IMG/VR virus record: IMGVR_UViG_3300030085_002620
Span: 1 to 39,157 of that record
Reading direction: 5' to 3' (one strand)
From: a virus
Length of the DNA: 39,157 nucleotides
Shown: one piece after another, positions 1-39,157 of the stretch
Numbering within the stretch: the first letter of the stretch is position 1
How the letters are laid out: every line of letters starts with the position of its first letter
The notes under the pieces: generated by a model
What the model was told of the DNA's origin: nothing
Database searches by the model: none
What the model saw: only the letters and a program-made list of their open reading frames with translations
Program-made: the position numbers and the translations under genes

Positions 1-585
1 GCTGCCACTAGAATGGGTACAAATGCTATTCTTGGACAATATGACACCTATCGTTCTGAAGAGGGGGTTGATCCTGACAGTCGTACTCCTACCTATTTTG
101 CTGGTAGTTTATTCGTTGATAACTGGCGTTGGGAGGGAGTTCCTTTTAACGTCATGACGGGCAAGAAGATGCCCTATGGATGTGTGGAGGTTGTAATTAA
201 ATTTAAGGCACCACCACAACAACTATTTGAAGGTGAGGTTAATGATCGTATTGTTATGCGTCTACAACCACATCCACACCTTGATATTATGATGGACATT
301 AAGACTCCTGGTATGAGTCAGGGAGTTGAACCAGCAACACTAACACATAGATATCCTGATTGGTTGGGGGTCGATGGCTACGAGAAACTTCTTTTTGATT
401 CTATCAACGGTAACCAGTCTAACTTTGTCCATGCAGATGAGGTCATGGAGTCCTGGAGAATCGTTGATGATCTTCTCTGTACTGGGGAATCTTGCCCCAT
501 TCTTACTATTCCTTATCTATACTCAAGTGGCTGGGGACCCCAGTCCAAAACGGAAGAGATAACTAATTGGGATTATCCAGCATGA
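1..585 (+). CDS. zwf: Glucose-6-phosphate dehydrogenase, C-terminal part (5' truncated by window)
   Basis: Oxidises glucose-6-phosphate to 6-phosphogluconolactone with NADP, the first step of the oxidative pentose phosphate pathway; cytosolic. The frame is open from base 1, so the N-terminal part lies outside the window. Visible family landmarks are the DNWRWEGVPF segment followed by a TGKK motif, and the C-terminal YEKLLFDSINGNQSNFV and SSGWGP blocks. The usual arginine of the RTGK motif reads as Met here (MTGKK). Cyanophages commonly carry zwf to raise NADPH and pentose supply for DNA synthesis. The stop overlaps the next start by 4 bases (ATGA). Identification is firm; activity is unproven because the NADP-binding half is not visible. 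Confidence 0.93.
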   Translation, partial: AATRMGTNAILGQYDTYRSEEGVDPDSRTPTYFAGSLFVDNWRWEGVPFNVMTGKKMPYGCVEVVIKFKAPPQQLFEGEVNDRIVMRLQPHPHLDIMMDIKTPGMSQGVEPATLTHRYPDWLGVDGYEKLLFDSINGNQSNFVHADEVMESWRIVDDLLCTGESCPILTIPYLYSSGWGPQSKTEEITNWDYPA

Positions 586-755
586 ACTTTGAACTTACAA
601 TGGAGGATTACACAATCATCCTCAATGCATTGCACTACTATAAGAAGGTTGAGAAGTATCCAAACTTTGCTCACTTTGATGAGGATCGTATTAATACCTT
701 ACGAGATAAACTTGCACAACAATTGGTCCCTTCTAAAAAACTTAAACTAGAATGA
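582..755 (+). CDS. Small hypothetical protein, 57 aa
   Basis: An acidic/basic mixed small protein starting MNFELTMEDYTIIL and ending in a lysine-rich tail (SKKLKLE). The ATG at 582 overlaps the zwf stop in an ATGA, which favours it over the upstream TTG at 567. I recognise no domain. The amphipathic N-terminal stretch and a FDEDRINTLRDKLAQQL helix suggest a compact helical protein. It is translationally coupled to zwf upstream and to a 27-aa membrane peptide downstream, so it is probably transcribed with zwf. Confidence 0.65.
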   Translation: MNFELTMEDYTIILNALHYYKKVEKYPNFAHFDEDRINTLRDKLAQQLVPSKKLKLE

Positions 756-835
756 GCACTCTTTTTGTACTTTTATTTGTATCATTACTGATTGCTGCCA
801 TGCAATTGACTTGGCCAGGACGGTATAGAGGATAG
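752..835 (+). CDS. Tiny predicted membrane peptide, 27 aa
   Basis: A 28-codon reading frame whose ATG overlaps the preceding stop (ATGA). It encodes one hydrophobic segment (residues 4-17, LFVLLFVSLLIAAM) followed by a short basic tail, so a single-pass membrane peptide is likely. It ends three bases before a NATAAATA late promoter. No function can be named. The start-stop overlap and complete hydrophobic span support it as a real gene; its length leaves it uncertain. Confidence 0.45.
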   Translation: MSTLFVLLFVSLLIAAMQLTWPGRYRG

Positions 836-837
836 TT

Positions 838-845
838 TATAAATA
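838..845 (+). promoter_or_regulatory. Late promoter motif TATAAATA
   Basis: A perfect TATAAATA octamer ends 23 bases before the ATG at 869. T4-like phages read such octamers with a phage sigma (gp55 type), and cyanophages use NATAAATA. It lies in the short gap between the zwf group and the first virion gene, where expression would be expected to switch to late. Confidence 0.75.
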
Positions 846-868
846 TATGAAACCCAGTGTAGATTATA

Positions 869-1204
869 ATGGCAGCAGTACCATTGAATCTGACCCTAGA
901 GCAGGGAACAGACTTCCAAGTAAACTTTACTGTAAGGAATAAAGATCAGTCTCCTCTCAATCTCCTTGGTTATACTGCATCAAGTGAGATGCGGAAGCAT
1001 TATACTGCGACAAAAAAGTATGACTTTGATGTCACTTTTGTTGATAGATCTCAGGGTAGATTGAGACTTAGTATGACGGATGCTGTCACTGGAACTTTGG
1101 CAGAAGGCAGATATGTCTATGATGTATTTGTAACTTCTGCAAATGGAACCAAGACAAAGGTTGTCGCTGGTATGGTCTTAGTACAACCAGGAGTTAGCTT
1201 CTAA
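869..1204 (+). CDS. Putative virion structural protein, 111 aa
   Basis: A small beta-rich protein (MAAVPLNLTLEQGTDFQVNF...) ending in a repeated beta pattern, AGRYVYDVFV-like then TKVVAGMVLVQPGV. The alternating hydrophobic strands without catalytic motifs resemble small Ig-like or baseplate-associated sandwich domains of myoviruses. It has its own late promoter at 838 and its stop overlaps the ATG of the next structural gene by one base, so the two are probably co-translated. I cannot assign a T4 gp number. Confidence 0.6.
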   Translation: MAAVPLNLTLEQGTDFQVNFTVRNKDQSPLNLLGYTASSEMRKHYTATKKYDFDVTFVDRSQGRLRLSMTDAVTGTLAEGRYVYDVFVTSANGTKTKVVAGMVLVQPGVSF

Positions 1205-1905
1205 TGGCAGATTACATAATCACGTTAGATGATGATCAGGACGCCAGTATTGGTACACCAGATTATAATATTGGTGTAAATTATGAGATCCCATCAAAGA
1301 GTGTACAGTATCAGAATTTAATTCTTGATAGTATTGCATCTCAGTTTGATGGTACAAAGACCACGTTTGATCTTTATGTTGATGGGGAACCTTATACCCC
1401 CGTCAATGCTCAAGGTTTGATTATATCTATTAATGATGTGGTTCTTAGTCCAGGAGTTGACTACAACGTAAGTGGTAGTCAGATTATTTTTACCAACCCA
1501 CCTGCAGCATCTAGTGACTTCTTCGGAGTTGCTCTTAGAACTGTTGCTGATCTTACAAGAACAATTAATTTTGTTCTTGATAATGGTTCAAATGATATTA
1601 CTTCTGGAGTAAAAGGATCTCTTGGTCTTGATGTATCTGGTAGAATTGAATCCTGGACCTTGGTTTCAGAGAATGAAGGTTCAATTGTTATAGATATTAA
1701 GAAGGATAAGTACGATACTTATCCAGATAGTTTGACTTCCATTGTAGGATCGGAGTATCCACGGTTGTCAACTCAAAAGAAAAATAGAGACGAGTCACTG
1801 TCCACTTGGACTACAGACGTTGTTGCTGGTGATATTTTAGATTTTAGCGTTGTCTCTTGTACGGGCATTCAAAAATGCTCACTGTTCCTTAGACTAATCC
1901 TATAA
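1204..1905 (+). CDS. Putative virion structural or fibre protein, 233 aa
   Basis: Starts in the TAATG overlap with the upstream gene. The N-terminal half is acidic and asparagine/aspartate rich. Residues about 60-120 (FDGTKTTFDLYVDGEPYTP, then an INDVVLSPGVDYNVSGSQIIF block) resemble the beta repeats of phage fibres, where an extension protein displays hairpins. The C-terminal end (LSTWTTDVVAGDILDFSVVS, then a short beta tail) matches a trimerising end common in phage fibre-like proteins. A hairpin and a late promoter follow immediately. Structural role inferred from composition and location. Confidence 0.6.
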   Translation: MADYIITLDDDQDASIGTPDYNIGVNYEIPSKSVQYQNLILDSIASQFDGTKTTFDLYVDGEPYTPVNAQGLIISINDVVLSPGVDYNVSGSQIIFTNPPAASSDFFGVALRTVADLTRTINFVLDNGSNDITSGVKGSLGLDVSGRIESWTLVSENEGSIVIDIKKDKYDTYPDSLTSIVGSEYPRLSTQKKNRDESLSTWTTDVVAGDILDFSVVSCTGIQKCSLFLRLIL

Positions 1906-1916
1906 TTAAGGAACAT

Positions 1917-1924
1917 TATAAATA
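1917..1924 (+). promoter_or_regulatory. Late promoter motif TATAAATA
   Basis: Perfect octamer 38 bases upstream of the ATG at 1963, in the gap between two structural genes. It directly follows an 8-bp inverted repeat at 1884-1914. Confidence 0.75.
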
Positions 1925-1962
1925 AATCATAGGAAACACATGTTCATTAGGAGTCCACTCAG

Positions 1963-3348
1963 ATGGCTTTATTAGTATCCGACAACGGTGAACTTCAGTC
2001 GCTCAGATACCTGGTTAATTCTGATAGAAATATCCCCAGAAATCTTATCTTGAAACTGTATACTTCAAATACAGTTCCAACTGAGACTGATGTTCCCTCC
2101 CAGACCGCATATTACGAACCCTACGACGCTACAGGTCTTGTAGGTTATGGCACTGCGCCTTCCACAGGTTATCCTTCCATCATCAACGCACGTCATGATG
2201 AGGATTATTCCAGACAGTATGGAATCTTCCTGAACGGAAGTGAGTGGAATGTAAGAACCATTCTTAACCCAATCGCTACCACCACTGGCAGTGGTAACGT
2301 CAACGAGTACACGATCACGGTATCCTCTGTTTCCAATATCGCGGTTGGTCATTATGTAAGCGGCGGTAATGTCGGTACTAACGCTGTTGTTGCGGCAATC
2401 GATGGTAACACTATCGTTCTTACTGTAAAGAACGCTGCTACCTTCTCTAACCAAGCACTTGAGTTTGGTGTCGGTACAACAACTGCATCTTATCCTGAGC
2501 AGACTTTCACCTTTACCTCTGCTGCTAATAACATCTACGGTTATTATCTGATCAGAGCAAACAACCTGCCTATCTCCCTGAACGGTGTTGAGCACGCGGT
2601 TAACGTCGGAACTGGTCTGACCATTGCTAAGGCACAGACAAGTGGAACTATCGGTAACTCTTATATCGATCTGTATCCATTCCAATGGGCTCCAACCGTA
2701 TCTGGTATCGGATCTGAGTTTACTCTGGTTGTATCTTCTAACGTTGGTATCAATACCAGACAAAGAGTTATTGGTGCTGGAATCGCTGAAGGCGCAAGAG
2801 TTGTTGGTATCATGAATACCACCACCATTGTCCTTGACAAGAAGAACACTGGCACAGTATCTGGTGTTGCTACCTTCTATCAAGAGAACACCGAAGACAT
2901 CTGCGTCGGCATGGGTGTCACCCACGGTAACATCGGCGGTGAGGTTGCTGCTATCCTCGCAGACACCACCATCACTGGTATCGATGAGAAGACTGGTAGA
3001 GTCTACCTGAGCAGCGAACTTCAGAACAACATTCAGAACGCTACTGGTAACATCGTCTACTTCAACTATGCTGAAGTAAGCGTTGGTGCTACTACTCACG
3101 GACTGGTCGCTGGTGACGTAATCTACGTTGCTGCTGGTGCTGCTAACACCACCACAACCTCTGGTACTTACACCATCCACACCACTGAGGATGAGAGCAC
3201 CTTCACCACTGCTCCTGCGATGACAGGTATCGGAAGTGCAACTCTCTATAACAGCATCTTCTTCGCTGAGAGATTCACAAATGGTCCTTACAACATCCAG
3301 AACAACGGTGACCAAATCAAAGTTACTCTGAACGTCAGCCTCGACTGA
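1963..3348 (+). CDS. Virion structural protein, 461 aa
   Basis: Begins MALLVSDNGELQSLRYLVN and has a long, Thr/Gly/Asn-rich beta body with repeated blocks such as VGHYVSGGNVGTNAVVAAIDGNTIVL (near residue 125) and a related GINTRQRVIGAGIAEGARVVGI block near residue 260, suggesting an internally duplicated domain. No enzymatic motif is visible. Codons in the 3' third are strongly biased to C-ending forms (AAC, ATC, ACC), as expected for a highly expressed particle protein. It has a dedicated late promoter and is closed by an intrinsic terminator at 3375, so it can be made as a single-gene unit. Confidence 0.75.
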   Translation: MALLVSDNGELQSLRYLVNSDRNIPRNLILKLYTSNTVPTETDVPSQTAYYEPYDATGLVGYGTAPSTGYPSIINARHDEDYSRQYGIFLNGSEWNVRTILNPIATTTGSGNVNEYTITVSSVSNIAVGHYVSGGNVGTNAVVAAIDGNTIVLTVKNAATFSNQALEFGVGTTTASYPEQTFTFTSAANNIYGYYLIRANNLPISLNGVEHAVNVGTGLTIAKAQTSGTIGNSYIDLYPFQWAPTVSGIGSEFTLVVSSNVGINTRQRVIGAGIAEGARVVGIMNTTTIVLDKKNTGTVSGVATFYQENTEDICVGMGVTHGNIGGEVAAILADTTITGIDEKTGRVYLSSELQNNIQNATGNIVYFNYAEVSVGATTHGLVAGDVIYVAAGAANTTTTSGTYTIHTTEDESTFTTAPAMTGIGSATLYNSIFFAERFTNGPYNIQNNGDQIKVTLNVSLD

Positions 3349-3374
3349 TTACTTTACACAATATACTTTGTTAT

Positions 3375-3410
3375 GGGGAGGTTGCCTAGAGCGATCTCCC
3401 CTATTTTTTT
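3375..3410 (+). terminator. Intrinsic terminator
   Basis: A GGGGAG/CTCCCC stem (3375-3380 with 3396-3401) with a 15-base loop is followed by TA and seven T. It sits 27 bases after the stop of the 461-aa structural gene and immediately before the AGGAG ribosome site of the next gene. Confidence 0.8.
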
Positions 3411-3425
3411 AGGAGAATATTGGCT

Positions 3426-5321
3426 ATGTCCGCAAGATTTGTAGGAGTAAACTCTACATTTGAAGAACAGAGATTGGCAATTAATGATCTTGCCATTGAT
3501 CTGTTTACTTTACAAAACGAGACCGCAGTAGACTATGCTAGGGTTGCTGGTGTTGCAACTTATGCGGAGTATGCTGGATTCTCAACATATACTCCTTTGG
3601 CAGGAGTATCTACATACTCATCTATATCTGGGTATTCAACAACATCTGGGTATGCTGGTGCAGCAGGCATAGCAACTAACGCTACATTCTCAGTTCAAGC
3701 TGGGTATGCTATCACTGCTGGAGTATCAACAGAAGCGGGTTACGCTACAGCGGCAGGATTTGCTGATACGTCAACCTATGGAACGTATGCATATTATTCT
3801 CAGATCGCTGGATTTGCTACAGCAGCACAGGATTCTCAAACAGCAAACCTTGCAGCATCTATAAGAGTTACTGCTCAGAATACAGGAACAAATTATCTTA
3901 CCTTTGTCAATGTTCTGGGTGACGGGTCGTATCAAAATGTATGGACAGACAGTGAACTGAAGTATGAACCTGCAACTAATAGTTTTTATGCGGGAATCAT
4001 CAGTGCAACATCAATTAGTGGTGATGGATCTGGATTATTTAATGTATCCTCAGAGGTAGTTGGAGTCTCTACTGCAGGAACATCTGGATTTAATAACTTA
4101 AATGTTACTGGAGTATCTACCTTCCAAAGTAATGCCACATTTAACAGCACCACCAATTTTAATGATAACGCTGCCTTTGGTGATGATAATGTATTAAACT
4201 TTGGCGCTAGTTCAGATGGACGTATTTTCTTTGAAAATTCCGAAAATGAATTTCATGTCAGAGTTCCTGGTGGAAGTGGGAAATTAACCCTTGGTGCAGG
4301 GGCTCCTGTACAAATCACTAATGAAGATGGAAATACGAATAGAGCAGTATTTACCAGTGCTGGCGTAACAGTTACTGGAACTACTTCCTCAGATCAGTTA
4401 AATATCAGTGGTATTTCTACATTCACTGGTAATATTGATATTGATGGCGCTGGTGCTCACATAAACTTTAGTCCAAGTAGTTGGAGTGGAAGTGCTCCTT
4501 ACATGGAGTTTTGGGTTGGTAATAACAGTGGAGCGCATTACGCACAAATTGATGGTGGTAATGCGGGTCAACTGCAAATCATGAACTCAACTCATCCTAA
4601 TGGACACCTTGATTTACGTGCGACTAAAGATTTTTCGGTAGACTGTGGTGGTTACTATGCTATTCTTGCACAAGCAACTGGATCAACCAGAATTTGGCAC
4701 CCTGCTTCTCAAGAGGATATTTTAAATCCTAAATTAGAAACCCTTGGTATTGGTGTAACTGTAACTGGAACTGTTTACGCTGATGACTTCTCTACTGCTG
4801 GTATTGCAACTGCCAACGAATTCAGATTAAACACCTGGGGAGTGACCAGTTACACCAGAATGGGTGGTGGGCAAGTATTAGCATCAGGAGTTAACGATAA
4901 AGGATCACTTCAGGTAGGAGCATTAACAACTTGCTTCTCTATGGCACATGCTCCTTTTAATCATAATTGTTATTTTAGTCAAACTGGTGAGAATGATTGG
5001 GCTTTTTGGAGTAGTCTAACCAAAATCTCTCTGACGGTTAATGGTGGTATATCAACTCGCCCACACAGTGTTACTGTTAACGAATTGTATGTAGATACAA
5101 ATGCAAACGTTGCTGGTGTAACTACCTTCCAAGGTGAGACAAACTTTGGTGGAAATATAAACTCACCTATCAATGTGGTGGGTGTTACCACATCCACATT
5201 CGCTGGTGATGTTGGAGTTGGTACTGATCAGAGTAGTGGTGTTGTGCTTACAGCACCTAATGGATCTAAGTTTAGACTCGTTGTAGATAACATCGGAAAT
5301 CTCAGCACCGTTGCTGTTTAA
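3426..5321 (+). CDS. Tail-fibre-like virion protein with short AG-repeats, 631 aa
   Basis: Residues about 30-145 carry many copies of a degenerate 6-10 residue unit of the type YAGxAT / AGVSTY, giving an Ala/Gly/Tyr/Thr-rich shaft. The rest alternates GVSTF or GISTF turns with beta blocks (for example SGISTFTGNIDIDG), as in long phage fibres. It ends in GVVLTAPNGSKFRLVVDNIGNLSTV, a common fibre C-terminal motif. Start: AGGAG at 3411 can serve the TTG at 3420 or the ATG at 3426; I chose ATG. No peptidase or lyase motif is seen. A host-receptor or fibre-shaft role is inferred. Confidence 0.7.
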   Translation: MSARFVGVNSTFEEQRLAINDLAIDLFTLQNETAVDYARVAGVATYAEYAGFSTYTPLAGVSTYSSISGYSTTSGYAGAAGIATNATFSVQAGYAITAGVSTEAGYATAAGFADTSTYGTYAYYSQIAGFATAAQDSQTANLAASIRVTAQNTGTNYLTFVNVLGDGSYQNVWTDSELKYEPATNSFYAGIISATSISGDGSGLFNVSSEVVGVSTAGTSGFNNLNVTGVSTFQSNATFNSTTNFNDNAAFGDDNVLNFGASSDGRIFFENSENEFHVRVPGGSGKLTLGAGAPVQITNEDGNTNRAVFTSAGVTVTGTTSSDQLNISGISTFTGNIDIDGAGAHINFSPSSWSGSAPYMEFWVGNNSGAHYAQIDGGNAGQLQIMNSTHPNGHLDLRATKDFSVDCGGYYAILAQATGSTRIWHPASQEDILNPKLETLGIGVTVTGTVYADDFSTAGIATANEFRLNTWGVTSYTRMGGGQVLASGVNDKGSLQVGALTTCFSMAHAPFNHNCYFSQTGENDWAFWSSLTKISLTVNGGISTRPHSVTVNELYVDTNANVAGVTTFQGETNFGGNINSPINVVGVTTSTFAGDVGVGTDQSSGVVLTAPNGSKFRLVVDNIGNLSTVAV

Positions 5322-5327
5322 TAAATA
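5320..5327 (+). promoter_or_regulatory. Late promoter motif AATAAATA
   Basis: A NATAAATA match overlaps the stop codon of the upstream fibre gene and ends 19 bases before the ATG at 5347, the same spacing range as the perfect octamers in this window. An AGGAG-like GGAG follows at once. Confidence 0.55.
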
Positions 5328-5346
5328 GGAGTAAGACTGAGAGTAT

Positions 5347-8300
5347 ATGGCGTTATTCCAATACAATGGAATAGGTAGCCTCCGTTCTTTGGGTAATCGT
5401 TTTACGACCCAGAGAGCGGTATATTCGTATAACCAATTTTCTATCCTCAATTATGAGGAACTTAATTATGGTAGTATTACCGATGCGGTAATAGAAGCAG
5501 AAGACTACGGTGAGATCACTGCTTCCATCGAGCAATACTATCAGATACAAGACTTTGGAACTATCACGCTGGATACAACTGGCGTACCGATGGGTAAGAT
5601 CGGTATCCACTTGTCAGCAGACGATGCTACCACAAGGGTAAGTGTTGGTGGTGTCGAATTCGCACTGTTCGGACGAGCAATAACCGAGGTATTCTTCAAC
5701 CCAGTTGATAGGGTCTTCGACTTCCAAGGCGTTGCCGTTGACAGGACTACCTCTTCCTGGTTGGGAAGAGGCGTCCTGCCTCCAGTCGAGGCGGAAGCTC
5801 TGGATGCGGTTGTTGCCATTCCACCTACATCCATCTTCCACCTTTCTACAAAGGGTTCAGCGAAGACAGAAGTAATATTCAACAAGCAAGATAGAATTCT
5901 TGGTTTCGTCGGTGAAGCAAGTGAGAGCAGATCTTATCTGTTCGATCAAGACGATGCTATAGATTTCGAGTCCGATGACTTCGGATTCCTCAATGAGACT
6001 GTATTGAGGAGCGAAGACTACGGATTAGTTACAGAACTTCAAGATGTTCCTAGTTGGGACTTCTCTAATGTTGAGGACAGAGGATTCCTCTCTCCAGAAA
6101 CCACCATCAAGGTACATGGCAGAATGCCATTCAGTGGTGGTGCAACAGAGAGCTTTGTCAAGGGTAATTACGACGGATCTGTTGGTAATAAGCAACCTAG
6201 ATTGGTTGGTACTGCGATTGATTACACCATTCCCAAGCACTTTGGTGATGGTTGGATCAACATTGATGGTTCGCCTCGCGTCCAGATCAGGATGCACTAT
6301 AAGGCAGACGGTGGTTGGGACTTCTATCCCAATAGATTCCGTGGTGGATCTCTCTTTGGATTCTCCAGCACTGCTGAGACCACTTCTGTTCTTAGTGAAG
6401 GATCTGGAAAACTCTTCTCTGTCAAGAGCACTACCACCTTCAAGGCAGTACGTAGTGAAGTTGGTGTTAGTGAAGAGGACATCCTGGTACAGGGTGGAGC
6501 ATTCTATGAGGTCATCTTCAATCAGGTTGATAGAGTCTTCTCCTTCAACAATGAAGAGATCAACAGAAGAGCATTTGCATACAACTTGTCTTCTGTTGTC
6601 AATGTTGAGTCTATTGATTATGGATTCATCACCGATACAATCACAGTTGCCGAAGACTATGGTGATGTAAGTTACGATGAGATCTACTATCCTTGGCAGA
6701 AGGAAGACTTCGGTACTCTTGCTCCTACCACAACAAGACTTCCCTTCGGACTTGGTAGACTTCATAGTTCTACTGAGACTCCAAGAGTTAGAAACTTCGT
6801 TGGTAATCAAGAGCACGCTCATCTCAGAGTTCTTGGCACTGGTAAGGTATACGTTCTGCCTAAGTTCACTTCTAAGGGTGACCTTGTTAAACTCAGAGGC
6901 GACACAACCTTCAGCAGAGCAAGAGATTGGGTTGGTACTGGCAACCTGCCTACCGTATCTGGAACCGCTGAAGCAGTTGCATTCGTACCCGCTAAGGACG
7001 ATAGAGCACTCTTCAACTTTGAAGGTGAACTCGTTGAGAAGTTTGGTAAGGGTAACTACGACGGAGTTGGTCAACTCTTCGGATTCGATAGTTCCTCCGT
7101 CTCCATCATTATTGGTGTTACTGTTAGTGGTCTCTTCTCCGTACATGGTGAAGTCGTTGACAAGGCAATCTTCAACGAAGTTGGATCTGGATCTCTTGGT
7201 CACTTCGATGGTGGAGCAGAGAGTGTCACCTTCGACTACAACAGCGAATCTTCCTTCGGCGTATGTGAAGGTGAAGATTATGGATCTGTTGCTGAACCAC
7301 CATTCAATGTTGGTGCATCTGCTGTTATTGGACCATATGCAAATGATCTTATTAGCACGTATGCGAATAGAGAAGTATCCAGCTTCGGAACAGTTCCTAA
7401 TGCAATTGATTATGGATATGTAAATCAGTACTATCAGTACAACCACGAAGATTACGGAACTCTTTATCCAGACGATTGCCTGGAACCTCAGGGTCTGCAA
7501 CTTCAGTTTGTCAGTACAACTACAGACTCTCTTGTCAAACCATTTATTGGTTCTGGTTCTATCTTCTCCTTCGTTGGTGGCGAAGAAGAGACTGCTACCG
7601 AATGGACAGGTTCTGGAACTCTTGATCTTAATGGTGAACTTCAGGAGTCTGTCACTCCAGCAACGGAGATTGGTTCTGGTTCTCTCTTCAGTTACGTCTC
7701 CTTCACCGAGGCAGCAGCATTTGTACCTGCGAAGGCAGATCCTCTGTTTGCAATCGACGGTGGTCTTCGCATCAGCGCAGTCAAAGAGCAAGAGTCCGAA
7801 CTCAAATTTACCGCTGCCTGGGAGGCAAGCGGATCTCTGTTCGGAATCGATGGATCTGGAGAGGCAACTGGAAACGAGCATACTGGTTCTGGTTCTATCT
7901 TTGTTCGCGATTCTGGTGTCAGAATCGAACCAGAATCCTTCACTCCTTGGATTCCAGAAGGACGTGGATCTATCTTCTCGTTCGTCTCCTTCACCGAGTC
8001 TGCAACATTTGTACCTGCGAAGAAGAAGGCACTCTTCGGATTCTCTGGCGCTGCTACGGATATTCGCTTTACTGCAGCATACGTCACAATCGAGACTACT
8101 CACCTGCTGCTCAGAGGATCACCCAAGATCTTCGTTCTTCCCAAGCACACTGGTGCTGGAACACTCTTCGTTCGCGATTCTGGTGTCAGAATCGAACCAG
8201 AATCCTTCACCCCATTCATTCCACCTGGCGAAGGAAATATTGGAAACTTTGGTGGTGCTGCAGAAGCATTTGGTGCAAACCCACCAGACGACTTTACTCT

Positions 8301-9426
8301 GTTCACATTTACGGGTCAGGTCGATACTCCTCTGCTCACCTTCTCCGAGCAGAAGTTTGTTCAGGCAAGATTCCTCCCAGACGAGGCATTCACCACCTTC
8401 CAACTCAGAGTTACCGAGACTGGTCTGCAACCTGTCGAAGTTCATGGAGAACTGGACGAGTCCTTTACTCCTGCTCCAGAAGTTGGAACTGGAAGACTCT
8501 ATGGATTCAGTGGTGCAGCAGAAGCAGCAGTCTTCAATCCAATCGACAAGACTACTCTCTTCTCCTTCGAGGGCAATGCTGCAGAGAGCGAGACCAATTC
8601 TATGGTCGCGTTTGGATCTCTCTTCGGATTTGCATCTGGAGTCGAAGTTACTGCGGTCGCAGAAGAGAAGCAGGCACTGTTCTCCTTCGCTGGCAATCTT
8701 CAAGAGCGTACTACTCCTGCTCCACACGTTACAACTGGCGGACTCTTTGGATTCTCCAGCACAACCGAAGCGAAGGTCTTCGATTATCCAGAACGCACTA
8801 CACTTTACAAGTTCCACGGAACAGCAGAAGAGAGTGCATCTATTGCAGAAGAAGGAACTGCAACTCCTGGTCTGGATGTCAATGGCAATCTGGTCGAGAG
8901 TGCAACATTCGCGCACGCGGGTACAGGTTCGATCTTCGGATTCTCCAGCACAACCGAAGCAAAGGTCTTTGTTCCTCGCGGACTCAGAAACATCTTCACC
9001 GTCGTTGGCAATGGTGCAGAGAGCGAGACCAATGTCGAGATTGGTTCTGGTACACTTACTGGATTTGTTGGTGGAGCAGAGAGCACATCCAACGTCGAGG
9101 TCAAGTTCACTCTCTTCACAATCGGTGGAGAGACAGTTGGTGGAGATGTCAAATTTACTGCTGCAAATCTGGCGGTTGGTCAGGTCAGAATTGGTCTCAG
9201 CAACGACGGAATACCTGGAGACGGATCCAGAGGTATCACGATCTTCAGACTCAGAACCTTCCCAGAGGGTCCAAAGGTCAGATTTACTGGAACAAAAGCA
9301 GAGTCCTTCACTCCAGCACCACATATCGCTGAAGGTCTCATCGATATTGAGAAGGGAACTAAGGATACTAAGTCCAGATATATTGAATATAGAGACCCAC
9401 AACCTACTAGAATTGTAGTTATCTAA
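5347..9426 (+). CDS. Giant repeat-rich virion structural protein, 1359 aa
   Basis: The largest gene here. From about residue 330 onward it is built of roughly 25-45 residue beta units of the type GSGSLFGF-SxxAExxxF-PxxxxxLFxFxG, alternating with acidic xEDYGxIT units near residues 30-75, 200-230, 420-460 and 640-710. Some units are nearly identical at DNA level (a 41-base exact copy at 7903 and 8170, 267 bases apart and in frame), so the array is still expanding or being homogenised. No catalytic motif or transmembrane span is visible. Its place between fibre genes and its own late-type promoter suggest a particle component, possibly a long decoration or fibre protein. Confidence 0.7.
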   Translation: MALFQYNGIGSLRSLGNRFTTQRAVYSYNQFSILNYEELNYGSITDAVIEAEDYGEITASIEQYYQIQDFGTITLDTTGVPMGKIGIHLSADDATTRVSVGGVEFALFGRAITEVFFNPVDRVFDFQGVAVDRTTSSWLGRGVLPPVEAEALDAVVAIPPTSIFHLSTKGSAKTEVIFNKQDRILGFVGEASESRSYLFDQDDAIDFESDDFGFLNETVLRSEDYGLVTELQDVPSWDFSNVEDRGFLSPETTIKVHGRMPFSGGATESFVKGNYDGSVGNKQPRLVGTAIDYTIPKHFGDGWINIDGSPRVQIRMHYKADGGWDFYPNRFRGGSLFGFSSTAETTSVLSEGSGKLFSVKSTTTFKAVRSEVGVSEEDILVQGGAFYEVIFNQVDRVFSFNNEEINRRAFAYNLSSVVNVESIDYGFITDTITVAEDYGDVSYDEIYYPWQKEDFGTLAPTTTRLPFGLGRLHSSTETPRVRNFVGNQEHAHLRVLGTGKVYVLPKFTSKGDLVKLRGDTTFSRARDWVGTGNLPTVSGTAEAVAFVPAKDDRALFNFEGELVEKFGKGNYDGVGQLFGFDSSSVSIIIGVTVSGLFSVHGEVVDKAIFNEVGSGSLGHFDGGAESVTFDYNSESSFGVCEGEDYGSVAEPPFNVGASAVIGPYANDLISTYANREVSSFGTVPNAIDYGYVNQYYQYNHEDYGTLYPDDCLEPQGLQLQFVSTTTDSLVKPFIGSGSIFSFVGGEEETATEWTGSGTLDLNGELQESVTPATEIGSGSLFSYVSFTEAAAFVPAKADPLFAIDGGLRISAVKEQESELKFTAAWEASGSLFGIDGSGEATGNEHTGSGSIFVRDSGVRIEPESFTPWIPEGRGSIFSFVSFTESATFVPAKKKALFGFSGAATDIRFTAAYVTIETTHLLLRGSPKIFVLPKHTGAGTLFVRDSGVRIEPESFTPFIPPGEGNIGNFGGAAEAFGANPPDDFTLFTFTGQVDTPLLTFSEQKFVQARFLPDEAFTTFQLRVTETGLQPVEVHGELDESFTPAPEVGTGRLYGFSGAAEAAVFNPIDKTTLFSFEGNAAESETNSMVAFGSLFGFASGVEVTAVAEEKQALFSFAGNLQERTTPAPHVTTGGLFGFSSTTEAKVFDYPERTTLYKFHGTAEESASIAEEGTATPGLDVNGNLVESATFAHAGTGSIFGFSSTTEAKVFVPRGLRNIFTVVGNGAESETNVEIGSGTLTGFVGGAESTSNVEVKFTLFTIGGETVGGDVKFTAANLAVGQVRIGLSNDGIPGDGSRGITIFRLRTFPEGPKVRFTGTKAESFTPAPHIAEGLIDIEKGTKDTKSRYIEYRDPQPTRIVVI
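7903..8210 (+). repeat. In-frame 41-bp exact direct repeat pair inside the 1359-aa gene
   Basis: The same 41 bases occur at 7903-7943 and 8170-8210, encoding the VRDSGVRIEPESFT segment twice, 89 codons apart. A second shorter pair, encoding GFSSTTEAKVF, occurs near 8749 and 8938 (189 bases apart). Both periods are multiples of three, so gain or loss of a unit keeps the reading frame. Confidence 0.85.
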
Positions 9427-9429
9427 ACT

Positions 9430-9437
9430 GATAAATA
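9430..9437 (+). promoter_or_regulatory. Late promoter motif GATAAATA
   Basis: NATAAATA match four bases after the stop of the 1359-aa gene and 26 bases before the ATG at 9464. Confidence 0.6.
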
Positions 9438-9463
9438 AATATAACGCATTTTAGTGGACCTTA

Positions 9464-9922
9464 ATGGCTAATACCAAACGGGTACAACTGCGTAAAGGGA
9501 CGGAGTTGGAGCACTCTACATTTACTGGTGCTCTTGCTGAAGTAACTTTTGATACTGATAAAGGGACAATTAGAGTTCATGATGGACTCACTTTGTCTGG
9601 GGTAGAGATTCAAAAATCTCGATTGACTGATTTAGACGGTTCTCATAATGGCAATGTCCTGAGAACTAATATGAAATACTTTAGTGATACCTCAGCAGGT
9701 CCTTTTGCAGTTTATCTACCAACACTTCGATTTGTAGGAGATACTATTCATCTTGCAGATTCCAAATACACCTGGAATATAAATAATCTTACAGTATATG
9801 CTCAAGGTGGAGACCAAATAAAAGACAGCACTGGGTTCATCGATACATTTTTAAACTGTGACGTTGCTGGTGAGTATGTCGAACTTATTTGGGAAGGAAC
9901 TTTCTGGAGGATGTTCTCATGA
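9464..9922 (+). CDS. Virion protein with Mtd-type N-terminal domain, 152 aa
   Basis: Residues 4-50 (KRVQLRKGTELEHSTFTGAL, then a TFDTDKGTIRVHDG turn) match the short beta domain found at the N-terminus of phage tropism and tail-fibre proteins (the Mtd N-terminal type), which anchors a protein in a fibre. The C-terminal 60 residues (GDTIHLADS, NNLTVYAQGG, VELIWEGTFWRMFS) resemble the capping module at the end of the 1279-aa fibre and the protein at 28534. It is coupled to the next gene by an ATGA overlap. A small fibre or adaptor protein is likely. Confidence 0.65.
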   Translation: MANTKRVQLRKGTELEHSTFTGALAEVTFDTDKGTIRVHDGLTLSGVEIQKSRLTDLDGSHNGNVLRTNMKYFSDTSAGPFAVYLPTLRFVGDTIHLADSKYTWNINNLTVYAQGGDQIKDSTGFIDTFLNCDVAGEYVELIWEGTFWRMFS

Positions 9923-10275
9923 ACCTAAGTAGAATGGATGGTTCGATGAAACATGTTGTTCAATCGAACGATTTCATCGTACATGCCCTGCGTAGAGACG
10001 CAGATGGTATGCTTCGTTACACAAAAGTAGGTTCTGGGAGCACCGACATAGGAGACTTCCATAGAACTGATGGAACTCAATATCCAGGGTTCCTTGATGG
10101 TGAAGATTATGTGGAAGAAACAACTGAGGATAAAACTTATAAGAATAATCCACATGATAAATACCAACAGTATAGATTTGACTTCAGAAATCTACACTAT
10201 TTTATAGACAGTGATGGATACCTTGTCGCCCGTATTAACGGCACATATGATTACACAACCGAAGGACCTAAGTAA
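9919..10275 (+). CDS. Conserved-looking hypothetical protein in the virion block, 118 aa
   Basis: The ATG at 9919 overlaps the upstream stop (ATGA) and is preferred to the TTG at 9889. The protein is polar and aromatic rich (HALRRDADGMLRYTKVGS, KYQQYRFDFRNLHYFIDSDG) with no signal peptide or membrane span. Its last residues (GYLVARINGTYDYT) look like two final beta strands. Its position between a small fibre protein and the large fibre, under the same late promoter, argues for a particle or fibre-assembly role, but I do not recognise a family. Confidence 0.6.
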   Translation: MNLSRMDGSMKHVVQSNDFIVHALRRDADGMLRYTKVGSGSTDIGDFHRTDGTQYPGFLDGEDYVEETTEDKTYKNNPHDKYQQYRFDFRNLHYFIDSDGYLVARINGTYDYTTEGPK

Positions 10276-10293
10276 GAAAGGAATTAACTAACG

Positions 10294-13200
10294 ATGGCTG
10301 ATTTTAGATTAGGAAGACTAAAATTCAATTGGAGAGGCGACTGGGCTCCTAGCACCGAATATGTCATTGATGATATCGTCAAGTTTGGTGCTAACACTTA
10401 TGTCGTCACTACCAATCACACCTCCGCTGCGAGCGAAACGGAATGGTATGACACCGATGAGTCATACTGGAGTCTGCATGTTGAGGGTATCCGTAACGTA
10501 GGATCGTATACACAAGGAACCTTCTACAAAATTAACGATATCTTCAAGTATGGTAACACTCAATATCGTGTTACTGCAGGTATCGGAACCACTGCAGGTC
10601 TGGTGTTCCCAGGTATTGGGACCATGGCACCAGCAAACCCCAACGTAGTATCTTATGTTGCTGGTTTTAATGGTGAAGGTGACTGGGATGCTGGTACGGT
10701 ATACGAGACTGGAGACGTTGTTCTCTATGCTGGTAACTCTTATGTTGCTATTTCTACCTCTGTACAGGGAGCAATTCCTCCAACTGAACTTGATACTCAG
10801 TGGGAATTCCTCGCACAAGGTCATAACTCTGTAGGTCTGAGCACCTATGAGTCTGGAGTTACCTATTACAGAGGCGACTTGGTAACCGTTGGTGGTGATA
10901 CCTATCAGGTAGTTGCTTCTTCTGCAGAGTATATCCACCCAACTAAGGGTCTGACCATTGGTATTGGTTCTACTACAGTTGGTGTTGCTCAAACTGCATG
11001 GTCTCTGTATAACAGAGGTCTGAGATATGCAGGATCCTTCTCTACAACTACTGAATACTTCAGAAATGATGTTGTTGAGTATGCATCGTCTTCTTATGTT
11101 GGTATTGCTTCTACTTCCGTAACTGGAATTGTTCCTGGATCTGATCAGACCAAGTGGGCAGCGATGGCAGTTGGTGATTCCAACGCTCTGCTGACACAAA
11201 CTGGTGATATTCTGATTAGAGACAATACTGCTCCAACCAGACTGGGTGTCGGAATGACATATCAGTCACTGGGTATTGGAACAGATAACGTTCCTACTTG
11301 GATGACCATCGGTGATTCCACTAGAATTTATCACGTTGACCCCGAACTGGGTAAGGATACCTTCAATGGTAGCACCCCAGACATGGCGTTCAGAACGCTG
11401 AAGACAGCATGTGATAACGCAAGCGCGATTACAGATATTACTGGATTCATTTATGATGAAGTAACTGGTCTGTCTACAGTTACAGCACCAAACCACGGTA
11501 TTCTTTATCCAAATATTACCGTTAGACTGAGAGACATTGAGTTCTCTTGCCTCTCTGGTGGTAATAGTTATGCAGTTAACGCATTCCAGTATGATGCTGG
11601 TGCTGGTATTGCAACTTGTACCGTTGGTGCAGCAATGACTGGTCTCAATGTTGGAGACACAATCAGACTTGATAACCTTGAATTCACCTGCCCAGGTGGT
11701 TCTGGTATCACAACAACCATCTTCCCTGATGGAACAAGACCTGAAGGTTATAACTTCACCGTAAGTGCAATCAACGGTCCTCAGCAGATTGAATTCTCTG
11801 TTGGTATCTCTACCATTCAGCACGTATACGTCTCTGGTGGTACACTGTTTGTTGGTGTTGACACTTCATTCTTCCCAAGAAACGTTCTTACATCTTACTT
11901 CAACGTTATTGACGTTGTTGACAACAATACATTCACCATTAACGCTGGTGTATCGTCAATCACTCACACTTATGTACAGGGTGGACAAGTTCTGAACCTG
12001 TCTCCTGCTGTTATTAGACTGTCTTCTTCTGAATTCGTTGAGCAACTTCCACTTGTTGTTCCTCCATTCACCTCTGTTGTTGGTTCTACGCTGAGATCTT
12101 CTAAGATTAGACCTGCTTCTGGTCTGTCTGCTGACGGCATAACTCCTAACAACCGTCAGACCATGTTCCAACTGTCTGACGCAACAACGATTCAGGGTCT
12201 GAACGTTGATGGCATGGTTGGATTTGATTATGATTCTTCTTATCCTTATCAGTTAGAGTACACTACTGTTAGAACTGGTGTTGGTACAACTGCTTGTGGT
12301 ATCTACTTCGCATACAACCCCAACTCTCCAATTCTGAACAAGTCCCCTTACGTTAAGGACTGTACTGCATTCGGTAATCCTCCAACTGATGGTGGTTCTG
12401 GTGGTGCTGGTGTTGGTGTCTTCATCGACGGTAACGTCCATGATTCTGGATTCCGCACGATGGTCTTCGACGCCTTCACTAACGTTCTGAGTGATGGTGC
12501 TGGATTCATCCTTGACAATGACGCTGGTGCTGAGATCGTCTCCTCCTTCACATACTACTGTAAGTGGGGTTACTACTCTGGTGGTGGTTCTAGAATTCGT
12601 GGTGTTGGTGGTAACAACTCTTACGGTGACTACGGCGTTATCGCATCTGGATTCTCTACTGCTGAGACTCCAAGAACCCTGAGACTGTTTGGTGACAAGC
12701 TCGACACTGCAGTTGGTACTATAAGCGGTACAATTGCAATCGGTAACACCATCACTGGTGGAACCTCTGGTGCTAAGGCAACCTTCATCAACGACCAAAC
12801 TTCTTCTGACGCGATCTACTTCAAGTACTATCCTGGTTACGGTGATCCTAGCGTTGGCGCTGGTCAAACCGTTGGTATTGGTACTACCTCCTTCGTTCCT
12901 GGCGAGTGGTTGAACTTCGTTGGATCTGGTACAACTGGTGCTATCCAAGTCTCCGCAGTCGCAGGATCTGTTGGTGGTCAGAAGGGCGTTCTGTTTGAAC
13001 TTGACCTTGCTGATGGCGCTAACTTACCACTGGTTGGTGACGCGATTGGTATTAAGACTACTGGTATTGGTAGTGATCTGGTCAATAACGACGCAAGATT
13101 CTACATCATCAACAACGTAACTGGATTCCAGACTTCCTGGACTCAGTACAGAGGTGACATTGGAGATTCTCCTGTTACTTACTCTGGTCGTGTGGTTGTT

Positions 13201-14133
13201 ACTGTATCTCCTGAGAAGGGAATCAGAACACCTGATACACGTACTGGACTTGGTGCTACTAACAACCTTGATGGTGGCGGTGGTTCCATGGTCGAAGTTA
13301 GAACTAAGTTCTCTAACGCACGTCTGACTGGTCACGACTTCCTCTCCATTGGTGTTGGTAACAAGGTTGAAACCAACTATCCAAACGTTAACGAGGCAAA
13401 CGTACAGCAGGGTAATGAGACCAACAACTTCGGTCCTGGTAGAGTATTCTTCGTCTCTACTGACCAAGGTGGTAACTTCAGAGTTGGTGACTTCTTCTCC
13501 GTTAACCAGTTGACTGGTGCTGCTACCCTGGACGCTTCCGCGTTCAACCTGTCTGGTCTGACAGAACTGAGACTGGGTTCACTGGGTGGTCAGATCGGTG
13601 AGGCGATCAACGAGTTCTCCTCTGACGAGACCATGAGTGGTAACTCCAACACCGCTTGCCCAACTGAATTCGCGGTTCGCGGATTCCTGACACGCGGCAG
13701 CATGGGTGTTGAGGCAATGGTTCCACCTAAGGGAACAACTGCACAAAGACCTGTATCTCCAATCCAAGGTGGACTGAGATTCAACACAGATCTGGGATCC
13801 TTTGAAGGATACAGCGGAACTGCTTGGGTGCCCATCGGTGGTCTGCAGAACGTAGATGTAACTACTACTTACACTGCATCTCCATTCCAGACCCTCTGGT
13901 GTGATACAAGTGGTGGTGGATACACTGTTACTCTTCCTCCAACTCCTAATAAGGGAGATGTCGTTAGAATCCTTGATGTTGGTAAGTCCTTCGACAGCAA
14001 CACACTCACGGTTGGCAGAAATGGCAAGCGTATCATGGGTGACGCAGCGGATCTAACGGTAACAACTGAAGGTGCAGCATTCGATCTGATCTTCTACAAC
14101 GACACATACGGTTGGAGAATCTTCTCCGTCTGA
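10294..14133 (+). CDS. Large fibre protein with carbohydrate-binding-like repeats, 1279 aa
   Basis: Five N-terminal repeats of about 55-60 residues, each with G-W/Y-x5-TxYxxxDIVxYGxxxY (for example GDWAPSTEYVIDDIVKFG at 14 and GDWDAGTVYETGDVVLYAG near 129), resemble small chitin-binding-type carbohydrate modules. From about residue 345 a VDPELGKDTFNGSTPDMAFR motif marks the start of a region like the beta-helices of phage tail spikes, followed by about 800 residues of Gly/Thr/Asn-rich beta sequence. The last 105 residues form a module shared with the gene at 28534. C-ending codons indicate high expression. A host-surface recognition fibre is the best reading; no lyase residues can be assigned. 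Confidence 0.75.
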   Translation: MADFRLGRLKFNWRGDWAPSTEYVIDDIVKFGANTYVVTTNHTSAASETEWYDTDESYWSLHVEGIRNVGSYTQGTFYKINDIFKYGNTQYRVTAGIGTTAGLVFPGIGTMAPANPNVVSYVAGFNGEGDWDAGTVYETGDVVLYAGNSYVAISTSVQGAIPPTELDTQWEFLAQGHNSVGLSTYESGVTYYRGDLVTVGGDTYQVVASSAEYIHPTKGLTIGIGSTTVGVAQTAWSLYNRGLRYAGSFSTTTEYFRNDVVEYASSSYVGIASTSVTGIVPGSDQTKWAAMAVGDSNALLTQTGDILIRDNTAPTRLGVGMTYQSLGIGTDNVPTWMTIGDSTRIYHVDPELGKDTFNGSTPDMAFRTLKTACDNASAITDITGFIYDEVTGLSTVTAPNHGILYPNITVRLRDIEFSCLSGGNSYAVNAFQYDAGAGIATCTVGAAMTGLNVGDTIRLDNLEFTCPGGSGITTTIFPDGTRPEGYNFTVSAINGPQQIEFSVGISTIQHVYVSGGTLFVGVDTSFFPRNVLTSYFNVIDVVDNNTFTINAGVSSITHTYVQGGQVLNLSPAVIRLSSSEFVEQLPLVVPPFTSVVGSTLRSSKIRPASGLSADGITPNNRQTMFQLSDATTIQGLNVDGMVGFDYDSSYPYQLEYTTVRTGVGTTACGIYFAYNPNSPILNKSPYVKDCTAFGNPPTDGGSGGAGVGVFIDGNVHDSGFRTMVFDAFTNVLSDGAGFILDNDAGAEIVSSFTYYCKWGYYSGGGSRIRGVGGNNSYGDYGVIASGFSTAETPRTLRLFGDKLDTAVGTISGTIAIGNTITGGTSGAKATFINDQTSSDAIYFKYYPGYGDPSVGAGQTVGIGTTSFVPGEWLNFVGSGTTGAIQVSAVAGSVGGQKGVLFELDLADGANLPLVGDAIGIKTTGIGSDLVNNDARFYIINNVTGFQTSWTQYRGDIGDSPVTYSGRVVVTVSPEKGIRTPDTRTGLGATNNLDGGGGSMVEVRTKFSNARLTGHDFLSIGVGNKVETNYPNVNEANVQQGNETNNFGPGRVFFVSTDQGGNFRVGDFFSVNQLTGAATLDASAFNLSGLTELRLGSLGGQIGEAINEFSSDETMSGNSNTACPTEFAVRGFLTRGSMGVEAMVPPKGTTAQRPVSPIQGGLRFNTDLGSFEGYSGTAWVPIGGLQNVDVTTTYTASPFQTLWCDTSGGGYTVTLPPTPNKGDVVRILDVGKSFDSNTLTVGRNGKRIMGDAADLTVTTEGAAFDLIFYNDTYGWRIFSV

Positions 14134-14146
14134 TGTATACGGTACG

Positions 14147-14175
14147 GGGGGGACTTTGGGTTCCCCCTCTTCTTT
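14147..14175 (+). terminator. Intrinsic terminator
   Basis: A run of seven G plus A pairs with TTCCCCC(T) (stem about 14147-14153 with 14162-14168, loop of eight) and is followed by a pyrimidine-rich CTTCTTTATT tail. It begins 13 bases after the stop of the 1279-aa fibre and precedes a late promoter. Confidence 0.7.
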
Positions 14176-14189
14176 ATTATGTACGTTTA

Positions 14190-14197
14190 TATAAATA
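14190..14197 (+). promoter_or_regulatory. Late promoter motif TATAAATA
   Basis: Perfect octamer ending 24 bases before the ATG at 14222. With the terminator just upstream it isolates the three cysteine-rich genes as one late unit ending at the terminator at 16666. Confidence 0.8.
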
Positions 14198-14221
14198 ATA
14201 GAACGAGGATTAATGTAAAAA

Positions 14222-15004
14222 ATGGCATCCTACGGAAGTTACAAAAAGATTGTACAAGGTCAGATTATAGATGGCACTGTACCTAATGCCGCTCTTGATC
14301 CAAATGCGGGACTTAAATATTATGTGAAGCACATTTATGGGCAACCTCAGGTTTGCTCTCCTGGTTGTTGCTGTCTTTGGACAGTTCCTGATGGAGTCAA
14401 GAGAGTGACCTTTGAACTCTGGGGTGCTGGTGGTAATGGTAACGGACACTGCTCTTGCAACCGCTGTCACCACTATCAAGGCGCTGGTGGAGGATTTTAC
14501 TCCAGTAAAACCATTAGTGTTCAGGGAGGTTGGCAGTATACTGTTTGTGCTGCTGGTGTTTATCGTTGCTGCTCTAGAGAGTGTGTTGGATGTAAGGGTT
14601 GCTCCTCATATGTAAATGGGTGCAATTTGAGTGGATTCTGCGCTAACGGTGGTTCTTGCGGAAGAGCAAATACCAGCTGGGATACTGCATGTTACTCCTT
14701 CTTTGAGTGTTGCGCGGAACCAACATCAAATAATGCTGACTTCCAGATGGGTAATCACATTGGTCACTGGGGTGGATCAGTCTTCTGCCACTGTAACTAT
14801 CAGTGGACTTGTACTACTAATGCACCATTCCTTGCTGGTGGATCTGGCTCTGCATCTGCACTTGTTAACTGCTGGAACCGTTGTGGATGCTGGCACGTAC
14901 CATACGGTGTAGGTGGACAAAGTGGTATGACCACTTATTGTGAGAGATGCTGCGGACAAGGTGGCATGGGTGGCGGCGGACTCGTCAAGATTACCTACGT
15001 TTGA
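14222..15004 (+). CDS. Cysteine-rich glycine-rich virion protein, paralog 1 (260 aa, 28 Cys)
   Basis: Begins MASYGSYKKI, then a beta segment and the CSPGCCCLW cluster near residue 44. The pattern VTFELWGAGGNGNG followed by a C-terminal GGGGLVKITYV is that of the glycine-rich beta domain used at phage tail-fibre tips and adhesins. Superimposed on it are 28 cysteines, including CSCNRCHHY (about 78-86), CCSRECVGCKGC (about 119-130), FCHC and CERCCGQ. Cys at nearly 11 percent points to dense disulfides or metal binding. No signal peptide is seen. First of three tandem copies under one late promoter. Receptor-binding tip is the leading inference; metal carrier is an alternative. Confidence 0.75.
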   Translation: MASYGSYKKIVQGQIIDGTVPNAALDPNAGLKYYVKHIYGQPQVCSPGCCCLWTVPDGVKRVTFELWGAGGNGNGHCSCNRCHHYQGAGGGFYSSKTISVQGGWQYTVCAAGVYRCCSRECVGCKGCSSYVNGCNLSGFCANGGSCGRANTSWDTACYSFFECCAEPTSNNADFQMGNHIGHWGGSVFCHCNYQWTCTTNAPFLAGGSGSASALVNCWNRCGCWHVPYGVGGQSGMTTYCERCCGQGGMGGGGLVKITYV

Positions 15005-16210
15005 TCGGAGCATAAAAAGAAATGGCAAACTATTCTAGTTACAAGAAATTAAGTGCCGATAGTATCGTAGATGGTGCTGTCGAAGCAGCAGACTTTAGTA
15101 CTGCTCTTAATGGAACTTATGGTGTTAAGTGGTTCCACGGTGGACCATGCCGATGCACACCTGGATGTTGCTGTCTTTGGCAAGTTCCTACTGGAGTGAA
15201 GACACTTCAAATTCAAATTTGGGGTTCTGGCGGTAATGGTTCTGGTGCATGTTCATGCAACCGTTGCCATCACTACAGAGGTTCAAGTGGTGGATACTAT
15301 AATGTAAAAACCATTGATGTTCAAGAGGGTTGGCAGTATACTGTATGTGCTGCTGGTGTTTATCCATGTCTCTCTAGAGAGTGCTCTGGTTGTGAAGGAT
15401 GTACTTCTTATGTAAATGGATGTAATCTGAGTGGATTCTGTGCCAGAGGTGGTGCAAGAGGATATGCGAACACCAGCTGGGCAGAACTATGCCACTCTGT
15501 TAATGAGTGCTGTGTTCAACCAGGACAACATGGTGGTGACTGGTATCAAGTCACTCATACAGGAAGTTGGTCTGGTGCTGAATTTGTTTATGACAGAGGA
15601 TTCTGCCATTGCTATAACCAAGGAATGTTCTCCAGTGGTGCTGCACTGATTGGAACGGTGTCTACACAGTCTATTAGAGAGTGCTGGATTAAGTGTGCTT
15701 GTTGGTCTGTTCCTTATGGTAATGGTGGTGCAAGTGCTATGACTTCATATTGTGAACGCTGCTGTGGTCAAGGTGGTACTGGTGGCGGTGGTCTCGTTAA
15801 GATCACATACTTCTGATCCTAAATAAACTTATAGAGAGCGTCAACAAATGGCACAGTATTCTAATTATAAGAAAGTAAGCGGAGAATCCTTCCCAACAGG
15901 ATCGATTGGTCCAACAAAGGTTGCAACAAGTGGACTGGATACTTGGAATGTTAAGTGGGTTTATGGGTGTGCATGTGCGACCAGTCCAGGTTGCTGCTGT
16001 CTTTGGACAGTTCCTACTGGTGTAAGAAGAGCTACTTTTGAACTCTGGGGTGCTGGTGGTAATGGTTCTGGATCTTGTTCATGCCAGCGTTGTCACATCT
16101 ACGGTGGCGCTCAAGGTGGATATTACAATACAAGAACTATTGATGTTCAAGCAGGTTGGACATATACTATTTGTGCTGCTGGTGTTTATCGTTGCTGCTC
16201 TAGAGAGTGT
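14544..16210 (+). repeat. 41-bp exact direct repeat between cysteine-rich paralogs 1 and 3
   Basis: Identical 41-base copies at 14544-14584 and 16170-16210, in the same codon phase, over the CAAGVYRCCSREC-encoding segment. Recombination between them would delete copy 2 and produce a 1/3 hybrid. Confidence 0.85.
15022..15816 (+). CDS. Cysteine-rich glycine-rich virion protein, paralog 2 (264 aa, 26 Cys)
   Basis: Same architecture as its upstream neighbour: MANYSSYKKL start, CTPGCCCLW, IQIWGSGGNGSG, CSCNRCHHY, CLSRECSGCEGC, SYVNGCNLSGFC, CERCCGQGGTGGGG and terminal LVKITYF. It lacks two cysteines found in copy 1 (YPCLSRE for YRCCSRE, and ARGGARG for ANGGSCG). Its middle segment (about residues 165-220) differs most from the other copies, including an insertion around EFVYDRGFCHC. 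This conserved-frame, variable-middle pattern is what a recognition surface would show. Seventeen bases separate it from copy 1, and GGAG precedes its ATG. Confidence 0.75.
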   Translation: MANYSSYKKLSADSIVDGAVEAADFSTALNGTYGVKWFHGGPCRCTPGCCCLWQVPTGVKTLQIQIWGSGGNGSGACSCNRCHHYRGSSGGYYNVKTIDVQEGWQYTVCAAGVYPCLSRECSGCEGCTSYVNGCNLSGFCARGGARGYANTSWAELCHSVNECCVQPGQHGGDWYQVTHTGSWSGAEFVYDRGFCHCYNQGMFSSGAALIGTVSTQSIRECWIKCACWSVPYGNGGASAMTSYCERCCGQGGTGGGGLVKITYF

Positions 16211-16630
16211 TCTGCATGTAAGGGATGTAACTCTTACGTCAACGGATGCAACCTCTCCAACTTCTGTGCAATCGGTGGTCAACCTGGTTGGGGTGAGAAC
16301 AGCTGGTCTCTTGCTTGCTTCTCCTACTGGCCTTGCTGCTTAGCACCAGGTAACAATGGTGGAGAATTTGGAATGGGACCTCACAGAGGACATTACTGGA
16401 ACCCAAGAGGTGTGTTCTGCCATTGCCATGGTAGATATACTATCCCAACTGCTGCTCCATTCATTGGAACCAATGTCATGCAGGCAAACAACTTCTGCTG
16501 GATTCGTTGTGGTTGCTGGAGAGTTCCCTATGGTCATGGTGGACAGAATGGTATGACCAACTACTGCGAACGCTGCTGTGGTCAGGGTGGTACTGGCGGT
16601 CCTGGTCTTGTCAAGATTACTTACGTCTGA
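15848..16630 (+). CDS. Cysteine-rich glycine-rich virion protein, paralog 3 (260 aa, 27 Cys)
   Basis: Third tandem copy: MAQYSNYKKV start, SPGCCCLW, FELWGAGGNGSG, CSCQRCHIY, CCSRECSACKGC, FCHCHGRY, CERCCGQGGTGG and LVKITYV end. A stretch of 41 bases over the YRCCSREC segment is identical to copy 1 (14544 and 16170), while copy 2 differs there, implying recent exchange between copies 1 and 3. The middle region (NSWSLACFSYWPCC to the FCHC motif) is copy specific. A weak TAAATA-containing sequence lies upstream, but the copies probably share one transcript ending at the terminator at 16666. Confidence 0.75.
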   Translation: MAQYSNYKKVSGESFPTGSIGPTKVATSGLDTWNVKWVYGCACATSPGCCCLWTVPTGVRRATFELWGAGGNGSGSCSCQRCHIYGGAQGGYYNTRTIDVQAGWTYTICAAGVYRCCSRECSACKGCNSYVNGCNLSNFCAIGGQPGWGENSWSLACFSYWPCCLAPGNNGGEFGMGPHRGHYWNPRGVFCHCHGRYTIPTAAPFIGTNVMQANNFCWIRCGCWRVPYGHGGQNGMTNYCERCCGQGGTGGPGLVKITYV

Positions 16631-16665
16631 TATAATAAAGATTCCGTGTGAAGGAAGTGAAGGGG

Positions 16666-16690
16666 GGGTGCTAACCGCACCCTCTTTTTT
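16666..16690 (+). terminator. Strong intrinsic terminator
   Basis: GGGTGC/GCACCC stem (16666-16671 with 16677-16682), five-base loop, then TCTTTTTT. It closes the cysteine-rich trio, and the next late promoter starts ten bases further on. Confidence 0.9.
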
Positions 16691-16699
16691 ATGATATGT

Positions 16700-16707
16700 T
16701 ATAAATA
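16700..16707 (+). promoter_or_regulatory. Late promoter motif TATAAATA
   Basis: Perfect octamer right after the terminator and 43 bases before the ATG at 16751. It should drive the chaperone gene and possibly the following oxygenase-like genes. Confidence 0.78.
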
Positions 16708-16750
16708 AGAATGAAGGAGTAAACCTGAACAAAACAAAGGAATTACTATT

Positions 16751-17461
16751 ATGGCAACCAGACAAATTAGAGTTGAGTACGATCTCGCTCTCCCCAACGA
16801 CTTTTTAGTCGATCACGAACAAACTGACGGTAACACCAGAACCGCAACTTATAATGGTCCCGATAAAATCTATCTTCAAATTGGTGAAGATGGAACCGAG
16901 AAGCACGGACCACTCACAGAAGATGACATCGCAGATGGTCGTCCCATGCCTGAAGATGTTGTTGATTGGTTTGAAGTTGATTGTGCAACCAACCCTCTTG
17001 TTTGTGAACTGAGAGGTCCAGTTGTTGATGAACTTCAAGAGGAGTACACTGCTAATGTAGTTCATGCAGCAACTCCAGAGGTTGATGGATACCCACAGTT
17101 CTATTATTCAACTCCATTGATGCCTGCTGATATCTATGATAAGCAGTCTTTAAAAGTTGTCGATGGTGAAATCACTCTGGATAAGTGGACTGTTGTCCAG
17201 AAACTTCTTGATAGAGACGAAGATCTTACTTGGGATGATATCAGAAGAAAGAGAAACGACATGCTTGAGCAGTGTGACATGAGAACCAGCACTGACATGC
17301 CTTCTTCCATGCTTGAAGAGTGGAAAGCATATCGTGTTAAATTGAGAGACTTCCCTGCTACAATGCAAGCAGCTGGTGTAGCACCTAACTGGGCATTCTA
17401 TATGTTCCCATTAAGTCCTACTGATGCCGCTATTCCTAGAGGCGAATTTGAAACTCTCTGA
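16751..17461 (+). CDS. Tail-fibre assembly chaperone-like protein, 236 aa
   Basis: The N-terminal half is acidic and unlike known domains. The C-terminal half, about residues 160-230, carries the pattern of phage tail-fibre assembly chaperones: a basic-hydrophobic helix with RRKRNDMLEQCDMRTSTDM, then EEWKAYRVKLRDFPA and a WAFYMFP end. Such proteins help fold or trimerise fibre C-termini and are usually encoded directly after the fibre they serve, which here would be the cysteine-rich trio or the 1279-aa fibre. AAAGGA precedes the ATG. The family call rests on the C-terminal pattern only. Confidence 0.7.
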   Translation: MATRQIRVEYDLALPNDFLVDHEQTDGNTRTATYNGPDKIYLQIGEDGTEKHGPLTEDDIADGRPMPEDVVDWFEVDCATNPLVCELRGPVVDELQEEYTANVVHAATPEVDGYPQFYYSTPLMPADIYDKQSLKVVDGEITLDKWTVVQKLLDRDEDLTWDDIRRKRNDMLEQCDMRTSTDMPSSMLEEWKAYRVKLRDFPATMQAAGVAPNWAFYMFPLSPTDAAIPRGEFETL

Positions 17462-17471
17462 TAATTAGAAT

Positions 17472-18008
17472 ATGAATGAGAATTATAAAATTTACAAGCA
17501 TGACTATATTATAGAAAACCAATCGGAGATTATCAAGACAGCAGTAATGTGTCATGATAGTCTCCTCTCCGATGGATTTGGAGACACTACATGGAGTTAT
17601 TATTTGTATAATATCTTCAGTGTCTCCTCTCCATCTTTGCATTATCTAAACATCTTTAGAAAACTAAGAGATGTAATTAGAGAAAATGTAAAAGAAGAAA
17701 ATATTTGGTTACAGGCATGGTTAAATGTGCATGAACACAATACAGTTTTAGATTGGCACAATCATTCAGCACCCTTTCATGGGTATATTGCATTAGAACC
17801 ACAAGATACTACAACCGAGTTTGAGGATTGGAGTATCAAAAATGAGACTGGAAATATATACTTCGGTAATGGTAATGTAAGACATAGAGTTGTAAATGAC
17901 TCTTATTATTCTGGAAAAAGATTTACCATTGGTTTTGATGTGATACCTGGGAGTGTTTTTGAATACGCATATCCAACTAAACAGTATGGGGCAATGCCAT
18001 TACTATGA
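17472..18008 (+). CDS. Putative 2OG-Fe(II) oxygenase-like protein, 178 aa
   Basis: The core LDWHNHSAPFHGYIALEP (about residues 92-109) followed by TGNIYFGNGNVRHRV and KRFTIGFDV looks like the double-stranded beta helix of small 2-oxoglutarate Fe(II) oxygenases: a His-containing first strand, a distal His (RHRV), and a basic residue on the last strand. The canonical HxD is not clear (HNH instead), so metal ligation is uncertain. It opens the accessory cassette, 10 bases after the chaperone, and overlaps the next gene by 4 bases. Substrate unknown; protein or glycan hydroxylation would fit the neighbourhood. Confidence 0.5.
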   Translation: MNENYKIYKHDYIIENQSEIIKTAVMCHDSLLSDGFGDTTWSYYLYNIFSVSSPSLHYLNIFRKLRDVIRENVKEENIWLQAWLNVHEHNTVLDWHNHSAPFHGYIALEPQDTTTEFEDWSIKNETGNIYFGNGNVRHRVVNDSYYSGKRFTIGFDVIPGSVFEYAYPTKQYGAMPLL

Positions 18009-18610
18009 TGTTTGATTTAAATCATGAACTTAAAGCAAGAGTTGTAAAGGTACTTGATAAACAAGTTATAGAGATAGAAAATTTTTACAAAAATCCTGAT
18101 GAGGTTAGGAAGTTTGCTTTAGAAGCAAAGAAGTATACTAGAGATGAGAATGAAGACTTACTTAAATCCGTAGTTGGTCGGAGAGTATGTGAGGACAATC
18201 TTGAACTGACAAAATTGAGCAGTGTATTTGAACAATTATGCAATCATCCTGAGTGGCATATTGATTTTGATAAAGAACATCATGATTATTATTGGTCTGG
18301 AATGAGATTCCTGGTCAATGTTACAAACAATCAGGAGATCTTAGATGATGGGAGAGATATTATTATGCACGTCGATGGTCCTAGAAATAAATGGGCGTGT
18401 GTGATATATCTTAATTTATTATTAGAGTGTGAGGGTGGCACGGGGTTCTATTCATATGTTCCTGAGTTTGACAAAATAAAGCTTGAATATATGTCTGACA
18501 TGAAGTATAATAAAGCAGTATTATATGACGCTAATATGATCCATGGTGCTATCATGGAGAAGAATATGTTCAGACACTGTGACCGTTTGGTACAGGTCAT
18601 GTTCATGTGA
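18005..18610 (+). CDS. DUF6445-like putative oxygenase, 201 aa
   Basis: Has the layout of the DUF6445 group, whose members look like 2OG-Fe(II) oxygenases: an N-terminal ENFYKNPDEVRKFAL, a central IIMHVDGPRNKWACVIYLN with HxD (His and Asp of HVD near residue 119), GGTGFYSY, YNKAVLYDANMIHGAI with the distal His, and a late Arg (CDRLVQVMF). All three expected Fe/2OG positions are present. It is coupled to the gene before it (ATGA) and followed by a late promoter. A related protein is encoded at 35522. Substrate cannot be inferred. Confidence 0.6.
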   Translation: MMFDLNHELKARVVKVLDKQVIEIENFYKNPDEVRKFALEAKKYTRDENEDLLKSVVGRRVCEDNLELTKLSSVFEQLCNHPEWHIDFDKEHHDYYWSGMRFLVNVTNNQEILDDGRDIIMHVDGPRNKWACVIYLNLLLECEGGTGFYSYVPEFDKIKLEYMSDMKYNKAVLYDANMIHGAIMEKNMFRHCDRLVQVMFM

Positions 18611-18616
18611 TAAATA
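18609..18616 (+). promoter_or_regulatory. Late promoter motif GATAAATA
   Basis: NATAAATA match overlapping the upstream stop codon and 40 bases before the ATG at 18657. It is the only late-type motif I found at the head of the long overlapping run 18657-27694, and it implies late expression of the cassette. Confidence 0.6.
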
Positions 18617-18656
18617 ACCCAGATTATAATTCATTATCCATTTGGAGTTTGATTTA

Positions 18657-19838
18657 ATGAGATCAAAAGCATTTTTTGTCAATGGTGGAGCTGGCAGAGT
18701 AATTTGCTCCATCCCTGCATTTGAAAAATATGCAGAGACCCACGACGATTTTGTTATCGTTTGTGAGGGAGGCACCGATTTTTTTAAAGGACATCCAACT
18801 CTGGATGGAAAGGTATTCGATAACTGGCATAAAGGTCTGTTTGAACAGGAACTGAAGCACAGAGATATTGTTACCACAGAACCATATCGTATCTGGGAAT
18901 ACTATAATCAAAAGTGTAGTCTTTCTCAAGCATTTGATATTCAAATCAATGAACTTGATGGTCCTAGAGAACTTCCTTCCCCAACAGTTAATCTTGGCAA
19001 GATGGAAGCGATTGCTGGATTCAATGCAGTAGAAGAAGTTCGCCAAGGAAGTGGTAAGAATAAAGTATTAGTTGTTCAACCATTTGGTAGATCTGTTGAA
19101 CAGATTGGTGATGACTTTATTGCTGATGCCTCGGCACGTAGTTTTTCTCTCAACAATATTGTTAGTATTATTAACGAGTTGAAGAAGGATTATGCTATCA
19201 TTATCATGAGTGAGATTCAATTCCCACTTGAAGAGAATGAAGAGAAGTCTAAGTATAAAGTTGCTAGACCTCAGATTCAGGACATGAGACTGTGGGCAGG
19301 AATTATTAATGCTGCTGATCACTTCCTTGGATGTGATAGTATGGGTCAGCATCTTGCTAAAGCATTTGGTAAGACTGCAACTGTTGTAACTGGATCTACT
19401 TACCCCATTAATATTTCTTACCCAGATTGTAAGGATTTTGATATTGTTGATGCTGGTCTTGATCGCAGAAAGTATTCTCCAATCAGACTGACTATGGACG
19501 AGGTAGTTGATCGTTATAATGATCAAGCAATGGAACTGTCCAAAGAACAAGAGAAGGAAGTAGTTGCTTCTGTTCGTAAGAGAATGGGTAAAGGAACTGC
19601 ATATACGAACTATAAGAAACCAGCACAGAATCAATCTAATAATGCTTGTTGCCCTCCACAACAACAAGCACCTGCGATGATGCCTTCTCAATCTACACCC
19701 GTTTATGGTGTTCCAAAGGGAACATCTAAACCTACTATTAAAAAACCAAAAGGTAATGGGTTTTTAGATAATGTAAAGACTGCAGAACAAAGCAAAGTAG
19801 ACACACAGGTTGGGGACATCCTTAGTAAACTGAAGTGA
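18657..19838 (+). CDS. GT9-like glycosyltransferase (heptosyltransferase type) with a low-complexity C-terminal tail, 393 aa
   Basis: Residues about 135-290 carry the sugar-nucleotide half of family 9 transferases: KVLVVQPFG, a following NNIVSIINELKKDYAIIIMSE strand-helix, then LWAGIINAADHFLGCDSMGQHLAKAFGK, the region that normally binds ADP-heptose. The N-terminal half starts FFVNGGAGRVICSIPAFEKYA, like the GDxxxxxPxxxxL start of heptosyltransferases. After residue 320 comes a Gln/Pro/Ala-rich linker with CCPPQQQ and a final amphipathic helix (FLDNVKTAEQSKVDTQVGDI). GT9 enzymes normally lack that tail. The start uses ATG 18657 below the late promoter, not TTG 18642. Donor and acceptor unproven. 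Confidence 0.65.
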   Translation: MRSKAFFVNGGAGRVICSIPAFEKYAETHDDFVIVCEGGTDFFKGHPTLDGKVFDNWHKGLFEQELKHRDIVTTEPYRIWEYYNQKCSLSQAFDIQINELDGPRELPSPTVNLGKMEAIAGFNAVEEVRQGSGKNKVLVVQPFGRSVEQIGDDFIADASARSFSLNNIVSIINELKKDYAIIIMSEIQFPLEENEEKSKYKVARPQIQDMRLWAGIINAADHFLGCDSMGQHLAKAFGKTATVVTGSTYPINISYPDCKDFDIVDAGLDRRKYSPIRLTMDEVVDRYNDQAMELSKEQEKEVVASVRKRMGKGTAYTNYKKPAQNQSNNACCPPQQQAPAMMPSQSTPVYGVPKGTSKPTIKKPKGNGFLDNVKTAEQSKVDTQVGDILSKLK

Positions 19839-19846
19839 GGTAAAGA

Positions 19847-21652
19847 ATGGCACAGTGGATTGCAGCAATTGCTAGGGGACATAACTCTGGCATTTGCTTA
19901 CTAAAAGATGGTGAGATGGTTATGTCTCTTGAAGAGGAGAGACTGTCTCGTCACAAATACGATGGAGGTCCACTTGCCTCCATGGTAAAAATCCTTGAGT
20001 ATACTAATAGACTTGATTATCTTGTCATTGCACATACTCAACCCTTGGATGATACATCTAGGATTGATTTTACTGGTGACAATATGTACACTGGTTTAGC
20101 AAGGAAACTTGGTTTGATTGATCGTAAAGCAGATCTGTATAACCATCCTCAAGTAATTGATCTTAGTAGAACTCACCATAAACTTCATGCTGCTTGTGCT
20201 TTTTATCGCTCTGGTTTTGAGTCTGCAGTATCTCTAGTGGTTGATGGTGCAGGAACTTTTATTCCCATGACTCTCGGTAGAGAAACTGAGATGACCTGGG
20301 AGTTGGAATCTGCATTTACCTGTGAGTATCCTGCAAACTTTAAAACTATCTATAAGCACCAAGCAGGAAGAGGTCCTTGGGGATCTGCAAAGATTGATGA
20401 TTTTGATAGTGAGGGTGAAAAAGAAGAGGGAACTCATGAGTTCATCCTTGATGAGAGTGCTGGTATTACAAAGGCATATGAGGCAGTAACTCAGTATTGT
20501 GGTTGGGCACCAATCGAAGCAGGTAAAACTATGGGATTATTCCCATATGGCAAACCAAATGATTTGATTCCATCCATTTATACTGATCATGGTGGAACTG
20601 CTGAGTGGAAGACTGCCGATAGAGATGTTATCGTTCCTACCTATCCCAATGGTGCAGTAGTTAATGAGGGAAGATATCCATTCCTTAGAACTCCTAAAGG
20701 TGAATCTGATCTTACTACACTAGAGAATCGTAGGGATATGGCGTATGCCATCCAGGTCGAGTCTCAGCAAATGGTTCTTGATCTTATCCGAAAGGTTGTC
20801 AAGATGTCTGGCAATAAGAACGTTGTTCTTTCTGGTGGATATGGTTTGAACTGTGTTGCAAACTATTGGTATCTTGATCAACTTAAAGATGAGGGTATTA
20901 ATCTTTTTGTTGAACCTGTGAGTAATGATGCTGGCACAGCAATCGGTGCAGCATATTTTGTGTATCATCAAGTGAGTGAATCTATGACTGTTCGGGAAAG
21001 AATTAAGGATCTTTATTATGGTCCAGAGTATACATACGAACCAGAATTCATTGAACAAATAGCAACTAATTGGGGTGCTACTGCTATCAGAGGAGGAGTA
21101 ACTTATTCTGATGTGGTTAGTTTGATTACTGATAAAAACATTGTTGCAATGTATCAAGGAAGGTCCGAGGCAGGACCTCGTGCTCTTGGTAATCGATCTA
21201 TTCTTTATGATCCTCGTGATCCTAATGGTAAAGATCATGTAAATGAGATTAAACATAGGGAATACTTCCGCCCCTTTGCTGGATCTATTCTTAAAGAACA
21301 TGTTCATGATTGGTTTGATCTTCGTGGAATGGAAGATACTCCATTTATGATGTATGCTGTTAAGTGTCAGGAGGGGATTGAAGAAAAAATTCCTGCAATC
21401 ATTCACGTTGATGGTACATGTAGAATTCAAACAGTGACGGAGGATGTTAATCCTCATTATTACGGTTTGATTAATGAGTTCTATGAACAGACTGGTTGCC
21501 CAATCATCTTTAATACTTCATTCAATCTTGGTGGAGAACCTTTGGTTGAGACTTTAGATGATGCTCTTCGTACACTTCACAACTCTCGTATTGAATACCT
21601 TTATCTCCCAGAGTATGGGTTGCTTGTAGAAGTTAAGAATGGAGATGACTGA
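19847..21652 (+). CDS. Carbamoyltransferase of the NodU/CmcH/TobZ family, full length, 601 aa
   Basis: Two-domain enzymes of this family make carbamoyl-AMP from carbamoyl phosphate and ATP in the YrdC-like C-terminal domain and pass the carbamoyl group to a hydroxyl in the Kae1-like N-terminal domain. Here the Kae1-like part has EERLSRHK (30-37), His110 and His114 of HHKLH, VVDGAG with Asp133, SGGYGLNC (329-336) and SNDAGTAIG (359-367), the metal and nucleotide motifs. The C-terminal domain has GPRALGNRS (443-451), HVDGTCRIQ and NTSFNLGGEPLV. All key features are intact. GAGG sits before the ATG. Acceptors in the family include sugars and antibiotics; here it is unknown, though the GT9-like neighbour suggests a glycan. 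Confidence 0.9.
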   Translation: MAQWIAAIARGHNSGICLLKDGEMVMSLEEERLSRHKYDGGPLASMVKILEYTNRLDYLVIAHTQPLDDTSRIDFTGDNMYTGLARKLGLIDRKADLYNHPQVIDLSRTHHKLHAACAFYRSGFESAVSLVVDGAGTFIPMTLGRETEMTWELESAFTCEYPANFKTIYKHQAGRGPWGSAKIDDFDSEGEKEEGTHEFILDESAGITKAYEAVTQYCGWAPIEAGKTMGLFPYGKPNDLIPSIYTDHGGTAEWKTADRDVIVPTYPNGAVVNEGRYPFLRTPKGESDLTTLENRRDMAYAIQVESQQMVLDLIRKVVKMSGNKNVVLSGGYGLNCVANYWYLDQLKDEGINLFVEPVSNDAGTAIGAAYFVYHQVSESMTVRERIKDLYYGPEYTYEPEFIEQIATNWGATAIRGGVTYSDVVSLITDKNIVAMYQGRSEAGPRALGNRSILYDPRDPNGKDHVNEIKHREYFRPFAGSILKEHVHDWFDLRGMEDTPFMMYAVKCQEGIEEKIPAIIHVDGTCRIQTVTEDVNPHYYGLINEFYEQTGCPIIFNTSFNLGGEPLVETLDDALRTLHNSRIEYLYLPEYGLLVEVKNGDD

Positions 21653-22305
21653 TGATTCATATTGATTGCTCAAAAGAGATTTTAGATTTCCGTCAGTATG
21701 ATCTGGCGGAAGATGAAGTATTTGTTATTGATAATCTCTTTCCTTGGTATCTTGTTCATCATGTTGACCAAGTTCTTCTACATGGATTTGGTTGGCAATA
21801 TGGTCTGTGTAGTGGGCATAAAGAAAATGCTGATGGAACTCCAGACTTTGATTATGACAAAGGTGCAGATTTAGATCTAGAGGTTCCTTGCTTTAAGCAA
21901 TCAATTTATCCTGCAAAGTCTGAGTCTGCACAGGATAGTGCATATCCCATGATTTATAATGCAGTGACTGCTTCTATCCCATTTGAGTTAGAGATGGGAG
22001 AGGTGTTGGTCAATGGTCAGCAGTACATTCATGATACGCTCATGCATCAAGACTGCTCTTGTGATAATGGTATTAGTTGGATTTACTACGTTAATAAGAG
22101 GTGGGAACCTGAGTGGGGCGGACCTACTATCATTGAATTGAATGGAGAGACTATTGAAGTCCTTCCAAAACCAGGTAGGGTATGTTTATTTAAAGGAAAT
22201 ATTCCACATAGAGGTGCTCCTCCAAACGGGGATTATTATCATGGTCTTCGTGCTACTTTAGTATTTAAAACTATGAGGAAGGATCCTCTCCCTGCTAGAA
22301 AATGA
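21652..22305 (+). CDS. 2OG-Fe(II) oxygenase, prolyl-4-hydroxylase-like, 217 aa
   Basis: A cytosolic oxygenase that would couple 2-oxoglutarate decarboxylation to hydroxylation. The HxD is HQDCS near residue 138, followed by ISWIYYVNKRWEPEWGG, then PKPGRVCLFKGNIPHRG with the distal His, and an Arg (GLRATLVF) positioned to bind 2-oxoglutarate. N-terminal DEVFVIDNLFPWYLV is the usual opening of this family. Start and preceding stop share a base (TGATG), and the stop overlaps the next start. Sitting between a carbamoyltransferase and another oxygenase, it probably acts in the same modification path. Confidence 0.75.
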   Translation: MIHIDCSKEILDFRQYDLAEDEVFVIDNLFPWYLVHHVDQVLLHGFGWQYGLCSGHKENADGTPDFDYDKGADLDLEVPCFKQSIYPAKSESAQDSAYPMIYNAVTASIPFELEMGEVLVNGQQYIHDTLMHQDCSCDNGISWIYYVNKRWEPEWGGPTIIELNGETIEVLPKPGRVCLFKGNIPHRGAPPNGDYYHGLRATLVFKTMRKDPLPARK

Positions 22306-22826
22306 AGGTAGACATTTTTTCTATTCCAATTTTTATTGATAAAATTGATTTAGAGATTTTAAATTTTCCAGAACAAGAATTAATTCCTACGTGGGATTCT
22401 CAAACTCCAACTTCATTTGGTAATGGACATGATTCAAAATTAAGTGAAGAAGGAACGGCACATTTGTGTGAGGTTATCACTAAAAATCTTGCAGAAGCGG
22501 GTCTCTTTGGTCAGAATCCAAGACTAGGATTTATGTGGAGAAATAAATACTCCGAGACTGACTATCAAGATGTACATATTCATCCTCATTGTCAGTGGAG
22601 TTTTATAATTTATGAGACTATGAAGTCTCAAACATCGTTTTTGAATCCTTCTGTTAAAGATATTCAAAATCAAATTGGTACAAGCGTTGAGGGATTTCCT
22701 CTAGACTACAAGCCAGATCTTGGACCAGGAGATATTATTATCTTCCCATCTTTCTTATTCCACTCTGTAAATAGAGGTGCTGGGGGGACATCTATATCTG
22801 GAAATATTTACATGGAGTATAGTTAA
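22302..22826 (+). CDS. Putative 2OG-Fe(II) oxygenase, 174 aa
   Basis: Has the signature of a family of small phage and bacterial oxygenase-like proteins: NKYSETDYQDVHIHPHCQWS around residues 84-103, and a C-terminal PGDIIIFPSFLFHSV followed by GGTSISGNIYME. His-x-His of HIH with the distal FHSV histidine could form the iron site, and the usual basic residue is replaced by a Ser/Thr-rich strand. The N-terminus (MKVDIFSIPIFIDKID) is a typical start for the group. ATGA overlaps on the 5' side and zero spacing to the halogenase on the 3' side tie it to that enzyme. Confidence 0.65.
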   Translation: MKVDIFSIPIFIDKIDLEILNFPEQELIPTWDSQTPTSFGNGHDSKLSEEGTAHLCEVITKNLAEAGLFGQNPRLGFMWRNKYSETDYQDVHIHPHCQWSFIIYETMKSQTSFLNPSVKDIQNQIGTSVEGFPLDYKPDLGPGDIIIFPSFLFHSVNRGAGGTSISGNIYMEYS

Positions 22827-24302
22827 ATGATTAAGACTGTTGTAATTGTTGGTGGAGGAACCTCTGGATGGTTAACTGCGTTAGCAGTTACCCATAGAAT
22901 TCCTAATGTTGGAGTTATTCTGATAGACAAAGAAGAATCGACAGCAGTGGGTGTTGGTGAAGCTACATTGCTGGGGTTTGATAAATTTCTTAATGAATAT
23001 TGTGGTCTCAATCCACAAGAATGGATGCCTGCTGTAGATGCGATTCCTAAAGCTGGTATTTTATTTCCAGATTGGGTTGAGGAAGGTAATTCTATATGGC
23101 ATCCATTTTACTTTCCAATGGCAGATGATAAGGTTCCTTTGTGGGATGCCATATCTCATACTGATGAGGATATTAAAGGACTATTGCCCTTGTACGATCT
23201 TAGCTTGGACAATAAGGTTGATGTTGCTGACATGAAATCCTATGCTTGGCACATTGATTGTTCTAAATTAGTTCAGTATATTCAAGATCACTTAAAAAAT
23301 ACTTCTATTTTGAAGCACGTTCAATCTAGTGTTGTTGGAAAGAGGGTTGATGCTTTTAATAATATTCAATCTCTAGTCCTTGCTGATGGATCTGTAGTCA
23401 ACGGAGATATCTTCTTTGACTGTACTGGGTTTAAAAGTATTCTTAAAGAAGAGAGAGACAGAGTAGATCTTCAAGGAAGATTGTTTGTAAATACTGCTGT
23501 TGCTGGACATGTACCATACTTAGAAGAGGGTGATTGTAAGTGTAAGGGTGGAACTAATTCTGAGAAGCATCCTTATGTTGAGTGTCCTGCTGTTTCTGAT
23601 GGATGGATTTGGAAGATCCCTCTTCAGACTAGAATTGGTAGTGGTATGCTTTTTAATAGGGACATCACTGATGTTGAGGATGCTAAAGATGCTTTTGTTG
23701 CGTACTGGGATGGTAGAGTAGATAGAGATAGTTTGAAGATTATTGATTGGACTCCATATTATGATAGAGATATTTGGCAGAACAATGTAATCTCTATTGG
23801 ATTAAGTGCTGGATTTATTGAACCACTTGAGAGCACTGGAGTGGCGTTAATCACAGAGGGGATTTCTAAAGCAGTAGAAATTATAAAGGGTAGGTCATTT
23901 GATTCATTTGATCAAGACTTGTATAATTCTTACATGATTAGTTTGTTTGAGACCTGTGCTGACTTTGTGTCCTCTCATTATGCCATCAGCAAAAAAGAGT
24001 CTGATTTTTGGGACTACGTTCGGAAAAACTATGCCCCATCTAAGTATGAATCTGTTATACTTAGTAACATCAATAGCGTAGAACCATCAATCACAGATGG
24101 AAAACCCTCTATATTTGGTGGATCAAACTGGTTGTACTGGCTTCTCCAAATGGGATATCCAACACAGAGAAAAACTTACCTGGCGGAAAGTGCTGCTGAT
24201 TACTTTGTCCAGAGATACAAATCATACAAACAAAGCCTTGAGTCTGGTAGAAGTGCAATTTCATTATCCGAGTTTGAGGAGATGATGAATGGCACAAACT
24301 AA
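22827..24302 (+). CDS. Flavin-dependent tryptophan halogenase family protein, 491 aa
   Basis: These enzymes use FADH2, oxygen and chloride or bromide to halogenate tryptophan or related rings; hypohalous acid travels through a tunnel to a catalytic Lys. Visible features are the Rossmann GGGTSGW (9-15), VGEAT (43-47), a Lys in the expected place (IPKAGILFPDW, Lys75), WIWKIP (260-265, the WxWxIP block that excludes monooxygenase activity), and EPLESTG (332-338) with the Glu-Ser pair. Length is close to the usual 500-540. All known catalytic positions look intact. Substrate is unknown; free Trp, a peptide Trp on the virion, or another aromatic are all possible. A flavin reductase partner is not seen in this window. 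Confidence 0.9.
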   Translation: MIKTVVIVGGGTSGWLTALAVTHRIPNVGVILIDKEESTAVGVGEATLLGFDKFLNEYCGLNPQEWMPAVDAIPKAGILFPDWVEEGNSIWHPFYFPMADDKVPLWDAISHTDEDIKGLLPLYDLSLDNKVDVADMKSYAWHIDCSKLVQYIQDHLKNTSILKHVQSSVVGKRVDAFNNIQSLVLADGSVVNGDIFFDCTGFKSILKEERDRVDLQGRLFVNTAVAGHVPYLEEGDCKCKGGTNSEKHPYVECPAVSDGWIWKIPLQTRIGSGMLFNRDITDVEDAKDAFVAYWDGRVDRDSLKIIDWTPYYDRDIWQNNVISIGLSAGFIEPLESTGVALITEGISKAVEIIKGRSFDSFDQDLYNSYMISLFETCADFVSSHYAISKKESDFWDYVRKNYAPSKYESVILSNINSVEPSITDGKPSIFGGSNWLYWLLQMGYPTQRKTYLAESAADYFVQRYKSYKQSLESGRSAISLSEFEEMMNGTN

Positions 24303-24702
24303 AGTGTTTGTAAATGGTACATTTGATCTATTACACAAGGGTCACCTAGAACTTTTAAATTTTGCAAAGTCTCTAGGTGATAGACTTTATGTTGGTATTG
24401 ATACTGATAGGAGAGTATCAGAGAAGAAAGGTCCGTCAAGACCAATATATAATCAAGAAGAGAGAAAGTTCTTCTTAGAAAATTTAAAGGCAGTAGATAA
24501 GGTAAGCCTATTTGATTCTGATTTAGAATTAGAGGTATTGATTAATTTCATACAACCAGATATAATGGTTGTTGGATCTGACTGGGAAGGTAAGTCAGTC
24601 ATTGGATCAATGTATGCTGCTAAGTTAGTATTCTTTAGTAGAATTAGTGATTATGCAACCACAAAAACAATTCAACGTATTATTGATCGGAGAGACTTGT
24701 GA
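24289..24702 (+). CDS. Heptose-1-phosphate nucleotidyltransferase-like protein (HldE C-domain type), 137 aa
   Basis: Transfers a nucleotide (AMP in the HldE case) to D-glycero-beta-D-manno-heptose 1-phosphate, giving an NDP-heptose. The NGTFDLLHKGHL segment (9-20) holds the HxGH site of cytidylyltransferase-like enzymes, and DTDRRVSEKKGPSRPI and MVVGSDWEGKSVIGS follow as in the RfaE domain II family. The length matches a free-standing domain. It overlaps the halogenase by 14 bases and the kinase by 50. The same fold includes glycerol-3-phosphate cytidylyltransferases; the partner kinase next door favours heptose. Confidence 0.8.
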   Translation: MAQTKVFVNGTFDLLHKGHLELLNFAKSLGDRLYVGIDTDRRVSEKKGPSRPIYNQEERKFFLENLKAVDKVSLFDSDLELEVLINFIQPDIMVVGSDWEGKSVIGSMYAAKLVFFSRISDYATTKTIQRIIDRRDL

Positions 24703-25420
24703 TGATGAGTATGTCTACGGAGACGTAGAGCGTATTAGTCCAGAAGCTCCTGTACCTGTTCTTAAATATGATAGAACTGAGACTCATAAGGGTATGTCTG
24801 CTAATGTTAAGGCAAACCTAGAGTCTTTTGGTGTATTTGTAAATCATATTACAAATAAGAAATCAATTGTAAAGCGTAGGATAGTTGATCGTGGTAGTAA
24901 TCAACAACTAATTCGTATTGATGAAGAGAATGAGATAGATTCTCTCAAACCATCAGAAGTAAAGTCTGCATTCATTCACATGCAGTATGATGCTGTGGTT
25001 ATATCTGATTATGATAAAGGATATCTAACTAAAAATGATCTAGAAGTATTCTGTCAGAACTTTCCAGGACCAGTTTTTATTGATACTAAGAAGACTGAAC
25101 TGTTTAGTTATCCAAATGTATTCTTTAAAATCAATCAAAGAGAATTTGATAACTTAGTGGTAAAACCAAACACTGAGAACTTGATTGTTACTGTTGGTGG
25201 TAATGGTACGGTATATCAGGGTAATATATATCCTGCCGAGAAGGTGAATGTATTCGATGTTGTGGGTGCAGGAGATACCTTTTTAGCAGCATTGACTTAT
25301 GCGTATTTAATGCATAATGATATTGCAGCAGCAATAACGATGGCAAATAAAGCATCTGCTATTGCAGTTCAACATTATGGTTGTTATGTTCTCAGTAATG
25401 AAGAGGCACATGGTTTATGA
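24653..25420 (+). CDS. PfkB-family heptose-7-phosphate kinase-like protein (HldE N-domain type), 255 aa
   Basis: Phosphorylates heptose 7-phosphate at C1 in ADP-heptose synthesis. The signature YGDVERISPEAPVPVL (23-38) is specific to RfaE/HldE kinases, NQQLIRIDEE (83-92) follows, and DVVGAGDTFLAA (near 205) supplies the catalytic Asp. Normal HldE kinase domains are about 320 residues. This one lacks roughly 50-60 residues between the ANVKANLESFG helix and KRRIVDR, and the GGAANVA motif reads KGMSANVK. The ATG at 24653 was chosen over GTG 24647; no Shine-Dalgarno is obvious, so translation probably couples to the upstream gene. Function likely, activity not certain. Confidence 0.75.
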   Translation: MQPQKQFNVLLIGETCDDEYVYGDVERISPEAPVPVLKYDRTETHKGMSANVKANLESFGVFVNHITNKKSIVKRRIVDRGSNQQLIRIDEENEIDSLKPSEVKSAFIHMQYDAVVISDYDKGYLTKNDLEVFCQNFPGPVFIDTKKTELFSYPNVFFKINQREFDNLVVKPNTENLIVTVGGNGTVYQGNIYPAEKVNVFDVVGAGDTFLAALTYAYLMHNDIAAAITMANKASAIAVQHYGCYVLSNEEAHGL

Positions 25421-26427
25421 ATAAGACTATAGCATTTAATATTACTCATGATGCTTCTGCGTGTAAATGTTCGGGTGGCGATATTGAAGTATTTTTAGAA
25501 GAGGAACGATTAAGTAGAATAAAAAATGATGAGTATCCTGTAAAGACTTTTTTAAAACTAATTGAACCTGGGTGTTCCTTGGGTTTTACTGGTCTGGATT
25601 ACAATGATGAGATTAATGTTAGTAAAAAAGTAAATGAACTAACACCAATCATCTCAAAGAAATTTGGCGTTCATCCTGATGAAATAGTAACTGTCACACA
25701 ACATCATGCTTTACACGCTTTATGTGGTTTTTATAATTCTGGGTTTGAAGATGCATGTGTTGTTGTAGTTGATGGAATGGGTAATCATATTGATTATGAT
25801 TATCATGAAGCAGAGAGTATATTTAATGTGAAGTATCCAAGTGATGCTACTTTGTTAGCAAGAAATGTTTGTGCTAGGAGTGACTCTAATAATATTCAAC
25901 TTAGAGACATACATGGAGAGTGGCCAATAGGTATTGGCATGGTCTACGCTTCAATATCTTCTTATCTTGGGTTTGGATCTTTGGGGTGTGGTAAAGTTAT
26001 GGGACTTGCTCCATATGGAAGAGATGATGATAACATCAAACCCTTCGTTCTTAAGGATGGATCAATTAATTCTAGATTGTTCTACAGAACTTTTGGTGGA
26101 GCAAACTTTATTCCATATGATTATCTTCCAACTCATTGGAAATTTACAGAATGGGATGAGAAGATGCAAAGGATTGCAAACTTAGCGTATAGGTTGCAAA
26201 AAGATTTTGAATCATATATGATTAATCTGTTACAGCAAGCAGTAAGGATGTCTGGGTCAAAGAATCTTATTTTAACTGGTGGTTGTGCTTTGAACTGTGT
26301 TGCTAATTATGAATATTTAAATCATTTATCAAAGGATATAAATTTTTATGTAGAACCAGTAAGTAATGATGCTGGTACTGCTATTGGATTGGCAAAACTG
26401 ATGTATTATAAGGAGAATAACTCATGA
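25417..26427 (+). CDS. Carbamoyltransferase Kae1-like domain only, 336 aa
   Basis: Clear match to the N-terminal half of the 601-aa enzyme: THDASA, EEERLSR (28-34), HHALH with His96 and His100, VVVVDGMG with Asp119, GKVMGLAPYG, TGGCALNC and SNDAGTAIG (316-324). The YrdC-like C-terminal domain, which would make carbamoyl-AMP, is missing. The gene ends naturally with a GGAG before the next ATG and an ATGA overlap, with no domain remnant downstream, so this is not an obvious frameshift. Metal and transfer motifs are intact. It may work with one of the full-length carbamoyltransferases, use a different acyl-adenylate donor, or act on a sugar partner. Function unproven. Confidence 0.85.
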   Translation: MNKTIAFNITHDASACKCSGGDIEVFLEEERLSRIKNDEYPVKTFLKLIEPGCSLGFTGLDYNDEINVSKKVNELTPIISKKFGVHPDEIVTVTQHHALHALCGFYNSGFEDACVVVVDGMGNHIDYDYHEAESIFNVKYPSDATLLARNVCARSDSNNIQLRDIHGEWPIGIGMVYASISSYLGFGSLGCGKVMGLAPYGRDDDNIKPFVLKDGSINSRLFYRTFGGANFIPYDYLPTHWKFTEWDEKMQRIANLAYRLQKDFESYMINLLQQAVRMSGSKNLILTGGCALNCVANYEYLNHLSKDINFYVEPVSNDAGTAIGLAKLMYYKENNS

Positions 26428-26777
26428 GAGCATTGCTTCCTGGAATGAAGACTTATTGTATTGATATTGATGGTGTTATTGCTGCTAAGAATGGCACCTG
26501 TAAGACTTGTAAGTACGAAGCAAGCACTCCTATGAGGGAGAATATTGAGAAGATCAATAAGTTGTATGATGAGGGGCACTACATTAAATACTTCACTGCT
26601 AGAGGTATGGGAACCTATCATGATGATGCAACACAAGCTAATGCTCGTTGGAGGGAGCTAACAGAACTTCAACTAAGGATTTGGAATTGTAAGTATCATG
26701 AACTTATCATGGGTAAACCATCGGCGGACTACTACATAGATGATAAGGCGGTAAATTCTAATGACTTCTTCAATTAA
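26424..26777 (+). CDS. Small HAD-superfamily phosphatase (capsule-type), 117 aa
   Basis: HAD motif I is DIDG (Asp14 and Asp16), motif II the Thr of YFTARG near residue 57, and the Lys/Asp end is GKPSADYYIDDKAV (about 97-110). That YIDDKA ending is typical of small phosphatases in capsule and LPS loci. It could be the phosphatase of the heptose route (acting on heptose 1,7-bisphosphate), although the Cys-rich loop of true GmhB is absent; the CKTCKY pair at about 26-31 is the only nearby Cys pair. ATGA overlap upstream, 17-base overlap downstream. Substrate is inference from location. Confidence 0.7.
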   Translation: MRALLPGMKTYCIDIDGVIAAKNGTCKTCKYEASTPMRENIEKINKLYDEGHYIKYFTARGMGTYHDDATQANARWRELTELQLRIWNCKYHELIMGKPSADYYIDDKAVNSNDFFN

Positions 26778-27114
26778 ATATGTCCCCAAGGGTTGGGGAT
26801 ATGAGAAGTGGATCGTTAATAATGAAATGTATTGTGGTAAGCTCTTGTTCCTTGAGAAAGGTAAGAGATGTTCATGGCATTACCACAAGATAAAAGATGA
26901 GACCTTCTACTTGCAGAGTGGTCTCATCTCTTTGTACTATGGATATGAGGATGATTTATCAACTGCAGATTTGATTGTTCTCACTCCTGGAGAAAGATTC
27001 CACGTTCCTGTTGGGATGAGACATCAAATGGTTGCACTGAACGATACTGAACTGTTTGAATTCTCAACCCAACACTTTGATTCTGATAGTTATAGAGTTA
27101 TAAAAGGTGATTGA
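26761..27114 (+). CDS. Cupin-fold protein, possibly a sugar isomerase or epimerase, 117 aa
   Basis: Single-domain cupin. Motif 1 is SWHYHKIKDETFYL (two His, then Glu) and motif 2 is PGERFHVPVGMRHQM (Pro-Gly then His), the usual metal set. An N-terminal KGWGYEKWIV is like the KPWG.E start of mannose-6-phosphate isomerase or guanylyltransferase-linked cupins. Binding of a sugar phosphate is plausible because it lies between a HAD phosphatase and other sugar enzymes. A missing heptose-path isomerase would be attractive, but GmhA has a different fold, so this must stay open. Confidence 0.65.
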   Translation: MTSSIKYVPKGWGYEKWIVNNEMYCGKLLFLEKGKRCSWHYHKIKDETFYLQSGLISLYYGYEDDLSTADLIVLTPGERFHVPVGMRHQMVALNDTELFEFSTQHFDSDSYRVIKGD

Positions 27115-27694
27115 ACGTATTGATGAATTGGTTATTGAGTTTCCTAATCTGATACCAGATGAATGGTGTGAAGTAATGATTGAGTGGTTTGATAAGAATC
27201 CTCAACTTCAATCTGGTGGAGGGGTGGTCAATAATAAAAACGAGCAAAGAGTTATAGAAGACTTTAAAGTAGCAACTCAATCTGTTGTTCCGTTCGGAAC
27301 ACCTATGTTTGAACTTATGTCAAAGGTATGGCATAAATCATATGATAGTTACTTAGATTTGGTTGAACGTGCTCCCATTGAAGATATTTACTTTAGAGAT
27401 TATTCTATAAGAGTTTATGATAAGGGTGTTGGTTTTTTTAAACCACATGTAGATCAACAAGCTGGAGGAACTGTTACCAGATTATTTGCAATTATTTTAT
27501 ATCTCAACAACGTAAAAGAGGGTGGAGAAACTGAATTTGCCACCCTCAATAAAAAAGTAAAACCAGAGAAGGGAAAGGTGTTAATGTTTCCATGTAATTT
27601 TTTGTACCCACACCATGCGAATGTGCCCGTCTCAGATTCAAAATATATTGCTACTGCATTTGTAAACTTCAAAGCATCAGATAATCTTCAATAG
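27107..27694 (+). CDS. 2OG-Fe(II) oxygenase, prolyl-4-hydroxylase alpha-like, 195 aa
   Basis: A clean member of the P4H-like family. FKPHVDQQAGG has the HxD (near residue 107), followed by FAIILYLNNVKEGGETEF, then PEKGKVLMFPCNFLYPHHANVP with the distal His, then a final strand. A GTG at 27107 is the best start, since no ATG fits before DEWCEVM and the upstream gene ends within 8 bases. It ends 26 bases inside the opposing epimerase gene. Cyanophages often carry such oxygenases near fibre genes; targets have not been settled. Confidence 0.8.
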   Translation: MIERIDELVIEFPNLIPDEWCEVMIEWFDKNPQLQSGGGVVNNKNEQRVIEDFKVATQSVVPFGTPMFELMSKVWHKSYDSYLDLVERAPIEDIYFRDYSIRVYDKGVGFFKPHVDQQAGGTVTRLFAIILYLNNVKEGGETEFATLNKKVKPEKGKVLMFPCNFLYPHHANVPVSDSKYIATAFVNFKASDNLQ

Positions 27695-28469
27695 TTTTAA
27701 ATTTAAAATTACCAACCCACTTCATGTCAGCACAGGTGTAGGTTTGGTATTTACCTTTTAAGTGATCTGGGAAGGGGATGGTATTGATTTTACCACCCTC
27801 TTTTTTTGCAACCAATTCGGCAACATGCTGGAATGATACTGGAGAACCAGTACCAATATCATAGATACCACTACCTGCAGTGTTGTTCATGACAATACTC
27901 ACGACATCATCAACACATACAAAATCTCTGAGGAACTTATTGGATCCCTTAAACAGATTGAGTTCACCAGTCTCTCTAATCTCTTTTGTAAATTTACTCA
28001 CAGGACTTGCCTGATTACCTTTATGGTCTTCTCCATCTCCATAGACGTTGAAGTATCTAAACCCCTGAACAAGAGAGAACTTATCAATATTATCTAAGAC
28101 AGTGTAATCTACCTGCAACTTTGAGATTGCATATTGGTTCAGTGGATTATATGTTTTTGCTTTTTGATGAATGCTTTGATTACCATATACAGATGCGGAC
28201 GATGCATACTTAATTGGAATCTGATATTCTATTGCTTTATTAAGTAGGGCACATGAGAATGCCACGTTATAGTGCCACAACTTCTGCAGATCCTTCTCTG
28301 TTGTAGAAGAGATGGCACCTTGATGTAGGATTAGATTGACTCTATCCCACCCATCAAAGTCGGTAAAAAGTCTCCAAGCATCTTCTTGGTCCACAAGAAT
28401 TACTTCATCGTCAAGTCTCTCTGCAAAGCACTTGCCAATGAATCCTTTGGCACCAGTTAGAATTATCAT
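27669..28469 (-). CDS. hldD: ADP-L-glycero-D-manno-heptose-6-epimerase-like SDR, 266 aa
   Basis: Inverts C6 of ADP-D-glycero-D-manno-heptose to the L-glycero form. The NADP-binding GAKGFIGK (6-13) is N-terminal. YASSASVYG (88-96) and Tyr113-x3-Lys117 of YAISK form the SDR catalytic site, FRYFNVYG follows, then the HldD-specific EDHKGNQASPVSKF, FLRDFVCVDDV, and IPFPDHLKGKYQTYTCADM. E. coli HldD is about 310 residues; this is shorter by some 40, mostly in loops. It is one of only two minus-strand genes, with a sigma70-like promoter at 28485-28513 on its own strand. A plus-strand terminator lies inside its 3' part. Confidence 0.9.
   Translation of the reverse strand: MIILTGAKGFIGKCFAERLDDEVILVDQEDAWRLFTDFDGWDRVNLILHQGAISSTTEKDLQKLWHYNVAFSCALLNKAIEYQIPIKYASSASVYGNQSIHQKAKTYNPLNQYAISKLQVDYTVLDNIDKFSLVQGFRYFNVYGDGEDHKGNQASPVSKFTKEIRETGELNLFKGSNKFLRDFVCVDDVVSIVMNNTAGSGIYDIGTGSPVSFQHVAELVAKKEGGKINTIPFPDHLKGKYQTYTCADMKWVGNFKFKTIEDYLML
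27774..27807 (+). terminator. Plus-strand intrinsic terminator inside the opposing epimerase gene
   Basis: Left arm GGGG, a bulged A, and TGGTA pair with TACCA and CCC(T) (27774-27783 with 27791-27799), followed by C and seven T at 27801-27807. It lies 80 bases past the stop of the plus-strand oxygenase and is read as KKEGGK codons by the minus-strand gene. Confidence 0.6.
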
Positions 28470-28484
28470 ATCTTTTTGTCCAAT

Positions 28485-28513
28485 ATTATATCAAATAAAT
28501 AATATTACTGCAA
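28485..28513 (-). promoter_or_regulatory. Sigma70-like promoter for the minus-strand epimerase
   Basis: On the minus strand, TTGCAG and TATAAT are 17 bases apart; the -10 lies about 15 bases before the start codon of the epimerase. The predicted leader is only about 9 bases with no clear ribosome site, so either the start or the promoter may need adjusting. Confidence 0.45.
28494..28501 (+). promoter_or_regulatory. Late promoter motif AATAAATA
   Basis: NATAAATA match 32 bases before the ATG at 28534. It sits in the 17-base spacer of the minus-strand sigma70-like promoter, so the two are physically overlapping. Confidence 0.55.
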
Positions 28514-28533
28514 CAATTTTCAGGATATATCCG

Positions 28534-30120
28534 ATGGCTTTTGGATCTCTAGCAACTATCAAGCCAACTGCACTGAATACGAACGAGGTTCTTTATACCG
28601 CACCCGCTGGTCAGTTGGTAGAAGGAAAGGTATATATCACTAATCGTAGTGCATCCGAAATTAAAATTCGGGTTGGTCTCTCTACAGGAACTGCGTCAGA
28701 TTTTGACACTTCAAAAGGTTACCTAGTATTTAATAGAGTAATTCCAAGAGGAGAATACTACGAGACTGATAGTATTTACTTTGGTGATGGTGAGAGTGTT
28801 GTTGTACGTGCTAATCATACTGATGTAACATTCACACTGCTTGCAGCAGAGACTGAGAATAGAGAAGAAGGTGGATTCCTTGCTCAGGGTGTGTCAGAAT
28901 CTGACAAGAGCAGCACCTTACTCTTCACGATTCCTACAAATTATAAACAGCTCAGAGGTAATCTGTTTGTTTGTAATAGAGGATCCTTTGATACTAAAGT
29001 AAGAGTTGGTCTTGGGTCAACAGCAACAGATTATCTTGAGTACAATTATACTGTTCCTAGAGATACAACTCACGTTAGAACAGACATTAGAGCTGCTGGC
29101 GGGGACGTTCTTTACATTAGAAGTGATAGTTCCGATCAGAATCTTGTTAACTTTGTTCTCTCTGGATATTATGAGAACTTTACTACATTCTCTGGAGATA
29201 TCGGTGTTGCAGGCACGATGCAATCTCAGAATGCTTATGTAAAATCTGCAGTATCTATTGGTATTACTGACGCTGCAGGTAAAGCACTGAAGGTAATTGG
29301 TGATACTGAATTAACTCATGTTAGTGTCACAGATGACCTTGTAGTTCAGGGTAATACTAACGTTGCTGGTGTTTCTACCTTTGTTGGTACAGTAACCTTC
29401 CAAGGCGGTACAGTTAACACTGGCGTTGGTACTGAGAACGCAGTTGTTCTTGATGCTAATGTTAACTCTAACGTTACCCCTGGTACAACTAATACATTTG
29501 ACTTAGGTCAAGATTCTAAGAAGTGGAGATATGTTTATTGCGCGGATACGATTATTGCTAATAACATTGATACCAGTAATGGTACTAGTGGTATTGCAAC
29601 TCTTGGTCGTGTGGGCGCTGGAGCCACTCAAACTCAGGTTGTAATTGGTGCTGCAACTACCGCACTCCTGGCGGGTGGTAACGTTGCGGCAAATGGAGAT
29701 CTGATTGTCAAGGGTCAGATCGGTGTTGGTACAGTTACAACTCCCCAACTTAGAGGTAATACCAGTACAGGTAACCTTGAAGTATGGAACGCTTCACTCA
29801 CTAGATGGATTCCTATTCAAGGTGTAGATACTACATATAGAAGTCTAACTAATAACACCACAATTGATGCTTGGACAACTGTTTGGGCAGATACTTCTGG
29901 TGGTACATGGACTCTTACCTTACCAGCGTCTCCACAACAGGGAGATAAAGTTAGAATTATTGATGTCAGAAAGACTTTTGATACCAATAACTTGACAATC
30001 GGAAGAAATAATAGTAATATTATGGGCGATGCTGCAGACATGACTGTTAATACAGAGGGAGCATCTTTTGAATTAATATATTCTGACTCAACTCAAGGTT
30101 GGGTAATCTTCACCGTTTAA
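28534..30120 (+). CDS. Fibre-like virion protein with two Ig-like repeats and shared C-terminal module, 528 aa
   Basis: ATG 28534 follows a late motif; the longer in-frame extension upstream runs through the opposing epimerase. Two similar N-terminal beta repeats are visible: LYTAPAGQLVEGKVYITNR with KIRVGL, then LFTIPTNYKQLRGNLFVCNR with KVRVGL. The middle has GVSTFVGTVTFQGG and a TFDLGQDSKKWRYVY motif of phage fibre proteins. The last 105 residues (VRIIDVRKTFDTNNLTIGRN and NIMGDAADMTVNTEG) match the end of the 1279-aa fibre. It lies 11 kb away from that block, with the cassette between. Likely a second host-contact protein. Confidence 0.7.
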   Translation: MAFGSLATIKPTALNTNEVLYTAPAGQLVEGKVYITNRSASEIKIRVGLSTGTASDFDTSKGYLVFNRVIPRGEYYETDSIYFGDGESVVVRANHTDVTFTLLAAETENREEGGFLAQGVSESDKSSTLLFTIPTNYKQLRGNLFVCNRGSFDTKVRVGLGSTATDYLEYNYTVPRDTTHVRTDIRAAGGDVLYIRSDSSDQNLVNFVLSGYYENFTTFSGDIGVAGTMQSQNAYVKSAVSIGITDAAGKALKVIGDTELTHVSVTDDLVVQGNTNVAGVSTFVGTVTFQGGTVNTGVGTENAVVLDANVNSNVTPGTTNTFDLGQDSKKWRYVYCADTIIANNIDTSNGTSGIATLGRVGAGATQTQVVIGAATTALLAGGNVAANGDLIVKGQIGVGTVTTPQLRGNTSTGNLEVWNASLTRWIPIQGVDTTYRSLTNNTTIDAWTTVWADTSGGTWTLTLPASPQQGDKVRIIDVRKTFDTNNLTIGRNNSNIMGDAADMTVNTEGASFELIYSDSTQGWVIFTV

Positions 30121-30132
30121 TTTTTTACTGAT

Positions 30133-30396
30133 ATGGCTAGGTCACCTGAAAAATTTACTGTTTGGTCTAAGGATGATTGTCCTTATTGCCAGAAAATTGA
30201 ATATGTTATGGATGCTTTAAAGTGTAATTGGGAACTTAAAAAACTTGGAACCAATTTTACTCGCGAAGAGTTTACTGAAAAGTTTGGTAATGATGCAACA
30301 TTCCCTCGTGTCTACATCGGAGAAGAACTACTTGGAGGATGTGGTGATGCAATCTGGTGGATGAAGGAGCGAGACGGTTACTTCCCCGCTAGATAA
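30133..30396 (+). CDS. Glutaredoxin, 87 aa
   Basis: A dithiol redox protein. CPYC active site at residues 16-19, TFPRVYI with the cis-proline, and GGCGDAIWWM closing the glutathione-binding side. The length is normal. T4-like phages use glutaredoxin or thioredoxin to reduce ribonucleotide reductase. Here its neighbours are a fibre gene 12 bases upstream and a bilin reductase on the other strand whose stop codon directly abuts its own. A role in handling cysteine-rich particle proteins is conceivable but unsupported. Confidence 0.9.
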   Translation: MARSPEKFTVWSKDDCPYCQKIEYVMDALKCNWELKKLGTNFTREEFTEKFGNDATFPRVYIGEELLGGCGDAIWWMKERDGYFPAR

Positions 30397-31044
30397 TCAT
30401 TGAGCGAGATCGAATAAAAAACCATCAATATATTCTCTAGCAAACTGCTTTGTATAGTATGATTTTATGATTCCATATGCGGGATCTGTATATGAGAGAT
30501 GATGGTCATAACCTTTTTGAAAGATGTGAGCGGGAGACCGCTCACATTTTTTTGTGCATTCTTGATATCTTCTAAGATACAGATCTAACTTATTAATGTA
30601 CTCGTCATAAAAATCTTGACGATCAGTTTTGATCCAGAGTTTTTTGGAGAAGTATGTATCTAGATCATAGATCTTTGACTTATCTTTTACTCTATCCTCT
30701 TGATCTCCAAGATACTTTTGAATATATTTGTCTGAATATTCTTTGCTTCCTTCTAGTGGATGGAAGTCTATGGTCCCAAAATATTTTACGTTACCACATT
30801 TTACATACTCTGTTCCAAAGACAGGAGCGTCGTATTGGAAGTCTGGATATATAACAAGAGATTCTGCAACGAACTTACCACGAATATGAAGTTCGCAAAG
30901 TCTTATTCTGCGTAGAGTCTCCGTCCTCCAGACATAAGATTTTATACAGGAGTTCTTGTCTTCTATAACAGGACTCAACCATTTAGGGAGAGCAACTGGA
31001 GTTAGGTTCTGATATAATTCAAATAACTTATTCCTAACTTCCAT
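30397..31044 (-). CDS. Ferredoxin-dependent bilin reductase (PebS/PebA/PcyX-like), 215 aa
   Basis: Reduces biliverdin or dihydrobiliverdin with electrons from ferredoxin toward phycobilin pigments. The family landmarks are YPDFQYDAPVFGTEYV (66-81), a TIDFHPL strand, and the C-terminal DPAYGIIKSYYTKQFAREYIDGFLF (from Asp187). The Asp187 position corresponds to Asp206 of phage PebS. The other catalytic Asp (Asp105 in PebS, in FGMD) is replaced by Glu79 (FGTE), if my alignment is right. A late-type octamer on the minus strand lies 21 bases before the start. Phage pebS and pcyA genes are known in cyanophages; which product this copy makes cannot be read here. Confidence 0.8.
   Translation of the reverse strand: MEVRNKLFELYQNLTPVALPKWLSPVIEDKNSCIKSYVWRTETLRRIRLCELHIRGKFVAESLVIYPDFQYDAPVFGTEYVKCGNVKYFGTIDFHPLEGSKEYSDKYIQKYLGDQEDRVKDKSKIYDLDTYFSKKLWIKTDRQDFYDEYINKLDLYLRRYQECTKKCERSPAHIFQKGYDHHLSYTDPAYGIIKSYYTKQFAREYIDGFLFDLAQ
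30525..30553 (+). terminator. Plus-strand intrinsic terminator inside the opposing bilin reductase gene
   Basis: Perfect 9-bp stem TGTGAGCGG/CCGCTCACA (30525-30533 with 30538-30546), GAGA tetraloop, then seven T (30547-30553). It lies 129 bases past the glutaredoxin stop and is read as CERSPAHIF by the minus-strand gene. It should stop plus-strand transcription from the fibre/glutaredoxin unit. Confidence 0.9.
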
Positions 31045-31064
31045 TACAAAGATTCAATAATAGA

Positions 31065-31072
31065 TATTTATT
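31065..31072 (-). promoter_or_regulatory. Minus-strand late promoter motif AATAAATA
   Basis: The plus strand reads TATTTATT at 31065-31072, giving AATAAATA on the minus strand, 21 bases upstream of the bilin reductase start at 31044. This matches the spacing of plus-strand late motifs. It is an AT-rich gap, so chance cannot be excluded. Confidence 0.45.
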
Positions 31073-32701
31073 ATGCGAGTTCTAAGCATATTTGGTGGTG
31101 GTCATGATTCTTCTGCAACCTTTGTTGTTGATGGGAAGGTTGAGAGGTATCTAAAAGAAGAGAGATATACTGGAGTAAAGCATGACACAAATCACAATGC
31201 AATAATTAGGACAATCATTGATGAGGATCTTCTTAAAGATGTTGATTATATTTTAAATGTTAATCAATTAGAAGACAAAAAAGCAAAGCAATTAAATAAT
31301 ATTCTCAAATCATTTGCACCTCAAGCACATTTTTTGGATCCACCTTGGGAGCATCATTTATTCCATGCGTCAAATGCATTTTATAATAGTGGTTTTAATG
31401 AATCTTTAGTTGTTGTTATTGATGCTGCAGGAACTCGTTTGAGTTCTAAGTATGAGCAAACTGTAGAGTGTGAATCTGTTTATCATGTAAGTTATCCAAA
31501 TGTTTTTAAGAAATTATATAAAGGATACTGGTCTGCTGGTGAATTTAAAGATAGAGATATAAAAAAGACTTCTGGTAAATGTGTATATCAAATTAGGGAT
31601 ATTAATTCTGGATATGCAAACATTGGCAACCTATACAATTCAGCTGCTTTAGCAATGGGACAAACCATTCAAGATTGTGGCAAGGCAATGGGACTATCTT
31701 CATACGGAAAACCTATTCCTTGGATGAGTTTGACTGGTTTTAATGCAAGGTCACATATAGAAAATTATTTTGAAGATAATTTACAATTCTTATCTGTTTT
31801 GAACGGAGAGATGGATGAATACTCTCTAGATATTACGCAAGATAATTATCAAAAGTATGCTGATTATTGCTACGAAGTTCAAAAGCAGTGTATGGAGATG
31901 ACCATTGACATTATTAGGACGCATGTAGAAGCAACAGGAATAAAAAGAGTTTGCTTAAGTGGTGGATATGCCATGAACATAGTTACTAACTATCAGTTGA
32001 TGCAAGAATTTCCAGATGTTGAATTCTTTTTTGAACCTCTTTGTAATGATGGAGGTATCTCAATTGGTGCTGCCATGTATATGTACAGAACACTAACAAA
32101 AGATTTTACAATACATCCGATGGAGACTACTTCTTATCATGGAGTTGCTCAGGATGTGTCCACATATAAGGGTGTTACTGCAGATACTAAACATGTGGTG
32201 GATCTACTATGCCAAAACAAGTCTGTAGCGGTCTTCTACGGGCAGGCAGAGGCGGGTGAGAGGGCATTAGGTAATCGATCCATACTGTTCAATGCATTGA
32301 ATCCAGATGCCAGAGAGATTGTGAATACAATAAAGAAGAGAGAATGGTATAGACCATTTGCTGCTATGGTTTTGGAAGAGGATGCTCACATATACTTTGA
32401 GAATGCATGTCCCAGCAGATTCATGACGGTTTCGTTCCCTGTGAAGTCTGATATAATTCCTGGTGTAACTCATGTGGATGGAACATGTAGAGTTCAGACA
32501 GTTGCATCTGGTCACATGTATGATATCCTTAAGGAGTATAAAAAGGTGACAGGTCATGGTATTCTATTGAACACCAGTTTTAATCTTGCTGGTCAACCTC
32601 TGGTTGATACGGCAGATGAAGCACTCAAAACTTTGAACGAGTCCACTTTAGATTATCTTTGGTTTTACGAGACCAAACAGTTGTTTAAATCCACTTTTTG
32701 A
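31073..32701 (+). CDS. Carbamoyltransferase of the NodU/CmcH/TobZ family, full length, 542 aa
   Basis: A second complete two-domain carbamoyltransferase. Kae1-like part: HDSSA (11-15), KEERY (28-32), His94 and His98 of HHLFH, VVIDAAG with Asp117, LSGGYAMN and CNDGGISIG (324-332). YrdC-like part: GERALGNRS (395-403, Glu in place of the Pro of GPRALG), HVDGTCRVQ and NTSFNLAGQPLV. It is clearly diverged from the 601-aa copy (shorter linkers, about 60 residues less) and closer in its N-terminal style to the partial copy at the window end. It starts divergently from the bilin reductase with only 28 bases between. Acceptor unknown. Confidence 0.88.
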   Translation: MRVLSIFGGGHDSSATFVVDGKVERYLKEERYTGVKHDTNHNAIIRTIIDEDLLKDVDYILNVNQLEDKKAKQLNNILKSFAPQAHFLDPPWEHHLFHASNAFYNSGFNESLVVVIDAAGTRLSSKYEQTVECESVYHVSYPNVFKKLYKGYWSAGEFKDRDIKKTSGKCVYQIRDINSGYANIGNLYNSAALAMGQTIQDCGKAMGLSSYGKPIPWMSLTGFNARSHIENYFEDNLQFLSVLNGEMDEYSLDITQDNYQKYADYCYEVQKQCMEMTIDIIRTHVEATGIKRVCLSGGYAMNIVTNYQLMQEFPDVEFFFEPLCNDGGISIGAAMYMYRTLTKDFTIHPMETTSYHGVAQDVSTYKGVTADTKHVVDLLCQNKSVAVFYGQAEAGERALGNRSILFNALNPDAREIVNTIKKREWYRPFAAMVLEEDAHIYFENACPSRFMTVSFPVKSDIIPGVTHVDGTCRVQTVASGHMYDILKEYKKVTGHGILLNTSFNLAGQPLVDTADEALKTLNESTLDYLWFYETKQLFKSTF

Positions 32702-32709
32702 TATATAAT
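32681..32709 (+). promoter_or_regulatory. Sigma70-like promoter
   Basis: TTGTTT, a 17-base spacer and TATAAT, overlapping the end of the carbamoyltransferase gene. Transcription would begin near 32716, which would put the ATG at 32731 behind a short leader. Confidence 0.4.
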
Positions 32710-32715
32710 TTTAAA

Positions 32716-33093
32716 ATGGTGTCTGCACTAATGGAAGAGGACATTGACTTTGCACTCTACTATGATGTTGAGAAAGCAATTGACTATGCCTTTGAAGGTA
32801 AATTCGTACTTAAAATGTACGACTATCTAAAAATTTGTAATGCTAAGCGCCGACATGCTGACGAGTTTATCGAAAGCAAGACGGCAGCAGAGATCAACTT
32901 GTTGATTTTGGATCTAGAAGAGTATCTTCTGGGTGGTCAAGACGATACTCACAAGCAATTGCGAGAGGGATATGGTCACATTCCAAAACCACAAGCAAGA
33001 AAAATAAAGGAATATCTCTACGGTATTCTTGAAGATGCCTGGAGATACAGTAATGACAAGAAACCAGGAAGACGAAAGAAGTCAACTAAATAA
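32716..33093 (+). CDS. Hypothetical helical protein, 125 aa
   Basis: A soluble protein with alternating acidic and basic helices: EEDIDFALYYDVEKAIDYAF, then a C-x-AKRRHADEFIESKT region, a leucine-rich EINLLILDLEEYLLGG helix, and a strongly basic C-terminus (KKPGRRKKSTK) that could touch nucleic acid. The ATG at 32716 or the one at 32731 may be used; no clear Shine-Dalgarno is visible. It overlaps the next small gene by 41 bases. I do not recognise the family. Confidence 0.6.
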   Translation: MVSALMEEDIDFALYYDVEKAIDYAFEGKFVLKMYDYLKICNAKRRHADEFIESKTAAEINLLILDLEEYLLGGQDDTHKQLREGYGHIPKPQARKIKEYLYGILEDAWRYSNDKKPGRRKKSTK

Positions 33094-33271
33094 AGCAGAA
33101 GATTCTCCTGATATCAATAGGGGATTCGAGTTAATGTTGCGACACCGCAGCAGGAGGGAGGAACCAAAACCTAAAACATTCGGCATAATGTTTGGGAAGG
33201 TGATCTCTCTCCTAAAGCGAGAGATACACTTCCATTTTGAAATAAAACTTGGTATTATTAAAAAGAGGTAA
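33053..33271 (+). CDS. Small basic hypothetical protein, 72 aa
   Basis: Begins at ATG 33053 inside the end of the preceding gene (41-base overlap). The N-terminal half is charged (MTRNQEDERSQLNKAED); the C-terminal half, KTFGIMFGKVISLLKREIHF followed by a short beta-like tail, looks amphipathic and could bind a membrane or a partner protein. No motif is recognised. Part of the run of small genes up to 35.5 kb. Confidence 0.5.
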   Translation: MTRNQEDERSQLNKAEDSPDINRGFELMLRHRSRREEPKPKTFGIMFGKVISLLKREIHFHFEIKLGIIKKR

Positions 33272-33287
33272 TCTCGGGAGCAGTCCG

Positions 33288-33506
33288 ATGTTAGCAATTA
33301 CACTTACATTCTCCGCATTATTTTCCATAATGATGCTCATTGTGGGCGGAGTGGTTGGTTGGATGGCGAAGGAACATGTACTAATGTCCTCACCAGTCTA
33401 TACACATCCCGAAATGTTTGACGAAAATGGGAATATTCTTCCCGATGAAATTTTAGCAGTACGATTTGAAAATGGCTATGACGACTACGAAGAAGAAGAC
33501 GACTAA
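33288..33506 (+). CDS. Small single-pass membrane protein, 72 aa
   Basis: A GGAG precedes the ATG at 33288 by 7 bases, which decides the start. Residues 2-24 (LAITLTFSALFSIMMLIVGG) are a transmembrane helix. The remainder is acidic, with HPEMFDENGNILPDEI and a terminal DDYEEEDD. The layout suggests an inner-membrane protein with a cytosolic acidic tail. It overlaps the next gene by 35 bases. Function unknown. Confidence 0.65.
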   Translation: MLAITLTFSALFSIMMLIVGGVVGWMAKEHVLMSSPVYTHPEMFDENGNILPDEILAVRFENGYDDYEEEDD

Positions 33507-34038
33507 ACCTATTCCTGAATTGCAACCAAACCCCTTCATGCATGAGATCCTTGATCTGGTTCATGGACAGAGGACAGTTGCTAAGAAGGCGGAGGTGTTG
33601 CAAAAATACAGGACTGAAGGTCTGGTCGCACTTCTGATTTGGAATTTTGATGACACTGCTGTGTCTGCTCTTCCTGAGGGTGATGTACCTTACTCTCGTG
33701 CAGAGGAGCAGACTGCACAAAACGAATCCCTATCTGCTTCGATTGAGAAGTTGAATAAGGTTGACGGTCTGTCTAAAATGGATGAAGTTGTTCGTAAGAG
33801 AGCAACTTCTATTCGTAAGGAATGGCAGAACTTCTACAATTATTTGCAAGGAGGTAACCCATCCCTTACTAGTCTCCGTAGAGAGACGATGTTTATTCAA
33901 ATGCTTGAAGGACTTCATCCTAGGGAAGCCGAGATCATGGTTTTGGTTAAGGATAAGAAGTTGCAGACTAGGTATAAAATTACTAGGTCTGCCATCGCTG
34001 AGGCATATCCAGATATCCAGTGGGGAGGTCGTAGTTGA
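33472..34038 (+). CDS. DUF6433-like phage protein, 188 aa
   Basis: FMHEILDLVHGQRT (near residue 22), EVLQKYRTEGLVALLIWNFD and the second-half pattern SLTSLRRETMFIQMLEGLHPREAEIM with a terminal EAYPDIQW match a helical family common in T4-like cyanophages. Its role is not known; the position among small early-type genes suggests a nucleic-acid or host-interaction function rather than a virion part. ATG 33472 or 33478 both fit, after overlap with the membrane-protein gene. Confidence 0.6.
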   Translation: MAMTTTKKKTTKPIPELQPNPFMHEILDLVHGQRTVAKKAEVLQKYRTEGLVALLIWNFDDTAVSALPEGDVPYSRAEEQTAQNESLSASIEKLNKVDGLSKMDEVVRKRATSIRKEWQNFYNYLQGGNPSLTSLRRETMFIQMLEGLHPREAEIMVLVKDKKLQTRYKITRSAIAEAYPDIQWGGRS

Positions 34039-34292
34039 GTAAAAGTAAAGTCAGGGTGCTGCATGAGGATTGTGATCCTACATCAGTCGATGATAAGTCA
34101 TTGCCTTGCACTGCATTCTTCGTAACTTACATGAAGGGTGGTCGTAAGTGCCATGACTTAGTGATTGCAGGTAAACAAGTGGATATCTTCGATCATTATT
34201 GGGACATGTATCGACAGGACCTTCTAGAGTTTAAACAATCCTCTGGCACTACTAATCCTAAGTTATATAATCCACCCAAAGGTAAAAAATAA
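34035..34292 (+). CDS. Small hypothetical protein with TTG start, 85 aa
   Basis: The start is a TTG in a TTGA overlap, supported by GGAGG six bases upstream (34024-34028); no ATG precedes the conserved-looking body. The protein has CTAFFVTYMKGGRKCHDLVI, a beta pattern with two Cys, then KQVDIFDHYWDMYRQDLLEF helix and a KGKK end. No family recognised. The stop overlaps the next ATG (TAATG). Confidence 0.6.
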   Translation: MSKSKVRVLHEDCDPTSVDDKSLPCTAFFVTYMKGGRKCHDLVIAGKQVDIFDHYWDMYRQDLLEFKQSSGTTNPKLYNPPKGKK

Positions 34293-34507
34293 TGTCTAAT
34301 GGATTTGGTGCTGGAGACGGTAAAGCAAAAGTCTTCGTACAAAAAGAAGAAGTAGAAAAACTGATCAAAGAATATAAAAAGATCAAAAAGTATATGAAGT
34401 CTCCCCTCTATGAGATTAAAAATCTGGATGGGAGTGAAACACTTGTCAATAATCTCTTAAAAGAATACGGAGAGGACAATGATTCACAAGATACTGACGG
34501 CGCTTGA
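34292..34507 (+). CDS. Small lysine-rich hypothetical protein, 71 aa
   Basis: Lysine-rich helix VEKLIKEYKKIKKYMKS in the middle, acidic C-terminus (YGEDNDSQDTDGA). A coiled or nucleic-acid-contacting helix is possible. Coupled to the preceding gene by a TAATG overlap and overlaps the next small membrane peptide by 29 bases. Function unknown. Confidence 0.55.
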   Translation: MSNGFGAGDGKAKVFVQKEEVEKLIKEYKKIKKYMKSPLYEIKNLDGSETLVNNLLKEYGEDNDSQDTDGA

Positions 34508-34610
34508 TCCTGCCTTGATTGGATCGCTGATGGGAACCTTACTTCTGGTTCCCTTTAGTTATTTCATTTATGATGTGAAGAAGAACCCAGACAAATACAA
34601 AGAGCACTAG
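34479..34610 (+). CDS. Tiny predicted membrane protein, 43 aa
   Basis: Reading frame from ATG 34479 to TAG 34610, mostly outside other genes. Residues about 12-31 (ALIGSLMGTLLLVPFSYFIY) form one transmembrane helix; the tail VKKNPDKYKEH is basic. Its end directly abuts the TTGACA of the next promoter. A small phage membrane protein; role unknown. Confidence 0.5.
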   Translation: MIHKILTALDPALIGSLMGTLLLVPFSYFIYDVKKNPDKYKEH

Positions 34611-34639
34611 TTGACAAATTGTCTGGAGTCAATTAAACT
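34611..34639 (+). promoter_or_regulatory. Sigma70-like promoter
   Basis: Perfect TTGACA, a 17-base spacer and TAAACT, starting directly after the stop of the 43-aa gene. Transcription would begin about 15 bases before the ATG at 34662, so it should drive the 65-aa gene and possibly the genes beyond. Host RNA polymerase, early-type control. Confidence 0.65.
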
Positions 34640-34661
34640 ATCGGCATGAATAAGTTTTATT

Positions 34662-34859
34662 ATGTCAAACTATAGACCCTATTCCCCTGAGTGGAATAGG
34701 AAAAGATACTTGACTGAAGCAATTCAGACCTACTTCAATGACGACATTGATGTTGAAGTCATTGTGGATGATATTAACTGTGCTCTGGAAGAGCAGAGAG
34801 ATTATTATCTTGGTCGTGCAGAGAAGTTGGACGCTGTTATTGCTGGTCTCAATAAATAA
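34662..34859 (+). CDS. Small hypothetical protein, 65 aa
   Basis: Polar, helical protein starting MSNYRPYSPEWNRKRYLTEA, with an acidic FNDDIDVEVIVDDINCAL segment and a helix EEQRDYYLGRAEKLDAVIAG to the end. It follows a strong sigma70-like promoter, and a late-type octamer overlaps its last codons. No motif recognised. Confidence 0.6.
   Translation: MSNYRPYSPEWNRKRYLTEAIQTYFNDDIDVEVIVDDINCALEEQRDYYLGRAEKLDAVIAGLNK
34851..34858 (+). promoter_or_regulatory. Possible late promoter motif AATAAATA
   Basis: NATAAATA match over the last codons of the 65-aa gene, 21 bases before ATG 34880. The spacing is right, but the bases also encode Asn-Lys-stop, so this may be chance. Confidence 0.35.
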
Positions 34860-34879
34860 ATCTAAAGGGATACATCACT

Positions 34880-35194
34880 ATGCTGTCAACCCAATACCGT
34901 CTTCGTTTGGAAGGCATCTGCAGAAAGATCTCCAATAAAGAAGAGGTTGATTTAAGTGATATGATTTGGGCAGAGAAATTGTCCAAAGCAAATACCACTG
35001 CTAGAGAATGGTTACGCAAAGCACGTCGCCATGCTGCTCAAGATATTGAGGAGGGTAGTATGGATGATTTTATGAATAAGATGGGATTAGGAGACCCCGA
35101 CCCATCTAATTACAAAACGGGGTTCAGCGGTGCAGATGAAATTGTAGATTGGTTTAAGCAAGACAAACCAGATGACTGGAGACAGCGTGACTAA
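34880..35194 (+). CDS. Hypothetical protein, 104 aa
   Basis: Begins MLSTQYRLRLEGICRKISN, a pattern often seen for small cyanophage proteins, with a basic helix TTAREWLRKARRHAAQDIEE and a C-terminal GLGDPDPSNYKTGFSGADEI then WF and a charged end. Probably all-helical. It may be transcribed from the promoter at 34611. No function can be named. Confidence 0.6.
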   Translation: MLSTQYRLRLEGICRKISNKEEVDLSDMIWAEKLSKANTTAREWLRKARRHAAQDIEEGSMDDFMNKMGLGDPDPSNYKTGFSGADEIVDWFKQDKPDDWRQRD

Positions 35195-35525
35195 TCGTGG
35201 TATTTGTAGCGTGATAGACAAAGATGGTAAAGTAACCAACTATGTCTGGTGTGATAAAACAAAACAGTTAGTAGTTAAGAAGATTGTTATGCAAGCATTA
35301 GTTTATGGTAACGGTGGTCAAGAATCTGAACGTGCAGTTATGGTTCTTGAAGCCTGTGGACAAGATGTAAAACAGTTTTTGCTTGGTGCTGACTTCAGTG
35401 ATAGGCAGTTCCGTGCTGAGTTTGGTAGTGAAGCAGAGTATCCTCAGATTGCTATTGGATTGAATCATCGTGGCAATTTGAAGGAGACTCTCAAGTACAT
35501 GAGTGATCAGGGAATGTTCTTGTGA
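35187..35525 (+). CDS. Hypothetical protein, 112 aa
   Basis: A GGAGA at 35178-35182 favours the GTG at 35187 as start; the ATG at 35172 lacks a ribosome site and would add five residues. The body has NYVWCDKTKQLVVKKIVMQAL, AVMVLEACGQDVKQFLLGAD and a YPQIAIGLNHRGNLKETLKYM end, so a mixed alpha-beta fold. Overlaps the gene before and, by a GTGA, the gene after. Function unknown. Confidence 0.55.
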   Translation: MTNRGICSVIDKDGKVTNYVWCDKTKQLVVKKIVMQALVYGNGGQESERAVMVLEACGQDVKQFLLGADFSDRQFRAEFGSEAEYPQIAIGLNHRGNLKETLKYMSDQGMFL

Positions 35526-36022
35526 GAGTCAATACGATTATCGTTGATGACTTCCTAGATAATCCTGATGCTGTTAGGGAGTCTGCTCTGCAAATTGAGT
35601 TCAATACTTCGGGAACCTTCCCTGGTCATCGATCAGATGCTGCTGATAAAGAATATCAGAATATGATTGGTGATAAGATTGATTTAATCCTAGGCACTCA
35701 AGAGTATGGTCCTATTCAGTTCAGAGACAACATGGACTGCTTTAGATTTCAGTTGTGCCTAGAGGGAGAAAAAACCTGGATTCATAAAGATAAGAGTGAG
35801 TGGGCAGGAGTTTTGTACCTTACACCTAATGCTCCTATAGATTCTGGAACAGGAATATTCGATAAGAATGAGAACCTAATTACCATGATTGGTAATGTTT
35901 ACAATCGTCTTGTTCTTTATAGAGGTGACTTACTTCACAGAAGTATTGTTCCTGGGTTTGGTGACAGCATTGAAAATGGTAGATTAACCCAGGTATTTTT
36001 CTTTGATTGGGAAGAAGCATAA
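35522..36022 (+). CDS. DUF6445-like putative oxygenase, 166 aa
   Basis: Same group as the protein at 18005. FLDNPDAVRESAL opens it, WIHKDKSEWAGVLYLTPNAP carries HxD, SGTGIF follows, then NRLVLYRGDLLHRSI with the distal His, and RLTQVFFFD with an Arg for 2-oxoglutarate. All expected Fe/2OG positions are present. It starts at a GTG in a GTGA overlap, so it is coupled to the upstream gene. It lies 17 kb from the other member. Substrate unknown. Confidence 0.6.
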   Translation: MRVNTIIVDDFLDNPDAVRESALQIEFNTSGTFPGHRSDAADKEYQNMIGDKIDLILGTQEYGPIQFRDNMDCFRFQLCLEGEKTWIHKDKSEWAGVLYLTPNAPIDSGTGIFDKNENLITMIGNVYNRLVLYRGDLLHRSIVPGFGDSIENGRLTQVFFFDWEEA

Positions 36023-36058
36023 GGAATTATAAAATTGTATCGCGTTATACCAAACTAG

Positions 36059-36087
36059 TTGTATACATAGTAAAGTCAGTGTATAAT
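36059..36087 (+). promoter_or_regulatory. Sigma70-like promoter
   Basis: TTGTAT, a 17-base spacer and a perfect TATAAT. The -10 ends 17 bases before ATG 36105, so the leader is short (about 10 bases). It should begin the run of six very small genes to 37046. Confidence 0.55.
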
Positions 36088-36104
36088 GACAGTACGTTCA
36101 TCTT

Positions 36105-36332
36105 ATGCCTCTTCTAATGCTGCTCATGGCATTCAGTACACAAGAGGTTACCAGTGACTACCTTGTCAGTGGTGCCTACGACTGGATGATGACATGTGAG
36201 CAATCTCAAGAAGCGATTACGAACCTATATAAGGATGAGTATTATTCTCGTCCCGAAAATGTGGGAATTCGTGAGAGCATGAAGAGAAAGTTCTTACGTC
36301 ATACACCTTATGAGTGCGTGGTCGAAGTATAA
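36105..36332 (+). CDS. Small hypothetical protein, possibly secreted or membrane-tethered, 75 aa
   Basis: A short hydrophobic start (MPLLMLLMAFS) precedes a polar body with one Cys pair (MTCEQSQ and YECVVEV) and a basic RESMKRKFLRH helix. The start could be a weak signal peptide, but it is short for one. First gene behind the sigma70-like promoter at 36059. No family recognised. Confidence 0.5.
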   Translation: MPLLMLLMAFSTQEVTSDYLVSGAYDWMMTCEQSQEAITNLYKDEYYSRPENVGIRESMKRKFLRHTPYECVVEV

Positions 36333-36367
36333 GACGCAAGTAAGTCGCGGAACGGAGCGTTCATCCC

Positions 36368-36538
36368 ATGTTTGAATTACTTCTGTATTCAGGAATGGCA
36401 TGTGCTGATGCTGATGCATTACTGCTCAGGATCAAAGCAAACGAGTCAGAACTATCACCACGTATAGTGGTGGAGTTAGTAGAGACCGTAAAGGACTCTG
36501 TACCTGAATGCGAATTCTATTGGGACGCAAACGACTGA
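36368..36538 (+). CDS. Small hypothetical protein, 56 aa
   Basis: Reading frame ATG 36368 to TGA 36538 with CGGAGCG upstream. Sequence features: MFELLLYSGMACADADALLL then an acidic helix with SPRIVVELVETVKDSVPE and an acidic-aromatic end (FYWDAND). Not large enough for a fold assignment. Kept because it fills the gap and has a ribosome site. Confidence 0.5.
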   Translation: MFELLLYSGMACADADALLLRIKANESELSPRIVVELVETVKDSVPECEFYWDAND

Positions 36539-36606
36539 AGGAACGGGAAAACGGATCCAGCGCAAGCTGAGAAGGTTAACTTTCCATTCTATTCAGGTAA
36601 CGACAA

Positions 36607-36774
36607 ATGAACACACTTAATCTCATCAAAAAGCAGATTGAAAAAGCAGCTGCACTTCACGATGCTCAGATCTCTCACACCGCTTATCGCGGAGTGATCT
36701 TTGATCGTCGCTGTGAAGAGCGTGATGAAGTTCACGGAGCATTCTGCTACCGTGGTCACACCTACGTCAAGTGA
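36607..36774 (+). CDS. DUF4278-like small protein, 55 aa
   Basis: Contains two YRG motifs spaced about 21 residues apart: AYRGVIFD and CYRGHTYVK. That double YRG pattern is typical of the small DUF4278 proteins of cyanobacteria and their phages, whose role is unknown. The ATG at 36607 follows a loose purine stretch. It sits between two other very small genes, one of which also has a YRG motif. Confidence 0.55.
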   Translation: MNTLNLIKKQIEKAAALHDAQISHTAYRGVIFDRRCEERDEVHGAFCYRGHTYVK

Positions 36775-36781
36775 GGATGAT

Positions 36782-36880
36782 ATGCAAGCACTACAAGTTG
36801 CGGGACTAGGTTCCGCCTTTAGCGCAGCATTTATTCTCCTGTTGTATGGTGAACTACTGCTCCTTAAAAAGTTAGGTTGA
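36782..36880 (+). CDS. Tiny membrane peptide, 32 aa
   Basis: ATG 36782 is preceded by GAGGA at the end of the upstream gene. It is almost wholly hydrophobic (MQALQVAGLGSAFSAAFILL and on) with a terminal KKLG. One transmembrane helix. Function unknown. Confidence 0.45.
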   Translation: MQALQVAGLGSAFSAAFILLLYGELLLLKKLG

Positions 36881-36890
36881 GGAGTAAAGA

Positions 36891-37046
36891 ATGCTGAAGG
36901 TCAATTTTTTTTATGACCTTCCAGTATTTGATCCAGATAAACACGATCCAGATGAAACCTTTGCGTTTTTAACTTATCGTGGTGTACATTACGCTAAACG
37001 GGTTCAATTAAAATCCAGAAGCATATTTAGCTGGAAGATCAAGTAG
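36891..37046 (+). CDS. Small YRG-motif hypothetical protein, 51 aa
   Basis: GGAG at 36881 decides the ATG at 36891. An aspartate-rich middle (FDPDKHDPDETF) is followed by a single YRGVHYAKR, similar to the second YRG block of the DUF4278-like protein two genes upstream, and a basic C-terminus. An 8-bp perfect hairpin with a U-rich loop overlies codons 2-11. Function unknown. A terminator follows after six bases. Confidence 0.5.
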   Translation: MLKVNFFYDLPVFDPDKHDPDETFAFLTYRGVHYAKRVQLKSRSIFSWKIK

Positions 37047-37051
37047 TTTAA

Positions 37052-37077
37052 AGGGGGGTTGCGACCCCTCTTTTTTT
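37052..37077 (+). terminator. Intrinsic terminator overlapping the next promoter
   Basis: GGGGT/ACCCC stem (37055-37059 with 37064-37068), TGCG loop, then TC and seven T. It ends the run of small genes. The loop plus stem edge (37059-37064) is also the -35 element of the following promoter. Confidence 0.8.
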
Positions 37078-37087
37078 GTACTATAAT
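37059..37087 (+). promoter_or_regulatory. Sigma70-like promoter inside the terminator
   Basis: TTGCGA (37059-37064), a 17-base spacer and a perfect TATAAT (37082-37087), 23 bases before ATG 37111. The -35 coincides with the hairpin loop of the terminator. Confidence 0.55.
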
Positions 37088-37110
37088 GTTTAAGTGTATC
37101 TAAATTACTG

Positions 37111-37281
37111 ATGGAACGAGAGAAGTTAAAGATACTCCTTGGTAAATTAAAAGGATTGATCGAAGAGATTGAGTCTGAAGTTTATTCTGATGTTGATTCA
37201 TATACAGAAGGATTCTCCCCTCTCCCAATAGAAGGGGACTATGATGAAATTTACAACGATGATGATGGGTACTGCGACTAA
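37111..37281 (+). CDS. Small acidic hypothetical protein, 56 aa
   Basis: Basic N-terminal helix (MEREKLKILLGKLKGLIEEI) then a very acidic tail with DYDEIYNDDDGYCD. It overlaps the next gene by 41 bases. The acidic tail could mimic nucleic acid, but there is nothing to prove it. First gene after the promoter at 37059. Confidence 0.5.
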   Translation: MEREKLKILLGKLKGLIEEIESEVYSDVDSYTEGFSPLPIEGDYDEIYNDDDGYCD

Positions 37282-37834
37282 TTGGTATCATAGATATCTC
37301 AACCTTCCATTTACCATAGGTCCTCTTGACATGTTCAAAGAGGAGGGGAAGACGATTAAGCACTTCTATATCAATGACTACCCATTCTATCCTGTAGAGG
37401 AATGGTTCAATGATCTTGGACTTATTCTTGCATTGAAGGAAGTCTTTTACACTCCACCACACTCAAAGATTCCTATTCATACTGATCATGGTGCATATAC
37501 TCACCATGCAAAGATTAATATCACTTGGGGTCCTGAGGAAGGCGTGATACAATGGTGGAAGTCAGAGAAGACTTATCGAAAGAAGATGCTTGGTTATGCT
37601 GGCGCAACCTCTGAATTCCATGACAACCTATGGGCAAAGGAAGAGGATTGTGACTTCTTATACGAGGCGAACACAAACAAACCAAGTCTAGTAAACATCG
37701 GTATGCTTCACGGGACTAACAACCCTACAGATCGCGGACGATGGACTCTCTGTTTTGTCCCACAGGATCAAAGAGGAAAATTCATTCACTGGAATGATGC
37801 ATTGGAAATTTTTAAGAATTATTTGGAGAATTAA
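37241..37834 (+). CDS. Putative 2OG-Fe(II) / aspartyl-hydroxylase-like oxygenase, 197 aa
   Basis: A HxD-like pair is in IPIHTDHGAYTHHAKINI (near residue 80), and the distal HGTNNPTDRGRWTLCF has a His and an Arg in the positions expected for iron and 2-oxoglutarate. WGPEEGVIQWWK lies between. It is closest in layout to small phage oxygenases acting on unknown targets. AAGGGGA precedes ATG 37241, with a second ATG at 37244. It ends one base before thyX, which suggests co-transcription. Confidence 0.6.
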   Translation: MMKFTTMMMGTATNWYHRYLNLPFTIGPLDMFKEEGKTIKHFYINDYPFYPVEEWFNDLGLILALKEVFYTPPHSKIPIHTDHGAYTHHAKINITWGPEEGVIQWWKSEKTYRKKMLGYAGATSEFHDNLWAKEEDCDFLYEANTNKPSLVNIGMLHGTNNPTDRGRWTLCFVPQDQRGKFIHWNDALEIFKNYLEN

Positions 37835-38470
37835 ATGAGCGCAAAACTTATCAGTGTTACCCCTGATGCGGAGAAGCAGATTGCATACTGTGCCCGTGTT
37901 TCAAATCCAAAGAACCAGGACAACGATAGTTTTGCTGGACTCCTGAAGTACTGCATCAAGCATCGTCACTGGAGTATCTTTGAGCACGCATTCATGACGG
38001 TTGAACTAAATACTTCACTTGCAGTGGCAACTCAGTGCCTTCGCCACCGTTCGTTCACATATCAACAATTTTCACAACGCTACGCTGATAGTAAGGAACT
38101 TCAATTTGAAATTCCTATTCCAGATCTTCGTAGTCAGGATACAAAGAATCGTCAAAACTCTATTGATGATATCAATCCACGCGATAAAGCATACATGGAG
38201 GCGATGATTGCAGAACACTTCAAGCAAAGTCTTGAAGTCTATAACGCACTTCTTGATAAAGGTGTGGCAAAGGAGTGTGCTCGTTTCGTGCTTCCCCAAA
38301 ACACGCAAACAAGACTCTACATGAGCGGAAATGTTCGCTCATGGTTGCATTATCTGGAACTGCGTACTGCAAACGGCACACAGAAGGAACACATGGAACT
38401 CGCTGAAGATATTCGTGCCATCTTCATTGAGCAGTTCCCAATCATCTCAGAAGCATTGGAGTGGAAGTAA
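37835..38470 (+). CDS. thyX: Flavin-dependent thymidylate synthase ThyX, 211 aa
   Basis: Converts dUMP to dTMP using methylene-tetrahydrofolate and reduced FAD, supplying thymidine for phage DNA. The signature RHR-x7-S-x-R is exact (RHRSFTYQQFSQRY, 70-83). EHAFMTVELN and the C-terminal SGNVRSWLHYLELRT also match the family. Length is typical. Its ATG starts directly after the upstream stop, and its stop overlaps the next ATG (TAATG). A standard nucleotide gene of T4-like cyanophages. Confidence 0.93.
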   Translation: MSAKLISVTPDAEKQIAYCARVSNPKNQDNDSFAGLLKYCIKHRHWSIFEHAFMTVELNTSLAVATQCLRHRSFTYQQFSQRYADSKELQFEIPIPDLRSQDTKNRQNSIDDINPRDKAYMEAMIAEHFKQSLEVYNALLDKGVAKECARFVLPQNTQTRLYMSGNVRSWLHYLELRTANGTQKEHMELAEDIRAIFIEQFPIISEALEWK

Positions 38471-38718
38471 TGGCAACATACCCCGTTAAGCATAAAGAAA
38501 CTGGTGAGACCAAAGAAGTGAAGATGAGTATTCACGAATGGGATCAGTGGAAGATTGATAACCCAGATTGGGAGCGTTACTTTAACGCTGAGAATTCTCC
38601 AGGTTTAGGTGTTGAGGTTAGTGATTGGCAGTCCCGACTGATCAAGCAGCGACCAGAATGGAATGAAGTTCTTGACAAAGCATCTAAGGCACCTGGATCT
38701 ACAGTCAAGAAACTTTAA
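38470..38718 (+). CDS. Small conserved-looking phage protein, 82 aa
   Basis: ATG 38470 in a TAATG overlap with thyX, preferred to an upstream TTG. It has a TYPVKHKETGETKEV start, as in small phage proteins with a KxxETGE beta turn, a WDQWKIDNPDWERYFN helix region, and a SGWNEVL-like QRPEWNEVLDKASK helix with a basic PGSTVKKL end. No Cys pairs, so not a zinc ribbon. Function unknown. Confidence 0.6.
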   Translation: MATYPVKHKETGETKEVKMSIHEWDQWKIDNPDWERYFNAENSPGLGVEVSDWQSRLIKQRPEWNEVLDKASKAPGSTVKKL

Positions 38719-38720
38719 TT

Positions 38721-39157
38721 ATGTTCATTCTTGGAGTTAATATCTCTCACCACCCATCAATCGCATTGGTTGAAGATGGTGAGTTGATCTACTACATGGA
38801 AGATGACCGATACAACGGCATCAAAGAGGAAGAGTGGTTGCCTGGCAACATGATGAGATGTCTCATGGATATTGTGAGATATACTCGTCATCTAGATCAC
38901 ATTACATTCTCTTCTTATGGAAAGATCAATGGAATACACACCTATGATTATCCAGATGAAGATATCATCCAGGATGTGAAGGACAATCTTGGTAGATATG
39001 GAATTACTTTTGGTGATTCTCATTATTACTGGGAGCATCATCTTTATCATGCGTGCAATGCATTTTATGCCTCTGGTTTTGACCAAGCAGCAGCATTGGT
39101 TTTAGATGGTGGTGGTCATTACTTTAATGACTACATCACTCTTAGGGAATCTGAATC
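38721..39157 (+). CDS. Carbamoyltransferase N-terminal part, cut by window end
   Basis: The frame stays open from ATG 38721 to the last base (145 residues seen). It opens MFILGVNISHHPSIALVEDG, then EHHLYH with His106 and His110, CNAFYASGF and VLDGGG with Asp129, the metal-binding half of the Kae1-like domain. This is the fourth carbamoyltransferase gene in the window. It starts two bases after the preceding stop. Whether it keeps the YrdC-like domain cannot be seen. Confidence 0.85.
   Translation, partial: MFILGVNISHHPSIALVEDGELIYYMEDDRYNGIKEEEWLPGNMMRCLMDIVRYTRHLDHITFSSYGKINGIHTYDYPDEDIIQDVKDNLGRYGITFGDSHYYWEHHLYHACNAFYASGFDQAAALVLDGGGHYFNDYITLRESE

Follow-up and report, generated by a model that had tools for sequence, protein, structure and literature searches.

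Why would a phage, whose particles are made in the cytoplasm, carry three consecutive genes for proteins in which roughly every tenth residue is a cysteine, and what do the three proteins do together? We addressed these questions for IMG/VR record IMGVR_UViG_3300030085_002620, a 39-kb viral record that was analyzed over its full 39,157 nucleotides (hereafter, the window) and that is a fragment of a cyanomyovirus, with the Synechococcus phages Sf-FS3 and S-SSM7 as the nearest isolates.

Composition and setting of the gene triplet

The three genes lie between a gene for a tail-fibre protein and one for a putative fibre-assembly protein, as follows.

10294..14133, + strand: long tail-fibre protein, 1279 aa (phrog_9851 tail fiber, E 5e-258)
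14146..14168, + strand: terminator-like hairpin preceding the unit (stem of 10 bp; folding energy -16.6 kcal/mol, z -1.9)
14190..14197, + strand: T4-type late-promoter-like TATAAATA (exact match to the consensus; a consensus match only)
14222..15004, + strand: paralogue 1 (P0001), predicted cysteine-rich TNF-like/glycine-rich adhesin, 260 aa, 28 Cys (PHROG 4205 E 3e-49; position-1 lineage in the tree)
15022..15816, + strand: paralogue 2 (P0002), predicted cysteine-rich adhesin, 264 aa, 26 Cys (PHROG 4205 E 7e-55; position-2 lineage in the tree)
15848..16630, + strand: paralogue 3 (P0003), predicted cysteine-rich adhesin, 260 aa, 27 Cys (PHROG 4205 E 3e-52; PF21722, 24.9 bits; AlphaFold2 pLDDT 84.8; Foldseek match 7ypx_A)
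16659..16689, + strand: terminator-like hairpin closing the unit (stem of 13 bp and a U tract; folding energy -19.0 kcal/mol, z -3.8)
16751..17461, + strand: putative fibre-assembly chaperone, next gene (PF16778 Phage_tail_APC, E 6.9e-8; phrog_4912 tail fiber assembly, E 1e-6)

A preliminary description of this DNA had reported three tandem open reading frames of ~260 residues with 26–28 cysteines; all three are present, we counted 28, 26 and 27 cysteines, and the cysteine motifs quoted there (CSPGCCCLW, CSCNRCHHY and CERCCGQ) all occur in them. The cysteine density called extreme in that description is unusual also by comparison within the window, amounting to 10–11% in the triplet proteins vs 0.81% (54/6683) in 13 other window proteins; the glycine share is ~17%. 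Paralogue 1 is 59% identical to paralogue 2 and likewise to paralogue 3. As had been described, the N- and C-terminal frameworks are conserved and the middle (~residues 150–215) diverges, with column entropies of ~0.6–1.3 bits in the conserved frame vs 1.7–2.8 bits in the variable middle. An N-terminal motif, MAxYxSYKK, is near-invariant and common to all three paralogues.

The triplet had further been described as an isolated late unit. In the window, two terminator-like hairpins and TATAAATA in front of the genes agree with this, and a second T4-type TATAAATA lies at 16700, beyond the end of the triplet; however, the layout is not general, as the exact late-promoter motif is found in only 9% of relatives vs a background of 3.6%. 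The flanking genes are much more constant: a homologue of the tail-fibre gene precedes the triplet in 121/121 loci, and a homologue of the window's putative fibre-assembly gene directly follows it in 122/124.

Two side observations concern other genes of this region. The products of 9464-9922, 10294-14133 and 28336-30120 have in common a C-terminal domain of ~90 residues (phrog_31104/phrog_9648; weak similarity to T4 gp9/10), which may be a shared module for docking or for fibre ends. At 5347-9426, a cysteine-poor protein of 1359 aa is encoded that contains numerous degenerate repeats, along with long antisense ORFs; the protein is perhaps a repeat-built fibre.

Fold and predicted role

All three proteins and 143/143 relatives match, over their full length, the profile of PHROG 4205, a family without known function whose members carry the label hypothetical in annotated records; SSSM7_114-116 of S-SSM7 and 97-99 of Sf-FS3 are full-length homologues in the same order and with the same neighbours. 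The Pfam family PF21722 (Gly_rich_2) lists P0003 at 24.9 bits vs a gathering cutoff of 24.3 bits, does not list P0001 and P0002, and matches 64/143 relatives at E ≤ 0.01. Sequence searches of the PDB with a single protein and with the 143-row profile detected no related sequence, and a search of the triplet proteins against NCBIfam gave no match; a Pfam GP41 match of P0001 (E 0.07, far below the cutoff) was taken as chance.

An AlphaFold2 model of paralogue 3, generated from an alignment with the 143 relatives, reached a pLDDT of 84.8 and a pTM of 0.79, with lower confidence and only three-residue helices in residues 1–33. The best Foldseek match of this model in the PDB was the Pam3 fibre (7ypx_A; E 9.6e-7, prob 1.00, TM 0.50/0.52 over 260 columns), followed by the Bxb1 tail tip and then by the glycine-rich domains of the animal receptors ALK/LTK, which have a similar fold (E 2e-3 and weaker). 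In the viral library, the matches included S-CAM3, P-SSM2, many phage glycine-rich proteins and Syn9 gp38 (Q0QZJ0), and the T4/S16 gp38 adhesin fold (6F45) was absent from the 50 best Foldseek matches. The glycine-rich tip-like fold of the preliminary description is thus supported by a confident model and its structural matches, by Gly_rich_2 in P0003 and 64 relatives, and by the slot between fibre and assembly-type genes. Because these fold matches, Gly_rich_2 and the position point in the same direction, a receptor-binding tip is the best-supported role; based on the model, we consider it very probable that the triplet proteins are adhesins with a TNF-like/glycine-rich fold, and the 1279-aa tail-fibre protein is the probable carrier of the tip.

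The closest structural relative is instructive in its likeness as well as in its differences. Pam3 gp24 is a homotrimeric fibre with gp25 as its chaperone, and the end composed of its TNF-like and glycine-rich domains is proposed to bind the receptor (PMC9608196). Pam3 is also a cyanophage, and gp24 (PDB 7ypx, 7yfw) resembles the triplet proteins in that its TNF-like and glycine-rich domains match them over their whole length; moreover, gp24 has a chaperone partner and the triplet adjoins the PF16778 gene, a likeness that consists of position and the PF16778 match. In contrast, gp24 is the homotrimeric product of one gene whereas the window has three genes, and gp24 docks to the baseplate by a long helical N-terminal stem whereas the triplet proteins have a short N-terminus with no such stem in the AlphaFold2 model. 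The Pam3 glycine-rich domain has 39% glycine, with no cysteine mentioned in PMC9608196, vs ~17% glycine and 10% cysteine in the triplet. Unlike the Pam3 fibre, the Bxb1 tail tip and ALK/LTK, the triplet family has ~20 near-invariant cysteines.

In Syn9, gp36 and gp38 are glycine-rich and occupy a similar slot after putative fibre genes, but they have only 8 and 2 cysteines and more glycine than the triplet proteins, and thus represent the ordinary cysteine-poor version. Because this slot in Syn9 holds cysteine-poor glycine-rich proteins, one of which (gp38) is a structural match, we conclude that the family is a cysteine-loaded version of a known TNF-like/glycine-rich phage adhesin scaffold. 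Glycine-rich domains are a widespread and poorly understood way in which phages present variable receptor-binding loops.

Three copies and their proposed assembly

Three copies with ~56% identity are present in the isolates Sf-FS3, S-SSM7 and S-SSM6a, and the family persists in several genera of Kyanoviridae and in numerous marine viral contigs. The divergent relatives in S-CAM1, S-CAM3 and P-SSM2/P-SSM5 have 25–36 cysteines and have 10–17 cysteine columns in common with the window proteins. PSSM2_304/306 of P-SSM2 and the S-CAM1/S-CAM3 proteins lie, like the triplet, in the slot after the tail fibre and share its cysteine columns, but they are longer, with two copies in P-SSM2 and three in S-CAM1. 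Among distinct complete clusters from viral contigs, MAG contigs and isolates, exactly three copies were found in 123/123 outside the P-SSM2 type; this type, with two copies, is the only exception, so that the wider family does not invariably have three. In the P-SSM2-type loci L027 (7716-10579) and L028 (3398-6317), the two proteins have 27–36 cysteines and a helical-looking N-terminal extension, and a cysteine-free chaperone-like gene lies between them. Of note, four loci (L105-L108) assigned to MAGs of Actinomycetota, Rhodobacteraceae, Flavobacteriales and Euryarchaeota contain the cyanophage triplet and are probably mis-binned phage contigs.

In a tree of 178 proteins, the position label changes 12 times vs 87 in shuffles, and the three positions are mostly old position-specific lineages. 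Within several lineages, copies at different positions are nevertheless close kin: positions 1 and 3 are closest in the S-SSM7/Sf-FS3 lineage and positions 2 and 3 in L039/L048/L078, and all three copies form one clade in L103/L104 and in S-CAM1/L108. This kinship indicates that copies have sometimes been replaced while the number was held at three, and a constant three despite replacement fits the need of an A-B-C complex. The suggestion that the three are variants of a receptor-binding protein therefore holds as regards the receptor-binding fold, but rather than loose alternative specificities they are three fixed paralogues (123/123).

The natural oligomer of the TNF-like fold is a trimer, and the head of C1q, built from three genes, may be likened to the proposed A-B-C tip. 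A precedent comes from virophage DSLV2, in which three consecutive tail genes give rise to one heterotrimer that binds Synechococcus LPS (PMC12724248). The likeness lies in three consecutive paralogous tail genes that are strictly kept, as in 123/123 clusters of the present family; by contrast, the DSLV2 tail has a T4 gp37-tip-like fold and the triplet a TNF-like/glycine-rich fold, with no relation of sequence or fold shown.

We also modeled an artificial 803-aa chain in which the stop codons of the L004 triplet, which is close to the window's and lies in a single frame, were read through as glycine. The alignment consisted of 34 read-through rows, each spanning either the whole triplet or its first two genes; unpaired single proteins had been misplaced onto one domain, MAFFT had put most domain-2-3 rows in the wrong place, and both kinds were excluded. 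The AlphaFold2 model reached a pLDDT of 66.6 and a pTM of 0.77 and does not distinguish a hetero- from a homotrimer. Three independently placed domains would, by our own estimate, reach a pTM of only ~0.3, which argues that the network places the three domains together; however, it might equally well bring together three copies of a single subunit. Foldseek matched only single domains of the fused model, a result without bearing on assembly.

Taking these lines together, we lean slightly towards assembly of the three paralogues as one A-B-C heterotrimer. The strongest competitor, which we regard as unlikely but well worth weighing, is that they form three separate homotrimeric adhesins on different fibres or sites with three receptor specificities. 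Pam3 gp24, a TNF-like fibre, is a homotrimer (PMC9608196), the P-SSM2 relatives come as two copies with their own helical-looking N-termini and a chaperone-like gene in between, and the middle segments of the three paralogues differ, all of which would suit such adhesins; yet a set of alternative adhesins is expected to gain and lose members, contrary to exactly three in 123/123 clusters, and the triplet is followed by a single chaperone-like gene and has one N-terminal motif in common.

The cysteine framework

In 248 distinct homologues, 20 columns are at least 95% cysteine, and cysteine is the most conserved residue type, with a mean column entropy of 0.55 bits vs 0.88 for glycine. Between the window proteins and their near relatives, 23–27 of the 26–28 cysteines are kept while 5–15 cysteine codons switch between TGT and TGC, and dN/dS over whole proteins is 0.08–0.24. 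Because the residue is kept while codons drift, cysteine is the most conserved residue and dN/dS is low, we conclude that the cysteine richness is selected.

At some pairs of positions, cysteine occupies one site or the other, as structurally paired cysteines would be expected to do. None of the 248 sequences has cysteine at both site 104 and site 134 (185 have cysteine only at 104, 43 only at 134 and 20 at neither); C104-Y/H/F134 and W104-C134 are the usual combinations, and the tree requires ~16 changes to account for the switch between them. In 12 independent contrasts, these sites changed 7.6 times in opposite directions and never in the same direction (median p 0.008), and sites 45 and 117 are likewise exclusive (p 0.016), both p values being optimistic since the site pairs were picked beforehand for strong correlation. 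Sites 142 and 163 are exclusive too, with site 142 having changed only about twice. Relocation of a cysteine with the other side kept is a mark of structural pairing, and on sequence grounds the exclusive sites favour pairing. Cross-position cysteine correlations follow deep lineages and are inseparable from gene conversion.

Cysteine-number parity gave no sign of complete pairing in single proteins or in triplet sums: odd and even totals are about equally common in the 248 homologues (123:125), and the summed cysteines of triplets show no even bias (38 even, 48 odd). Because odd and even totals are equally common, not all cysteines pair within a chain. At the same time, a CHC motif is near-invariant (H192, 96%) and a CxCxRC motif is conserved; either inter-chain disulfides or a metal site might underlie the odd totals as well as the near-invariant histidine of CHC.

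Overall, we judge it somewhat more probable than not that the cysteines form disulfides rather than metal sites or free thiols. Metal-loaded tips, in which CxC, CxxC, CHC and CxxCH would bind zinc or iron to hold the loops, appear improbable: the CHC and CxCxRC motifs and the odd cysteine number in half of the proteins would be accounted for, but no metal-binding family was matched in Pfam or NCBIfam, metals in the open ocean would be scarce for a tip with many sites, and the cysteine relocations fit the geometry of pairs equally well. Much less probable still are reactive thiols, i.e., free cysteines that would exchange with thiols or disulfides of the host surface for covalent attachment. 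Equal odd and even counts are compatible with them, and the phage encodes a glutaredoxin (30133-30396; PF00462, CPYC active site) that is possibly relevant to thiol handling; however, the cysteines are conserved in the structural framework and not in the variable segment, and glutaredoxin is common in T4-like phages. Similarly remote is a non-virion late protein with another role, e.g., metal storage in the infected cell, with which the hypothetical annotation and the lack of any virion proteome or biochemistry of a carrier phage in the literature searched are compatible (proteome papers for Syn9, S-PM2, S-SM1 and S-CREM2 are uninformative because those phages are not among the family's matches), but which the fold, the fixed slot between fibre and chaperone genes and the same-slot homologues in P-SSM2 and S-CAM1 speak against.

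The best overall explanation, to which we give an even chance, is a heterotrimeric, cysteine-cross-linked receptor-binding tip made of the three paralogues. Each subunit would be a TNF-like β-sandwich bearing a bundle of glycine-rich loops; paralogues 1, 2 and 3 would join as a single A-B-C heterotrimer with the product of 16751..17461 serving as assembly chaperone, and the N-terminal MAxYxSYKK would attach to the long tail fibre at its distal end. Up to approximately thirteen cysteine pairs per chain would replace the dense glycine packing of ordinary members of the fold, their disulfides stapling the extended loops and forming once the particle meets the oxidising sea, and the variable middle (~residues 150–215) would sit on the loops and read the cyanobacterial surface. 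In its strictest form, which we put forward tentatively as rather less than an even prospect, the A-B-C tip would be obligate, with glycine packing replaced by a dense cysteine network that is locked after lysis.

If true, such a tip would contain ~80 cysteines and be made in a reducing cytoplasm, raising the question of how ~80 thiols become oxidised or metallated in a cytoplasm-made phage. A partial precedent is Agrobacterium phage Milano, whose virion proteins are disulfide-cross-linked even though phages assemble in the cytoplasm (PMC10811340); there, however, the structural proteins concerned (sheath, tube and baseplate) have 2.1% cysteine, whereas the triplet would be a tip with ~10%. 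The family with this cysteine-based scaffold also suggests that the tip is heteromeric, in contrast to the usual homotrimers; if so, each tip would present three different binding faces. Because the isolates S-SSM7, S-SSM6a, Sf-FS3 and S-CAM1 carry family members, the family is open to experiment.

Directly after the adhesin unit, the window contains an island (17472-32701) of carbamoyltransferase, tryptophan-halogenase-like, 2OG-Fe(II) oxygenase, cytidylyltransferase, PfkB kinase and epimerase-type genes, with a similar island in S-SSM7 and Sf-FS3.

Follow-up and report, generated by a model that had tools for sequence, protein, structure and literature searches.

Results

A bilin reductase gene with opposite orientation in a conserved block

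Within the 39,157-nt stretch of viral DNA analysed here (IMG/VR record IMGVR_UViG_3300030085_002620; hereafter the window), positions 30397-31072 comprise a gene for a ferredoxin-dependent bilin reductase (FDBR) and a motif upstream of it (Table 1). Fe_bilin_red (PF05996) was the sole Pfam family matched by the encoded protein (score 96.3 bits, cut-off 31), and the same family was matched by 17/17 members of the clade of relatives described below. The AlphaFold2 model (pTM 0.92, with a 54-row alignment as input) has the alpha/beta/alpha fold of FDBRs, reaching VIA-align Z scores of 22-27 to the structures of PebA, PebB, HY2, PebS and PcyA. PebA ranked first, followed by GtPEBB (25.4), HY2 (24.3), PebS (24.2) and PcyA (23.4), and lower scores were obtained for RCCR (19.1), PcyX (18.6) and coproporphyrinogen oxidase (15.2). 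PebA 2x9o was likewise the top sequence match in the PDB (2e-15 for the single protein in phmmer, 1.5e-23 for the clade profile), ahead of GtPEBB and PebS, and a BFVD search returned distant phage FDBRs only. By family and fold, the window protein is an FDBR.

The gene runs against the direction of the conserved block that surrounds it, with the carbamoyltransferase gene upstream and the glutaredoxin gene downstream (L005 and L017 are left out of the neighbour counts in Table 1). The block's other conserved opposite-strand gene, encoding a nucleotide-sugar epimerase (27669-28469, minus strand), lies beside the tail-fibre-like gene. Besides, the window holds three NolO-like carbamoyltransferase ORFs (19847-21652, 25417-26427 and 31073-32701), the middle one matching N-terminal-type Pfam domains only, as well as a tryptophan-halogenase-like gene (PF04820, 1.2e-84) at 22827-24302 in the cyanophage structural region.

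Fifteen of the 44 clade records were searched whole. Exactly one FDBR was present in each (15/15), and psbA/psbD-type genes were present in eight. Together with the nearest isolate DNA, which belongs to Synechococcus phages, the latter genes make cyanobacteria the likely hosts of the clade phages. The usual partner of phage bilin reductase genes is ho1; neither a heme oxygenase nor CpeT was found in these 15 records (0/15 each), all of which may be fragments.

Table 1. Positions of the bilin reductase gene, its neighbours, the upstream motif and the active-site codons in the window.
Feature	Position	Strand	Basis or remark
FDBR gene, 215 aa, ATG start	30397..31044	-	PF05996 match 2.9e-27; AlphaFold2 pLDDT 94.1; VIA-align Z 27.3 to PebA 2x9o
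Candidate late promoter element (T4 type) before the FDBR gene, AATAAATA	31065..31072	-	28 nt before ATG; consensus NATAAATA
NolO-like carbamoyltransferase, divergent neighbour	31073..32701	+	Pfam and neighbour count; syntenic in 36/42 related loci
Glutaredoxin, convergent neighbour	30133..30396	+	Pfam and neighbour count; syntenic in 34/42 related loci
Tail-fibre-like gene, same conserved block (an ATG inside the ORF may be the real start)	28336..30120	+	
Ser62 codon, at Asn88 (PebS) / His88 (PcyA) position	30859..30861	-	S 41, T 2 of 43 clade rows
Glu79 codon (FGTE), at central beta-sheet Asp position (PebS Asp105)	30808..30810	-	Profile alignment to PDB sequences
His95 codon; Gln in PebA/PebB/PebS, Ser in PcyA	30760..30762	-	43/43 clade rows
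His182 codon; Tyr in PebA/PebB/PebS	30499..30501	-	41/43 clade rows
Asp187 codon (TDP), at helix Asp position (PebS Asp206)	30484..30486	-	Profile alignment to PDB sequences

A phage lineage inside the PebA/PebS branch

Three scans of IMG/VR yielded 44 related loci, down to about 41% identity. In a 76-row maximum-likelihood tree (comprising 21 clade, 16 PebA, 14 PebB, 14 PebS and 11 PcyA, with PUBS, HY2 and PcyX left out), all 21 clade rows fell together (100/100), and only the clade, PebA and PebS shared a 100/98 branch, with PebB and PcyA outside. The clade was still single when eight trait columns were removed from the alignment. For the branching order of clade, PebA and PebS, the alternatives were not rejected (p-AU 0.42 and 0.49); PebS formed a separate clade, again at 100/100, and its sister relation to the present one is among the arrangements not rejected (p-AU 0.42). 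The PebA equivalog model of NCBIfam (NF009720) gave 97.3 bits against a cut-off of 263, with 407 for a true PebA control. PcyA was the outgroup of the tree, and the corresponding score was 45.5 bits against a PcyA cut-off of 206. Clade placement and score cut-offs rule out a plain PebS or PebA. Judged by this tree, the clade is a lineage of its own inside the PebA/PebS branch, and a scan with the clade alignment of genome contigs from 84,980 bacterial and archaeal species (109 pattern matches) found no cellular relatives. Between the window gene and seven relatives, dN/dS was 0.05-0.12, which rules out a pseudogene and, as far as substitution patterns tell, means that the clade encodes a maintained enzyme.

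Glutamate at the position of the central aspartate

The sequence-only reading of this locus had claimed that, of the two catalytic aspartates of phage PebS, the second is kept as Asp187 and the first reads Glu79, and both assignments hold. In the alignments, FGTE lies on FGMD of PebS and TDP on LDP, and 2x9i (titled D105N) and 2x9j (titled D206N) have FGMN and LNP, respectively, at these same places. That reading would have lost its point if the Asp lay elsewhere or if Glu were usual in a known subfamily. The stretch from the conserved Pro to Glu79 is free of gaps in the PDB alignments, which rules out a displaced Asp, and none of the FDBR subfamilies sampled usually has Glu there. Counting the window and the related loci, Glu occupies position 79 in 43 of 44 sequences that reach it, and one has a stop. 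The residue table, which sets 43 clade rows (the window and 42 loci, without the partial L016 and L017) beside 315 comparison rows, contains Glu in 42/43 of the former, plus one in-frame stop, and Asp in 314/315 of the latter, plus one gap; L016 also has Glu, and L017 stops short of the position. Asp was found in 43/44 PebA (one gap), 50/50 PebB and 6/6 cyanobacterial PcyA, no Asp-containing search pattern having been used for the cyanobacterial FDBR sets. Viral rows read Asp in 13/13 phage isolates, 122/122 PebS and 80/80 PcyA, where the PebS and PcyA sets, with the best 80 loci kept from each search, lean towards Asp because one of the two search patterns for each contains it. Across 194 cyanobacterial genomes, a family search detected FDBRs in 90, at 149 places, of which 89 were read: 85 have Asp, one has Asn in a gene with a stop, two do not cover the position and one was not recovered.

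The central beta-sheet aspartate of FDBRs is thus replaced such that the acid is kept and the side-chain length is not. Retention of Glu across the clade rules out a sequencing error or private mutation, and on these alignments Glu is a trait of the lineage, not a private quirk of the window gene. Since close relatives use both Glu codons for residue 79 while dN/dS stays at the low values given above, Glu itself is under selection. Asp187 is kept in 43/43 clade rows. Literature searches retrieved no Asp-to-Glu FDBR variant, and no description of a Glu-type FDBR was found in the open-access literature, subscription papers lying mostly outside the search.

Two loci stood out at this position. 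One clade gene (L037:3342-3989, on a 148.8 kb contig) has its in-frame stop exactly at the Glu79 codon and is otherwise open, and sibling contigs have intact copies; the stop may reflect an error or a recent loss. Separately, a distant FDBR-like protein from a cyanobacterial genome (L344, genome G037; 63.9 bits to PF05996) keeps the central Asp and is far from the known cyanobacterial FDBR groups; the row in which Thr takes the place of His88 and Lys that of the helix Asp is probably this protein.

Further residues private to the clade

Around Glu79, several other active-site positions depart from the characterised enzymes. The column of Ser62 holds Asn in PebA, PebB and PebS and His in PcyA, so that Asn88/Asp105/Asp206 of PebS here reads Ser62/Glu79/Asp187, and Ser62 stands where PcyA and PcyX have His88 beside the central Asp. 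Glu61 is present in 43/43 clade rows, in a column that is mostly hydrophobic or aromatic in other groups. Position 183, four residues before the helix Asp, is Leu in 39 and Met in four of the 43 rows, compared with Arg in 50/50 PebB rows (the Arg that marks PebB and HY2), Ser or Asn in PebA and Met in PebS. None of the comparison rows carried the five-letter signature S/T-E-H-L/M-D.

A late-type motif before the gene

On the minus strand of the window, the late-promoter consensus NATAAATA, as given in an excerpt of PMC2984593, occurs only before the bilin reductase gene and there at promoter distance, as in T4-like late promoters; the plus strand has 13 copies. The window-wide count of 14, set against 8.9 +/- 3.2 in shuffles, is within chance (7/100 shuffles reach 14). 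Across the relatives, an exact NATAAATA lies within 100 nt upstream in 31/42 clade loci and [AC]TAAATA lies 27-38 nt upstream in 38/42, many of these loci being near-copies that are not independent (L005 and L038, whose starts are not covered, were left out), against a background of ATAAATA in 1.5% of 20,550 100-nt windows. Because it is conserved in this way, the motif is more than chance. In the control sets, it precedes 0/122 viral pebS and 11/78 viral pcyA genes, eight of these 11 at 100 nt. Scans found no sigma-70-type site near the gene start and no terminator. The motif is absent from the four most divergent members (L105-L108; 41-46% identity); these also lack the clade's usual neighbours and may belong to other phage lineages with other timing.

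The sequence-only reading had noted a minus-strand motif at late-promoter distance, which it held would be unusual for a pigment gene. The first point is confirmed by position and conservation, and the second is supported by the comparison between clade and viral pebS loci (38/42 against 0/122), a comparison that also makes late expression of the gene plausible. Instead of a promoter, AATAAATA might belong to an A/T-rich leader sequence ahead of the divergent carbamoyltransferase gene, whose start codon it abuts in the window. The shuffle result would fit such a leader, and with no sigma-70-type site near the start, the scan gives no positive control. We nevertheless doubt this, as L030 and L104, which have no carbamoyltransferase neighbour, retain CATAAATA and AATAAATA at 33 and 27 nt, the position is held within a narrow range in most loci, and viral pebS genes are without the motif.

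Discussion

In the present study, we describe a conserved clade of Glu-type FDBRs in phages of photosynthetic bacteria; the clade has yet to be named, while the FDBR family and fold are known. PebA is its nearest characterised relative by sequence, NCBIfam score and fold, with the acids at the same two positions. However, PebA shares only about 25% identity with the window protein and differs in having Asp84 in place of Glu, a neighbouring Asn in place of Ser, Gln in place of His95 and Tyr in place of His182; moreover, it is encoded in a cellular operon with pebB, whereas the clade gene is a lone phage gene with a late-type motif. PebS (2vck, from P-SSM2) resembles the clade enzymes in being cyanophage-encoded, in being the only FDBR of each genome among the records searched, in the kept helix Asp and in the hydrophobic Met/Leu at the position of the PebB Arg, but differs at Asp105 and Asn88, in its separate clade and in the missing late motif. 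The comparison with PebS made by the sequence-only reading was therefore correct in its residues and too narrow in its scope, with PebA being the nearest characterised enzyme, the clade a lineage of its own and Glu also present in RCCR.

Indeed, Arabidopsis RCCR (3agb/2zxk) has the same fold and carries Glu in the beta sheet and Asp in the helix at the corresponding places, residues which we take to be Glu154 and Asp291 in the chain numbering of the structural alignment. However, identity over that alignment is about 11%, and RCCR is a plant enzyme with another substrate. Membership of the clade in the RCCR family (PF06405) was considered and rejected, with one of 17 members matching at E 0.009 and, for what a single sequence can tell, no profile match to the cyanobacterial RCCR-like protein. 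This protein (L345, a 669 bp stretch in genome G194) itself matches Arabidopsis RCCR at 6.7e-12, and its Glu aligns to the RCCR Glu and to GtPEBB Asp99, its second acid to GtPEBB Asp219. As aligned here, the Glu/Asp pair is thus already known in the wider fold, from RCCR, but not in the FDBRs sampled. PcyX (5owg) is another phage FDBR and an example of phages reinventing bilin reductases on the basis of different residues, yet it belongs to the PcyA branch and is a much more distant fold match. PcyX reportedly keeps the Asp-His pair.

Which chemistry might such an enzyme perform? According to passages of PMC6755814, neither PebA nor PebB can do without the central Asp, whereas the helix Asp is essential in PebB and GtPEBB but not in PebA; in GtPEBB, some biliverdin was converted to DHBV after the PebS-like exchange R215M, while PEB was no longer formed with R215L. 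With Leu or Met at this Arg215 position and both acids kept, PebA/PebS-like rather than PebB-like function is likely for the clade, as its sequences suggest. The PebA/PebS/PUBS lineage starts by reducing biliverdin at C15=C16, according to part of PMC13193486, which also cautions that neither phylogeny nor active-site residues reliably predict the product of an FDBR. For PcyA, a section of PMC9800206 describes proton exchange between the central Asp and biliverdin, as well as a hydrogen bond from His88 to the A-ring lactam.

Taken as a whole, the explanation that we favour, and hold to be probable if well short of certain, is an active FDBR that belongs to a distinct phage lineage within the PebA/PebS branch, reduces C15=C16 first and acts late in cyanobacterial infection. 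The enzyme would bind biliverdin IXalpha in the usual pocket, where Glu79, one methylene longer than Asp, would take over the central proton-donor role, with Asp187 kept as the second acid. Read from the gap-free alignment register, as are all statements on pocket geometry and side-chain contacts here, Ser62 beside Glu79, shortened from Asn or His, would compensate in size and make room for the longer acid, and His95 and His182 would probably complete the proton-relay network; that a longer acid, a shorter Ser and two new histidines amount to a rebuilt relay is plausible. The first reaction would most likely lead from biliverdin to 15,16-dihydrobiliverdin, an onward step to phycoerythrobilin being about evenly balanced. 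A late-type promoter of its own would drive the gene, opposite in direction to the surrounding structural genes, and the cyanobacterium would supply biliverdin and reduced ferredoxin late in infection.

The most serious competitor, although we think it unlikely, is that the enzyme works exactly as PebS or PebA and that Glu is a neutral historical replacement without consequence. Asp and Glu are both carboxylic acids, and the fold and second acid are unchanged; yet the sampled rows contain no reversal to Asp, not even where relatives share only about 40% identity, and Ser62, His95 and His182 accompany Glu; both points argue for a coupled change.

Next in standing, and improbable in our judgement, is a shift in regiospecificity or substrate caused by the Glu, Ser and His changes, towards a bilin other than DHBV/PEB or, as in RCCR, another open-chain tetrapyrrole. 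A handful of residues can switch an FDBR product, as stated in a portion of PMC13193486, and here five active-site changes are coordinated and clade-specific. Arabidopsis RCCR, with its similar fold (Z about 19) and the same pair of acids, would fit such a shift, as would the weak RCC_reductase match of one member, whereas the clade as a whole is not RCCR-like in sequence: PF05996 is found throughout, the PebA profile matches at 8e-28 with none to the cyanobacterial RCCR-like protein, and PebA/PebS branch members start at C15=C16. Cyanobacteria are also not known to contain an RCC-type substrate, which we count against this possibility. A bolder proposal, and a rather doubtful one, is a further cyanophage-private FDBR family with a Glu/Ser centre, two histidines and an RCCR-like acid pair, acting late on a bilin or tetrapyrrole that no known FDBR handles. 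Finally, a catalytically dead protein that sequesters biliverdin or delivers bilins and is kept for binding only seems very improbable, for even though PebA, PebB and PcyA require the central acid that is changed here, and it has a part in PebS catalysis (excerpts of PMC6755814 and PMC9800206), its replacement is again an acid, kept almost throughout the clade together with the helix Asp, whereas a mere binder would be expected to lose one acid in some members.

Unassigned FDBR sequences have been noted before. Parts of Baeuerle 2026 (PMC13198022) mention three from the ocean, nearest to PebA, and parts of a 2026 Galdieria paper (PMC13193486) mention two uncharacterised FDBR clades; from these excerpts, the Glu clade may be one of the unassigned groups, to which it would then supply DNA context and a testable signature. 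From one substrate, FDBRs make different pigments by proton-coupled reduction, and they are the model for how the protein surroundings steer this; a natural lineage without the central Asp offers a ready-made test of that residue's role. Besides, as the upstream motif suggests, the clade gene seems to be switched on late, unlike other viral pigment genes; should expression indeed prove late, the gene would not fit the common view that phage pigment genes aid photosynthesis of the host while the phage replicates.
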